Shown one piece after another: positions 1 to 64,000 of a DNA stretch of 64,000 nt. This stretch comes from Paramacrobiotus metropolitanus. Taxonomy: Eukaryota; Tardigrada; Eutardigrada; Parachela; Macrobiotidae. The stretch lies in NCBI RefSeq assembly GCF_019649055.1, contig NW_026570221.1, forward strand, positions 186,001 through 250,000, given 5' to 3'. Each line of letters begins with the position of its first letter. The first letter of the stretch is position 1. Made by a program: the position numbers and the translations under genes. The notes under the pieces are model-generated. The model did not search any database and was not told the DNA's origin. It saw nothing but the letters and a program-made list of their open reading frames with translations.

Positions 1-1155
1 ACTTTTACCGGGTAAATGTCTAAGAGAATGGAACACACTAATTTTCATTAGAGAATCCTCTGAATGGATGCTTGTCACGCTTGCCTAGCTTGCCCAGCTT
101 GTCCTGCTTGTACACTTGTTAATTAAATGCTTGGAAACGACGTTGTTTTGTTTGACTCCTCGGGATGATGCACCCATCATCCCGCTCGTCATTGTCACTG
201 TAAAACCACTTCCGATTCACTGCTGAGCTTACGCCCGGCAGTGGCGACATTTCCATCAACAGCCGACACAACATCGCGGTACGGTCAACACGCCAACCCA
301 CTAGAACGCCGGTATAACCGCCCGCGTTACAATATTTGTAGTAATAGAAGCGTTTCCATGCACAGTTCGAAGAAAATCAGTCCGTAATGGAAGCCTGAAT
401 GTTGTGACTGTCTGTTACATACTTCTTCGTAATAATATTCTGTACACTATAGCAGTTAAAGACTTACCGCCCGAAAGAGTACTGACTGCCCTCTCTCTAC
501 CGTTTACCGGTTGCGCATGCTGACCGCACTGGACTGCGGCCGATCCCGGTGTTTCGGTATTTCTGTGGCGTGTGCACGTAACTGTCTGAATCACGTAACT
601 GGCAAAATTAAAGGTCACACTACACTGGCGGCACCCGTGTCATCATTTCCCCATCTACCTCCTTCTCCACCTGCCGGTTGTATAGTCGTTAACCGCCAGT
701 AGCGCCGCTGCAGTCTCTTAGCAGGAATTCTTATCCGGAATAACCCTTCGACAGATTGCGTCGCGTGCTGGCGGAAGAAGCCGCACGCGGGCACATCCTT
801 ACCGGCGAGGGATAATGCCTTGTTGGGTGAATTCATTCCTGCCCACTGCGCGTCCGCATCAGCGTAGGATAGCCAGAGGCCACGGAGTGCGCAACGAGGG
901 TGGCCCAGCGTGGTAGACTGGCCCATACAGCGAGCACGCCAGCCACGTCAGTTCAGATACAGCCGTTGTGCATCGCGACGCCATTCGCACAGCCATAGGA
1001 TCGTCTTTTTTTACTGGTCACATCATGCTTACGAGACCGGTGGAATAGCTTCCCAACTGGCCTCGTTCTCTACTGGCCGGTTATCTTAACTTCAGGTTGC
1101 CACATCGGAACATTTCAGTGCACAGGATAATAGCTAGTTAATATTTAAAAATAGA
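1..1155. other. No supported gene
   Basis: I see only short overlapping frames in both strands and no recognisable domain, splice structure or repeat boundary. The stretch ends at the TA dinucleotide that begins the fold-back element. Confidence 0.5.
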
Positions 1156-1281
1156 TACTCGTATGGTCGTTCAAGTGAAGCAGTATGATAAGTGAATGAG
1201 CAAAGGTCGTTCAAGTAGAACACCCGAAATAACTAATTCCCCAAACGGATTTTCTTCCGGTTTTTTTCATCATCCAGTTAA

Positions 1282-1406
1282 TGTGAAGTACTTGCCATAA
1301 AGTAGTATTTTTATTACTTTCCGAATGAGTACGACTAACTGGTCTTCTGCTCATAAACATCGTGCTTGCATAGTTACGTTGCTAAGCGGTAGCACAGTAC
1401 TGCACA
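1282..1406 (-). repeat. 3' LTR of the Mag-like element
   Basis: 125-bp LTR with TG/CA ends, differing from 6440-6564 at two positions. It contains TTTATT on the plus strand, which reads AATAAA on the element strand and could be the polyadenylation signal. A short purine stretch (GTGAGGG on the minus strand) abuts it and is the probable polypurine tract. Confidence 0.92.
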
Positions 1407-1477
1407 CCCTCACAATAAGATTGAAAAACGTAATAATTAAATCGAATCATAAATAAGCGAAAATCAATAAAAAAAAA

Positions 1478-1909
1478 TTAGGCATTGACGGAAGGAGCAT
1501 TAGAATTAACACTAAGTGGAAGAGACTCCTTCGCTGGCTTGGCTGGAGGTGGCAGTGGCTTCACGACTTTAATGTTGCCCAGCTGCGTGGTGGCATCCTT
1601 GACGGCCTGCAGCAAATTATCTCTCGCACTACCTGGAGGATCGATATCCATGTTATCGGTCGGCTCCTTTTCTAGATCCTTTGATGATCCCGCTTCATCG
1701 TCCGCTGCCTTCGGTTCCCGTCGCCAATTCGCTGTGTCACCATTCGATTTCTCTTCTGTTGGCTTCGAATTATGGCAATACTTAGCCAAATGACCGGGGC
1801 GGCCGCAGTTATAACACTTCCTTGAAGATCTAGAACTCTGGTATAACATCGCATTACCAGTGCACGTATTGAATCGCATCAACAGTTTAGCTTTCGGAAA
1901 TTTAGGCAT
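1478..1909 (-). CDS. Extra 3' ORF of the Mag-like element, single zinc-knuckle protein
   Basis: A 143-codon frame lies between the integrase and the 3' LTR. It has one CX2CX4HX4C knuckle (CYNCGRPGHLAKYC) near residues 33-46, followed by a charged, Pro/Ser-rich tail. The Gag of the same element already has two knuckles, so this is an additional nucleic-acid-binding protein. Standard Mag-type elements end with integrase, which makes a third ORF here unusual. It may be made from a spliced or subgenomic RNA; no signal for that is visible. It could also be a duplicated nucleocapsid fragment. The frame is intact although the pol region is broken. Confidence 0.7.
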   Translation of the reverse strand: MPKFPKAKLLMRFNTCTGNAMLYQSSRSSRKCYNCGRPGHLAKYCHNSKPTEEKSNGDTANWRREPKAADDEAGSSKDLEKEPTDNMDIDPPGSARDNLLQAVKDATTQLGNIKVVKPLPPPAKPAKESLPLSVNSNAPSVNA

Positions 1910-2093
1910 GTTTTCTACTGTTTACAGAAAAACTAAGAAAAATATCTGCATAACAACTACGAATGAAAAACTGCATCTATAATTCGCAACAGTTTTCGGT
2001 TGCTAATGAATATCGTTAATATTAAAATAATATGTAATTTCTTTTTATTTACAATATGTACAGTACTTAATACTCGACCAATTCTCGTAATTG

Positions 2094-3738
2094 TTAGTTC
2101 TTCGCGTTGTATCCATATCTGTCAGGTTCTTTTACTTGGCGCCCACTTCTTGTATGACCTGGATTACCAGGTTCGTTTGAACTGCTTTTAGCTTTTGGTA
2201 CTTTCGGGGCAGGCTTTTTCTTTACTGGTGGGGCAAGTGGTACTTGCACTGGAGCTTGAGGGATCGGAGGTGTTGCTTCCGGTTGTACTAGCACTGGTGG
2301 TAATGCACTTTGTTGTTCTTTAATCTCTGGCACAGCTTCAAAGCGTCGCGCCGGAAGTGCATCTGGTGCAGCTTCAAAGCGTGGCACCTTGGGTAGCGCA
2401 GCTTCTAAGCGTCGCGCACTGACAGACCCGCTTTCAATTGTAGCATTGCCGTTAGCTGGTACTGCAACATCACCTTGCGCCGTCACTGCCGACAGCGCTT
2501 CTGCATGCTCTTCTGGTGTCAGCCAGTAACGCTTCAAGATTTGATTACAATGGCGTCTCATTTCTACACCGCCAACTGACACCAACCACATCGTCGAACC
2601 GATCGGTTTCAGTAACTTCCCTGCTGTCCAGTTACTTTTCCTGTTAGTACGTAAATCTTTAACCTGAACACTGTCACCAACTGCGAACAGTCGCATTTTC
2701 GTCTTCTTATCGAAGTTTTTCTTTTGACGCAGACGTGCATCACTCTTTATAACTGCCACTTCGGGATGTACTAAATCTAAAACCGTTTTCATTTTCCGGT
2801 TCATTAGCATTTCGCACGGTGCTTTTCCGGTAGTACTCTGTGGTACACTTCTAAAACGGGTGAGAAATTCTCGTAATGCCGTTTTGAAATCTTTCCCTGA
2901 CTGCATACCTTTCTCGATACCTTTCTTTACAACATCGACATATCGCTCGGCTTGCCCGTTAGACTGCGGGTGACCTGGTGCCGTCGTCATATGCTTAATG
3001 CCGACTGATTGACAGAAACTTTTGAACTGTTCTGACGTAAACTGCGTACCATTGTCGCTTACAACTTCACTGCATAAACCGAAACGAGCAAATAAGCTTT
3101 CCAAAATAGTAAGAACGTTTTCCGTATCTGCTTTTTTGACTTCGAATACTTCCAACCATTTTGAATACGCATCTACGTATAAGTAACATGCGATTCTTAA
3201 ACGGTCCAGTAAAATCGATATGTAGTCGATACCACGGGCCCTGTGGCACCGGCCACTGCTGTAACGGAACTTTGGCTGGGTCCTTTGTTAACAGCGAGCA
3301 GATTTCACATTTTGCCGCTAAGGTTTCTAAATCATCATCAATATTAGGCCGCCACACATGACTTCTGGCTTCACTCTTCATTTTAACAATGCCCATATGC
3401 GTAGCATGTAAATAATCGGTAATACGAGTACGAAGTGACATCGGTATCACAACACGCTGGTTCCACAATAAACAGCCATTCCTCAATGAATACGCTTCTT
3501 TCTTACGCGAGTAAGGGAACAGATTCTCTGGCACTTTCTTAGGCCAACCGTGCATGTGGTAATGCATTACGGTACTCACTTCCTTGTCGGTTTCACTTTC
3601 ACGACATATAACATCTACTGATACTGGCAACGCAGACATTACCTCGCTCTCTATCCGATTAATCGTTTCGGATATCCCTGCTTCTTCTTTATCAAAAAGA
3701 TCGGTCGATTTTAACGGTAATCGGCTTAAACCATCTGC
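2094..3738 (-). pseudogene. Integrase of the Mag-like element (frameshifted)
   Basis: The N-terminal part (3067-3738) has the H2C2 zinc-binding module (HATHMG then CEIC) and the first catalytic Asp in LHIDFTGPF. A one-base frameshift near 3160-3190 moves the reading to 2094-3155, which contains the second Asp (VSDNGTQFT) and the Glu (HPQSNGQAER). The C-terminus is Pro-rich and ends with a GHTRSGR motif typical of gypsy integrases; no chromodomain is seen. It integrates element cDNA. The frame upstream is separated from RNase H by an in-frame TAA at about 3739 (FG*ADGLSR). Confidence 0.88.
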
Positions 3739-5333
3739 TTATCCAAACTGACTGGTTTGGCGATACTCAATCTTAAAAGTGTAACCCATCAGTATAATTG
3801 ACCACCGCTGTAATCTGTTAGCAGTAACTACAGGTATGCCTTTCTTGCTGCCAAAAATCGTTACAAGCGGTTTATGATCGGTTAACAACATAAACTCACG
3901 ACCATAAATATACTGATGAAACTTTTTCACGCCGAACACTAGTGCTAACGCCTCCTTCTCGATCTGTCCGTAATTTTTCTTAGCCGCTGACAATGTTTTC
4001 GATACGTGCGCTATAGGTTTCTCGCTGCCGTCTGGCAACTTATGACTCAGCACTGCACCGATACCGTACTTCGATGCATCTGCGGCTAACACTAACGGAA
4101 GTTTCGGGTCGAAATGTACTAACTGCGTAGTCTTTGTTAAGTCGTTCTTTAGCGACTGGAATACTTCCTGGCATTGACTTGACCACTTCCATTTCGTGGA
4201 CTGCTTAAGCAATTCATAAAAACAATTACATCGACTCGACAAATTTGGCAAAAATTTTGAGTAATGATTCACCATGCCAAGAAACGAACGCAGCTGACTC
4301 ACATCTTGTGGTAGCGGCATTTCTACTATTGCCTTAGTCTTTTCTGTAGAAATATATCTACCTGACTTGTCAACAATGTAACCCAGGTACTCAACTGAAT
4401 TGACCATGAATTCACATTTTTCTTTCTTGCCTGTCAACCCATATTGTTCCAGTCGTTCGAGTACCATTTCAAGGTTTCTCAGTAATTCTTCCAGCGTACG
4501 ACCTTTTATGATAATATCGTCTAAATAAATCGCTACATCTTCACACCCTTGAAATATTTTCTCCATTAACTGCTGGAAAATACTAGGAGCACTGGCAACT
4601 CCGAACGGTAACCTGTTGTACCTGAATAACCCTTTATGAGTATTAATAACCAGCAGCTTAGAACTCTCTTCGTCCAGTGGTATCTGATTGTACGCCTCTT
4701 TAAGGTCGATTTTACAAAATATTACGCCACCATTTAACTTCGCAAACAGCTCATTTGGGTGTGGTAACGGATACTGATGTACGTCAAGAGAGTCATTCAA
4801 TCCCGTACTTAAATCTGCACATGTTCGCACTTTCCTGTTCGGTTTCTTTACCGAAACTATCGGAGCTGCCCATTCCGCAAAATCAACTGGCGTCAATACA
4901 CCCAGCTTAATTAGTCTGTCGATATCTTCTTCGACTTCCTGCTTTAATGCAAACGGAACCAGCCTAGCCTTACAAAACACTGGACGGGCATTTTCTTTCA
5001 AATAGAGATGTGCTTTGAAATTCTTGCAACAACCCAACTCATCTCTGAACACTGCCTTGTGCTTCTCTGAATACTTTCCAACGTGAAGGATTCAACTCTA
5101 CTAACTGTGCCCTGCTGTAGTTGCTTCAGACTTAATGTACTTAAATCTAACTGGCTTATCCAGTCTCTGCCAATAATACTGCAACCACGCTTCGACACTA
5201 ATGCCTGTACAGTCTTATTTACACCTCTGTACTGCACCTGTACTTCCACAGTTCCCATTATTGGAATAACATCGCCTGTATAGCTGCGTAACCAAGAACT
5301 TGCTTTCTGTACTTTTGGCGAACCGATTTTATG
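3739..5333 (-). pseudogene. Protease end, reverse transcriptase and RNase H of the Mag-like element (broken)
   Basis: The protease continues from the Gag frame across an in-frame TAG at 5334-5336 and includes IIGRDW, the usual C-terminal protease signature. A frameshift near 5055 then opens the RT frame (3739-5052). RT shows a central PFGVASAPSIFQ block and the catalytic box YLDD. RNase H follows with AADASKYGIG and TDHKPL. It copies the element RNA. Decay amounts to one stop and one shift within about 1.6 kb, so the sequence is otherwise well preserved. Confidence 0.9.
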
Positions 5334-6392
5334 CTACAGCAATTTGCTCATTATCGTTACGGATGAGCCAGTATCTAACTCCATAGATATCTTCTGCTTG
5401 TTCACCGTTAAAGGTACAAAAATCGAGGACGCTGTAGTTGGCCCAGCTCGTAGCACATCGTATGGCTCTTCTTCGACATAATTCGTTCTTCTGTAACCTC
5501 GATTGCCACGCCCTCTCCTTGGAGCTTTGCAGACTTTAGCAAGGTGACCTTTCTTACCGCAGTTATTACAAACTGCATTCTTGTGCGGACAATCGGGCTT
5601 CATATGATCTGACGAGCCACACCCATAACACGCTGTTCTACCTGAACGGTTGCTGTACGAGCTTCTGGCGCTTCGGCCTGATCCGCGAAACCTACCGCGA
5701 CCACGCCCTCTGAATCCCCCGCGTCTTACAAACGCGACATCTGGCGAACTAGACCTTGGTCCCATCTGCTTGGCATCTTCTCTGCTGGTTTCATATTTTA
5801 CCCCTTCCTCGAATAGTTTATCGAACTTTTCTACCGAAGAAACTTTAAAAGAGTACAGATATCGCCTCGTAATTTCACTCAGCACTCCTGACATAAACGC
5901 AGCGCATAACTGATCATCAACAAAAGTGTCGGGAAAATCGCATTTCACGCTCTGATTTCTAAGCTCATTAGAAAAATCGAGTAACGACTGCCCGGACTTC
6001 TGTTTGATACTGAAAAACGTCGCCCTCTCTACTCTGATATTAGTACGCTTGCTGTATGCTATCTTCAGCTTTTCGTACAATTCGGCGAACGTAAACGCAC
6101 CCGGCTCCTTCGGGCGACACATTGAAGCCAACATCTCCATCGCTTTCGGGTTTAGTGATCCCAGCAAGAGAGGCTTCTTCTTGTCGTCGGCCATGGCGTA
6201 CGACTCCATGTGGCTGTCGAACTGGATGCTCCAAGTCTCCAGTCGCATGACCTCTGGGTCGAACCTGGCCAATTTCGGCAGACCGGTGGCGTCTCCATCA
6301 TCCGTCGCAGGAGTAGAGTTGCTCACTCTGGTCTGTGTCGTTGTCGTCCCGACAGGAGTGTTGGTATTGGCCGTACTTCCCGTAGTACTCAT
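5334..6392 (-). CDS. Gag and start of protease, Mag-like element
   Basis: A 352-codon frame begins about 50 bp inside the 5' LTR. It starts with a Ser/Thr-rich stretch, followed by a capsid-like helical region, an RGG-rich linker and two CCHC knuckles (CYGCGSSDHMKPDC and CNNCGKKGHLAKVC). It ends in the protease active site MELDTGSSVTIM, so gag and pro are in one frame with no frameshift between them. The frame stops at TAG directly after the DTGS motif, which is premature and separates the active site from the rest of the protease. Confidence 0.9.
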   Translation of the reverse strand: MSTTGSTANTNTPVGTTTTQTRVSNSTPATDDGDATGLPKLARFDPEVMRLETWSIQFDSHMESYAMADDKKKPLLLGSLNPKAMEMLASMCRPKEPGAFTFAELYEKLKIAYSKRTNIRVERATFFSIKQKSGQSLLDFSNELRNQSVKCDFPDTFVDDQLCAAFMSGVLSEITRRYLYSFKVSSVEKFDKLFEEGVKYETSREDAKQMGPRSSSPDVAFVRRGGFRGRGRGRFRGSGRSARSSYSNRSGRTACYGCGSSDHMKPDCPHKNAVCNNCGKKGHLAKVCKAPRRGRGNRGYRRTNYVEEEPYDVLRAGPTTASSIFVPLTVNKQKISMELDTGSSVTIMSKLL

Positions 6393-6420
6393 ATTCAGTT
6401 ATTATAATATTTATTTACAA

Positions 6421-6438
6421 ACATCATCCTTCACGCCA
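6421..6438 (-). other. Primer-binding site of the Mag-like element
   Basis: One base after the inner edge of the 5' LTR the minus strand reads TGGCGTGAAGGATG. TGG at this place pairs with the CCA end of the priming tRNA. I cannot name the tRNA. Confidence 0.65.
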
Positions 6439-6439
6439 T

Positions 6440-6564
6440 TGTGAAGTACTTGCCATAAAGTAATATTTTTATTACTTTCCGAATGAGTACGACTAACTGG
6501 TCTTCTGCTCATAAACATCGTGCTTGCATAGTTACGTTCCTAAGCGGTAGCACAGTACTGCACA
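6440..6564 (-). repeat. 5' LTR of the Mag-like element
   Basis: 125-bp copy of 1282-1406 with TG/CA ends, followed by target duplication GTTAA at 6565-6569. It lies within the left arm of the fold-back element. Confidence 0.92.
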
Positions 6565-7354
6565 GTTAAGCAGGATTTATTCTTTACAAAGTACCTGAAA
6601 TTTTTAAAAATGCTTGAACCGTTTTCTTGCAGTTACGTCGTAAAGAACTCAGTGACGAAAACGGTTTAGCCGCGCCACATGAGCCACTGCACTAAGCTTA
6701 TAAAACTGGAGTCACCACCGTACATGGGCGGCTGCGCCATCGCCGTGTTAGAGGCTGATTTAGAGAAACTAAAGACATCAAAAAGACATCAACTTTTAGA
6801 AATGAAGAAAAAACTTAAAGTAAATATAAATTAAGCTGAACTAAATTAACTTCTGACACTGCGATCGCGCAGCCGCCCATGTACGGCGGTGACTCCAATT
6901 ATATGAGCTTAGTGCAGTGGCTCATGTGGCGTGGCTAAACCGCTTTCGTCACTGATTTCTTTACGACGTAACTGCAAGAAAACGGTTCAAGCATTTTTAA
7001 AAATTTCAAGTACACTGTAAATAGTGAATCCTGCTTAACTGGATGAAGAAACAAACTGGAAGAAAATCGGTTTGGGGAATTAGTTGTTTTGGGTGTTCCA
7101 CTTGAACGACCATCGCTCGTTCACTTATCATACTGTTTCACTGGAACGACCATACGAGTAGTATTTGTATGACATTAGGAGAAAATTCTTCTCCGACAGA
7201 AGTATACAGGGTATACCGCTTTGACTGAGCGCATCTTACTCATGCCTTGCAGTTCTCTGGCCAAGCAGCAGGCGATACAGGAACCAGATGTCCGCGAAGT
7301 AGCGGAATCCGCCATTTTGATGTTCGCTTCTGCTTCACCTACAGGCCACAATGT

Positions 7355-7816
7355 TTAAGGGATTGGACCCGCTATATAGAAACAAATTCGGGTACATACA
7401 AGGGAACTTTTGCTGTGGCGCACTCCCAAACACTTTTTTCAATTGCTTTATGACATTTTGTAGCCAAAGGATTAATATACGTAGGCGTGAAATCCGTTTG
7501 CACGCGCAACATCCGGTTCGGGAATTATTAATGAAATAAAATTTCAATAGTTTAAACGCCCGGAGGTGTACCAAAAGTGGACCGATGCTCTTTAAATTTT
7601 GCACAAAAACACACATTACTTGAAGAACGTTTTGGTACCGATCCAACGTTCTACCATTTTTTCGAATTTTGAAATGAATTTCAAAAATTTTAACAACCAA
7701 TTTAAAATTTGAAAAATAATGGTAGAAAGCTGGTTCGGTACCAAAACGATCTTCATGGTAAATGTGCGATTTCGTGCAAAATTTGAAGGCATCGGTTCAT
7801 AATGAGACTTTTGGTA
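7355..7816. mobile_element. TTAA-type fold-back element, copy 1 (right arm truncated)
   Basis: The left arm from TTAA at 7355 matches the complete copy at 40267-40958, including the phrase around CATCCGGTTCGGG. The two arms meet near 7670-7710 in AAATTT-rich sequence. The right arm stops at about 7816, short of its terminal repeat. No coding capacity. Open frames across it are artefacts of the palindrome. Confidence 0.75.
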
Positions 7817-8159
7817 AGTACAATAAAGAACATCTGTATCCGGCAACATCGCCGGGACGGATGAACCGTCCGCCGAACGTTTTTGCTTAAGCCGTGAAAA
7901 CCGGGAAATTTCGCCCACTCAATTTTCTGCTTTATTCGATCTTGTGAACATCTCGGACTGTAAATTCGAGATTGGACGGCTTTTGCCGGACTGTAATTTT
8001 GGGGGCAGCGGACGGTTCTGTCGGCTAACAGGCAAAAGCGTCCGGCGGAACGTTCATCCGTCCGGACGATTTTGCCGGCTACAGATGTCTTCGCCCGTAA
8101 TCGCAGACTACAGTTATGTACAAACTGATGCCGAAACGCACTTTCAGTTACAGATCACT

Positions 8160-9290
8160 GGATCATTTCGCTCAGTATTCAAACAGCAGCGTCACATTTT
8201 ACCACATAGCTTGGGTTTGTGTGTGCAGGTCCAGATCTTCCATGATGTCCGTCAAAAGAGTGGCTGGTAGGTGCAATAAACAAGCGACCGTATCATTTAC
8301 GCCAGTATCCGCCGTGAGCCGTTCGTCATTATTTTGGCCGCAGAACACAGGAACTAAAACAGCCGTCATTCGATTAACGAAACACCAGAACCAATCGTCT
8401 ATAGAATGTACCGTCTATAGAATTTAAAGACACTTTGTTTAGCAGCCGTATTGCCACTGTATTTAGCAGACAAACCTTCGAGAAACTCAGACTCGTTCGA
8501 TCTTACCATAGGCACGCTGACTCGGCTCGAGGAATATTTCTCCAGTAAAATCCGCAGCGTGTCCGCTGTCCTGTCCAGGGTTGCGGTGTCCTTTCGGCAG
8601 CCGACGACAACCAGCGTGCATTTGTCCGTCCCGACACGCACGTGGAACCGACAGCTCGCCAGCCTGTCGCTAAAGCTCGCGGGGGACTACCGATCCTGCG
8701 CCGCTTGCGAGCTGTACAGCCGATGAAAACAATCAACGAACTGCGACGGGTCCGTTGTTTGATCGAAAACCGATTTCGCCGTGGGAAACATGATGTCGTG
8801 CTGCGTCACGCAGCACGACATCATTTTGCTCACGGCGAAGGCCACTGGTTTTTTTTTCAGCAGAGGCGGTTCATCGAACGGCAGCCGGCTGATGATTTGG
8901 CACGGATCAACGACGGTAATCATCGCTGTCTCAGTTCCCGGTGGTTGTGTAGAGATGAAGTATATGTTGCAGGCGATAACGTTGTGCAGCAGAGTGGCAG
9001 GCCGGAAACAAAACGGTCCGCCGCATTCGTCGTGGAGAGCCGCGAATACTGGCATGTTGCGGTACTGGTCGAGATGCGTGTAGGCAAGAACGCCAGCGGC
9101 CACACTTCTGCAGCATGGACGTAGCGAGCAGGCGTTGTGGTGGAATCACAGCCAACCAACACGTTGTCACCGTCGATCCCTTGAATGTATCCGAGCCAGC
9201 AGACATCGTTCTCCGTCCGCACAGCGACGGTGTTCCGGTAGCTGATTGAATCCATGCCAACCAGAAGCCGTCGAAATGCAGGGAACACTA
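8160..9290 (-). pseudogene. Decayed F-box-family gene, relative of the gene at 36634-39290
   Basis: The N-terminal domain is recognisable in several frames between 9288 and 8400: SYRNTVAVR, YRNMPVFAALHDE, FRFRPAT-like and EPPLLKKK all have counterparts in the intact gene. It is followed at about 8290-8205 by an F-box in the sequence HLPATLLTDIMEDLDLHTQT, then a stop. The C-terminal region after the F-box is absent; sequence below 8160 runs into unrelated DNA and the truncated fold-back copy. At least three frameshifts break it. F-box proteins normally bring substrates to SCF ubiquitin ligases; the N-terminal domain is of unknown function. Confidence 0.7.
8790..8824. repeat. Perfect 35-bp palindrome
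   Basis: Two 17-base arms around a single C at 8807 are exact reverse complements. It lies inside the decayed F-box gene, where the intact relative shows no such palindrome. Confidence 0.9.
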
Positions 9291-9974
9291 GTCGCGAATC
9301 TATGGCGCATCTTTATGCTAAAACAGCAAATGTGCAACAGTTAGTTATCGAGAATATGAAGATTCATCTCGTGTTTCCGTTAACCCTAACTAAGAAAGTC
9401 TGGGCCGGTGTACTTCAACTAATACTCGAAGAAAGCAGGTGAAAGCAAGTACGAGCAAAGTAAAGCAAGTGAAAGGCAGTGAAAGCCTCGAACTTCTGAT
9501 CAAAAGCTGTTCCGAACGCGAAATGCTTAAGTTGCGCGAAAACCGCATCTTTGCATCATGTGTCTGCATGCTGCAAGTGATCACTAAAGGTTATAACACA
9601 ATCAAGAAGAGCTCTGACAAACTAATTGATTACAGAAAAAAACATGACTTCGTTGACTGAAATTTTGATACTGCGTAGGGTTTCCAGTGCTTTTAAACTG
9701 TAACAACCTAGAAACGATCGAACAAGACTGATGGTTTAATAATTTTTTTAAAAGTCGTCGGTGTCCTTAAGTCTACGTGTATCACAAGAACGTATAAATA
9801 GGTAGCTTTTTTCTCCCACGGATTTTGCCAAACACGACACCATTCCCGGCAAAATAGTATTTGGAGTAATTTTTCAGCAAAACTGCTCTTCGCGCGGAAC
9901 AGTACAAGTCTGGCTATTTCATAAGGCTTCTTTATACGCAATCTAATTCAATAGGAACAAGGTGGGCCGTGTAC
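9291..9974. other. No supported gene
   Basis: A 73-codon plus-strand frame ends at 9660 (Lys/Ser-rich, starts with GTG) but has no recognisable domain, start context or splice signal. I do not call it. Confidence 0.4.
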
Positions 9975-10260
9975 ATTGGGCCAAAACATTGCTAATTTGC
10001 CGCGCAACATACGGTTCGGGGGAAATGGCTGTGAGGAAATTCGAAAACGTTTAAATGCATTCAGGTGTACCAAAAGTCTCATTATTTACCGATCTCCTTC
10101 AAATTTTGCACGTGAATGCACAAGGCCATGGAGTTCGTCTTTACACCAATCCCGACTTATATGATTTTTTCAAATTTTTAAAATCCATTTTAAAATTTTC
10201 GAAATTCATTTTAAAATTTGAAAAGCATGCTAGAAAAAATTTTAAGCTTTTAACGCTTAA
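9975..10260. mobile_element. TTAA-type fold-back element, copy 2 (partial)
   Basis: Contains the diagnostic block GCGCAACATACGGTTCGGG, then the aligned GGTGTACCAAAAGTCTC segment and the AAATTT-rich centre. Only one arm is present. It is the most diverged of the four copies. Confidence 0.6.
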
Positions 10261-10735
10261 CCGCTTCCTAAAATTTAAACTGAAAGTGATTTTCAGACAT
10301 GAAAGGCAGTACAGAGAATACAACAGACGACCTAAAGCATGTGGTATACTCCGTCGGGAGACGACTCCCATTTCAGATAAATCTGAAACCGATACAGAAA
10401 CTCGCAAACGCAGTTGGCGGCAGCCAGTGTCTAATGGCAGATTCAGAAATCGAAACAGACTGCCTGAAGCGCAAACTGCCAAAGCAGTGTAAACACATAT
10501 GCCAGTATGCGCACATTTCTCAAATATGTTTAAAAATGAATCGCAATTCACGTTTTGAAAAATTATATTGCGCTGTGCTTTGTTAGTTTGTGTTTATTGT
10601 GCAATAGAAATTGTTAGTTTATCTGTTTTGTTAGTAGTCTGTGTCAGTAATTGTGTTACCACAAGACCTGGATTGATTTTAAAACTATGCGGTTGCTACT
10701 GTGATCATTTCGTTTTGTATAATATCATTTCCAAC

Positions 10736-12383
10736 ATGCGCCAAGAGAAGCTCGCTTTGCTTTTGCACATGGTTCGCGTGCGTCACAGTCTTCTTCGTAC
10801 TTCTCGTCTGCGCCAAAAAATTCATTTGCTAATCGCGAGCAAAAGAATCCGTCAACGTCGCTGGTATGTCCGTGCACATAATCGTGATCGCGATCGATGG
10901 GGTGAATTCTCGAATATTGTCAAACGGATGCGCGAGTTGGACGAGGAGCTACATTTTCAGTATTTTCGGATGTCCAAGGAAACCTTTGACGAAATTCCTA
11001 CACTGATTACTCCACGCATCAGCCACGCCATCACTCATGAGCATCCGGTGTCTCCCATGGAGCGACTTGCCGTAACTTTAAGGTTAGTAAACTGAAAAAA
11101 TTGTTGTATACTACTCTAGCAGCTAAATGGTGTAAAATCGAAAACTATATATTCAGACAAATTTGTTTTAAATATACTTGCACTTGGGACTTGTTACCTT
11201 AATTTGCTTTGATTTTTGAACTACTCACAGCTGCCGTTTTTGCTCATTATAGCTGTTATAATATATGATTCCAGAATCTTGGCTTCGGGCATGAGTCAAG
11301 CTGCAGCGGCCCATAGTTTCTGTCTTGGTCGAGCCACTGTAAATCGCATTTACCGCGAAACAACAAGAGCAATTTGGCATGTTATGGGGCCTATTTACGT
11401 CGGTCCACCAAGCCAATCACGCTGGAAATCTAATGCGGAAAGGTTCAACGCCTCCTGGCAGTTTCCCAACTGCATTGGTGCGGCCGACGGGAAGCACGTG
11501 GTTATTAAGGTAAGCGGTGACTGTTTATATGTGAAGGTTTCGAAAATTAAATTATTATTGGCTTTTAATCTGCTTACTGCTCCCAATATAATTTTGCTTA
11601 ATTTATGTATTGCAGAAACCAAAGAATGGCGGTAGTGAGTATATTAACTACAAAGGAACGCATTCAATCGTACTGATGGCTGTAGCGGGTCCCGATTATG
11701 AGTTTTCATACGTGGATATAGGCGGCTATGGTCGGCAGAGTGACGGTGGAACATGGAGCAAGTGCGCTTTGGGAAAAGCGGTGGAAGATGGCACGCTAAT
11801 AATGCCCAAGCCCGAGCGGCCGTTATTATGCGAGCACCTGTTGCCGCACGTATTTGTCGCGGACGCTGCGTTCCCAAAATCGGTCCATCTGATGCGTCCC
11901 TACCCCGATAGAAACCTATCCAGAGCCGCACGAATTTTTAATTATAGACTCTCCCGGGCGCGGCGCGTCGTAGAAAACGCGTTTGGCATTCTAGCTTCCA
12001 GATGGCGTATTTTCCAAAGGCCAATGGATTTCCAGCCAGCTCAAGTCGTTCTAAGCGTCAAGGCATGCGTGGTGCTACATAATTTTCTACTTCGCAAAAA
12101 TATCGCGAACAGCAAGTCGGCGTATGTAATGCCTACCCTTATTGATCGAGAAAACGAAGACGGTCCTGGAATAATCAAAGGGGAATGGCGGCGAATAACT
12201 GCGAACGATACGGGGTTGTGTAGAATGGGAAAAAGCAGAGGCACCGCAGAGGCTATGCTTATTAGAGACAGGTTTCGTGACTGTTTTAACTCTACGGTAG
12301 CGTTTCTTGGCAAGAAGCTCGCACATTTGGTGTTTTTCAGGAGCAAGAAAATTTTTCGTCCGATGATAGCAGTTTCTAATTAA
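10736..12383 (+). CDS. PIF/Harbinger transposase, three exons, intact
   Basis: Exons at 10736-11082, 11275-11509 and 11616-12383 join in frame (GT-AG at each junction) to 449 codons, a normal length for Harbinger transposases and HARBI1-like proteins. The N-terminal third is basic and helical. The DDE nuclease follows: first Asp in GAADGKH, second in DIGGYGRQSDGG, Glu in RARRVVENAFG with the following ASRWR signature. It would cut and paste the element at 3-bp TWA targets. A divergent MADF/Myb-like gene lies at 12844-13944, the usual two-gene layout of autonomous Harbingers. I could not find clear terminal inverted repeats, so a domesticated host gene is possible. Confidence 0.88.
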
Positions 12384-12843
12384 GTGTATACGAGTACCAG
12401 GGATTTCGTACTCTATTTTGTGACAATAATAAATTGTAATATGGCATATTTCGGTTTTGATCGTATAGTGATAATAAAAAACAATAAGCGCCATGGCGTC
12501 GTACAAAAAAGTGAAAAGTTTGCAACATATAAAACGATAAATTCCATCATTTTTTCAAATCCACTGTACAAATAAATGGCTTATTTTACTAAAACAAATA
12601 TGCAGGATAATGTAAGTTTACACAGATCGCATTACAAGTTATCGCGATTGAGTCCGTTCCAATACAATTTCTGTCTCTCGAGATTCTTGTGCCGACTCTC
12701 TGTCGTTGCGTTTACTCGGTTCCTGTAAAATGCAGGTGCACGTAGTCATTAAAAGCAACTGACAGGAGTATTTTGTACACTAGTTTTACTGTGCACGAGT
12801 TTTGTACAAAAATCACTCTACACGACTTAACAAACATTTTTAC

Positions 12844-13944
12844 CTGTGCGTTCAATACTGCTTTCAAGGTTGAGTAGCTCTTTCGCGATAACATTCTGAA
12901 TGCCTTTCTTGATGCGCTCCTTCTGCACGGCGGTGGTCGAATTCAGAGTACTCAAGACGAAGTCACCTGTTAAAAATCCAATCAAGTAAAACTTGCCTTT
13001 GCATATTAACTACTTAGCAATATAACCAAATAATACGTACAAAAAAGTTCCTCCGTAGTAGGAACCTTTTTCCCCTGCTTTCCATGTTCTGCGAAGAAAC
13101 CTCTCAGGACATTCGACGTTTCAGCTGCTTATTCGTCGTCTCTGCGCTGCGATTCGCTTAGCTGTTTGATGAACTGCTCGTAACCTTTGCGCTTTCTCCT
13201 TTTCCCAGAAGTACAATTATCTGAAATGAAAATCATTTATAATCAATATAAACTCAGAATACCAGGGACTCGATAAATGTATGCGTGAACTGCGTTTTTT
13301 GTTTTGTTTCTAAAAACATAACTAAAATGATCCAAATACCACACATTTATTTTAATTAAAATATTAATTTTTAATTCAACTCACACGCTGTCTTTGTTGC
13401 GGATCCTAAGCTTGAAGATCCAAAAACTGCATTTGGTCCCAAAAGTGCCATTTCTTCGCTTTATCGGCCTCGCTTCCGCTAGGTTTCGTCTTCACGATTT
13501 TCCACTTTTTTTGGAAAGTACTGCGCAGGTTGTTATACTGGTTTTTACAGTCGTCGCCTAAATAAGGAATTACCAACCCTCGTGAATTAACAGCCATCAT
13601 GAATTATTTGCAGTGGAAACTTCAGTGTTATTTTACTAAATATTTCTATCACTCTTAACATAAAATATTTTCCGTAATTTTAGTAAGCACAGTATTTCAC
13701 TACCATGTTTCCGTTTTTTGAAACAAACAAAATTACCTGTTTTGGATTCTCCGATCAACTGAGCGATTGCATTCCATACGTCCACCTTGCTCTTTGTATC
13801 AATATACTCTTTCGACTTTGTATCCCAGAGCGATCGATTCACTTTCACAAAAGCAAGAAGGTTTTCCGATTCGGCATCAGTGAATTTGTTCAAAACGGCG
13901 CGCTTGGAGTTGGGCTGCGCAGGCGCTCGAGGCATTTTGTACAC
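12844..13944 (-). pseudogene. MADF/Myb-like Harbinger accessory protein, two in-frame stops
   Basis: Exons on the minus strand at 13944-13737, 13557 to about 13391, 13220-13041 and 12966-12844 have good splice sites and compatible phases. The first two encode a MADF/trihelix-like DNA-binding module: FTDAESENLLAFVK, then CKNQYNNLRSTFQKKW and a WDQMQF tail. The third is strongly basic. Harbinger partners of this kind bind the element ends and carry the transposase to the nucleus. The reading contains TAG after FLDLQA and TAA after SQRRDDE; both stand where Gln would be natural. If the first stop is real the product is a short DNA-binding protein of about 120 residues. The last exon is uncertain. 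Confidence 0.6.
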
Positions 13945-14110
13945 GTACTAATAAAAACGACTAAAAGAAAACGCATGCAGCGCAAACTACAAGATGCTGA
14001 TATTGTGGAGAAAAGCCAAATCCACAAAACGGAATAAATTGAATAAAGTATGAGTCCAGAGATCAGGAATAATCAGAAACGTTTTTACAAGAGAAATTCG
14101 ATCTAGAACC

Positions 14111-14515
14111 ATGCGCAATCAAAATTATTATCAAATGCTACAAAAAGAAATTCAGCGCGGGCTCCAGTACACAATAAAAATTGAACACGTTCATTTCATT
14201 AGTTTTGATGTCAGTTTCGAACCGGAGCAAGTGCAGTCGCCCTCGGTTGCAGACAAGCTGAGGGTTGTTTATACTGCAACCGAAGCTGGAAGACAACTGA
14301 AGCTCTAAAGTATGTCAACCTTCAGCTAACTGGGGCCAGTTAGCAAACTGGAAGCGCTCCAGATGGAGTATACCTCCTGCTTAAATGCTTTACAGCACGA
14401 AGTAATGGAAATTATCCATAGTCATGTACAGACATCTGGAGTAACTGGTGTGGATCTGGCACAAACGCTATCCACATTCCACAGCCCTGTTATCCAACAC
14501 CCACTAAGGCATTAG
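14111..14515 (+). pseudogene. Possible gene fragment of unknown identity with two in-frame stops
   Basis: One frame stays protein-like through 14111-14515: EFEPEQ-like acidic start, then LGPVSKLEALQMEYTSC and HEVMEIIHSHVQTSG. It is broken only by TAA codons at 14306-14308 and about 14330. I do not recognise the family. It could be a chance long frame. Confidence 0.3.
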
Positions 14516-14809
14516 GCCATTTGATTCAAATCATCCTGTTTTTAGCCTGCAAAATTATTAGTACTGGTACAATCTTTCCACCGGAGACAGCTAGAAGTCT
14601 GAACGACAATATATATAACAATCTTCATCTTTGCAAAAACCCTGGCGGACCTTGCGCATGGCGCGCCGGAACAATGCAACAAATCGTTATTGCCAAACTT
14701 CCAATCGATTTCTTGACATCGAGACTTGCATTTAAACTGTTGAATGGTTCATCATTCTCAAATAAATATTGCGACTATTGTAGAAACCAGAAAAACGTGT
14801 CTTCTACTC

Positions 14810-15085
14810 TAGAATTCGGGGACCCATACGTTAACTGCGCCGCGTCTGCGCGCATTGAGTGAGCAGCAGGGCTGACTTAGTAGTTATGCCGTTCTACACA
14901 TTTAGCACAAGTCATTTTTATTCGACAACAGTCAGTACATATAATAATGCGCCTGCGCGGTTTTACACTAATAAAAATTTCAAATTTAACATGTGGTCTG
15001 TCACAGCGAACGATGCCTGTGAAATATTTGAAGACTGTGCAATTGCCATTCGCCATCGGCATGTGGAGTGGGCGGGGTTGTTCAG
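14810..15085 (+). repeat. Dispersed repeat, matches 56965-57125 inverted
   Basis: The blocks GTTAACTGCGCCGCG and CAATTGCCATTCGCCATCGG recur on the minus strand at about 56965-57125. The copy here has additional sequence between the two blocks. No coding function seen. Confidence 0.6.
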
Positions 15086-15196
15086 TCAGCGTTTTTGTTA
15101 CTTCAACACGCAAAACTATTTATTAATTCATTTTAGCGAGCAACTACTTACTGCAGACAACAGCACTTAAGAAGAGGCCACACTAAAGTATTTCCT

Positions 15197-15499
15197 CTAA
15201 TTTTTCGTGGTCCGTGTTGTGCCCATGACACACAACGCGTTGTCTCTTTGAATCTGGATATTCCGCTGCCGGAAGAATTCTTGCTCAGGTGGTTGTCCTG
15301 TAGCGGCTGTTATATTGTGTCCTGCTTTATCGACCAGCTTCGTGGTTCCGTCTCTCCAAGGTCGATATATCTCGGGAGCTGCAGCCATAAAGCTGTATCG
15401 TGGCTTTAGCCACGCGCACTTTGCGAGCTTTTTCGTTGCGGCCAGCTCCGCTGTGGCGCCGGCGTCGACGACGGTACAGTAGGGAATTTTAGATTTCAC
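15197..15499 (-). pseudogene. C-terminal fragment of a non-LTR reverse transcriptase
   Basis: The 100-residue frame matches the C-terminal tail of the intact protein at 51513-54116: AWLKPRYSFMAAAPEIY, KLVDKAG and RNIQIQRDNALCVMG have direct counterparts. Only the tail after the endonuclease is present, as expected for a 5'-truncated insertion. Confidence 0.75.
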
Positions 15500-15728
15500 A
15501 TGTTTTGGGCTCCGTACACTAGAAACTACTGCGTCACATAAACAGTACGTTAGAAGACTGAAAATTGTTTAAAAGGCTTGTACGGATGCACACTTATGCG
15601 AGGTACAGCTGAAAAATAAAATTAATCGAATCGAGACTGCCGAGAGCGTGACCAACCTGCTCTCGGGGAAGCGGTTAGAGCACAAAAAAAAGATCCACAG
15701 GAAGCATGCGCTGGCTTGTCGATCAGCC

Positions 15729-16064
15729 TGAAAGCGTGAACCCGATGATGGTTCACGCGTAGGATCAGAATTGACGGAATTCTGCCTGCCAAACAGATCT
15801 GGCAATGCTATACAGCGCCTACGCTATAGAAAGCGAGAAACGGCGTGATTGCTAGAACTTTATGACAAGACTAAATTCGTAAGAATTTCTCAATAGACAA
15901 CTCCGCATTGCTGACTGCAGCAAGCGTGGAAAAATGCGCACGTAGCCGCCACACAGTGCGGGTGCGTGCAGAACAGCGTGCTTCCGCCACGCGTAAGGCG
16001 GGCGTGCACAAAAATACAACAGACTGCCAAAGCGAGGGTGTACGCATGTACGCCTGCGCTCACA
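15729..16064 (-). repeat. 3' LTR of the giant element
   Basis: 336 bp, TG...CA, about 98% identical to 34024-34358 by eye. Near its start it carries the hairpin GTGAACC-CGATGAT-GGTTCAC, shared by both LTRs. Confidence 0.92.
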
Positions 16065-17286
16065 TGCCTCTGGGAGGGAGGCTGAGCTCCGTCGAAGCAA
16101 AATCCACGTGCAATTCCTTGGGATCCTTGACGGCTCGTCTGTGCGAATAAAAGAACATCGAAATTTTATCTCCTTTTAACATCACAAATTCCAATTACAT
16201 GTGTGAATAAAGAGATCTCGAAACAAAAGTAAAAACAGTACAAAATATCAACAGGATTCTTAATCAAAACGACTAGGATCCTCCGACTCCTAAAGATCAC
16301 TGGTTCCTGTCAACCGTAATCCGCTTTGGTCCATTCCGCTCTTTTGAGCAATCTTTACCATCACAATGAGAGATCCGCTTTTAGGAATAGGTGCGTGTCA
16401 ATGTACGACTTAGGAATACTGATTCTTCATCTTTGGATTGAGTGCGTATCGTCCGTACGTCTTTTGAATACTTCCATCAATAATACTGAGATTCCATAAA
16501 GGTCATGGAGGGACGTCTTTGAAAGACAAGCTTGACGCTTCCTCCCTGGTAAGGTCATTCTCTTTTTCTTTGACTGATGACTCATTGAGCAGTGAAGTTC
16601 TCAAGGTCATCCCGTTTTCATCTGATATGCGACTCATTTGCGCCGTAACGATCCCAAAAGGTCATCCCTTCCACCAGGCGTTCCGTATTAAAGGTCATGG
16701 AGGGACTTAGCCGATTTTTGGCTTTCAAGCAATTCTGCTTGCCTCCCTTGTAAAGGTCATCCTTTTTTTTCCAACCATTTTCATCGTCGCACATCCCTTT
16801 TCTTTTCTTTTAGTGCAATTTGACGCGCACTTCTCTTCTTTTTCCTTACCAGGTTCGAGGGCCGGTTAACGCCGTGACTCCTCTTCTTCTGAGGCCGGTT
16901 ATCGCCGTAACCTCAACGTCTGAGATTTTTACACCTATTTTCTTGAACTCTTTCTCTTTTTCACCCTTGTGGCTTCTGTCATTCCGCGAGAGTGTGCCGA
17001 CTTAGTAGGCCGCAACTGCACCCTAAAAGTGACGTTTGAAATGTAATGAGGAAGGCCGGTTAGCGCCGTTACTCTTCCTGCTTCGAGGGCCGGATGACCT
17101 CCGTAACTCCCCTTATTTCAGATCGCCTTGATCCTCTGCAACAAAAATTCTGAAAACAACAAAACACAAACGGTATGACTGTTCAATACTTTACGTCTCC
17201 TTCGCCCTGATACTATACCTTCACTACCATTCTCGTGCTGCCGACTGATGGCCGTAACTAGCACATCAGCGATGCCCTAAAGGTCA
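16065..17286. other. 3' untranslated part of the giant element
   Basis: No supported frame. Contains at least five AAAGGTCA octamers (for example at 16498, about 16653, 16690, 16751, 17277) and repeated GGCCGGTTA..GCCGTAAC phrases at about 16860-16910, 17054-17090. Confidence 0.6.
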
Positions 17287-18421
17287 TCACTGATCGTTTG
17301 AACCATTGTCGCGGTTCCGATCGAAACGTCGTCTTTCCTTTTCATTGCGATCAGACGTTCGATCTTGAGGTTCCCTTTCCCTCTCTTGCAGCTCGTCTCC
17401 TTCGCTCCGGCTGCTAGTAGCACTGTGCCGATTTCGGTCACGTCGGCGTTGGATACGGATCAAATGCTTTCTTGCGTCAACCATCCATACTTTCTAAGTC
17501 CCGTGACCTTTTTCGATGATGATTTGATGACCTTTCCTCTACGCGTGACCTTCCTAGGTTCCTTGACCTTTTTCGAGGATGATTAAATGACCTTTTGTCT
17601 ACGCGTGACCTTTCTAGGTTCCTTGACCTTTCTCGAGGAGGATTAAATGACCTTTTGTCTACGCGTGACCTTTCTGATTCTCGTGACCTTTTTCGAGAAT
17701 GATCGGATGACCTTTCGTAGACGCGTGAACTTTCATTTCTGTCGGCTGACCTTTCCAAGTCCGACTGATACCTTTTTCTGGGCGATGATTTCGATCGTTT
17801 GAACTCGTCTCTCTTGAAATTGCTAAAGGTCTCCGTCATTTCTCTTTCTTGCGTACGGAACTTGCGCATTTCCTCGAGTTTGTCTCCAAACGCAGTTTTC
17901 ATGACTTGCGACCATCGGCCTCCTTTCATCAGGTTGACCTTTTCTTGCAGGAATATCGTATGTTCTTCTTTCGTTAGTGAGAGTGGATCCTTTAGGATGA
18001 TGTCCAATTGCTGAATGAGTGATTCGCGGATTATCGCATCTTCTACCTCTTGTTTCTTTAATATCGCGTCCGCAAAGGGTACTGCAAGTCTCGCAAGACC
18101 TTTAGCTGCACTGGCTAAACCCTTCTCTGCCGCAGCTTTCACTCTTTCTTCCAAACGCTTTCTTTCTGCTTCACGCATTTCTTGCACCGTTTTCTTTCTG
18201 AACGCATTCGCTTCCGCAGTTTTTGGAGGTTCAAGGGTTACGTCCCATCCAGATCTGCGTCCTACCGACATTCGGTATTTATCCTCCAAAATTACTCTAT
18301 CTTCGGGCGATAGTTTCAGCCACGTTTTTCTTTTGACCAGGTGCCGAAATACATCTAGGTTGCCTCTTTTTGCTTCCTGCGGAATTACCAGGAGCTGATT
18401 TGGCATCGGCACGGCGACCAC
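17287..18421 (-). CDS. SR-like 3' ORF of the giant element
   Basis: The main frame (17477-18421, 314 codons) begins with a globular part (PNQLLVIPQEAKRGN, WDVTLEPP), passes through an Ala-rich helical stretch (AAAEKGLASAAKGLARL) and ends in an Arg/Ser-rich tail made of tandem 20-residue repeats of the ERSRVDKRSFN type. A second Arg-rich frame (17287-17484) overlaps its end. The position after integrase is where env or accessory genes sit in other elements, but I see no signal peptide or membrane segment, so this is not an envelope. The RS tail suggests RNA binding or nuclear speckle targeting (inference). No family recognised. Confidence 0.65.
17490..17735. repeat. About four tandem 60-bp repeats
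   Basis: The unit contains GTGACCTTTTTCGA and TGATGACCTTT..CTACGCG, that is, two or three AAAGGTCA octamers per unit, and encodes the RS tail of the 3' ORF on the minus strand. Copies differ at several positions. Confidence 0.8.
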
Positions 18422-19455
18422 GCATTCCCCACAAGGGAATCGTTTACTTGAAAGAATGTTGTTGCGTTTGCAATCCGAGCAATCCTAGTTGTAATTTGTC
18501 GACGGGTCCCCGGTGACCTTTACAATCGACGGTATCCGTCCCTTCTCTGTCTTCTGATCAGTTTGGCTCCGTTCAGCCATTTTTCTCCGTTTTCACCTAC
18601 AATCTCAAAAATTGTAAGTCCCGTGACCTTTCATTGATTTCATTTTCCAACGTCTATCTTTAAGCCTATGACAAAAAGGCTATTCAGTGCTGAGCTGAAA
18701 CTTTTCGCTGCTCTTTGATGATGATCTTTGTCCTCCTTCTTTAGCTGAACCATTTTCAATAGTATTTGGGTGACCTTTCCCATTTTAGCCCATTCGCTAA
18801 TTACTTTAACCCCTTCGCTAATTCTACTCTTTTTGCAGAGTGTAATTTGAAAGTAATTTGAGAACTACGGTCTGCTCATCTCCTTCTCATTTCTGATTCT
18901 GATTCTTCATTTTGTGTGGTGGGCCTTTCTCCCACGCATGCTCTTCTTGTCGATGTATGGTGACCTTTCTCTACTTCGTCAGCACCATGACCTTTCAGTC
19001 CTTCTTTTCATCTGGATGAGTGCTAACCCTTTTTCCATCAAAATCTTTCCAATTTTGCGCTTCTACTTCACGATTGAGCTCGGATGACCTTTCCTCCCGG
19101 CTGTAATTTCTGCTGACCTTTAGATCCTAACTTTTCGGATGAAGTCTGATGACCTTTATCTTCCAACTTTTCGTCTTAAGTTGGATGACCTTTAGTTTCC
19201 AACTTTTCGGATGTAGTCTGATGACCTTTCGTCCTCAACCTCTTCTTGGACCTTCCCTTCTTGCCTGCTTAGTACCATTCTCTCATGAGCAACCTTCAGC
19301 GAAGTCAATTTCATTCTTCTTTTTACTTGAGCTCGGGTGACCTTCCGCCCCGGCTGAGCTTCCCGCTAAAGTATGATGACCTTTAGATGGTTCACTCGAT
19401 CTCTGATCTTTCCGCTCCTTTTCGTTTTGCGCCAATCATCCGTGAGCGTTTTCAT
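18422..19455. other. Non-coding spacer of the giant element rich in AAAGGTCA
   Basis: No frame of note. TGACCTTT occurs at least ten times, often as GATGACCTTT (about 19083, 19148, 19184, 19220, 19376), which is the highest density outside the 60-bp repeats. Confidence 0.7.
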
Positions 19456-20102
19456 TCAACGGCGTAATCGGAAATGGCTTCGATTTGCGGGCTTATTTCT
19501 GATGACCTTTACACCGTCCCAACTTCCAGTCTTAATGTCATAAACTCCTATAAGCCTGATTTTCGGGTTTATTTGTTTTCGTCCTTTAGTTATCCTAACA
19601 AGTAATGCTTTGTCGGCTTCATCTTCGTCTTGGACTTCCCCTCTCAGAATCTGTTCTGGAGTCGGCTTCGGAGTTTTCTTCGTTTTCTTGACCTTTCGCT
19701 TCTCAATTTCGTTTGCGATCCGTTGGCCAAGTTGGTCGGCTTTCTCTTTGACGGCTTTTATCTGTTCCGCCCTCGAAAGGTCATCGTTAGTAGCGGAGCG
19801 TGGTTCGAAAGTATCTTGCGATTTACGCTCTGCTACTTTCTGAGCAGGCTCATCCATTTTCGCCCTTGAAAGGTCATCTTTAACGTTAGTAGCGGAGCGT
19901 GGTTCGAAAGTATGCATTGAATTAGGCACCACTTGAGATCCATGATCTGCGCTTTCTTTATCTCGGTTCGGTGTGACCTTTCATTTTCCTCAATCGTGGC
20001 CAAATTCCCCGCTTCTTGATTAAGCTTCATAGTGACTGGCGTCTCAAAGTCTGTAACCTCTTTCTTCGGTCTTCCTCTCTTTTTCTTAGCTGGCTCTTCC
20101 GC
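19456..20102 (-). CDS. Repeat-peptide ORF downstream of integrase
   Basis: A 158-codon frame (19456-19932) with two copies of the TFEPRSATN peptide, a Lys/Glu-rich helix and a C-terminal part ending in GVYDIKTGSWDGVKV. It may be the end of the integrase polyprotein broken by a stop or shift near 20000, since the same peptide closes the integrase frame. No domain recognised. Confidence 0.5.
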
Positions 20103-21160
20103 CTATTTTGGCTCTTCTACCTCTTTTGGCTCTTCTGCTTCTTTCGGTACAGAGCGTGGTTCGGAAGTATGCCGACGACTATGCTCTGCTACATCTTTGT
20201 CCGAGCGTGGTTCGAAAGTATGAGAGCCATGCTCTGCTTGAGCTTGAAGGCGTGGTTCGAAAGTATCTTGAGAATCGCGCTTTGTACCTCGTCCGTCATG
20301 ACCTTTCTCAATAGTTTCCGCAGCTGCCCTTTCAGCTTGAACTTTCTGAACCGGTAGCGGCGGATGCCACGGTTTCAGACGATCCACCGAAACGACTCGT
20401 AGGTCCGGTTCCTTCACCGCGTCTTGTTCGATGACCTCAACTTCGTTCGGTCTCGGAAAACTGAGAATCCTCCACACTTTATCGTATTTGTTCTTGAAGT
20501 CAGTTTGATTCTCCTTCTTTCCTTGCTTCGTATCTTTCGGCAGTCTGATTAAGACTCGATCTCCAACCTTGAATTGCGGTTTTGATTTCTTCTTGTTGTA
20601 GATTTCCGCGTGCTTTTCGTAAGCGTCTTTGATGTTGCATTTTGCCACTTCCTCTGAAAAGGTCAAGTTTCCTTTCGTGGTTTCGACCCATTCATCTGGT
20701 GCACCATAATCATCGGGGATGTTCGTCTTCGTCACTACGTCTTCTGGCATGGTCATCTCTCTTCCGTGAAGCATGTAGCATGCTGAGTACCCCGTTGTTG
20801 CGTGTACTGCGCGGTTCATTGCCGATATGACGTAGGGAAGATACTTGTTGAACTTCCTTTCATTTCCCGCTTTCAAGTACTGCGACAATCCATCACTGAT
20901 GGTCTGCATCTGTCTTTCAACCTGTCCTTGACCTTCAGGATGGTACGCTGTTCCAAACGTGTGTTTGATTTTAAACACGTTGGTGACCGTTTCAGTACTT
21001 CTGCGGTGAAATGCCTTCCGCGATCCGTGTGGAGGATATGTGGCGCTCCGTGCACCAAGATTACGTGCTTCACGAAGATTTTTGCGAATTCCTTTGCGGT
21101 GGCTGTTTTCATTGGCTCCGCTATGACGTACTTCGTGAGCTGGTCATAAAGACCGCGATA
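20103..21160 (-). pseudogene. Integrase of the giant element, N-terminus missing
   Basis: Reads through a frameshift near 20980. Present are QLTKYVIAEP, the second catalytic Asp in HTDRGRHF and the Glu in GTAYHPEGQGQVERQ, then a C-terminal SH3-like part (KVGDRVLIRLP) and a tail with three EPRS peptides. The H2C2 zinc module and the segment with the first catalytic Asp are not found; the preceding frame ends abruptly at 21163, consistent with a deletion. The copy could not integrate by itself. Confidence 0.85.
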
Positions 21161-21162
21161 TC

Positions 21163-21885
21163 CTAAGTAGATAGATGCGTCTCGAACTTTGACCTCTTGT
21201 CTGCGTCTTGCAGGTGCTCCAATTCATCGATGATCATCGCCAGGTGCGGGTCTTTTAGCTGCTTGTTCCGCAACTGCAAATTCGTATCATCTTCTTCCTC
21301 TTCGTCCCCTTGGAGATTGACGATGCGGACTACTACTGTGCTGGGTTCATTCCAATCTTTGATAACCTTGCATCTCGGAAGAGGTTTGTCACCTTTCTCA
21401 ATTTTCTGTGGGAATCTCAGCAATCTGATGGGACACGGAATGTATTCGGAGAGGATTTCTGCTTCGCAAAGGTCATTCTGGTCTACCATTTTCTGACCAT
21501 CTTTCGTGACCTTTCCTTCTTTTCGTTCTAAGGCTTCTTTTCTCACTCTGTTGACCTTTATCTTGGTAGCAGAGCGGGGTTCGAAAGTCAGACGACGACT
21601 ACGCTCTGCTTCATTTATGCTCGAGCGCATATCTCCGCTTTATTTTTCTTCCGACACAACCCTTCTCATGTCGGCTTTCAGCCTTTCTTCCCTTTTTTCG
21701 GCTAATTACACGAAAAGTTGCCAAACTTCGATCGGAGGTTCCTCTCTGGTGAGTTCGTTCTTGTAATCTTCGAAGTTCGGGATCTCATCATACTCTTCTT
21801 CGTTACAAGTGGGACCTTCAACTGGCGCTCTTGAGAGGGCATCCGCGTTGTCGCAGTATTTGCCCGGCTTGTACTCGATCTTGAA
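21163..21885 (-). pseudogene. Linker between RNase H and integrase, giant element
   Basis: Starts with the connection typical of gypsy pol (IEYKPGKYCDNADALSRAP just after an in-frame TGA at 21886-21888), then a 155-codon frame with one EPRS peptide and a charged stretch ending DPHLAMIIDELEHLQDADKR, which resembles the region before the integrase zinc module. The zinc module itself is lacking. Confidence 0.65.
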
Positions 21886-22206
21886 TCAGTGACCTTGAAG
21901 TGCCAACGCCCATCTTGTCAATCTTGGGTTCATGCATGACTTGTTCGACTCCGACCTTAGGAGATTCGTCAAGGCTTTGTGATCCGTTCTCACTGTGAAT
22001 TCGGAGTAGTCAATGTACGACTTGAACTTTCTGACGGCGAAGACTACCGCCTGGCATTCCCATTCTGTTACTCCGTAATTCTTTTCCGCTCCATGCAAAA
22101 CGCGGCTTGCGTATGCAATGGGATGTCCATCTTGGGACAAGATCGCACCTAGCCCTTCCTTTGATGCGTCGCACTCGATCACTGCCATGACCTTTTCGGG
22201 ATCCAT
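21886..22206 (-). CDS. RNase H domain, giant element
   Basis: Shows the gypsy RNase H signatures ECDASKEGLGAIL, TEWECQAVVFAVRKF and TDHKALTNLL. It is in the same frame as RT, separated only by a TAA at 22207-22209, and is followed by an in-frame TGA. Degrades the RNA strand during reverse transcription. Confidence 0.88.
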   Translation of the reverse strand: MDPEKVMAVIECDASKEGLGAILSQDGHPIAYASRVLHGAEKNYGVTEWECQAVVFAVRKFKSYIDYSEFTVRTDHKALTNLLRSESNKSCMNPRLTRWALALQGH

Positions 22207-23493
22207 TTAGATACCATTCTCGCTGAGGATATGCCCCAAGAATCCCATTTCGAGCATGCCAAATTCGCATTTCGTCGGCTTAATTGTGAAGCCTGCGTTA
22301 ACCAAACTTTGAAGGACGTTCCTTAAGTTCTGCATGAAGATCTCCCAGGTCTTCCCTGCGAAGATCACGTCATCGATATAGCCGAAAACGCATCCCATTC
22401 TCTTTGCGTTCGACAAGACTTTATCCATGCAAAGTTGAAAGGTCGCAGGTCCATTGCAGACTCCAAAAGGCATTCTTTTGAAACGTAACATTCCGTCCTG
22501 CGTGACGAAGGTCGTCTGATCTTTCGAGGCTGGATACATTGGGATCTGCCAGAAGCCACTTTGTAAGTCCATCTTGCCGTAGTATTTGTTTCCCGCACAT
22601 GCGTCAAGCAATTCGTCCGGGTTCGGCAGTGGATAGTTATTCTTTTTCGTCAGCTTGTTCAGCAGGATGTAATTGACGCAGAATCTTGTTCCCATAGTTC
22701 CGTCACCATTCTTCTTTGCGGCCAGTACGACCGGAAAACTCCATTCCGCATCGGATGGTTCAATGACATCTTGCTGTATCATCTGTTCGATGTGTTTCGT
22801 GATGAATTCGCGACCTTTCCAACTTGTTCTTGCTGGATTGCATTTGACCGGTTTGGCATCGGCTGTGTCAATAGTGTGCGTTACCCCTTTGACATCGCCA
22901 TACGGTTTCCTTGACGTGGGGAGAACTTTCCAAAACTCCCAAAATGCATTTCGCACGTCATTCTTTTGTTCTTCGATTAGGTCTGGTCCTAACTTTAGTC
23001 TTTCGATGATATCATTCAGTTCTTCTTTCGTCTTTGCATCCACTTCAGGATCTTCAGGTATATTTTTCACGACGGTAGCCGAGTTGACCTTTACATTCTC
23101 TAGGTGTTCGTAATGTTCTACGTAACCGAGAAATTGGCCCTTCCTTACGGTCTTTCGGCTTTTACTTCGGTTTTCGATAACGATTTCAAATCGAGTGCCG
23201 TTATGGTCCGTGACTCCCGTTCTCGGTTGGACTTCGTTATCCTTTTGAGGAGTTGCTGTATACATCAGCTTCTGATTCCGTGGCACATGAGCGCCCATCT
23301 TGACTTTCACGCGCGTGCCGAGATTCGGTCTCAGCTTAACACGTTGATCGCTGTAAACCTTGATCGCTCCTTCTGGGATCCTTGCTTTCTGCACTTTAAT
23401 TCTTCGAACAATGATCTCTTTCTCTTGTTGTTCGTTCTTTTCATCGTCTTCATCAAGGTCAAGCAGATCTTCCTGATCTGAAAGGTCACTCAC
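22207..23493 (-). CDS. Reverse transcriptase domain, giant element
   Basis: 428 codons. N-terminal 180 residues are acidic and may include the end of the spacer. RT motifs follow in order: a FCVNYILLNKLT block, MDLQSGFWQIPM, RMPFGVCNGPATFQ and the catalytic YIDD in FGYIDDVIFAGK. The frame is continuous with the 740-codon spacer upstream except for one TGA at 23494-23496. GYIDD with a preceding PFGVCNGPATFQ fits Ty3/gypsy RT. Confidence 0.92.
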   Translation of the reverse strand: MSDLSDQEDLLDLDEDDEKNEQQEKEIIVRRIKVQKARIPEGAIKVYSDQRVKLRPNLGTRVKVKMGAHVPRNQKLMYTATPQKDNEVQPRTGVTDHNGTRFEIVIENRSKSRKTVRKGQFLGYVEHYEHLENVKVNSATVVKNIPEDPEVDAKTKEELNDIIERLKLGPDLIEEQKNDVRNAFWEFWKVLPTSRKPYGDVKGVTHTIDTADAKPVKCNPARTSWKGREFITKHIEQMIQQDVIEPSDAEWSFPVVLAAKKNGDGTMGTRFCVNYILLNKLTKKNNYPLPNPDELLDACAGNKYYGKMDLQSGFWQIPMYPASKDQTTFVTQDGMLRFKRMPFGVCNGPATFQLCMDKVLSNAKRMGCVFGYIDDVIFAGKTWEIFMQNLRNVLQSLVNAGFTIKPTKCEFGMLEMGFLGHILSENGI

Positions 23494-25716
23494 TCAAGAA
23501 TCTTCAGAAGTGGTCGAGTTGTCGCTCGAGCTCGAAAATTCCGAGTCGGATTCGATGCTATTGTTAGCTTCAAGCGCTTGACTTTTGCTCTTTTTCTCGA
23601 TCGGTCGCTCGTCGACACCTTCGTCTTCGCTTTCTGTTGAAAGGTCATCGCTTTTATCCTTGGAAGCGCTAAGTTTTTCCGTTTTTCGTTTTTCGGGCAG
23701 AGGTTTGTCCGTTTCCTTGGACTTTCGCCCGTTTCGTACAGCTATCCTAGGATTTGTTCTTGTTGCGCGAATCCTTGCTCGTGACCTATCCCTTTCATCG
23801 TCTTCCGAGCTATCAACTGCTTCAGCGGTATTCTGTGACCTTTCTGCTTTTTTGACTGGCGGCCCTTCCTCAACAGTTTCGGGTAATTGTTCGTCAATTT
23901 TAGGAACTGATCTTTCTGGCTCTCCTTCCTCCAGCATCGCGCTTAGTGATCTTTCGTTCTTCTCGGTTGGTGGCCGTTCCTCACCATGGCCGAGTGACCT
24001 TTGCAATGATGCAACCAACGCTGCTGCCTTTTTCTCTTTTGGAGACATTTGAGCCTTTTTTGCCTCTGTTACCGGGATTCCATTTTCTTTATCCCGAATC
24101 GCCTGGTTCAGTTCCTTGATCATCTGAGCCAACTCATACGCCGTGTGCGGAGGTTCCTCTTCTTCGGCGCCTGTGCCGTTTTCTTGAGCAGCGCTTGTGC
24201 TGACCTCTTGTTCTTTTTCTTTAGTTTCTTCGGCGCTTGTGCCATTATCTTTGCTCTTTTCTTCTTCGGCTCTTGTGCCGTTTTCTTTTTCGGCGCTTGT
24301 GCCTTGGCCTTTAGGTCTCTTATCGCCAATAAAGACGCAGTTTGCCATCAACTCTTCTGTTGTCCAGTCATTTTTCGGTATCGTCTCGTACATGCACCAA
24401 GTATCTCCGCCTCTTTCGGGATACTCCACTCCATCTGGATCTGGTGCAAAGGTCACCTTCTTCTTTATTGGATAACCGAATAATCCAAGTTCGCGTCTTT
24501 TTCGTGTGACCTTTAGCTCTGGAATTTCTCCTGTAAATATCGGTACTTCTTCGAGGATTTTGCCCCATTGTTTATTCCATTCTCTTAAGCTTCCCTTTTT
24601 GAGGCAGGCCTGGTAATGGTCAAATAATTCGTACACTACTGTGCCGAGTCCAATTGGGAAAATGACCGTTCTTCCTTGACCTTTCCATAGGTAATTGACT
24701 CTGAATTCCCAGAATAAGTCAACCCTAGCTTGTTCCCATATTTCGTTCTCTTCCATTGCTCGTCGCCTTTCTCTGTCGAGCTTTATAATCGGGCTTGTAT
24801 ACCATGGATCGCTTTTATCCGCTTTCTCGGGAATGAAGTTATCCGCTTCCTGCTGCCAATGATGGAGCCACTTCCCTCTGGAGATGATGTAGTTCTTGAC
24901 TACTGATAACCATTCTCGATAACATTGCCAAAGGTAAGTTGCTTTTGACAATTCCGGCATGGGGAGTGTTCTCATAATCGACTTGACCTCTTTCTCTTCT
25001 TGTCTTTTATGACGTGCAATTGCTGCATTGCATTTTGGCCATTCCGAAAGGTCATCTTGCGTCATTTCTTGCATGCACTTTGCACACTTTTCTTGAGGTC
25101 TCGCTATCGAAAGGTCATCGCTGTCGTGCCAATCATGATGGCAAGAGGTTGCTCTCTCTTTCGCAGTCCATTCTCTTGGGTTGCGGGAAACGACGCGATT
25201 TTCCCTTTCCGGCATCCTTTGTCTCGGTTCGGGGCGGACGATCGCTCGCTTATCCGTTTCTCCGGAGTCGGTATCTGTCCATTCATCGTCCCTTTCTATT
25301 TCGATTACACTGTTATCTGACGATATTTCAATGACTTCAATTTCATTTGCAGAGCGTGGTTCGGAAGTAAGACGACGGCTACCCTCTGCTACCTCTTTGC
25401 GCAGGCGCGTGTCTCGACCTTTCATCCGCTGCCCTTTAGCTTCATTGCGTGTTTCATTAGCAGTGCGTGGTTCGAAAGTATGCCGAGAACCATGCTCTAC
25501 TTTCTTCGTATCCAGTTGTTTTCTGGCTTGATCTCGTATTTCCGAGAATAGTGCTCTTTCGTCACTGTTCATCAGTCCAGGCTCTGTCCTGGGCCCAACC
25601 ATTCTCGTGCCCAGTGCCTCTGGTACTGGGAGTAGGCTTGACCACTCCATTCCTGGCACTAGCGACTGTTTCTTTGCAATCAGCGCTTCTGCTTGCATAA
25701 TCTTGATCTGCTCCAT
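23494..25716 (-). CDS. 740-codon acidic spacer protein between protease and RT
   Basis: No recognised domain except a central part rich in Trp (ATYLWQCYREWLSVVK, WEQARVDLFWEF) that may be globular. The rest is Glu/Lys-rich with repeats GTSAEE/NGTRAEEE and a Ser/Glu C-terminus. Two EPRS palindromic units and several AAAGGTCA octamers lie in it. A zinc-like cluster (about residues 195-235, CHHDW..CAKCMQE) is visible. Insertions of this size between protease and RT are unusual in gypsy elements. Confidence 0.6.
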   Translation of the reverse strand: MEQIKIMQAEALIAKKQSLVPGMEWSSLLPVPEALGTRMVGPRTEPGLMNSDERALFSEIRDQARKQLDTKKVEHGSRHTFEPRTANETRNEAKGQRMKGRDTRLRKEVAEGSRRLTSEPRSANEIEVIEISSDNSVIEIERDDEWTDTDSGETDKRAIVRPEPRQRMPERENRVVSRNPREWTAKERATSCHHDWHDSDDLSIARPQEKCAKCMQEMTQDDLSEWPKCNAAIARHKRQEEKEVKSIMRTLPMPELSKATYLWQCYREWLSVVKNYIISRGKWLHHWQQEADNFIPEKADKSDPWYTSPIIKLDRERRRAMEENEIWEQARVDLFWEFRVNYLWKGQGRTVIFPIGLGTVVYELFDHYQACLKKGSLREWNKQWGKILEEVPIFTGEIPELKVTRKRRELGLFGYPIKKKVTFAPDPDGVEYPERGGDTWCMYETIPKNDWTTEELMANCVFIGDKRPKGQGTSAEKENGTRAEEEKSKDNGTSAEETKEKEQEVSTSAAQENGTGAEEEEPPHTAYELAQMIKELNQAIRDKENGIPVTEAKKAQMSPKEKKAAALVASLQRSLGHGEERPPTEKNERSLSAMLEEGEPERSVPKIDEQLPETVEEGPPVKKAERSQNTAEAVDSSEDDERDRSRARIRATRTNPRIAVRNGRKSKETDKPLPEKRKTEKLSASKDKSDDLSTESEDEGVDERPIEKKSKSQALEANNSIESDSEFSSSSDNSTTSEDS

Positions 25717-25775
25717 TGTTGGTGACCTTTGCTTTCCTTTTGACTTCGGTGACCTTTTGCTTTTTTCAGCATTTT

Positions 25776-26672
25776 CTAATCCCTGTGCCTCTGATACAGG
25801 GAGTAGATCTCACCATTCTCATTTTGCTTATTTTCTTTCAATCCCTGTGCCTCTGGTACTGGGATAGCTGTTTGCCCCGAATCATTTCTTGGTTGAAGTT
25901 CAGTGACCTTTCCCGCATTGACTTTTGCAGAGGATTTCGGCTCATCATCTTCAGCTTCAGTTTCTCGTTCTTCCTCGTCATCTCCGTCTATCAGGACAAA
26001 TTTCTTTGCGAGGAAGTCGAATCCTAGTAGGACTTGAACATCGTCTGACGCTGGTCTGACGTAAAATGAGTGTTGACTCGTTTTCTTTCTTAAGGTCACT
26101 GGTGCTACGCAGTAATGTGTTACTTCAAAGCCTGACGTTCCGCTGATTCCTCTGATCATCACCTTCTTTTTCGGTGGTAGTCTTACAGTCTGGAGGCCAT
26201 TCCTTTCACAGAACTGTTGACAAATCAAAGACGTCTCTGCGCCCGTGTCAAGCATTGCCATGACCTTTTTGTTTCCAATTTTGACTTTGTGCGTGTATGC
26301 TTCAATCCGTTTTGGTAAATTTCCGTCTTCGAGTTTCAAGACTCTTATTCGACACTTGACTGGGATTGGTGCAACGTGCTTGCTCTCTATCAAGCCTTTT
26401 GAGCTCCAACGGTCTATCCGTTTCGGTACGTCGGGTCGCACGTCTGAGAACTTTTCAATCCTCTTTGACTTCGGTAAGGCATCCGTCTGCTCCTTCGCAG
26501 CGATTTCTTTGCCCGTGACCTTTGCCACTTCGCACATTAAACCCTTCTCCTGTGCGTTCTCGTGACTTTTCGTCACTTGCGCAATAACTTCGTATTGTGA
26601 CCTTTCATTGCGCACGTCTTTGGACGGTTTTTCTTGTGTCAGGGCGGGCTTATGATTCAGCCCTTCTCTCAT
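25776..26672 (-). CDS. Aspartic protease, giant element
   Basis: Catalytic motif AMLDTGAETSLI and the later LLGFDFLAKK signature mark a retropepsin of the gypsy type. It cleaves the Gag-Pol polyprotein. The frame is joined to the upstream linker by indels (26660-26860) and to the spacer by a further shift next to a palindromic repeat at 25781-25801, so the polyprotein is not continuous in this copy. Confidence 0.87.
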   Translation of the reverse strand: MREGLNHKPALTQEKPSKDVRNERSQYEVIAQVTKSHENAQEKGLMCEVAKVTGKEIAAKEQTDALPKSKRIEKFSDVRPDVPKRIDRWSSKGLIESKHVAPIPVKCRIRVLKLEDGNLPKRIEAYTHKVKIGNKKVMAMLDTGAETSLICQQFCERNGLQTVRLPPKKKVMIRGISGTSGFEVTHYCVAPVTLRKKTSQHSFYVRPASDDVQVLLGFDFLAKKFVLIDGDDEEERETEAEDDEPKSSAKVNAGKVTELQPRNDSGQTAIPVPEAQGLKENKQNENGEIYSLYQRHRD

Positions 26673-26723
26673 TGGTTGGTTTTGGGTTTTTCCTGTCTGG
26701 GCATTTCATGCGTTTTGATGGCT

Positions 26724-26752
26724 CTGTAAGGCAGCTGCGCTGCCTACAGAGA
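26724..26752. repeat. Strong hairpin between linker and protease frames
   Basis: CTCTGTAAGGCAG and CTGCCTACAGAG form a 12-bp stem with one bulged base and a five-base loop. It sits where the reading frame changes twice. Confidence 0.75.
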
Positions 26753-26857
26753 CCAGTTGGTTCTTGGCTTGCGCCCAAAGCGCGGTGTGTGTCAGATTTC
26801 GGCATTAAAGCCTTCATCCGGGTTTGCTTTGTTCCGCCGTCGATGGTCGGTGCGCGC

Positions 26858-28447
26858 CTAGCCAGCGCCACTTGACACTTGCAACTTTGCCATTATCTCT
26901 TGCGTGATTTCATCAGCGAGGGTCATCTCGTCATCTTCGCTCTTTTTCTCTGGTGACCTTTCGTACACAACCATCTTATGGTCGTTTTCTTTCATCCAAT
27001 CGGTGATTTTCTTCGCAATTTCGTTATTCGTGCGAGTGGGATCGATTTGAGATGATAATCCATCATTTCTGGGCGGTGACCTTTCGATGTCATTCCGGAT
27101 TGCTTCAGTCATGTCATACGACTTCTCCTTCTGTGGAGTTCGCGTTAAGTCCGGTGACCTTTTCGGTCTTGACATGAAAACTCCGCCATTCGGTAACCTT
27201 TGTAAAGGCACTTTCTCACCATATTGAGGCGGTAATTCACCCTTCTCAATCCGCTCTTGGAACTGACGGTTATTTTCGTCGCAGTGTACTTTCTCTTTCC
27301 AGTACTCTTGTACTTGTGGTTGTGAAGCTTTCACCATTTCCTCGAGATGCTTTCTCATCCGCCAATCTTGTCTCTCTCTTTCTTCCCAGTAAGATTCTCT
27401 GGAAATTCTCGCATCTTGCGGTGACCTTTGTGGCGGTGGAACTGGTTTCCACATACCGTGTCGTCCATTCGGCCTATAAGCAACTTTCTGCCACTGCAAC
27501 TTTTGTTGTAGAGTATTTGCCTCATCGAGAGAGTCATCTGAGACTTGCTGTGCCCCTTCGCTCTGTTTCACTGTTTGCTGCGCCATTCGCAGAGTCAAGT
27601 TTCTTTCGTGACCTTTCGGTTCATCGGCGTCTTCACCGTGACCTTTCTCTTTCAGTGATTCTTGAGTTTGTTGCACTGGCTGTCTCTCGTGACCAATCAC
27701 TTCTTCAGCTCTCTCTTGAGTTGATTTTGCATTCTCTTGCGCTCCTTGCGCTGTTGCGGCAGTTCCGTGACCTTTCTCGGCAGTTTCCTTTGCTTGAAAT
27801 ACTTTTGCCATATGCTCAAGGAATTTTGGTCTATCTGGACTGTCTTCGTGCGTTTGTTGCACCATTATGTTCATTCCGTCGACTTCATATGTCTTTTCGA
27901 CGAACTTTCGGAATCTCGCGTGATGTGTCTCATCATCCTCTTCGCTTGAGGTTTCCGCTTGCGTTTTTCGCAGAGTAGCTTTACTCTTTCTCGCGGTTGC
28001 TTTCCGCGGTGACCTTTGGGTCTGCTGTATTTGCAGCGTCACGTTACTTTCGTGACATCCTTGATTTGCAGTTACTTTCTGCTGATCCGGATGCAGAGTT
28101 GAGGCCCTTCCGTCAACCCTGTTCCCCGCAGTTACTTTCTGCGGTGACCTTTCGGTCGGCCCCGGTTGAGTCAAGTTACTTTCTTGACTTCCCGCAGTTA
28201 CTTTCTGCGGCGACCTTTCGGTCAAATTCTTCCGTCCTTGCGGCAGTCTTTTTAAACCCTTCTCTTGACCTTTGAGAGCCCCTTCGCTCGATTTCGAGTT
28301 ACTTTCTCGAATCCTCGGATTTCTTTTCCGGGTCTTTGCGTTACTTTCGTAGCATCCCTTTCTCGCTGCGGTCCTTGCCTGCAGCGGAGCACCTTGCTCC
28401 TCTATTTCCGGTGGTTTCGGTTCCGGACGATCAGTAGGCTCACCGGC
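26858..28447 (-). CDS. Pro-frame linker polypeptide entered by -1 frameshift
   Basis: This frame is open from 28447 and is -1 relative to Gag, so it is reached through the slippery site at 28465-28471. The product is highly charged and repetitive, with ERSPQKVTAG, ESN and EKGH motifs that come from the octamer and hairpin words in different frames. A PPQ/Pro-rich middle (WKPVPPPQRSPQ) and helical parts are seen but no known domain. It ends at TAG 26858-26860 shortly before protease. Confidence 0.65.
   Translation of the reverse strand, partial: AGEPTDRPEPKPPEIEEQGAPLQARTAARKGCYESNAKTRKRNPRIRESNSKSSEGALKGQEKGLKRLPQGRKNLTERSPQKVTAGSQESNLTQPGPTERSPQKVTAGNRVDGRASTLHPDQQKVTANQGCHESNVTLQIQQTQRSPRKATARKSKATLRKTQAETSSEEDDETHHARFRKFVEKTYEVDGMNIMVQQTHEDSPDRPKFLEHMAKVFQAKETAEKGHGTAATAQGAQENAKSTQERAEEVIGHERQPVQQTQESLKEKGHGEDADEPKGHERNLTLRMAQQTVKQSEGAQQVSDDSLDEANTLQQKLQWQKVAYRPNGRHGMWKPVPPPQRSPQDARISRESYWEERERQDWRMRKHLEEMVKASQPQVQEYWKEKVHCDENNRQFQERIEKGELPPQYGEKVPLQRLPNGGVFMSRPKRSPDLTRTPQKEKSYDMTEAIRNDIERSPPRNDGLSSQIDPTRTNNEIAKKITDWMKENDHKMVVYERSPEKKSEDDEMTLADEITQEIMAKLQVSSGAG
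27992..28352 (-). repeat. Array of eight hairpins with one conserved nonamer loop
   Basis: GTTACTTTC (GAAAGTAAC on the transcribed strand) is flanked by complementary arms that differ from site to site: cgcg/cgcg at 27992 (core GTTGCTTTC), gtcac/gtgac at 28038, gca/tgc at 28068, ccgca/tgcgg at 28126 and 28192, gtcaa/ttgac at 28170, ttcga/tcgaa at 28293, and a G-U wobble version at about 28336. Compensating arms with a fixed loop indicate selected RNA structure. Confidence 0.8.
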
Positions 28448-28471
28448 GCCTACTGACCTTGAACGTTTCCC
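28408..28471 (-). promoter_or_regulatory. Programmed -1 frameshift signal (slippery site plus pseudoknot)
   Basis: On the minus strand the heptamer G GGA AAC (28471-28465) stands in the X XXY YYZ phase of the Gag frame. After a 9-nt spacer an 8-bp perfect stem forms between CAGTAGGC (28455-28448) and GCCTACTG (28439-28432). The 8-base loop contains CCGGTG, which can pair with CACCGG at 28413-28408, giving an H-type pseudoknot. The gag stop TAG (28452-28450) lies inside the first stem, and the -1 frame continues as the pro frame. GGGAAAC is the known gag-pro slippery sequence of Mason-Pfizer-type retroviruses. Confidence 0.88.
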
Positions 28472-29619
28472 TGGCCCTGAACCGGCGCACCTTGCGCCTG
28501 GCCGGCACCATTCACCGGGGCGAAGTTAAATCCGCCTCCCTGCTGGCCAAAGCCGTTCTGGCCTCCACCGACAAAGCCGCCTTGCTGCCCGCCGAAGCCT
28601 CCTTGCTGCTGGTAGCCACCTTGACCACCGCCGTTCCAATGGCCACTTTGATCACCGCCATTCCACTGGCCACCTTGACCACCGCCGTTCCACTGGCCAC
28701 CTTGACCGCCAAAGTTTCCTTGGCCTCCGCCATTCCATTGACCGCCTTGGCCTTCGAAGTTGTTCTGGCCACCTTGACCACCGTAATTACCCTGGCCACC
28801 TTGACCACCGTAATTTCCGTTGCCGCCTCCTTGGCCCGGGCCGGCATAGCCGTAACCACGGTTACCTCCGCGGCCGAAGCCTCTGCCCCTTCCTCTGAAG
28901 CCTCCTCGAGCCGGGCCATTCTGGCCGTATCCTCCGCCTTGGCCACCTTGACCCGCGAAGTTACCCTGGCCACCTCCTTGATTTCCATAATTGCCCTGGC
29001 CGCCTTTACCGGCAAAGTTCCCCTGGCCACCTTGACCGCCGAAATTTCCTTGGCCACCTTGACCAGCATACTGTCCGCCTTGGCGTGACTGTGGCACATA
29101 TCCATTTGCCATCGCATTGCGCCATCCACCATGATTGTTGCGCAGCATTAGCCATTCTTCGTATACGACCCGATCGGGGTTTTGATACCACGGTGTTCCC
29201 GCGAATGAGCACGCTTGCGTGTGGTGATTGCCGTACATGCAGTTCTGGCATGTCAGCGCGTTATTGGCCACCCATCCGTCAATCATGGTGAACAGGCGCT
29301 CTACTCGCGACCCGTATCGTGGTCCTTGATTTCCATGTCCACGGTTCGGTCGGAAATTTCCCTGGTTTCCTCCGCCACCGTTGAATCCCTGGCCAGCAAA
29401 GCCCGGGTTCACCTGAGCCATTCCTTGACCACCGAGCCCTCCATTCAGGGCATTTCTTTGCACGTTTCCTTGTGGATTCTGTTTCGGTCTTGCCGCTTGC
29501 TGAGCTGATGCTTGGATCGCCGCAATCGCAGGTTTGGCTACTTCTTGAACAGCTGTTTGTATCGCCGCAATCGTCGCGTACGATACCTGACCTTCATTTC
29601 GACCGTTACCAAAGGTCAC
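28450..29619 (-). CDS. Gly-rich nucleocapsid part of Gag, giant element
   Basis: 389 codons. The N-terminal part contains a CX2CX4HX4C knuckle, CQNCMYGNHHTQAC. It is followed by many GGQGNF/GGQGGQ repeats and an RGG box (RGGFRGRGRGFGRGG), all consistent with RNA binding and condensation. It is in frame with the upstream Gag, separated by one TAA at 29623-29625, and ends at the frameshift signal. Confidence 0.85.
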   Translation of the reverse strand: MTFGNGRNEGQVSYATIAAIQTAVQEVAKPAIAAIQASAQQAARPKQNPQGNVQRNALNGGLGGQGMAQVNPGFAGQGFNGGGGNQGNFRPNRGHGNQGPRYGSRVERLFTMIDGWVANNALTCQNCMYGNHHTQACSFAGTPWYQNPDRVVYEEWLMLRNNHGGWRNAMANGYVPQSRQGGQYAGQGGQGNFGGQGGQGNFAGKGGQGNYGNQGGGQGNFAGQGGQGGGYGQNGPARGGFRGRGRGFGRGGNRGYGYAGPGQGGGNGNYGGQGGQGNYGGQGGQNNFEGQGGQWNGGGQGNFGGQGGQWNGGGQGGQWNGGDQSGHWNGGGQGGYQQQGGFGGQQGGFVGGGQNGFGQQGGGFNFAPVNGAGQAQGAPVQGQGNVQGQ

Positions 29620-29622
29620 CTC

Positions 29623-30123
29623 TTAAGTGCCTAACGGCGGGAATTCCGTACTATAACCTGACACCTGCGCCGAGCACGACTGGTTCTGTCGCCCGTTCGC
29701 GACTTCTTCGATCTGGTTCGATCGGATGATGACGCAATCGTCTTGGACTCGATTGCCTCTCGTGACCTTATACTTTTCTTCGCCAGTCGACCATGTGCGG
29801 AAGAATTCCTTGATGTCCATGGGGTTATGGAATTTCTGCGCGCGAAGTGCCTCATAAAGGTCACTGTCATTTTTACATCCTTGAATCAGGAATCCGATGG
29901 CCTGCTTCTCGGTTATGATCCGTTTCGATTTGAAGCGCATGATCGCCTAGTAGAACTGGTCAAGCGTTTCTTTGCCAGCCTCAAACTTTCTCGTCATCGC
30001 TTCTCTTAAGGCGTTGACCCCTTCGTCACGATCGCCGAAATGTTCATTGAACTTTGTCATCCATTCATCGACGGTTAACTCATCCGCCTCCTCTTCGTCA
30101 TCGATTTCTCTTTCCGCGTCAAA
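29623..30123 (-). pseudogene. Capsid-like part of Gag, giant element
   Basis: Continuation of the Gag frame between in-frame TGA (30124-30126) and TAA (29623-29625), with another TAG near 29948. Sequence such as WMTKFNEHFGD, GVNALREAMTRKF and GFLIQGCKNDSDLYEAL has the spacing of retrotransposon Gag capsid domains. All three stops could derive from Gln or Arg codons by one C-to-T change. Confidence 0.75.
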
Positions 30124-32661
30124 TCATGCCTTCGCGTCCCCTTTGACTGCGTTGGCGACTTCCAGCATCATAGCTGCATTCGAAAGGTCATACGCCTTCT
30201 GAGTCTCCTTGACCTGACGGATCCAACCAAGTAAAGCTTCTCGGTTGCCGTTATAGTCAATCAGCGCGGATTTCCGGGACATGGCTCTCATGATCCCTCT
30301 GAATTCCCGTTCTTCGCGACGGAGTCGCTGTGCTTCAGCGTGGTATTCCGCGCGGTATTCTCTTTCTCGCCTCTCCTCTTCACGAGCTACCTTTTCCTGC
30401 TCGTTTTGGCGAACTCGTGGATCTTCACGATTATCCGGCTGGTGGTCTGACTTATAGACGATAGTTTCATTCGGTGTTTGTTCTTGTTGTCGAGGATTGA
30501 TTCCGCCGATCCCTCCTGAGTGCCCCTTCGCCAAATCAGTATTGTCGATGACCTTTTCAGCTTTGACCTTTCCTTCGTCCTGGCCGTCACTTCGGCCGGT
30601 CCCTGTCTTTAAGGGAGCTTGGAAGTGGAAGCTGCCTTCGACGGTGTGAACTTCACCGTATCCCGGTGGCGGCGACTCTATCCGTTTCGGTCCCTTAGGG
30701 CTCCGTTGAGTCATTTCTTCTTCTTTTGCCTTTGCTGAATTTTTAAGCGCTTTAATTTCCTCTTGAAGCGTCTTATTCTGTGATTCGATCTGTCGGAATT
30801 CTTTCAGGAATTCATTAGCGTCTTTTCTCAACTTCTCATAATCCTTGTTTGCTTCGGTGACCATTCTCATCTGTTCGAGGATTGTGCTTGCCCGGTTATC
30901 AAGGGTCTTATCGAGATCCATTTTCGCTGCATTTAGGATCTCAGCTTCTGCTTCCAGGCATGTGATACGATCCGCTCTGTGCGCGAGGGTCCTTCCTCTC
31001 GCTTCGCACTCCTCTTTGACTGTTTCAAGCTCCTTGATTTTATCATCCTTTTCCATAACTATAGTGGCCAATTCTACGAGTTCATCGCTGAGTTTTGTGA
31101 TCTCTGCTTTTTGTTTCTCGTTTTCCTTTTGCCCTTCTTTATATGCGACCTCTAGCACAGTGACCCGTTCGTCACACCGTTGTGCTTCTTTCAGCCACTT
31201 CTTTGCTTCTTTCTTTTGGTTCTCAGCTTCATCATTGAGTCGCTTAAATTCAGTTTTTGTTTTTTCAGCCAGTTCAAGCAGTTCCTTCGCTGCTTGATCT
31301 CTCTGGCTCTCTGCTTTGTGTTGTTTCTTTGTCTTGTCTTGCAAATCCATTTGAAGTGTTTTGATATTTTCCTCGCGTGATTTGAGGTCATCCTTCAGTT
31401 TTGAGATGTCCGCTGTCAGACTAGCTACCTTTCCTGTGAACTTTGTCGCATTTGACAGGGATTCGTCACGCTTCTTCTCCGCTTCTTTGACCTTTAACTG
31501 TAAAAGGTCACGCTCTTTTTTCAATTCCGCTATCTCCCGTGACCTTTCGGCTGCTTCCTCGGACAGACCGTAGTCTTCTGCGGTGAGTATACCTTCCGCG
31601 TCTCGATCTTCGACCATTTTCCTAAGATCTTCCGCAGCTTTTTTCTGACCTTCAAATCTGACTTTCCATGGTTGCGCTTCGTCCTCGAACGTGACCTTTT
31701 CTTGTTCCATCACGCTCAATCTGGCTTCGACTTCAAAGGTTTTATTGCGTTGGTCCCGGATCGCAGCGAAAGCTTGCGCTTCCTTTTCATCGAGGAGTTG
31801 TTCTAGTTCCTTGACACGCTGCTTTAATCCGCTCATTACAGACGTTTTTGGTGATGGTGACCTTTGTTCCCGGTCGTCGGCTCTTTCTGACGCCGTTCCT
31901 TCGAAGGTCTCTTCTAGTTTGTCCTGGAAGGTCGTTTCAAACATCCCTTTCGTTAAGTTGGCCTCTTTCATTGCCGTATGGAAAGACGTCCGTATCGTCG
32001 TTTCATCTTCATCGTCAGTGTAGACCTTTTCGCTCGACACGGGAGTGGTACCATTCTCTTCCAGCTGTTCTTGTAGGAACAGTGAGTTATCCGAAAGGTC
32101 ATCCTGTTTGACCTTTTCTTCGTCAATCAGCATATCGCTGCTGACGGCGCCACCTCCTTCGGTGACCTTTTGACTGACTTCGTCATTTCCCTTCTCAACT
32201 TGATCCGCGTTTTTCTCCTTGACCTTTTTGGCCGACCGTGCCATTCCTCCGGTCTCGGCCTTCAGGTCGTCTTCATTCTGTCCATCTGCAGCCATTCTCA
32301 CATCGGTGACCTTTGATGAGTCTACCGTGTCTCCGGCATGTCGCTCGGAGCTTTTTCCATTTCCGTCACTGGAGCTTTCATTCTGGGTTTCTTTTAGAGC
32401 CTTTTGATACGTGGCTTCTGACCCTTTGGTGTCCTTCCTCCCAAAGGTCTTTTGAGCTCGAGTTGCTCTTTCATGTTCCACTGGCCGTGTGTACGGCTTT
32501 AGTTTCCGTTCGTAAGGGTTTTCTGACCCCTGAAACCGTTCTCTCTGACTACCCGCTGAGACCGGTTCATTACCGTCTATATCTTGATCCAAGTCTGTAG
32601 GTTCCGTTGATGATCGGATAACTTGGACGATGCTGTTAATGTTTCTGACACGTGTGTTAGT
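30124..32661 (-). CDS. Long coiled-coil N-terminal Gag region, giant element
   Basis: Open for about 845 codons but no ATG opens it: the frame follows TAA near 32661 and the first in-frame Met is about 100 residues in, so translation may begin after splicing or in a different way. Residues about 240-640 are heptad-like coiled coil (Glu/Lys/Leu-rich). The last 80 residues (SALIDYNGNREALLGWIRQVKE) start a Gag capsid-like domain that continues beyond a TGA. Coiled-coil extension of Gag to this length is unusual; a captured host coiled-coil segment is possible. Confidence 0.75.
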   Translation of the reverse strand, partial: TNTRVRNINSIVQVIRSSTEPTDLDQDIDGNEPVSAGSQRERFQGSENPYERKLKPYTRPVEHERATRAQKTFGRKDTKGSEATYQKALKETQNESSSDGNGKSSERHAGDTVDSSKVTDVRMAADGQNEDDLKAETGGMARSAKKVKEKNADQVEKGNDEVSQKVTEGGGAVSSDMLIDEEKVKQDDLSDNSLFLQEQLEENGTTPVSSEKVYTDDEDETTIRTSFHTAMKEANLTKGMFETTFQDKLEETFEGTASERADDREQRSPSPKTSVMSGLKQRVKELEQLLDEKEAQAFAAIRDQRNKTFEVEARLSVMEQEKVTFEDEAQPWKVRFEGQKKAAEDLRKMVEDRDAEGILTAEDYGLSEEAAERSREIAELKKERDLLQLKVKEAEKKRDESLSNATKFTGKVASLTADISKLKDDLKSREENIKTLQMDLQDKTKKQHKAESQRDQAAKELLELAEKTKTEFKRLNDEAENQKKEAKKWLKEAQRCDERVTVLEVAYKEGQKENEKQKAEITKLSDELVELATIVMEKDDKIKELETVKEECEARGRTLAHRADRITCLEAEAEILNAAKMDLDKTLDNRASTILEQMRMVTEANKDYEKLRKDANEFLKEFRQIESQNKTLQEEIKALKNSAKAKEEEMTQRSPKGPKRIESPPPGYGEVHTVEGSFHFQAPLKTGTGRSDGQDEGKVKAEKVIDNTDLAKGHSGGIGGINPRQQEQTPNETIVYKSDHQPDNREDPRVRQNEQEKVAREEERREREYRAEYHAEAQRLRREEREFRGIMRAMSRKSALIDYNGNREALLGWIRQVKETQKAYDLSNAAMMLEVANAVKGDAKA

Positions 32662-34005
32662 TTAAGCTACGTAAGCCCCTTTACGCATAAACAGAAACAA
32701 GCGCTGTCCTAAAGGTCACCTTCCTTTCTATCAGCTCAACTTTACTTAAGGTCACTCTGCCTCAAAAGAGCTAAGTCTGTTCCAAAGGTCACTTTTTCCT
32801 TGAAAGAATGTGACTAAGTCCCTTTAAAGGTCACTTCCTTCGGCAAAGTTTTACTTATTTTCCGCTGTTTCAGCTTAAGAGCTTACTCCGTCACACTAAA
32901 GGTCACTTTTTCTTTCAGAACTTTTTCCGTTTAAAGGTCACTATCAACTTCGGTCTAGAAGGCACAAGCGCCGAGAAAGATCGCCACAAGAGGCAGAAGC
33001 CCGAAGGGGGGCACGAGTGGGCAAGCCACTTTTGGCTGTCGGGTGTGGAGTTTCAGGTGCTACTCTACGGCAGTAGAGAGCACACATAAAACGCGCTCTC
33101 CCAAAAGGGTGATCGAGCGCCCCTGTCGTTGCCAACGTCAAGGCGCGACAGAAGACCCGCAGCCAGCAAGTCTTTTGGTCGACGCACCGCTGCGTCCCGT
33201 TGACACGAAACGGAAGGGGTTATCGGCTGGCCCAGGAGAAGTCAGCTTAATCGCTGGAGGATCGCTGGAGGACGCGAAAGGACGCGGAGGATCGATTTCT
33301 GGATCACGGAGACGATCAGGTCAGATTTTCGTTTATTAATTCTACCATTGGTAGATAGGTAGAGTTCTCAATTTTTATTAGTCGGTTCTGAGCTGAGCAG
33401 CAAAGTAGGCGTAACTTTTGCGCACGGCGCGCTAGCAAAAATTTTCGATTTTGGTCGTGACGTCACTCTGCCTTATAATTTGAAAAACAACGTTCCTGAT
33501 TGGTTGGTTATTCGCACTGTGATTGGCGCAGTAGCATAGCTAAAGTTAGCTGAGAAATCAGCCAATTAGAAGCTGAGACTTTGATAGGAGGCGGAGTTTT
33601 TGCGCACGGCACTCAAGATCGTGACGTAGCTAGTTAAGAAAATTTTCTGAACCGACTGATGATAAGTTGACCTTTACCAAAAATTTCAACGAGAATGGTG
33701 ACCTTTAACAAAAGTTGAAAGCTGAAGAAATAACGTTCATTCTGAGGAAATCCAAGTTGATTCCGCGATAAAATCTAAAAATATTCTCAGGTTAGACGCA
33801 GCCAAAGCTACGACAGTAGCCCTGACCGCGTCAGAACAGATACAGTGCACTCTACTGCAGTAGAGCACACCGTTGTCAGTTCTGCTGACTGGATCCAAAC
33901 GCTCCCTTCGCCACCAAACCGTACGCGAGCCCTTTCTCGCGGGAGAATCCTCCACTCCTCGTCAGATGGACGGGAAAATAACAGCTCACAGATTATCCTG
34001 GAGAA
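32662..34005 (-). other. Leader of the giant element
   Basis: No supported frame over about 1.3 kb. AAAGGTCA occurs in plus orientation at about 32711, 32783, 32826, 32899 and 32933, and inverted at 33669 and 33701. Presumably holds promoter-proximal, packaging and splice signals; none can be assigned. Confidence 0.6.
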
Positions 34006-34023
34006 ACACGACTCTTGCTACCA
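34006..34023 (-). other. Primer-binding site of the giant element
   Basis: Immediately inside the 5' LTR the minus strand reads TGGTAGCAAGAGTCGTG, starting at the first base after the LTR. This is the position and TGG start expected of a tRNA primer site. Confidence 0.8.
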
Positions 34024-34358
34024 TGAAAGCGTGAACCCGATGATGGTTCACGCGTAGGATCAGAATTGACGGAATTCTGCCTACCAAACAGATCTGGCAA
34101 TGCTATACAGCGCCACGCTATAGAAAGCGAGAAACGGCGTGACTGCTAGAACTTTATGACAAGACTAAATTCGTAAGAATTTCTCAATGGACAACTCCGC
34201 ATTGCTGACTGCAGCAAGCGTGGAAAAATGCGCACGTAGCCGCCACACAGTGCGGGTGCGTGCAGAACAGCGTGCTTCCGCCACGCGTAAGGCGGGCGTG
34301 CACCAAAACACAACAGACTGCCAAAGCGAGGGTGTACGCATGTACGCCTGCGCTCACA
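34024..34358 (-). repeat. 5' LTR of the giant element
   Basis: 335 bp, TG...CA, paired with 15729-16064. Followed by AGCC (34359-34362), the repeated target. Confidence 0.92.
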
Positions 34359-34759
34359 AGCCATACGAGGAGGAGCTACCTTGGCCCGATGGAAGGCAAA
34401 TGCGCGACCATGAACCGATCACCCTGCCCGAGCATGTTAACACTGGGCCACGTGGGTGTGCAACACGGCTAGCCACCCAGCGATGGCGGCGCAAAATGGT
34501 CAGCACTCAAGAAAGTTTCGAAAATGGCGGGGCAAAATGGTCAGCACTCAGCACCACAGCACCAAAATCTAAGCACTTCTGCTTCTGCAGTCTTTTTCGA
34601 AACCTTCTTGAGTGCTGACCATTTTGCCCCGCCATCGCTGGGTGGCTAGCCGTGTTGCACACCCACGTGGCCCAGTGTTAACATGCTCGGGCAGGGTGAT
34701 CGGTTCATGGTCGCGCATTTGCCTTTGATCGGGCCAAGGTAGCTCTTCCTCGTACGGCT
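34359..34759. mobile_element. Fold-back element adjoining the giant LTR element
   Basis: Arms of about 185 bp (34359-34545 and about 34575-34759) are inverted copies, including GCCACGTGGGTGTGCAACAC. The giant element inserted at its very left end, in AGCC. No coding capacity. Confidence 0.85.
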
Positions 34760-34910
34760 GAGCTGTTGCACAGATCCACGTAAGGCAGATAGTTTCTACG
34801 CGTCAGCCAACGACGTTGGGTTACGGCGCCTTACGTCGCGAACGGAATTAAATCAACCCGCAACGCCAACTCCTACCCGCAAGTCGAACTGCACGGAACT
34901 TTGTATTGTG

Positions 34911-35031
34911 AAATCTAAAATTCGCTAGTCAATGTATGACGCTGCCAGGGTGTCCACGCATGTGGCGTCTATTGCCAGGGGCTTTCCGTGTTCCCATGGG
35001 ATAAGCGTTACGACGTCCGGCCGACGTTGTC
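34911..35031 (-). pseudogene. Endonuclease fragment of the non-LTR reverse transcriptase family
   Basis: The minus strand encodes [20 protein letters not shown], clearly the same block as WQRGKPLAVDVTCVDT in the intact protein at 51513-54116. It ends at a stop. It forms a unit with the next repeat, since the same pair occurs inverted near 56880-56960. Confidence 0.75.
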
Positions 35032-35230
35032 ACTTCATAAGTTTTTTAGGGTAGCACGTCAATTTGCTGCCCCACATGTTGCTGACTTACACAGCTCGCT
35101 GGCCGACAAGTTGCTGACCGACAATTTGCTTTTCGCTACCTTGTTGAACGGCGTTTTGTCGAAGCATTCTTGTTGACCGACAATTGCTTTTCGGTTAACT
35201 TTTGAGTTTTCTTAAGGGAAGTGGACCGGT
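35032..35230. repeat. Dispersed repeat with GACCGACAA motifs, also at 56690-56880 inverted
   Basis: Contains several TTGCTGACCGACAA-type units. The inverted copy at 56690-56880 keeps the order, and both copies adjoin an RT fragment. Confidence 0.7.
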
Positions 35231-35794
35231 GCATGGTACGAAATTCTGAGCAGTAGCTCAGTTACAAGTTCGTCACAACTCGTTTTCATACAGCAGTTTT
35301 TATTTTTCTAAGCTGTTCTAAGTCGATGTACATGGCAGGAATAATACTTTATTATTCACGTAACTAATAACTTTTTTTCTCTGTATGGTTATTTCCCGTG
35401 TGAACAGCGTTTTTGCATTGATTGTGATCAATAATATTGTAGAATTAGCCTTTATAATTTATTTCCGACGAGGATGCCGTTTATTTTATGGTGTTTTTTT
35501 TGTGGGGCCGGAGTACTGTACAAATTTTCCGATCTGAGCAGTTCAATCGGTTTGGAATTTTCTGATCGGAAGAAACTAAATTATTCCGTATTATACGGAA
35601 TAATTTACGAACCGTATATGCTGATTAACCGCTATCCCTAGATCTGCTAAGTCTGTAATGAAAGGTCAGCCCGTTTGAACGATTACTATGGTCATTATAT
35701 TTTACGGCTGCATTCAAATGGCTTTAATGAGCGTTCTTTTTCCTAAGTCATGTTTTTGAACGCGTTAAATTGTGAACGATTTATTGACATGAAG
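35231..35794. other. No supported gene
   Basis: AT-rich; one inverted repeat ATTATTCCGTATTATACGG at about 35580-35605. Nothing else recognised. Confidence 0.5.
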
Positions 35795-36073
35795 TAGAGG
35801 TGGCAAACCGTACCCGGTACTACCGTATACGGTATACGGTACGGTAAAACCGTACGTAACCGTATAGGAAACATCTACGGTAAATGATTTACCGTACGTA
35901 ACCGTAAGCCAAAATTCAAGTTTTAACATGGGCGAACCGTATACGGTACTGCCGTATACGGTATACGGCACGGTCAATCCGGTTTTTTCTACCGTAACCG
36001 TACCGTAGCCGTAGAGGCGTAGGCTAAAACCGTACGTAACCGTATTGAAATTCAGTACGGTTTGCCAGCTCTA
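35795..36073. mobile_element. hAT-type MITE with perfect 8-bp target duplication
   Basis: Terminal inverted repeats TAGAG(G/C)TGGCAAACCGTAC at both ends and ACATGAAG duplicated on both sides (35787-35794 and 36074-36081). Terminal sequence and 8-bp duplication are the hAT hallmarks. The interior is built of ACCGTATACGGTA-like palindromic units. Length 279 bp, no coding capacity. Confidence 0.93.
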
Positions 36074-36633
36074 ACATGAAGCCATCCACCAGCAGCAACG
36101 TTTGTGTTACTGCTGACTTGGATTTCTTAGTTTTGTAGGAGTAAAAGTTAGAAACCTTTTAATTTGCTGAATAAAAAGGTATCAGTCTAAACTTACTGAT
36201 TTTTCACTCTATGCAACCGGACTCAGAAATTGCTTTCAAGGTCACCTTGAGCTTCCAGCTCTACCGGCGCCGGCGTCTGTGCACGGGAGCCGGAGCGGAT
36301 AATTACGAAAAAAATGCATGTGACACAGTTTCTAGACATGCTGAATCGAATGGCGTTAGCAGTTTTTCGATTAATTTTTTGGTTTGTTCTGACCAGATCG
36401 TACGGGTTTTCCGTTGTAATATAGATCTTTTCCTTGATATGCATCGTTTTCTTATCTTGTTTTATCTAATAACCTTTCTTCAATTTTATTCTTATGCAGA
36501 TTAAATTTACGGCTGCTGAAATGCATACTTTGTATTCCCATAAGCATGGTAAATCGATTTAGCTAAAGCGGAGCCTGTTGCACTGGAAATCAGCCATATG
36601 GTAATTGTATGCGACGGCGGGCTCGCCAGAGTT

Positions 36634-39290
36634 TCAGCAGGCAGAACAGGAAGGTTCAAAGGCCGGATCAAAGACTCCGCGCCGGCCGTCGAACAGCTCG
36701 AAGATGCCCCACAAGGCCAGTTTGCTGAGTTGGGCCAGATCCAGCCCGCGCAAATCGTCATCATCCCAGTTGCGCGGACTGCCATCTGGTCGGAATCCGC
36801 TGTACCTGCAGCCAAGAGAACACCGCCAATTCCACCGCACCCAGCGCAATTCCGCTGGGACGTAATCGCCGGTTCAACAGTTACCAGTCTTACTTGGTCA
36901 AGAAGCCACGGATGACCTGCCATTCCGCGGGGTAAACCAGGGTCAAGCACCAGCGCCGGTGCACGGCAGCCACTTGGGTTAAGACGGGGGCGGGGGCCGG
37001 CGGAAACTGCCGGTCCAGAGTCCACATGAAACGCCGCGTGATACGCTGGCAGTCGTCGGCCCAGTCACAGATTAACCGGGGCAGGCCGATCAGCGCCTCC
37101 TCGACCAATAACTGCTCGCCGGAACCGCAGCGGCGCGGAGCATCCTGCAGATGGATGAAGCAGCGTTCGTGATCGGGCAAGGCATACCCGTCGGCTGGGC
37201 CTCCACGGACATCCTCTTCCATCGCAATAAACAGCCAGCGGCCCACTTCCACATCCTTGACGATCAGGCGGCGGCAGTGCGGCCGGAAGTCCTCCAGGAA
37301 TTCCGGTATTCTGAATATCAGGCAGAAGGAGTCGATGGCTATCCACGGCAGTCGGATGCGCATCGCTCTCAATAAGCCCAGCAGCATCCGCGCCACGTGC
37401 CAGTGCATGTGCTCATCCTCCGAATCGTGGGCGGGCGCCGTGATGGTGACACTCCGCGTCACGGGCGTGATTCGCCGGATCAAGGCCATCGCGGTGTGGC
37501 GGCAGTTGGCGTGATCGCCGCAGTCGGTTGTGCCCAAGTTGGCGGTGAGAACTCGGGTGTGTTGCGTAGTGCGCGGATGGTCCAGTATGGCTTGCCACAA
37601 TGCACATACTCTGCAGATTCAGGACAGTCTGATTATTGACAATTCGGATGCAACTAGAATTTTCGCTGGGAACGAAATACAAAGTAATTCGACACAACTG
37701 ACCGCATGGCTGTGGTCTGTGAGTGCAAGTCCAGATGCTGCAGGATCTCCGTCAACAGGATGAGCGGCAGATGACACAAACAAGCAGCCGGACAAGTTGT
37801 ACCATCATTTTCCATGCAGCGTCCGATTTCTTAAAAAACAAAGCCGAAAACAAATAAAAAAATCGGCTTTGTGCATTACAACGGCCGCACAACGGTTGAT
37901 TGTCTTGATCTTCTCAACCTTGTAGATTCGTGTTTGTGCTGTTGTAAGACTTTAATTAGAACGATCGAGGAAACTGTATTTGTTAACATGGGCGTTGCTT
38001 GATCAGCACCGACTCTTTCTGGTATCGGTACAAGCTGGTACCGTAATTGCTATCGTAAAGGTACACATAGCACAGCACGTATTTAGGCCGCACTGTGCAC
38101 TATGACCTATTGCCACTACTCTGTGTCTACTCGTACCCCAATGGCGAATTTGCTCCTTTCAGTTAAAAGCTTGTACATGTACCGTAATTATCGAATTAGA
38201 AGCCCAGGGTTACAAATATTTCAAATAACCCATGGGGTGGGCTCCAATTACGGGCATGGGATTGTATTTAGGGGGGGGGGGCTTCAATTTTTCAAACCAG
38301 CTTTTTGGCATTTCTTAATATGGGCTTTACGGTATTTAGTTAAGCCCATGGGCCTCTATTTCGGGGGGGGGGATAACTTTCAAAAGACCTTAGGGGTGGC
38401 TCAAATTCGATAATTACGGTATTTCTGAATTGATTATTATAGTAGGTATGTACTGCATGGGCATCTGAATTTCGTTAACGAACAGACGCACTCTCACGGC
38501 ATTGATCAGTCCGCTGCGGATGAAGGATTGAGCAGCGGTAACTATCCGAAAACGTCTGCAGTGTCCTGTGCAGTGCCTTTACGGTCCAGTTGGCGGTGGC
38601 GGTGTCGTTCCGGCTGGCCACGACAATAAATGTACACGTGGACAAAGATTTGATTTGCACATGGAAGCGACAGCAATCCTCGACGCCGCTGAGCGATGGG
38701 TGGGAAAGGGAATTATAGACGTGACGAACAGCGGCAATTAAGGACGGCGCGGCCACCGCTGTGTCGCAGGATAACAACGTCGTTGTAGCCATTTCATGCT
38801 GGGTGTAGAGAAGGCCGCTGGTTCTGGCCAGCAGCGGCGGTTCGCTGCCGGGCAGCCGCCGCATTATCTGGCCGCGATCGACCGCGGCGAGACTGGTCGC
38901 GGAGCCGGTTCCCGGCCGGTTCGTGGAGATCAAGTACATTTGGCATTCTCCCAGGCAGCGCAGCACCGTGGCGGGACGGAAGCGGAAGGGACCGGCGTAT
39001 TCTTCGCGGAGAGCCACGAAGACCGGCATGTTGCGGTATCCACAGCACTCGGTCGGACACAGAGGGCGCGGCAACAACTTCATCGGCCAGACGCGCGATG
39101 CCGGGATGCGGCGCGCCGGCTGCGTGGACGAGTCAAACTCCACCAGCACCGCGTCAGCGGCAATGTCCTGTATGAACCCCAGGCAAATAGTGTCGTCTTC
39201 CATCCGCACAACGACGCTGTTCTGGTAACTGATGGACTCGCCAGCAACTCGCAGCGGGCGAAATGCCGGAGAGAATAGTCCGCGAGCCAT
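36634..39290 (-). CDS. F-box protein with a novel N-terminal domain, four exons, intact
   Basis: Exons 39290-38498, 37829-37703, 37610-36894 and 36805-36634 have GT-AG introns (668, 92 and 88 bp) and add to 1809 bases, exactly 603 codons with the stop. Residues 1-264 are an unrecognised domain (SYQNSVVVRMEDD, PVFVALREEYAGPFRFRPAT). The F-box is about residues 280-310: CHLPLILLTEILQHLDLHSQ, then AMR and, across the second intron, VCALWQAIL, the canonical F-box end. The remaining 280 residues are unrecognised. F-box proteins give substrate specificity to SCF ubiquitin ligases. A MITE sits in the first intron. A decayed relative lies at 8160-9290, so this is a family. The start Met is the first in frame after a stop-free leader and could be further upstream. 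Confidence 0.85.
38180..38421. mobile_element. MITE in intron 1 of the F-box gene, with G-runs
   Basis: Terminal inverted repeats TACCGTAATTATCGAATT at both ends, 242 bp apart. Holds two poly-G tracts (11 G at 38271-38281 and 10 G at 38363-38372). Confidence 0.8.
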
Positions 39291-40266
39291 TTGCGCCAGC
39301 GTTGCACAACCGCTGCTTACTATCGGTAACTCTGCCAATACAGTTACCGCCCAGTAATTGTCAAAAATTGCTGAAACTGCCAAAGGAATGGATGGCAGTT
39401 GTTTGTCGATCAATGTGGTGTGCGAAGTTGAAGACCCGAAGCCACGCGTGGGGCCGTGTGCCTGCACCAGGCACCCGGAAGTAGTGCAACGCGACGAACG
39501 GTTTCCATTGGTGGCGAAACAGCGAGAGGAGGTCTGCCGTGTGGCGGCTGCGCTGTGATAGGGCACGCGAGTGGGTGTGGCCTGGACGCAGGCGTTTATC
39601 GCAATAGCGGGAAGTACAGTATCCGGCAAAAAGGGCGCACGCGCAGCGCTGAATCGTGCTCCACTAACATTTCCTACACTGTATCTGGCGGCTCTTGGTT
39701 AATGTTATTTGCATTTCCTGGAATGCAGCGCAACAGCGTCCTGAAATGAGAAGAACGCTGCCCAGTGCTCGTTGGAGCACGGGTAGTATTGCATTGTGGA
39801 ACTGCACCGCTGCATCTTTCCGGTTGCGTGGAAACTCTGCCAGGTATACCCTCCGAGGTCAACACGGCGGATTATTCCGGTTAATGGGCGGGACCGCCGC
39901 GAGCCGTGGGCGATGGTCAGCCGTCTGTCGCGGCGGCTGTCTCTTGACCTTTGCTGTTGGGAAGGTGCAGGCAGTATTCCGTTCCACGCTACATCCCAAT
40001 TAATATCTTCTGATTTCTGTAACACTGGCCCATAGTTGTACGGATACGCAGTGCAGATGCGCAAGCTGCAATCACCAGACCGGCGAATAAAGCCGAATGT
40101 GTGCTGGTCCATGCAATTTGCTTTGGGAATCGATCGGCAGCGGACGTCCTTGGCGGTTATCCTTAGGTGATTCTTAGACTACTCTTCCGGATCCCGGCCT
40201 GACTATCTCGCAACGTCTTCCCGTTACACAGCGTGCTGTGATATACATGTTTCACCCAAGCCACGG
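39291..40266. other. Upstream region of the F-box gene, no further gene supported
   Basis: Overlapping frames on both strands without domains. The minus frame of the F-box gene stays open upstream to about 39629, so the true start could lie there. Confidence 0.4.
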
Positions 40267-40958
40267 TTAAGGGATTTGGCCCGGTACATGGTACCAAATT
40301 CGGGTACATACACGGGAACTTTCGCTGTCGCGCACTCCCAAACACTTTTTTGCATTGCTTTATGATATGTTGTAGCCAAAGGATCCGTACACATAGGCAT
40401 AAAGACCGTTTGTGCGCGCAGCATCCGGTTCGGGAGTTATTAGCGAAATAAAATTCCAAAAGTTTAAACGCGCGGAGATGTACCGAAAGTCTCATTATGA
40501 ACCGATGCTCTTCAAATTTTGCACGAAAACACAGTCACACATAACTATGAAGATCGTTTTGGTACCAAACCAGCTTTCTACCATTTTTTCAAATTTTAAA
40601 ATAAATTTCGAAAATTTAAAAAATTAATTTAAAATGTTAAAAAAGTGGCAGAAAGCTGGTTCGATACCAAAACGACATCTTCATAGTATTGTGCGCTTTC
40701 GTGCAAAATTTGAAGAGCATCGGTTCATAACGAGACGTTTGGTACACCTCCGCGCGTCTAAACTTTTGGAATGTTATTTCGCTAGTAACTCCCGAACCGG
40801 ATGTTGCGCGCACAAACGGTTTTTTCGCCTATGTACATGGATCCTTTGGCTACAGAATATCATAAAGCAATGCAAATTAGTTTTCGGGAGTGCGCGAAAG
40901 CGAAAGTTGTCGTGCATGTACCCGAATTTGGTACCATGTACCGGGCCAAATTCTTTAA
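40267..40958. mobile_element. TTAA-type fold-back element, complete copy
   Basis: Starts and ends at TTAA (40267-40270, 40955-40958). Arms of about 335 bp are inverted copies; termini read ATTTGGCCCGGTACATGG after three or four bases. The centre at about 40600-40625 is AAATTT-rich. TTAA flanks resemble piggyBac targets, but the terminal bases (GGG/AGA) do not match piggyBac ends, so class is open. Confidence 0.85.
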
Positions 40959-41089
40959 CACGCTAAATGTTTTGGCCATCTGCTTGGACTGGAATCTACA
41001 GTATCCCACAGGATCCTGTCAGCATCCTCCGGATTTCCACTTTTCTAATCACTGCGGTATACCACCGTACCACCATGTCCTCCATATCT

Positions 41090-42530
<1,441 letters not shown>

Positions 42531-42565
42531 GGGATATCTCATTTCAAAGTGAAATGAGATATCCC
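42531..42565. repeat. Perfect hairpin, 16-bp stem, 3-base loop
   Basis: GGGATATCTCATTTCA, AAG, and its exact reverse complement. Followed by a further GGGATATCTCCC half-copy at about 42566. Confidence 0.9.
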
Positions 42566-42825
42566 GGGATATCTCCCTTTCCGGTGGTCGGATCAAGCGG
42601 TCCTGGAGCAGCAGAAAACGCGGCGGTGAAGCGGAAGCTGCTGCTTGTAAGTTGATATTGCAGTCAATTGCTATGCCGCTATGTACTGCATAGAAACGGT
42701 ATCCCGTACTAATGGATACTGGATAACGTCATCATAACGGGGCAAATCCTGCCACTGATAATCACACCACTGCACAGAGTTGCCAACATTCACTCGGCTG
42801 GTCAGTTCGTCTCCGAGCCGACACA

Positions 42826-44271
42826 ATGTCCGCCAAACCTGCTGCAAAAACGAAGCAACCCGGTAAGCAGGTGACGCGCCCCTTTGTTACCTTGTTGGCG
42901 AAGCAACGAGGCCGCGCCAAATATGCCTATGCGACACGATGAACTGCGCATCGTAATAATAATTATGTCGTAGCGGGCTTGGATTTAAAAGATATGCGTC
43001 CAGTATTAAAATTTCAGTTTACCGCTTTGACAGGCGCTGACGTCTCGATTCCCGATTTACTTCAGCTCTACCGGAAAACACTGTATTTCACCTGCAAAGA
43101 GGCCGATTCGTCAGATGCCGGCAATCCTATCAGTACACTAGGTCTCGCTTGCAGCGGAGTCGATTTATACGACTCACGTAATATTCAATTTGATCCACAT
43201 GGATGTCTGCGACATAAGAATTCGTGTGACGCAAGCCGGGAAATGATATCTAACTGGAGAAAATTGCTGGGAAGTGTCCTTACGGATCGGGTAAGTGGTA
43301 GTTAACCCCGTGGCATTTCTTTTGATTTTCCCAAATCATAATTTTCTTTGCAAGTTGGTCCGCTTAATGTCACAGGATCCCTCCAGCTTTGGCAATTGCG
43401 ACCGGGGCTTGATGACCATATGTAAACTAAAGCATGACGACTTCCAAATGGCTGTTCGTGCCATTACAAAGTGGAACAACTGTGATTTCCCCAATATCGC
43501 CACGTACCAAGAGAGAGGTCAACTCAGCAGAACGCGACTGAACGAACTGTGCCGGCGCTACAATCACGACCTGGACTCGATCGCCCAAGCTTTCAAACGT
43601 AGCTTGGTAGAAAACGATTTTCAATACATCAGTCCACGGGGAGATATGGTCGCTACTCACCGGTAGAACGATGAATCAATTTCCCTCTGATTTTAGTTAC
43701 TGACCGGGATGTTGAAATATAATGTCTTCTGTTTTTCAGATTAGTGCAAGCTCATGCTGTAGGGAATGCAGAGCGTAAATCAGCAGAAGACCGCAATCAC
43801 GATTCTCAACTGAAAAAGAAACAGCGCAAACGTTTTCCCACTGGAGAGGAAGCAGGCATGGAACTGGGAGCAAACGATGCCCCGCAGACGTCACCAAAGT
43901 TACAGCTGTTGCCCGAGAAACTTTCTTCAGCTAGCCCTGGGAATTTTCCTGGGATACCGTACGAGACCGTAAGAATACTATGGAAATGCAGTGGTACTGC
44001 GTTGTATGGAATGCAATCATAGCCAGTGTGGTTTTTGCTCACTCAGAATATCAGTATTCTGAAGTCGCTCCTAGCCAAACACCCGGGACATCAGTCGCCG
44101 TTGTCGGCACCACACCCACCACTACATCTGCATAAGCAGCCGCGCAAGTCAGCTGCAACAATTGCCACCCAAACGGATGACCACGTTGACGAGGCTCGGA
44201 AATCTGTTACGGCAGTTGGCACCCAGATGGATAACCCGACTCTCCAGACTGTGGGAACCATGACACAGTAA
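42826..44271 (+). CDS. Five-exon gene of unknown function, intact
   Basis: Exons 42826-42862, 42974-43290, 43355-43662, 43740-43968 and 44047-44271 join in frame to 371 codons plus TAA. Introns of 64-111 bp have GT-AG ends; most donors are good (GTAAGC, GTAAGT, GTAAGA), the third is weak (GTAGAA). The first half is globular (PVLKFQFTALTGADVSIPDL, LCRRYNHDLDSIAQAF) and the C-terminal third is low-complexity, His/Pro-rich and then Thr/Gln-rich (AATIATQTDDH, VGTQMDN). A basic KKKQRKR stretch in exon 4 may be a nuclear localisation signal. I recognise no domain. AATAAA at 44411-44416 is a plausible polyadenylation signal. Confidence 0.8.
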
Positions 44272-44410
44272 CGTGAAGCTGTTTTGCCCAGGTGAATTTC
44301 GCTGCGCCCCGTATGCTATGATGCTATCGTATGAACACGTTGCTGATTCTGAAGTTAAGTCTTTATCAGTTACTGAGTATTTTAACCGACAACTGACAAT
44401 TTAAAAAAAC

Positions 44411-44416
44411 AATAAA
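44411..44416 (+). terminator. Polyadenylation signal of the five-exon gene
   Basis: AATAAA 140 bp past the stop codon of the gene at 42826-44271. Confidence 0.5.
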
Positions 44417-45285
44417 TATATGTACCATTGAATATGCATAAAAGTGCAGATAATATAATTATAATATGTGTACAACATGCTGCAACCGGTCTTTGCGCTC
44501 ATACAGTACTAATCGTTTTACTCACTGTAGTTTACTTCTTCTGCGTGCTGCCGACGTCGTTGCGTTGCCAACCGCTGAATACGTTTTCAGTGTAAATTTC
44601 TTTGTACGTTGGAGTACAATCTCCTTGCAGTTGTTTGACCATTGAGGATCAGCAGCCGTGAAACATTGGCGTCGTTAAGTAACCATAGATCACCCCCGTC
44701 CGATCCCTGCAGTACCCACAATCCCGAACAGTTAGTCCGTGCAGAGCTGGACGCCGTTCAAAGTCGATCAGCGGGCACCCGTACACGGAATGTTGACATT
44801 GATAGCCACGCACACACCGAAGCGTGATTTCCCGCACAGCACAGCCTTCTATCACTCGCATCCCCGCCGGAAAGCACCGCAACCCGAGATGCCGCAGGTA
44901 ATCCTAGCCACGGAGTGACGACAATGTGGAGTGCCTATACGGTGTATTTCCCTTCTCCACACTGTCATCGCTATTCGCTATCGTTTCTCCAGTCAGCATT
45001 CCGACCGGCCCGTCAGTGCGGCGAAAGCGGAGCGATCCCTTTCAAATCAACGGTCACGCTGTTAAAAACAAACGAAAGAACCATTCCGTCCCAGTCCAGC
45101 TGCTGGACTGAATATGCGTCGCCATCGGATGCCAGTGCGAGAATCGCATGATACAGCCTTCGCAGCAGCTACCAAGCGGCACGAACAATAGCACTACGAT
45201 TTTTCTTATACTTTCTTCACTTCGCGTTAACGTTGACGTATGTTGCTCACGAGGTGTTAAAGGTTTCTAAAGTTAACCTACAGAA
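44417..45285. other. No supported gene
   Basis: A minus-strand region (about 45170-44650) reads in pieces as protein-like sequence in shifting frames; possibly an old gene remnant. No family assigned. Confidence 0.3.
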
Positions 45286-45555
45286 ATGACTACGTTTCAC
45301 AGAACAAACTTTCCCTATCACTTTTCAGCGCAAATCTGTAGTTTCCTTATAATCGCCACTGTTTTCGTCCTGTGCAGAAGTTATACAGCAGGAGGATGTG
45401 ATCGATTTTTGCATGGCGTTAAAGTATTGCCAATCGCCACCAATCTGCTATCTCTAACTTGCATTGCCAAAATTTTCGTCTGCGGACACTGTCCAGTACT
45501 AGAGTTGCGGAAATCACGGGGCAGGAATCGACTTGAGTCTGAGGCAACAAATTAA
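45286..45555 (+). CDS. Possible small secreted protein
   Basis: 89 codons with an N-terminal hydrophobic stretch (CSFLIIATVFVLC, about residues 18-30) that could be a signal peptide, then five Cys residues. AATAAA overlaps the stop. No promoter or homologue recognised; may be spurious. Confidence 0.3.
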   Translation: MTTFHRTNFPYHFSAQICSFLIIATVFVLCRSYTAGGCDRFLHGVKVLPIATNLLSLTCIAKIFVCGHCPVLELRKSRGRNRLESEATN

Positions 45556-46315
45556 TAAAGTAGTTAACCGAGGCGTTTACACTGCCCGTTTTTAGAAGAA
45601 GATATCGGCCTGTACAAAAAAGCATAAATATGCGTGAAGTACTTAACTAAACAATGGCATGATAAAATTATGAGTTGCCATACAAGAATGCCATTATACG
45701 ATATGATAATATGATAGAATAAAAAATACCGTAGTTTAGATCACCTTAAAAAATACAAAAAAAATTTTACATGGTCCTAGTGTTTTTCAGTAGTTAATGA
45801 TCAGCAGAAAGAAAGTCTGGTCACACCTTCTGGCATTTAGTCGCGGCTAAAATGGCATGACACGGTTACAGCACTGCGAGGTAACCCGGTCGGCATGCAC
45901 CCGCTCTAGGATCAAGCGGCCTTTGTGGGTTAACCGGCCAACTAAAGGTCACGGGCAGGTCGGCGAACAGACTGCGCCATTTCTCTGTATGCAATGTGGA
46001 TTCGCTGTGAGCATATTTAACGGGCGAAAATGCTTGGGAGTATTTCTGACGGGCGAAAATGCAAACGAATGAAATCATGCATGCAGTGTGTAGATAATTG
46101 CTTTGTGCTGTGGCGGAGATTTACTATTCCTGTATAACGATATTCAGTAGTATTTGCGAAAGATGCATTAAACCGACAGTCTGCGTACAGTTTTCTTCGC
46201 CATCTCAGAAGACTCCATTGTGCCATTTTTGCTTCCTGTGAACTGCGTTTGCCGTTTAAGGTTTTCACCACACAAAAAATTTAATTCCTTTTTGACTTTC
46301 GAAATTTTCTTCCTC
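45556..46315. other. No supported gene
   Basis: AT-rich sequence with short frames only. One AAAGGTCA octamer at about 45944. Confidence 0.5.
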
Positions 46316-46453
46316 TTTTTGACCAAAAAATATTCCTTCTTTTATTTATTCCTTCCTCTTTTTGACCCAAAAATATTCCTTCTTTTATTTATCTCTTCGT
46401 CTTTTTGACCCAAAAATATTCCTTCCTTTATTTATCCCTTCGTCTTTTTGACC
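46316..46453. repeat. 43-bp tandem repeat, just over three copies
   Basis: Unit begins TTTTTGACCCAAAAATATTC and continues through CTTTTATTTAT. Copies differ at a few positions. Confidence 0.88.
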
Positions 46454-48265
46454 TTGGCCAACGGTTCCTCCGTAGTTTTTATCTTCCCCCACAAACTCAC
46501 TTAATCCTATCCACCCATATTTTACTACTGCCTTTAATTAAGGAAAATTATATAATTCAGGTTGTACTTTATCCGGCTGGGGGAATTCGCCACCAAGACT
46601 GTTGGCGGCTTGTACCAGCCTATCTTCTGGTCTTCTCGCAACATTGTACTACTGTATTATTAAAATTCTCCCCGTTCGCACTTCGAGAAGCACACAACGC
46701 TCCAATAGTCAGAAATCATCTCTCTTGAAGTGCAAATCAGGAACGAAAAGAGTCAGCCCTTACTACTTCAAAAAGGCAAATAAACCTGTTGGTGACCAGT
46801 TATCCAAGAAAGAAACTTGTAATAAACTCCAAAAAAATAAACTCCAGATGGCAAAAATATGGAAAATCTAGGAAAAACATTTGCGGTTCACAGCCTGGCA
46901 ATACATTTAATCATGGCTAGTATGCTGGAGCCTGGAGGAAAAGAATCCCAAGTTCGAAATACGAGTAACAGGAAATCGGAAAATCAATAAATTTGATGGC
47001 TTGTAGAAATAAAATTAGTATTTTACCGATCCCGATCCCGTTAACTCGAATTAGGCAGCCTAAACTAGGATCTATCGATCAAATAATTCAACTAGGGAAG
47101 TGCACCGCTGCTCGCTCGCACTAAAAGACCGAAGCGAAGCTAGAAATATTTCGAGAAGTATTTAGAACTGGGGGATTGAATTACACGCAGGGATGTTGAA
47201 GTAATGAGTAAATTTTCCTTTTACTGACCCTAACATCTATAATACTGACTGATAGAAGACTGCTTTATTGATTCATTTATAAATTATACCTAACATTTAC
47301 GAACGATATTCATATGTATACTTACAATTATACAATTACTTAAAAAAGCTGGCACAGGGCGTTTTGTTTTAACTGGCCAGATCTCTTTACTATTGAGGGG
47401 TAGCTTTTTTCTCCGTTGGGGACTGCAGAAGATTCAAAGGGAAACCTGATCTATCGCCAATCCACCCCAGTTTTCATGCGGGAAAAGCCGACATCGATAG
47501 GCCGACATAAGCCCCTCTCGCCGCACACTTTACATACGTTCAGTAACTTAAAGTGCCGGAAGTTCTGTAAAAGTGAACCTACAGATGGTGTAGCGCTGAA
47601 TCTTACAGAGCGCTACAGAGCAACGAAACAGAAACTTGAAATGATGTGTCCAGTTTCAGTTTATTTTTTTATGAATTAATTTTTGAGAAAAACTTTACAG
47701 TGCCAAATAACTCATGCAGTCCCATGCGTGTCATTTCGGCATCATGATGTCATGCTTGACCTACGGTCAGAAAAATTACACAAAAAGTGCCTTTTCTTAA
47801 TTTAACTTTTTTGTCGATGAATACCAATTTTCAAATTGGTATTCGCAATCCTTCTGGTACCCGGCGTTAGTAGCAGGTTAAATTGCGCGGCGAGACGGGC
47901 TATAGAAGTATTAAATATGCGCAAAGTACTGCGTACTGCACTTCTGTATTATTATAAATTACTGGATAGAAGAACCTTAGAGAAAGTACTGTACCGTATA
48001 TTAGTGTACACGCATATAAGTTATCTGTTTAGTGTTTGGTACATCGCCTTTCCTTATCTCTTACTCCGTGCACTAACATTCGGCATGTCAGATATGACAC
48101 AGAAGCAGATGGAAAGATGGGGCAAATATCCCTTTATTGTGATAACAATAAAGCAACAACACAAAACCAACAGAAAAACCCGATGTGGGAAAGCTGTGGA
48201 AAAAGTAGCTGCAAGCGCGCAAGTGAGAATCGTGATTCATTTATTATACATCGTATACTGTAAAG
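46454..48265. other. No supported gene
   Basis: A 163-codon plus-strand frame (47836-48327) reads into the Harbinger terminal repeat and has no domain; I treat it as chance. Nothing else seen. Confidence 0.4.
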
Positions 48266-48558
48266 TACCTTTAATAGAAAGCAATCTGCTGACCACGAAT
48301 ACGGACCCCAATACCGATCCAAATTAAAATCGTGTTTGTATTGGTATTCGGCCTGCTTTTGAGTATTCGGCCGCTAGCGGCGGAAGTACGAAAAGCGAGC
48401 AACGTAACTGCCCTCGAAGCAGTTTTACCACTTGCGGCAAGTGACTTGCCACAAATGTCAAAATCACGACAACTATCTGTCGCATTTCAGTTCCAAAAAA
48501 AGCTTGACATTGTGAATTTAAATATTTATGATTCAGATTCGCTTTAGTTTATTTAAAA

Positions 48559-49768
48559 ATGAAACTGGCTACGTTAATGAAGTTGTATCTCCGGAAAAAT
48601 ATCTCTCGACGGCTGTTTTTAATTCTGCGACGTAAGATACTTCGACGGAGACGAAAAACATATTTTCATGACGAATGGCGTGCAGCATCATTTAGCCTGA
48701 ATGCTTTAAGCGAGAAGGAATGCTGGGATTTTTTCCGCTTTAAGAAGCATGATCTTCCTATGTTGGCGACGGCGCTTAAAATTCCGGAATTGGTGTGGAC
48801 TGCAGAAGGAGACTGTGTGAATGCTGTGGAGGCCTTGTGCATTTTGTTGCGCCGTCTGTGTTATCCAAATCGATGGATTGAACTGCGTAAATTTTTTGGA
48901 CGTTCCCAAGGTTCCATGTCGAGAATTTTCTACGCGGTCTTGTCAATACTGGATCGCTTGTGGTCGAAGCATCTTTCCCGCCTGGATCATCCCTGGTTGT
49001 CAGAAGAAGATCTCGCAGGGTACGCGTCGGCTATCTCACAGAAAGGAGGTGTTTTCCCAGATGTTTTTGCCTTTATTGACGGGACGGCGCGCCCCATTTG
49101 CCGACCAACATATAACCAGAAGATCATGTACAGCGGTCATAAACGTCTCCACTGCACCAAGTGGCAGTCTATTCTACTACCAAACGGTAAATTCATATTT
49201 TTGTCAATTAATAAATTACTGTAAATTTGTAATTGTTTTTTTAAACTTCCTTCACTGAGATTTAGTACATTTCAATAATTTTTGGATTTTACATTTACCG
49301 AAGTTCTGACATTTTGCTTTAGGATTAATCTGCAACCTGCACGGCGGTGAACCTGGTAGTGTCCATGACAGTCGCATGTTTCAAGAGAGTAAAATGCTCG
49401 GGCGATTAAAAACTATGCAGAGCACCTTTTGCCGGAAATTCGCGTTATATGGAGATTCTGGTTATGGAATGAACGATTATTTAAGGAAGCCGTACTCAAA
49501 ACTTCAGACAGCGTACAACCGCGTGAAGAGACACCAGAACCATGCCATGAAAACTGTTCGGGAATCTGTGGAATGGGGGTTCAAGGAAGTGGTTGTTAAA
49601 TTCGCTTTTGTGGACTTCAGAAAACAGATGAAGTTATTCGAGAAACCCGTCAACAAAATTTTTCGTATGGCTGTTTTTTTGACAAATTGTTGTAACTGTT
49701 TGTACCCTAACCAAGCAAGCCAGTATTTTAATGTTGAACCACCAACACTGGAAGAATACCTGTGTTAA
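48559..49768 (+). CDS. PIF/Harbinger transposase, two exons, intact
   Basis: Exons 48559-49186 and 49323-49768 join in frame to 357 codons. Basic N-terminus, a helical part (ALCILLRRLCYPNRWIELRK) resembling the helix-turn-helix before the nuclease, then the DDE core: Asp in FIDGTARPIC, the GHKRLHCTKWQS block, HDSRMF, Asp in LYGDSGYG and Glu in RESVEWGF. Belongs to a different Harbinger branch from the one at 10736-12383. All catalytic residues are present. Confidence 0.9.
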
Positions 49769-49870
49769 ACATCGGAAATAAATTTCGGTAATCTACAATG
49801 AGAAAACATTTCAATAAAAAACATTTCAAAATAAAACAACAAATAAAACAAAAATCTGAAAAAATCACAT

Positions 49871-51029
49871 TTACAAATCAAAAAAATTGTTATTTGACCC
49901 CCGGCCTAGAATTGCCTGCCATTTTAATTTCTCCACTGCAATTCTCTCACGTTCAATATCCAGTTTTTTTAATTCGATCTCTTTTGCGTCAGCGGCTTGC
50001 TGTTCTTTGAATTTCAGCTTTTTCTCGTCCTGCTCTTTCATAAAATTCATCCACATAATGTCACTTTCTGCTTCCTTATCTTTTCGCATAGCTCGGGAAG
50101 ATTTGAATTTCTTCTCTTCTGACATTTGTGGGACAGTGGCTGCTTTTTCTGCCCGTCGGAGACGAACTTCCTCTTGCCAATCTTGCATGTCGCCGCCGTT
50201 GGCGCTGAGCCAGTCGTTCATGGCATCTTCGTCATCTAGAATTCAAAAGCCCCGGTAATAATTTGAAATGTTATGCATCAAGACGAGCAAGTAAATGTCC
50301 AAAAAGTAATAAAGTTTCTATAAAATTACGTAATCCAGCAATCAAGTTTGACGTGATGTACTTACGGGAACTGTCAGAAAAAATAAAAAATTTAAAATTG
50401 AAAATCACTAAACTCTAACACGAACTAAATCAGCGATATTTTCTCAAGAAATCAGAAATACTGGATATCTACAAGTAGAACTTAAACGTGCATTTGTATA
50501 TACCGTACATCAACATCCAATTACGTAATTTTTTTAGATTATTTTGGTTGTTAAGCTTCTTACCGGATAAAACAGAGACATCGTCAGGAGCTTCCTGCTC
50601 GCCCTTCTTTCGCCCGTGCTCTCCTGCAGAAACCATGAAGGCCGCTGTCCGCTTGCGCATGGCCATTTGCTCAGCATGGGCCTTAGATTTTTGCTGACGC
50701 GTTTCATCGGCGCTCTTTACAAGAGTCAAAATTTCCTGGAGTAGCTGCTCCATCTTGTTGTAATCCTCCTCCGTTCCACTTCGGAATTTCTTTTGCAGGT
50801 CGTTCGCCTGGAATTCCGTGATGAGCACGCTGAGTCTCTCTTTCACAGCTCGGACGTCCAGAGACTTGGATAACAGAGCAGCATCGTTCAGACTTTTCAC
50901 CACATCCATCCCCGCTTTCTCCTTGTTTTCAGCCGCATAGGGGTTAAAATGTTGGACTTCACCCAACAAGGCCAAATCAGCCTTCGCGTAGAATCGATTA
51001 TAAGTTTTTTTAACTAGAGTTTTTTCCAT
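49871..51029 (-). CDS. Harbinger accessory (Myb/trihelix-like) protein, two exons, intact
   Basis: Exons 51029-50564 and 50235-49871 join in frame to 276 codons, with a continuous DDVSVLSDDED across the junction. The N-terminal 120 residues follow the pattern of Harbinger partner proteins: an aromatic/acidic helix start (FYAKADLALLGEV), NPYAAENKEK, a basic VKERLSVLITEF helix and FRSGTEEDYNKMEQLLQEI. The C-terminal half is a long Lys/Glu coiled coil. Such proteins recruit the transposase to the terminal repeats. Transcribed towards the transposase gene; the two stops are about 100 bp apart. Confidence 0.85.
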
Positions 51030-51512
51030 TATGAACGTTTGTGAAACAACAAGTTAAAAATTAAAATAAAATGCTACGTATAATTTGAAAATAAACGCAC
51101 GACTGACACGAGCCAGTGCACACAAGGCAACCTATGTGTATTATTGCAATATACCGCGGCCAAATTAGATTTTACAGCCTGTTTCGGTGCTCTCCTGGGA
51201 TTCATATTTTCATTGTTTATTTTGGCTTTTATCGCCAGACAAAACATATCAGAAAGTAGGAAATGTTTTTTTCTATCATTCTGCAAAAAAAAAACGGAAA
51301 TTGGTCCACTACATCTTCCACAGCAGTATTTCGCAACAGACACACGATTCAAAGCATAAATTCCGTATTTTACGGAATCGTACGAAACGAATGGGGCTAT
51401 GACTCACGCAAAAGAGGCGGAGATTAGTATTAGGGTCCGTATTCGTGGTGCGCAGATTACTTTCTAATAAGTATCATATTCCGGATACAAACTAAGTACC
51501 AATAACAAAATT

Positions 51513-54116
51513 TTACAACAGAAACACTTCCTCTACGCTATCCTGGTCGGGGATTGTTCCCATTACACATATTGCATTTCCACGTTGTATTTGGATAGAT
51601 AGTCGCTGCTTAAAAAACTCTTTCGCCCGTTTCTGGCCGGTGGAAGCTGCTATGCCGTTTCCAACCTTATCCACTAGCTTTTTAGCTCCGTCTCCAGAGG
51701 GTCCGTAAATTTCGAAGGCTGCAGCTACGAAATCGTATCTTGATTGTAGCCAGGCATGTTTTGTCAGTTTCCCCCTTTCGGCGTGTTCAGCGGCTGCTCC
51801 GGCGTTCACACTGGTACGGTCGATATATGAAGCGGCGAGAGTGTCCACGCAGGTTACATCGACTGCCAGCGGCTTTCCGCGTTGCCATGGTACCAGTGTG
51901 ATCACATCCGGTCTTTTGCGATCTTTCACCGAAAGACCTTTTGGCTCCATTCTTGCTGGAAAACCAGCTGTTTTCAGTCCACGAGTAATTTCCCCGCTTA
52001 TGCCGTCGTGTCGTGGCAGTCTTCCTGCTGAACGTTTGCATCTGAGCCCATGCCGGCCCAATTCGTCAACTAATCCGCCACAAACACACACGTGAGGTGT
52101 AACGATTGGTGCTCCCAGGCGCAGCGCGACGTTTATGCGAAAGGCGTTATTCTCCAGCAGATTCCCGAGGCATGCTGCGGGTAATGCGTGAATCCAAACA
52201 CCCGATTCCGGAATTGATACCGCTTTCAAGTGGGCAACTTCCTCCTGTGAAGTCCGCAGTGTGGTCAGTCTGGAAAATGCGTGTAGCGTCGCAGGTGTGT
52301 CCCATGCTTTTTGGACGTGGCGGAACGGTAGGGGCGGAAGTTCGTCTGTGTCAGCCGTTTTCCAGGCGTGCGTGGCGGCGGTCACATCTGTAGCCGTCAG
52401 TCTTGTACATAGCCTGGAAATCAGTGGGCGCAACGAAGAAGCCGATGCCAGATAGGCAGAGGGGGCTAGCTTCTCAGTGCGTCTGATTCCCAGACCACCA
52501 AAGCGAACGGGGAGTGAGGCCTGCAGCCACGTCGGGTGGTCCATCCGTACGTTGGTGATGGTTTCCACTGCATCGCGAAACACCTGGTCGAGTCTGTAAA
52601 GCTCTTGTGGGAACATCCAAGCTAGGGAAGTACGCAGAATATCAACAATTTTCGGCACCCCTAAACAGTTCTTCAATAAGAACAGCGCTTGGTGTTTAGG
52701 GAGCAGCTGAAGGCGATCGCACATGCCTTTCAGCTGCTGTATCTTTTCGTTGACCATCGGGACTACGGCGGGAGGCAATAGCGGTGACCCGAGGAGGTTA
52801 AGTTCTTCTGCCGTTGTGATAGCTATGCCAGGAAATAAATGGGAAAACTCATCAGCGACCGACTTTCGTTGTGTTTCTGTGCCCCCGCATAGAAACAATT
52901 CACACTTTGCAATGCTGACAGCAAGGCCGATTTTTTGCGCTTCGGTGATCAGCTGTTGAAAATTTTGGAGAACGTTTTCCGGCCGACCTCCTAATGTTCC
53001 GTCGTCCATGAACCAAGCATTCAGATCAGCGTTCAGCTTGTCAACCACGATCTGCAATACCAAGCAGAACAGTGCTGGGCCGAGAGGATCTCCCTGCTGC
53101 ACACCGGACTGGGAGGAGATGACAGTTTCACCCAAAAACAGCGATGAATAAGAGCCGTAGCACATTCTGATGAACGGATAGTATTCCGGGATGACGTCAG
53201 CCGCAACTTTCAGAACTTCTTCTCGCGACACGCAGTTAAAGGCGTTTGTGAAGTCTATCTTTAAGAGGGCTTTTACGTCACTGCTGTACTGGAGGAGAAA
53301 ATCCCTGGTTGCGTGAATAATGCCTTCGACGCCTTTCTTGATGCCGCAGCCGAGCTGCTGCGGCTGGAGGATTTCTGAAGTAATTGGACGGATGCGGATG
53401 TCCACCGCTTTTGCGGCTATCCGGCGATAAACGTTTCCGACTGCAATTGGGCGCAGGCCTCCGTCCTTCTTACGCAGTGCAATGAGTCGGGCGCCGCGCA
53501 GGAGAGGGACTATGTCTGCAGGTACATTCCCTGTCAATATGAGATTCAGGAGATCCGTGAGGCTGTCGCACAGATCGGACGATGTGTCATCCATCCTTCC
53601 GCCAATTAGGTCTAGCAGGTGCTGTGGACGTAGGAAATCTAGTCCACCTGCACTGCCGCGGGGCATAGCTTCGAGAACCGACAAAACCTCCGAAGGAGTG
53701 AGCGGTACGAACGTCGGATTTGCGGTAATAAGTGGGGGCGTGGGTAACGGGGCTTCGGGGTGTTTGCGCTGCATACATTCGATCACCTCCGGGGTACTGT
53801 CAGCAACCGAGTCCGACGAAAGGAGGGTGCGTACGGCTCCGGAGATATTGAAGTCATCGATTTGTATACCCACACGGCGGGAAATCTCCTCTTCGGGCGT
53901 AGCGTGCCGAGGCTTACTGGGAGCAGTGGGCTCTTCGTTGTCGAGTTCCCCGCTCTCGAATTTTGCGATACAGTCACGGATGTGTGTTGTTACTGATGTC
54001 TTCCGGGACTTTTTATTGTCTCCTGGAAGAGATAGGATCGCGGAGGGGGCTAAAAGTAGCTTAAGCCATGAGGGGGAATCATTGGCGGTAACGGTGCGTC
54101 GCATCAACTTGGCCAA
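51513..54116 (-). CDS. Non-LTR reverse transcriptase with C-terminal restriction-like endonuclease, intact
   Basis: 867 codons with no stop. RT motifs: LRPIAVGNVYRRIAAK, KIDFTNAFNCVS, SGVQQGDPLGPALF and the catalytic box FMDD (a variant of YADD). After the thumb comes a cysteine-histidine knuckle (CVCGGLVDELGRHGLRC) and a PD-(D/E)XK endonuclease (KRPDVITLVPWQRGKPL then VDVT), the R2-type arrangement. It would nick target DNA and prime reverse transcription there. No N-terminal zinc finger is visible; the 54104-54514 frame upstream is Arg-rich but not clearly part of it. The element 3' end lies within about 35 bp of the Harbinger right repeat. Copies of its tail occur at 15197, 34911 and about 56900. 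Confidence 0.9.
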   Translation of the reverse strand: MAKLMRRTVTANDSPSWLKLLLAPSAILSLPGDNKKSRKTSVTTHIRDCIAKFESGELDNEEPTAPSKPRHATPEEEISRRVGIQIDDFNISGAVRTLLSSDSVADSTPEVIECMQRKHPEAPLPTPPLITANPTFVPLTPSEVLSVLEAMPRGSAGGLDFLRPQHLLDLIGGRMDDTSSDLCDSLTDLLNLILTGNVPADIVPLLRGARLIALRKKDGGLRPIAVGNVYRRIAAKAVDIRIRPITSEILQPQQLGCGIKKGVEGIIHATRDFLLQYSSDVKALLKIDFTNAFNCVSREEVLKVAADVIPEYYPFIRMCYGSYSSLFLGETVISSQSGVQQGDPLGPALFCLVLQIVVDKLNADLNAWFMDDGTLGGRPENVLQNFQQLITEAQKIGLAVSIAKCELFLCGGTETQRKSVADEFSHLFPGIAITTAEELNLLGSPLLPPAVVPMVNEKIQQLKGMCDRLQLLPKHQALFLLKNCLGVPKIVDILRTSLAWMFPQELYRLDQVFRDAVETITNVRMDHPTWLQASLPVRFGGLGIRRTEKLAPSAYLASASSLRPLISRLCTRLTATDVTAATHAWKTADTDELPPLPFRHVQKAWDTPATLHAFSRLTTLRTSQEEVAHLKAVSIPESGVWIHALPAACLGNLLENNAFRINVALRLGAPIVTPHVCVCGGLVDELGRHGLRCKRSAGRLPRHDGISGEITRGLKTAGFPARMEPKGLSVKDRKRPDVITLVPWQRGKPLAVDVTCVDTLAASYIDRTSVNAGAAAEHAERGKLTKHAWLQSRYDFVAAAFEIYGPSGDGAKKLVDKVGNGIAASTGQKRAKEFFKQRLSIQIQRGNAICVMGTIPDQDSVEEVFLL

Positions 54117-54648
54117 AGATACGGCGACAGGGGCACGGGCAGCTTTCGGTATTCGCCGCCTGACTTTCCTCCTGATGGGGGCGAAAGAGGTACGTGTCCC
54201 GCCTGCAGTCGCAGGGCGATTGTGTGCGGTGCCCTGGGCTTGAGGAGGTCCATTGGCGCGGCCCGATCCCTGGTTAATGAATCAGCGTGCTGCGGGTATT
54301 CAACAGCTGATGCCACAAAGCACGGAATCGCTCGTAGGCGCTGGGTTACGCCCCCAAGAGTGCTGCGATGCGCTGATTGGTCAGCGAGACAAAGTGAACG
54401 CTGAGTAAGCAGCGTAATAGCGCGGCACGAATGGCGTTGCCATGTGCGGGCGGGCGACAGAGCAAAGTCACAAGAGGTGTCTACCGCCTCGAGTGAGCGG
54501 TCTCTGACAGGCACTACCTTTATCTGCGTTCGCGATCTTTTATTTTTTGTAATTTCTCCACGTTAACATTATTTCCGGATTAGCTGTTTTTTCTTGAACA
54601 GCTGCCTTTGCCGCGTAATTTTACGCATCATCACCAGATAGACGCAAG

Positions 54649-54794
54649 TACTGTACTGACACGATATTAAGGGTCAGCAAAATCCCCTGGACCGCCCGCG
54701 CTAGTTGTCGGTTCCTTTGACATCAATGAAGCCGACGCCTAGTGCCGCCGGTCCAGGGGATTTTACTGACCCTTAATATCGTGTCAGTACAGTA
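54649..54794. mobile_element. 146-bp palindromic MITE
   Basis: Arms of about 52 bp with one mismatch, starting TACTGTACTGACACGATATT at both ends; the loop is about 40 bp. Non-coding. Confidence 0.88.
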
Positions 54795-56025
54795 ACTCCC
54801 AGCTCCCGGATGCTGGTTTTTCTTCGCACCGGGTTTGAAACGTTTGACATTGTCGTTTTCTTTTTTGAACGAAGTTTCGACCAGTTTCGCAGGTTTTTTC
54901 TGTATTAGAAGTTGCAGCTTGGTCTTTTCAATGTACAGGTGAAAGGCATGTACAGAGTGAAAGGTAGGTGAAAGTAAAAGTAGTTTACGGAGTGGTCACC
55001 TTAAGTTATTATGGGTGGCAACGATTGCGCAATAATTTATGTGGGCGTGACCAACGTTACCGACGCGACAGAAAGTCCCGTTTTCTTGAACATAGAGGAC
55101 CTTCGCTTCGCTTCGGTCGTTAAAGCCGAAAGGTCAATTTTTATCGGCTCTTGTTGTGAATTTTGCTTCTTCATGGAACCTTTACTGATGCACTGGGCTT
55201 TATTCCAGTGCTCTACATTTCCTGTATCTACGACCCTATGAAATTATTTTTTGACCAGAGGTTACTAAAAAAATTTAAAATTTAAAAATATGGAATCTTT
55301 CAAGGCTAAGTTTGAGTAAAACTGACCACGCGTTGACGAATCTCTGAAAACGGCGCATATTAGTAAGTTTTGGTCCGTAAGCTTGTATGAATGTAAAGAT
55401 ATAAAAATAACCACAATATCTTCATGTTTCGTCTACAGTTTGACAGTGTCACCAGATGGCGGAATCGTGTTTAAAGCAATCGAATTCTAGCGGCTCAGAT
55501 CAGATGGTAGAATGCCGTTCTTTTGTTTTGTACTGAGGGCAGTCATTCATGTAGCGTGCCGCATGAGAGTGATACCATTGTAAACGGCGCCAACGGTCTC
55601 TGCGCTACAACGTCAATAAAACCAAAAGAAAACGGGAACATCAAACATCAGAAGAACACTACGAGTGAACATAAGAACACTTAAGAAAAAACATAAGAAC
55701 ATAACTAGGAAAGTGCATTCGCTTTTGGCGGGCTCTGCATGACCGCAAGCGTAGCAACTGCAAGGATGCAACTCTGTGCATACAAATAGGATGATACATG
55801 ATATTGATGATAGTGTATTAACTGGTGGATGCCGGTAACAGCGCATTATGCGAGGTTCTCGAAGTTTATGGTTATTGTATTTATACTCGTTGATGTTTAC
55901 AATATTTTACCGTCTAAATTGCAGCAGCGATTTTGTAGAATGGATGTTACGAAGTACAGCAAAAACCTGTAGCCGGTAAAACCGTCCGGACATGAATACA
56001 TTTCGTTGCTCTAAGAACTGCGTAC
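54795..56025. other. No supported gene
   Basis: Short frames only on both strands. A GAAAGGTGAAAG-type stutter at about 54940-54970. Confidence 0.45.
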
Positions 56026-56672
56026 AATTTTTGCCTGGCCATTTTCTTGCCAAGATTCCCGATATGTGGCCGAACCCCTTTTTCTCTTGTTTTATGACAG
56101 TCTGAAGCCAAATGATTTGTATACACTGGCGTGAAAACCGCTTATGCGCGCAACATCTAGTTCGAAAGTTACGACTGCTAGAAAATTCCCAAAAGTTTAC
56201 TGTATATCCATTTAGGTGTACCAAAAGTCTCACTATGGACTGCTCTCTTTCATATTTTGCACGTAAATGCGCATAATTAAGAAGGACGCTTTTACACTGA
56301 TCTACTGTTCCAGCATCGTTTACTGGTTTAGAAGAATTTCAAAAATCTGAAAATTCATTTTTAAATTTGAAAAAAATCATAGAAGTGTGGATCGGTGTCC
56401 AAACGCTCTTTATGGGCATGTGCACTGACGCGCCAAATTGGAAGGAGATCGTCCGTAAGAAGACTTTGATACACCGGAATGCATTTAAACTTATTGGAAT
56501 TTTCAAACAACCATAACTCCCGAACCGGATGTTGCGCGCACAAACGGTTTTCACGCCAGTGTATACAAACCAAGAATGCAGTGGAACAAGAGAAAAAACG
56601 AATTGGGAGTGCGCGAAAGTGAAAGACTGCGTACATGTACACGAATTTGGTATCATGTAACGGGCCAGGAAT
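56026..56672. mobile_element. TTAA-type fold-back family, diverged full-length copy
   Basis: Both arms keep the diagnostic block (ACTCCCGAACCGGATGTTGCGCGC on the right, its diverged inverse near 56140 on the left) around an AAATTT-rich centre at 56340-56375. No clean TTAA ends remain. Confidence 0.7.
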
Positions 56673-57125
56673 TTGGTGCCACTTCCCCTAAGAAAACTCA
56701 GTTATTAACGGAAAATCAAGTTGTCGGTCAACAAGAATGTTTCGACAAAACGCCGGTCAACAATATAGCGGAAAAGCAAATTGTCGGTCAACAAATTGTC
56801 GGTCAGCGAGTTGTGTAAGTCAGCGACATGCCCGGCAGCGAATTTTAGGTCGCCGAATTGAAGTGCTACCCTGAGGCCTGAAACATCATGAAGTAGCGAT
56901 GTCCGCCGAACGTCGTAGCCTATCCCATGGGAACAGGGAAAGCCTCTGGCACGATTGAAAAACTCCGCCCACTACACATGCCGATGGCGAATGACAATTG
57001 CACAGTTTTTGATTACTTCATACACACGCTCTCGCTGTGCCAGACACCATGTTAAAAGTATAGAACGTCATTGCGCGCAGCCGCGGCGCAGTTAACGCAA
57101 GGTCCCAGAATGCTAGAGTAGTAGA
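56673..57125. repeat. Composite of dispersed repeats
   Basis: 56690-56880 is the inverted copy of 35032-35230; about 56890-56960 encodes on the plus strand IPWEQGKPLA, a reverse transcriptase fragment; 56965-57125 matches 14810-15085 inverted. Confidence 0.7.
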
Positions 57126-57195
57126 CGTTTTTTTGGTTTCCCCACCCTCTTTTTTCTATGAACATGAATGAACATGCATGATACAAACAGTAAAA

Positions 57196-57960
57196 CTAAC
57201 AGAAGAAAGCCCAGCACTTATGGAAAATGACACCCCGACAAATCGGACACATCAGCAGCTTGTTTGAACATTTTGCACAGCAAACTAAATGACCGCATGG
57301 TCTGAACATGATTTCCGAATTATTTTCATAGCAGACTTTACAGCGCAATCTCTCTTTGGTGTCTTCAGAATTTGTAGGTGCTGGAGCTTTTCGCGTTAGT
57401 GCACAACATGTGGTTTCGGCTTCTTGGCGTTTTTTACGAACATCGTTGATGAATGGTGAGCCCTTTGTTTGTACAAGATACGTATTTTCGGGTAAGTCCA
57501 AGCGTGCTCTTCCCACGGAACATCATCTTTGTCCCAAGCATAAAGGGCACCACCAGTGAAAGCAGCGTACGCAGTCATTCCGGTCTTCATAATAAAAGCC
57601 TACTGCAGCCATATCCCTGGGATGCTGGTGTTTGTTAACAGGCCATTCAGCATAGGTAGCAAAGCGTGTCCTGTAGTCGTTCATTGCCGGTGAGTGTTGA
57701 ACGCGTTTTCTTGATCCGGATTCCTCCTTAGCCCTAACACAGTCAGGACGTGCTAAACGGTGCCGGTAGTATGGTTTATACCGTGAGTTAACCCAGTCAC
57801 CCATAACATAGCCACAGTATGCGCAGTGAATTTCGTCCTGCTGCCCTTGATAAAAGAACTCTTGGCTTGCTAGTTCTTCAGGAGCAAGAGACTTATCCGG
57901 CCAGTTTTCAAAACTCTCGAAGCGATTGCTCATCTGTGTCATATCCATTTTGGCTACCAA
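57196..57960 (-). pseudogene. IAP-like protein, two BIR domains and a RING finger, with paired frameshifts
   Basis: The N-terminal BIR has RFESFENWP and CAYCGY with the later His and Cys (HRLARPDC). The second BIR (RFATYAEWP, GFYYEDRNDCVRCF, then DDVPWEEHA) is split: one base is lost at the third zinc ligand, and the frame is restored about 70 bp later. A C3HC4 RING follows (CKVCYENNSEIMFRPCGHLVCC, CPIC). BIR proteins of this build inhibit caspases and the RING is an E3 ligase. TATA-like TTTAAAAA (about 57990) and CCAAT (58054-58058) lie upstream. Could be a cellular gene or an element-borne copy; its promoter layout resembles its neighbours'. Confidence 0.8.
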
Positions 57961-58913
57961 CTGAACAGCCGCACTGAAATGCGAGGGTTTTTAAAGTATC
58001 TATCTATAGTGTCAACTCAAGGCAAAACCCCTAGCACAGTGTGCTCGCCAGCTATTGGTTCATCACCGTGTGGCCCAACCCCTAGTTATACTGCAATATT
58101 ATCGTATGGGTCGGATTCGTTGTCTCGACGTACATCATTACTTCCAGGATAAGACTTGAACTATTAGTCACTGTCTTGTGTCTTTGTGGTAGTCGTTTTG
58201 CCTGGAACTAGTGTTGTGGTATGTTGTTATTGTTGTACTACTGTTGTACTAATGTTGTACTAGCCAACTGTGTTATGTTGTAGTGGGTGGCGGTTTGTAT
58301 TAAACTACGTTAAACAGAGTGTGTGGTGCCATGTATTAAACTATGCTTACTAGCTTGTTTATAAGCACGAAGAGGGTCTGTCTAGCATAGTCATTGAATC
58401 AAGTTTTTAGTCTATCTGTATTGGTATAATTGTAACAATAATAGGTCCGGCTGTATAGGTTAAGATACTATTACATTTTGTACCCATTCATTAAGTAAAA
58501 GAATGTCACGATTAGCTCCGGTGGCTGCCGTTCTCCTGTCCATTTGCCCTGCTGCCTAGCTAATATCCCGGATTCGTCGCGAAACTGACTAAGATTGCAA
58601 TGTTTTGCTTCCGACATAATCCTGTTTATCTGGGTTACACGTTCTTTTAATTTGGTCTGTTACCTTGATATCTTTGAGGCGGATTTCGTCGCGACTTCCA
58701 TTGTTTAAAAATACGGTTTTTCCGGATTCTTACAATGGTTCTCCCTCGGCCCTTTTTACCGAATGGGTCAAAAGGAATTTTCCTTGTTAGCTATACGTAT
58801 CATACAGCCCAACCCAAATTGTTAGAGAACCAGTGTCCACCAGACCAAAAACTCCCTGCTTCGGACCACATCAGTCTGGTCAAGGGTAGTGGGAGTTTAC
58901 AAATCACCTGCAG
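57961..58913. other. Intergenic region between the IAP-like and acidic-protein genes
   Basis: No supported gene. Contains the divergent IAP promoter at its left, and TGTTGTACTA repeated three times at about 58233-58262. Confidence 0.5.
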
Positions 58914-58967
58914 CCAATGGCTGCGCACCAAGAAAAAATGTTGAGTTCCAAGCCAGAGGATATAAGT
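58914..58967 (+). promoter_or_regulatory. CCAAT and TATA promoter of the acidic-protein gene
   Basis: CCAAT at 58914-58918 and TATAAG at 58961-58966, about 80 bp before the ATG at 59047. Confidence 0.55.
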
Positions 58968-59046
58968 CGATTTGTTTAACACAAAATCAAATCATTCGGA
59001 CAGTTTTCTTTTACGCACCAATGCAACTGGATCTTCAGCATCTCCC

Positions 59047-59423
59047 ATGGCTATTCCTGATTTTCCTGACGAGTTTCCACTGCTTGAAGAGTACACTGGT
59101 AAGTTCAAACAGTATGTATTGCTAACTTATTTATTTTAAAAAGCTATCGAATTTAATTTTCTAACATTGGTAAGAATGACCTTTCGTAGTTGAATTAAGG
59201 TTCTTTATAACACGGTTATTACTCCATTGCCTAAAGAAAACCTCGGCTTCTTATAGTGATCGCAAATGAACTGTTTTTGGATTGGTTGGCTCTCAACCAC
59301 TGCCGCAGAATCCGGCGTTATTCTGGCTACTTCAACCTAGCCTATTCGTTGTGGATTGACCTTGCTTACTACATCCGCCATTATGATGCTCTCGTCTTGT
59401 TTCTCCATGTCGCTGAATTCCTG
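59047..59423 (+). CDS. First copy of a duplicated spliced gene (exons 1 and 2)
   Basis: Exon 1 (59047-59098) encodes MAIPDFPDEFPLLEEYT and ends at a strong donor GTAAGT. Exon 2 begins after TATAG at 59257 with ANELFLDWLALN and stays open through IDLAYYIRHYDALVLF to about 59423, where a donor GTTAGT is possible. Exon 1 is followed by the same phase as in the second copy. Family not recognised. Confidence 0.55.
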
Positions 59424-59569
59424 GTTAGTTTCCACTGTATTTCAGCTGCAAATCTCATTCTTCACCTAAATTTGCATTTTTTGATTTTCCTTTACGATTT
59501 ATCGCTAATAAAAAAGTTTCCATATAGAAACAACTTCACGATTTCTACTATCGGCTCATTGTTCCCACT

Positions 59570-60317
59570 CCGGATTATCCTGACGAATTTCCACTACTTG
59601 CACAGTACATTTGTGAGCCACTGAATTTTCGTGCTTGTCTTTCCCAATACTTATAATATGCTTAACCTTTTAGAGCAAGCCAACGACTTGATTTCAGACT
59701 GGGCTTCACGTACTGAGTTTGACCAGATCCACACCTACTACACGTACTACTAGCGGGCCAAGAATATGTGGTTCGATCTTCAGCGTTACACCCGCGATGC
59801 TGGCGGCTTTCTCCTGTTTCTCCGTCTAACTGATTTTAAGTTAAGAACCCTCGCCGTCGATTTATTTTTTCTGTGCATAATTCAACCTATATTCAATGTA
59901 TGGTGTTTACAGAAGCGGCTGCACGACTTGTACTACGATCGCAATGCTGGCGCCCCGGACAACTCGCTTGATTTGGGTTTCTTTGAGGGCGATCCGTCGG
60001 ATGAAGCTGAAAGCGACGTGGGTGACGAAAACGAAGAAGAAGAAGGTGAAAACGTTCTCGCGGATGACACGTTGGAGAGTGAGCCGGCGGCTGAAGCTGA
60101 AAAAGGAGAAATCGACGCGGTTCCGGAAACCGAAGCTGAAGAGGAATTGGACGACACTCTCCTGGTGGGAGACACTGACTTGGACGAGTACCTGAACAGC
60201 ACTGAGGCTGTGGACACTGTCGAAGGCGGCAACAAACGGAAGCATTCAGACGACGACGACGACAACGACAAACCGCCTGCCAAGAAGCAAGAGGCTGAGT
60301 GGAACACGGAAAACTAA
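59570..60317 (+). CDS. Second copy of the duplicated gene, with acidic C-terminus
   Basis: A diverged exon-1 copy (PDYPDEFPLLAQY, about 59570-59612) is followed by exon 2 from 59674 (EQANDLISDWASRTEFDQI), one in-frame TAG at 59751-59753, then MWFDLQRYTRDAGGFLLFLR. The frame continues to 60317 through a Glu/Asp-rich segment (EADNEEEEGEN-like, ELDDTLLVGDTDLDE) ending in KKQEAEW. Exon 1 of the first copy could also splice to this exon 2, giving the best product. Acidic tails of this kind occur in histone-binding and viral proteins; function unknown. Confidence 0.55.
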
Positions 60318-60689
60318 AATGTCGTAGTGTTTTTCTTTTATGGTTTTGTTTTTACATAAAATACATGCCATGGGATAACGGCAGTACAGTTTTCATACCT
60401 CTCATTTGATGCCGCATACCGTGGGATAATGGTTTCAGTAATAGTGGAATTACAGTGTTGTAGTAATGGTGTAGACTGTTTTGGATGGAGATGGTTGTTG
60501 TTGTTGGAAATAATACAACGTGGCGCTTTTTCGTTAGATTTTCACGTAAGAACATGTCGAAAAAAAGGCCGAGCGGTTGCTTAACGGCGCTGCTAGCGCC
60601 GGTAAGTATCCACTCGCGCCCACTGGAACGTCCAAAGGTGTGGCTTAAACACTGTTAACCAGTTGCATCGCATTACAGAAAACATCAGA

Positions 60690-60730
60690 CCAATAAGCAC
60701 ACGCTACAGTAATTCAGTTTGTGTATAAAA
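60690..60730 (+). promoter_or_regulatory. CCAAT and TATA promoter of the polymerase gene
   Basis: CCAAT at 60690-60694, TATAAAA at 60724-60730, then ATG at 60784. Confidence 0.65.
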
Positions 60731-60783
60731 GCCGCGCGACACGAGACTTTTTTTCATTTTAATCCTTCACGTCTGGCGAAAAA

Positions 60784-63700
60784 ATGACTTATCAGTTATC
60801 TGCTTCTGATCATGCGGCTATTGCGGCCATACTCAGTGAGCCGTGGATAGATGTCGACGATGATGAGCAGCAGCCGCAAGTTAATGATGCGTACCAGCTA
60901 ACCGTTGAAGATTAGGCAGCTTTTGATCACATGCTTGCTAATCCCAATGAGTTCAATGAACATGATGAACAGACTCTAGCAACGGCTTTGCTGCATTTGG
61001 ATCAGGTTGTTCAGTTAAGCCCAGGATCTTTAGCTGCTGCTCTAGCTCTTGCGCAACTGGGCGACTGGCAGTATGAAGATCCTCCAGCGCCGCAAGCTGG
61101 TGGAAATGCGGACCGAATGAATCGCTCCCCGAATTCCGAGGTCTATTTCAATTGGTCAAAGAGTCGGAACCCGTTTTCAAAACCTTCAACAGCGCTGAAC
61201 AGAAATACCGTGTCCAGTTAGCCTCGCTACCGCAAATATTTGCAAAATAAGAAACCATGCTCGTCATGCCGCAAATCTTGCGCGTCATAATGGATTTGTG
61301 CTTTGAAGAATTTGCCCCGACGGACCGTGTTGTTGTTGCTCTCAAATCGGATGGGCTTGAAAGAGCGTTTTATTTAACCATGCGCAAGCTATCTGACTTC
61401 AGCGTACCCGCTTTTATGCATCGTATTGAGCTTCTGAACTCCTGCCACAAGTAGGTGATTGACGATTCTTTTACCCTACGGATCTGGCGTTGATTCATGC
61501 CGGCTGGGTGATCCTGGTTCCTCAGGCATCAGCACGTTAAGCATGGCAGAAATCGTTTCAAGAAATCCATTGTAAGCGTCCGTGTAGAGAATAACCTGTG
61601 CTTGCCCGCCGCGTTGTTCCTGGGAAAATTTCGCCTGACGTATGACCTTGAAGTTCCGCAGCATACGAATAAATGGAACAATTATATTCGCGCTGACCGC
61701 ACTCGTAACTTGGAAGCGGAGACCACCAAGATAATGAATAACTGCGATCTGCAACCTGGCCATTACTGCAACCTTGATGCCCTAGGCGTGCTACAGGAAA
61801 ATGAATTCCCCGAGTTTCAAATTAAAGTTATATCGGCCAATCAAGGCGACATGATTATTGCACGGTTACCCTAGCGTAAAACCCATGATATGCAGGAGAC
61901 TTTTCTGTTGCTGGACAATAAGCAAATTTGACCTGGTCACAACCGCGACAGGCTTTCACCGCTCACCCTATTTCTGCAATGATTGCGATCGACCGTGTCA
62001 TCATAAAGAACGTCATCGTCGCGAGGGGAAATGTAGATCGTGCTACCGCAACAGGAGCGATTGTCTGGTGGACAATCCAATTTCCTGCACTGAATGCAGC
62101 CGTCGGCTCCACAACCAACAGTGTTACGATATCCATAAGAAGAAAAGGAAAAATGGAAAGAATTATTGCGAGCAAATGTTCATCTGCCAGGCATGCGGTG
62201 TTTTTGTGAATCTTTCCAGTCGTGGCAAAAACGTAAAACAGCAGTGCGGAGAAATTTATTGCAACACGTGCAATGGTATTTTTCTCCAAGCTACGCATTT
62301 GTGCTACATAAAACCTCTCAAGGCACCGCCACCATGGTAGCAAGAAGAAATGAAATACATTTTCTTCGATTACGAAACCTGCAACGATCCAGTGATTGGT
62401 CACGTGCTCACATGCATCGTTGCGCAATATGCTGATGGTTCGGAAGTACGTTTTCCGGAAGATGGTCAGCCGATGAATGCGGAAGTTGATGAGGCATTTG
62501 GGCGCTGGCTGTTTTAAGAAAAGCATCGGGGATTTACTATCATAGCACAAAATTTTCGAGGCTACGATGGGCATTTTGTCCTAAAGTACATGTTGGACAA
62601 CGCTTGAAAGGTGTGGAAGTCATCAAGCGCGGGACGCAGTTGTTGGAATTGCGGTACCGCAAACCGGGGATCCGGTCACGTGATACACTCTACTTTCTGG
62701 CTTTGAAGTTGAGTCAAATACCAAAAGCGGTTGACTTGGAAATTGAAGTGCAGAAAGGCGACTTCCCACATAGATTTATTAAGCCTGAAAATTGGGATAA
62801 AACTGATTTGCCCTGGCCCGAGCCGGAACAGAACATGACTGATAAAATACGAAAAAAGCAAAAAGAAGATTTTCTAAAGTGGCACGCTGAAGCTAAAGCG
62901 GCCGCCAATAGGATGTTCAATTTTCGGGAGCAGATGATGATACATTGCTCGAACGATCTTTCGGTTTTTCGTGTGTGTGCGTTAAAGTTTATCAGCGATT
63001 ACCAAGCTCTGACGTCGCTGAATCCAATGGAAAGCATGACCATGCCTTCGGCCTGCAACCGGTACTGGAGAATGTTTCACCTTCCCGAGAACAAAGTTGC
63101 CGCGTTATCCAGTCACGGACCGCACAGAAACCAACAAACTAGCATTCCAGCCACGCAATGGCTGGAATGGGAGAACATGAGCGAAAACGGCCGTATATGC
63201 CATGGTCGGAACGGCAAAGAAGTTAAAATTGGGCGATACTTTATAGACGGTTTTGACAAGGAGACACAAACCGTTTACGAGTATAACGGCTGCGTCTTCC
63301 ATGGACATCCTTTCTGTACTGAAGAAAACGATGTTGTACCGAAAGAAAATGCGCGAAGTTTACGAAGAGCTCCAGGAACTCGAACGCTCCTTGAAAGTCA
63401 GGGCTACACTGTGAAGGTGAAATGGAGCTGTGAGTGGCTAAGATAAGATCCTAAGAACGATAAGATCCCGATATTGCCGCATTTCTGCTGAATATGAACA
63501 TTCGTGAGCCAATGATTCCTCGTGACGCCTTCAAAGGAGGCAGGACGAATGCCAGTCGTTTGTATTACCAAGTAAAGGATGACGAAGAAGTTAGACACTA
63601 TGACGTTGTTAGCTTATACCCATTCGTGAACAAGACCAAGGCATATCCGGTTGGCCATCCTGAAGTAATCGTATCAATTTCAAGGATGCCAAAGATTTTT

Positions 63701-64000
63701 TTGGACCGGTCTACTGCAAAGTAGCGGCTCCGGATCAATGCCAGTATCCAGTCTTACCGGCCACGATAAACGGCAAACTCATGTTTGTTTTGTGCAAAAA
63801 ATGCGCGATGGAAAAAGCGGCGAGCCGCTGTGCGCATACAGACGATGATCGCTGTTTCGAAGGGGTTTGGGCGACACCCGAACTACATCATGGGATCGAT
63901 GTGGGGTGTCGTGTTGTGGAAATGTATGAAGTGCGGCACTACGCAGTCTGACACCAAGCTCTTTGCGGCATACATGCAAAAGTTTCAAAGGTGAAAATGG
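60784..64000 (+). pseudogene. Protein-primed DNA polymerase B of Polinton/adintovirus type, disrupted, runs off the right edge
   Basis: Landmarks in order: an N-terminal region with VVVALKSDGL; SIVSVRVENNLCLPAALF; a Cys/His-rich domain with YFCNDCDRPCHHKERH and CTECSRRLHNQQC; exonuclease motifs in FFDYETCND and AQNFRGYDGHFVLKY; DFPHRF; the PRDAFKGGRTNASRLYY block; and polymerase motif A in DVVSLYPFVNKTKAYPVGHP. The order and Cys/His insert are specific for Polinton/Maverick and adintovirus polymerases. It is broken by several TAG/TAA codons (for example 60913, 61452, 61872, 62338, 63444) and at least four frameshifts. It copies element DNA by protein priming. Motifs B and C lie beyond the window. 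Confidence 0.88.

Follow-up and report, generated by a model that had tools for sequence, protein, structure and literature searches.

A predicted programmed -1 frameshift signal with an H-type pseudoknot was located where gag meets pol in a large Ty3/gypsy-type LTR retrotransposon of the tardigrade Paramacrobiotus metropolitanus, a reading to which we assign a probability of about 93%. The element lies in the window, which here means the whole analyzed stretch of 64,000 nucleotides (contig NW_026570221.1, positions 186,001 to 250,000). The slippery heptamer, its phase, the stop codon, the open -1 frame, the complementarity of the paired strands, their conservation and the compensation in stem 1 were observed directly, and comparison gives the predicted frameshift pseudoknot very good support. 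A -1 shift with such a pseudoknot in an animal Ty3/gypsy-type element had been proposed by an earlier sequence-only reading of the window and is strongly supported by the genomic copies, which keep the heptamer, its phase and the stems, with stem 1 compensated.

Architecture of the predicted frameshift signal

All parts of the signal lie on the reverse strand. The heptamer GGGAAAC (positions 28465 to 28471) is read from the sequence as CA(G GGA AAC), in register with the gag ORF (29622-28450), whose 3' end reads CAG GGA AAC GTT CAA GGT CAG TAG. In the window copy the heptamer has the canonical form X XXY YYZ and keeps the phase of the ORF upstream of it, in agreement with the phase claimed earlier. 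The gag stop codon TAG (28450 to 28452, from the sequence and the ORF list) lies at +19 from the heptamer and within stem 1, where it had been placed before, and the -1 frame of the window copy is open for 535 codons beyond the site.

Stem 1 is formed in the fold by GGUCAGUAGGC (28448 to 28458) and GCCUACUGAUC (28429 to 28439), both strands being backed by folding, by comparison of copies and by compensation, which for the 5' strand was seen in families D and E. Its 11 bp comprise 8 Watson-Crick pairs and a 3-bp extension with one G-U pair. The perfect 8-bp core, CAGTAGGC/GCCTACTG, and the 9-nt spacer that goes with it are exactly those of the sequence-only reading, and folding lengthens the stem to 11 bp and leaves a spacer of 6 nt (28459 to 28464, from sequence and fold). 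The usual distance from heptamer to structure is about 5 to 9 nt, a range that holds the window spacer at either length.

Loop 1 is a single nucleotide (28447), G in the window and A in other copies. It is followed by the 5' strand of stem 2, CCGGUG (28441 to 28446, copy comparison), and by loop 3, a single unpaired A (28440, from sequence) separating stem 2 from stem 1. Loop 2 spans 15 nt (28414 to 28428), and its synonymous sites vary in the copy comparison. The 3' strand of stem 2, CACCGG (28408 to 28413), was placed by comparison of copies and a pattern search of the genome. As DNA, CCGGTG (28446-28441) and CACCGG (28413-28408) are fully complementary, and all 6 pairs of the earlier reading were confirmed. 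The H-type geometry, given as spacer/S1/S2/L1/L2/L3, is 6/11/6/1/15/1.

When the 63 nt following the heptamer were shuffled with dinucleotides preserved, 3 of 20000 shuffles had an S1 of 8 bp or more together with an S2 of 6 bp or more and a spacer of 5 to 9 nt, and the pattern of heptamer and stem 2 appeared in none of 100 shuffles of the window. In Rfam, the 501 bases around the site gave one chance-like match on the opposite strand (E 0.41, below the gathering score), and the whole window gave no match at gathering scores.

We infer the folding of the pseudoknot as drawn, the slippage itself and the slippage efficiency. Ribosomes translating gag would meet the H-type pseudoknot while G GGA AAC fills the P and A sites. 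Those that do not slip would read four more sense codons and then stop at the TAG inside stem 1, and some would slip to GGG AAA and carry on in the -1 frame, which would lead into protease and pol.

Stop-codon readthrough was also considered and was rejected because gag and the next ORF lie in different frames.

The host element

The host of the signal is an 18,630-nt Ty3/gypsy-type LTR element whose ends were read from the sequence letters. This length, obtained from the LTRs and a GGCT duplication, bears out the 18.6 kb given earlier. All its parts are on the reverse strand. The 5' LTR (34024 to 34358, TGTGAG...TTTCA) and the 3' LTR (15729 to 16064), which agree at 97.9% identity in an alignment of 340 nt, are bordered by the target site duplication GGCT, read from the letters at 34359 to 34362 on the upstream side and at 15725 to 15728 on the downstream side. 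LTR ends of the form TG...CA and a 4-bp target duplication are those of an LTR retrotransposon.

The 3' part of gag (28450 to 29622, ORF list), 390 aa, Gly/Gln-rich and in the zero frame, matched no Pfam family. An ORF of 845 aa (30124 to 32661), coiled-coil-like by eye, is probably the 5' part of gag; the two parts share a frame and are split by in-frame stops in the window copy. The shift would lead into a 555-aa ORF in the -1 frame (26858 to 28525, ORF list), in which no Pfam domain, protease included, was found. By eye, its end resembles the region that immediately precedes the protease in P0001, a predicted P. metropolitanus protein that, again by eye, joins this region directly to the protease. 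In the window copy, the aspartic protease (PR) has an ORF of its own (25776 to 26705; PF13975, 2.4e-10; PF00077, 4.5e-7) in a frame different from that of the -1 ORF. The sequence-only reading had a pro frame open at -1; the frame is indeed open, and the protease has to be moved to this later ORF, 26705-25776, in the other frame. The sole protein-database match of the PR ORF at E 0.001 was a P. metropolitanus protein, 53% identical.

Farther along are an ORF for reverse transcriptase (RT) (22207 to 23493; PF00078, 3.4e-25), an RNase H piece (21889 to 22206; PF17917, 3.5e-32) and an ORF matching part of the integrase core (20103 to 21143). The latter had no Pfam match and was recognized through solved integrases (E 1.2e-4) and Ty3-G Gag-Pol (E 0.016). 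The domain order PR-RT-RNaseH-IN is of the Ty3/gypsy type, IN being placed by the solved-integrase match only, with Ty3-G weakly among the matches. The window copy is aged, with gag, the -1 frame, PR and RT spread over interrupted ORFs, and since gag and the -1 frame are both interrupted, it may make no full product.

Much of the 18,630-nt length is taken up by long stretches separating gag, PR and RT and surrounding the integrase (23494-28525 and 19456-21639, reverse strand). Short repeated motifs, PVPEA, FEPRSAT and ERSP..KVT, were seen in them by eye, and PIPEA in a type D locus. An ORF of 335 aa on the 3' side of the integrase (17477-18484, reverse strand) is Arg/Ser-rich by eye, had no Pfam match and contains a 60-nt tandem repeat at 17490-17734.

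One long pol frame in relatives

Matches to PR and RT fell in open frames of equal length in several relatives, with 3124 codons in C103, 3107 in C162, 3077 in C1 and 3059 in C9; within the window's own family the corresponding frames have 2936 (C97) and 2365 codons (C9). The joining of PR and RT in one open frame argues for a shift of the single gag-pol type, in which one -1 shift would give Gag-Pol and the breaks in the window copy would be decay. Betaretroviruses need a second shift for pol, according to the available part of PMC3835772, whereas a single open frame spans protease and RT in the tardigrade relatives; a separate pro ORF with a second shift for pol was not found in them. With frames such as that of C103, the likeness to Mason-Pfizer-type gag-pro shifting drawn in the sequence-only reading turns out to be loose.

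Among the fetched B and C copies for which a match was listed, the protease was 56-67% identical to that of the window. The protease of one type D locus (PF13975, 1.9e-6) reached 49% over 101 aa, so lineages A and D are distant relatives.

Conservation across genomic copies

The genome searched comprised 169.8 Mb in 533 contigs. A 351-nt query gave 41 matches (the best 40 of 191 candidates were scored), many of them near-identical. In five B copies the DNA match was restricted to the signal (query 124-207), at 88-90% identity. Fifty-five loci were compared, anchored downstream of the heptamer: 40 from the DNA query and 15 from 132 PR matches, the latter picked because their open frames were long and their identity low. 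As a single genome supplied every copy, the counts are not independent.

The sequence-only reading would have been contradicted by copies lacking the heptamer phase or the stem; what the copies show is broad retention. The exact GGGAAAC is present in 47 of the 55 loci, and one of the eight others is cut by a contig end. The stem 1 core is complete (8/8 pairs) in 46 loci and the extension in 53, and stem 2 is complete (6/6 pairs) in 49. The second and third bases of the spacer vary between families, and all 55 loci keep an AAA close to the 3' end of loop 2. An identity profile covered only loci matching the pattern of heptamer and stem 1 (46/55, of which 45 were compared), and its values of 1.00 at the heptamer and stem 1 arise because the selection pattern contains both.

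Phase could be read by script in 34 of the 40 DNA-query loci, with GGGAAAC in 32, TAG four codons on in 32 and both in 30; in 13 of these 34 the -1 frame stayed open as far as the fetched DNA reached. An in-phase site with a stop four codons on was found in 13 of the 15 PR-derived loci; in the two exceptions, the heptamer is changed (L086) or the signal is present and the frame test failed (L089). Of 22 loci from families A-E, all but L100 have a zero-frame stop at +10 or +19 (21 of 22).

Synonymous changes in the 55 loci were counted over the part of the -1 frame that follows the gag stop. Third-base changes that keep the amino acid affected 2 of 468 codon cells in the stems versus 51 of 251 in loop 2, the cells not being independent of one another.

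Compensation in stem 1

A genome search for GGGAAAC, CCGGTG and CACCGG with stem 1 left free gave 312 matches, and a search that fixed the heptamer and stem 1 but not stem 2 gave 134; the controls, the first of them a backwards pattern, gave none. Pairing of stem 1 was tested in 100 of the 312 matches, those listed, of which 58 were distinct and three were second counts of double-heptamer signals. Among the 100 matches listed, stem 1 was of type A (families A-C) in 52, of type D in 47 and of type E in one. The type D stem, GGTCGATGAG..CTCATTCGACC, is bulged and wholly unlike type A in sequence; the type E stem, GGTCAGTGAGC..GCTCGGCTGACC, is bulged as well. In some type D copies, such as L099 (genome C3:3000622-3000700), a single pseudoknot is preceded by two GGGAAAC heptamers spaced 12 nt apart.

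Stem 1 reached -14 kcal/mol or better in 97 of the 100 matches listed (A, 51/52; D, 45/47; E, 1/1), in 30 of the 33 distinct strand pairs among them, and in 34 of 36 fetched genome loci under the same test. When stem 1 strands were swapped between types A and D, none of 494 combinations paired that well. Swaps of E strands with A or D did so in 16 of 64, which makes E less telling than D. As judged from the sequences, the predicted stem 1 is backed by covariation among types A, D and E. The covariation check proposed earlier for the genomic copies thus came out positive for stem 1, with its 0/494 swaps, and without any covariation for stem 2.

The heptamer and stem 2 pattern also matched 78 stretches of viral contigs; these were rejected as chance matches because stem 1 paired that well in only 1 of the 78.

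Stem 2 and alternative explanations

Stem 2, with all its pairs in 49 of the 55 loci, is invariant, which amounts to pairing without covariation. The pattern behind the 312 matches required exactly the letters CCGGTG and CACCGG, and only a variant at position 3 looked beyond them; this search for a compensated change at position 3 of stem 2 gave one match in the genome, without stem 1.

That the shift, though real, is stimulated by the long stem-loop in place of a pseudoknot, with or without the second nested hairpin and with CCGGTG and CACCGG conserved for another reason, is improbable. The nested minimum free energy structure of the window copy (-26.2 kcal/mol) is compatible with this, as it consists of stem 1 and a rival 5-bp hairpin that takes up part of CACCGG, and so is the lack of covariation in stem 2. 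However, all five pairs of the nested hairpin occur in only 27 of the 55 loci and in 0 of the 20 fetched B and C loci, where stem 2 is complete. At synonymous third positions, both strands of stem 2 hardly change, in contrast to the intervening loop, and the complementary hexamers stay invariant and at the right spacing even in families with a rewritten stem 1, which favors the pseudoknot.

A conserved block serving mainly RNA dimerization, packaging or protein binding, through a kissing loop ACCGGT/GCCGGT and with pol reached otherwise, is highly improbable. The palindrome ACCGGT does occur in the loop of many listed copies, and the loop and stem 2 letters are kept beyond the needs of pairing where stem 1 has changed, in a search that demanded those letters. 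Yet an in-phase GGGAAAC, a nearby stop and an open -1 frame recur in families A-E, and a kissing loop needs no downstream CACCGG. That recent amplification or gene conversion explains the conservation and chance the structure is hardly credible: one genome holds all copies and many are near-identical, but the five B copies match over the signal only, the proteases have diverged to the identities given above, such a process is not expected to compensate stem 1 or to leave the synonymous pattern, and a comparable fold arose in only 3 of 20000 shuffles.

Under the frameshift pseudoknot reading, the sameness of the loop and stem 2 hexamers appears to be the point that pairing alone does not explain. 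The same hexamer letters across families with a rewritten stem 1 suggest a role of stem 2 beyond pairing. Tentatively, and as a rather unlikely proposal, stem 2 might act in one of three ways: through a sequence-specific tertiary contact, through a kissing-loop RNA dimer formed by the ACCGGT palindrome, or through a bound protein that links frameshifting with packaging or controls the ratio of Gag to Gag-Pol.

Comparison with known systems

The tardigrade element shares with yeast Ty3 the Ty3/gypsy superfamily and a programmed gag-pol frameshift; the Ty3 shift is +1. It is described as mechanistically distinct in the part of PMC5009743 available. Closer in kind is PEG10, a mammalian gene derived from Ty3/gypsy, for which the available portions of PMC2800197 and PMC5009743 give GGGAAAC with a downstream pseudoknot. 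The two signals have in common the heptamer, a short spacer (5 nt in PEG10), a pseudoknot, a passage from a gag-like to a pol-like ORF, and high conservation. Unlike that of the mammalian gene, the tardigrade signal is present in many copies of a mobile element. The tardigrade arrangement also resembles that of the animal LTR retrotransposons surveyed in 2003, mostly Drosophila melanogaster elements, where pol lay at -1 in 28 of 51 elements, many with classical heptamers, according to the part of PMC5009743 cited here.

Among betaretroviruses and lentiviruses, the accessible part of PMC3835772 lists GGGAAAC for Mason-Pfizer monkey virus (MPMV) and SRV-1, with spacer/S1/S2/L1/L2/L3 of 7/6/6/1/12/0, and for CAEV, with 4/10/7/1/15/0, and gives MMTV a 1-nt L3, the column order of that table being as we interpret it. 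Compared with MPMV or MMTV in the same source, the tardigrade stem 1 is longer (11 bp).

The sequence-only reading had considered the combination of features new, a claim that does not stand beside the PEG10 signal (PMC2800197) and the 28 of 51 animal elements with pol at -1 (PMC5009743), as these sources present them in the parts available. GGGAAAC with a pseudoknot in MPMV, SRV-1 and PEG10, together with pol at -1 in animal LTR elements, makes this a known kind of signal. In the open-licence literature, which holds few subscription-journal papers, no tardigrade frameshift signal was reported by title or abstract start. The words "frameshift" and "Paramacrobiotus" occur 0 times in the main text, as available, of a paper on the curation of tardigrade transposable elements (PMC11071193), and "tardigrad" and "pseudoknot" 0 times in the available text of the Troyka paper (PMC12440569).

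As far as seen, the host, the size of the copy series, the compensation in stem 1 and the unvarying stem 2 are new. The finding would extend the GGGAAAC-pseudoknot signal of the retrovirus and PEG10 type to a tardigrade element, and it provides some three hundred natural matches to one predicted -1 pseudoknot, with stem 1 compensated and stem 2 unvarying. Such a copy series could teach which parts of a pseudoknot evolution leaves free.

Other features of the window

A second Ty3/gypsy-type element on the reverse strand (2094-6398) contains a zinc knuckle, a weak gag and pieces of RT, RNase H and integrase. In a 922-aa ORF (51513-54281, reverse strand), perhaps a non-LTR element, the one Pfam domain at E 0.1 is RT (PF00078, 3.2e-18). 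On the forward strand, an ORF at 62493-63446 encodes a DNA polymerase of the viral/organellar type B (PF03175, 9.1e-10), perhaps part of a Polinton-like element, and a fragment at 48532-49224 has a weak DDE transposase match (PF13359, 2.4e-4), below the cut-off. An array of AT dinucleotides covers 239 nt at 41095-41333.
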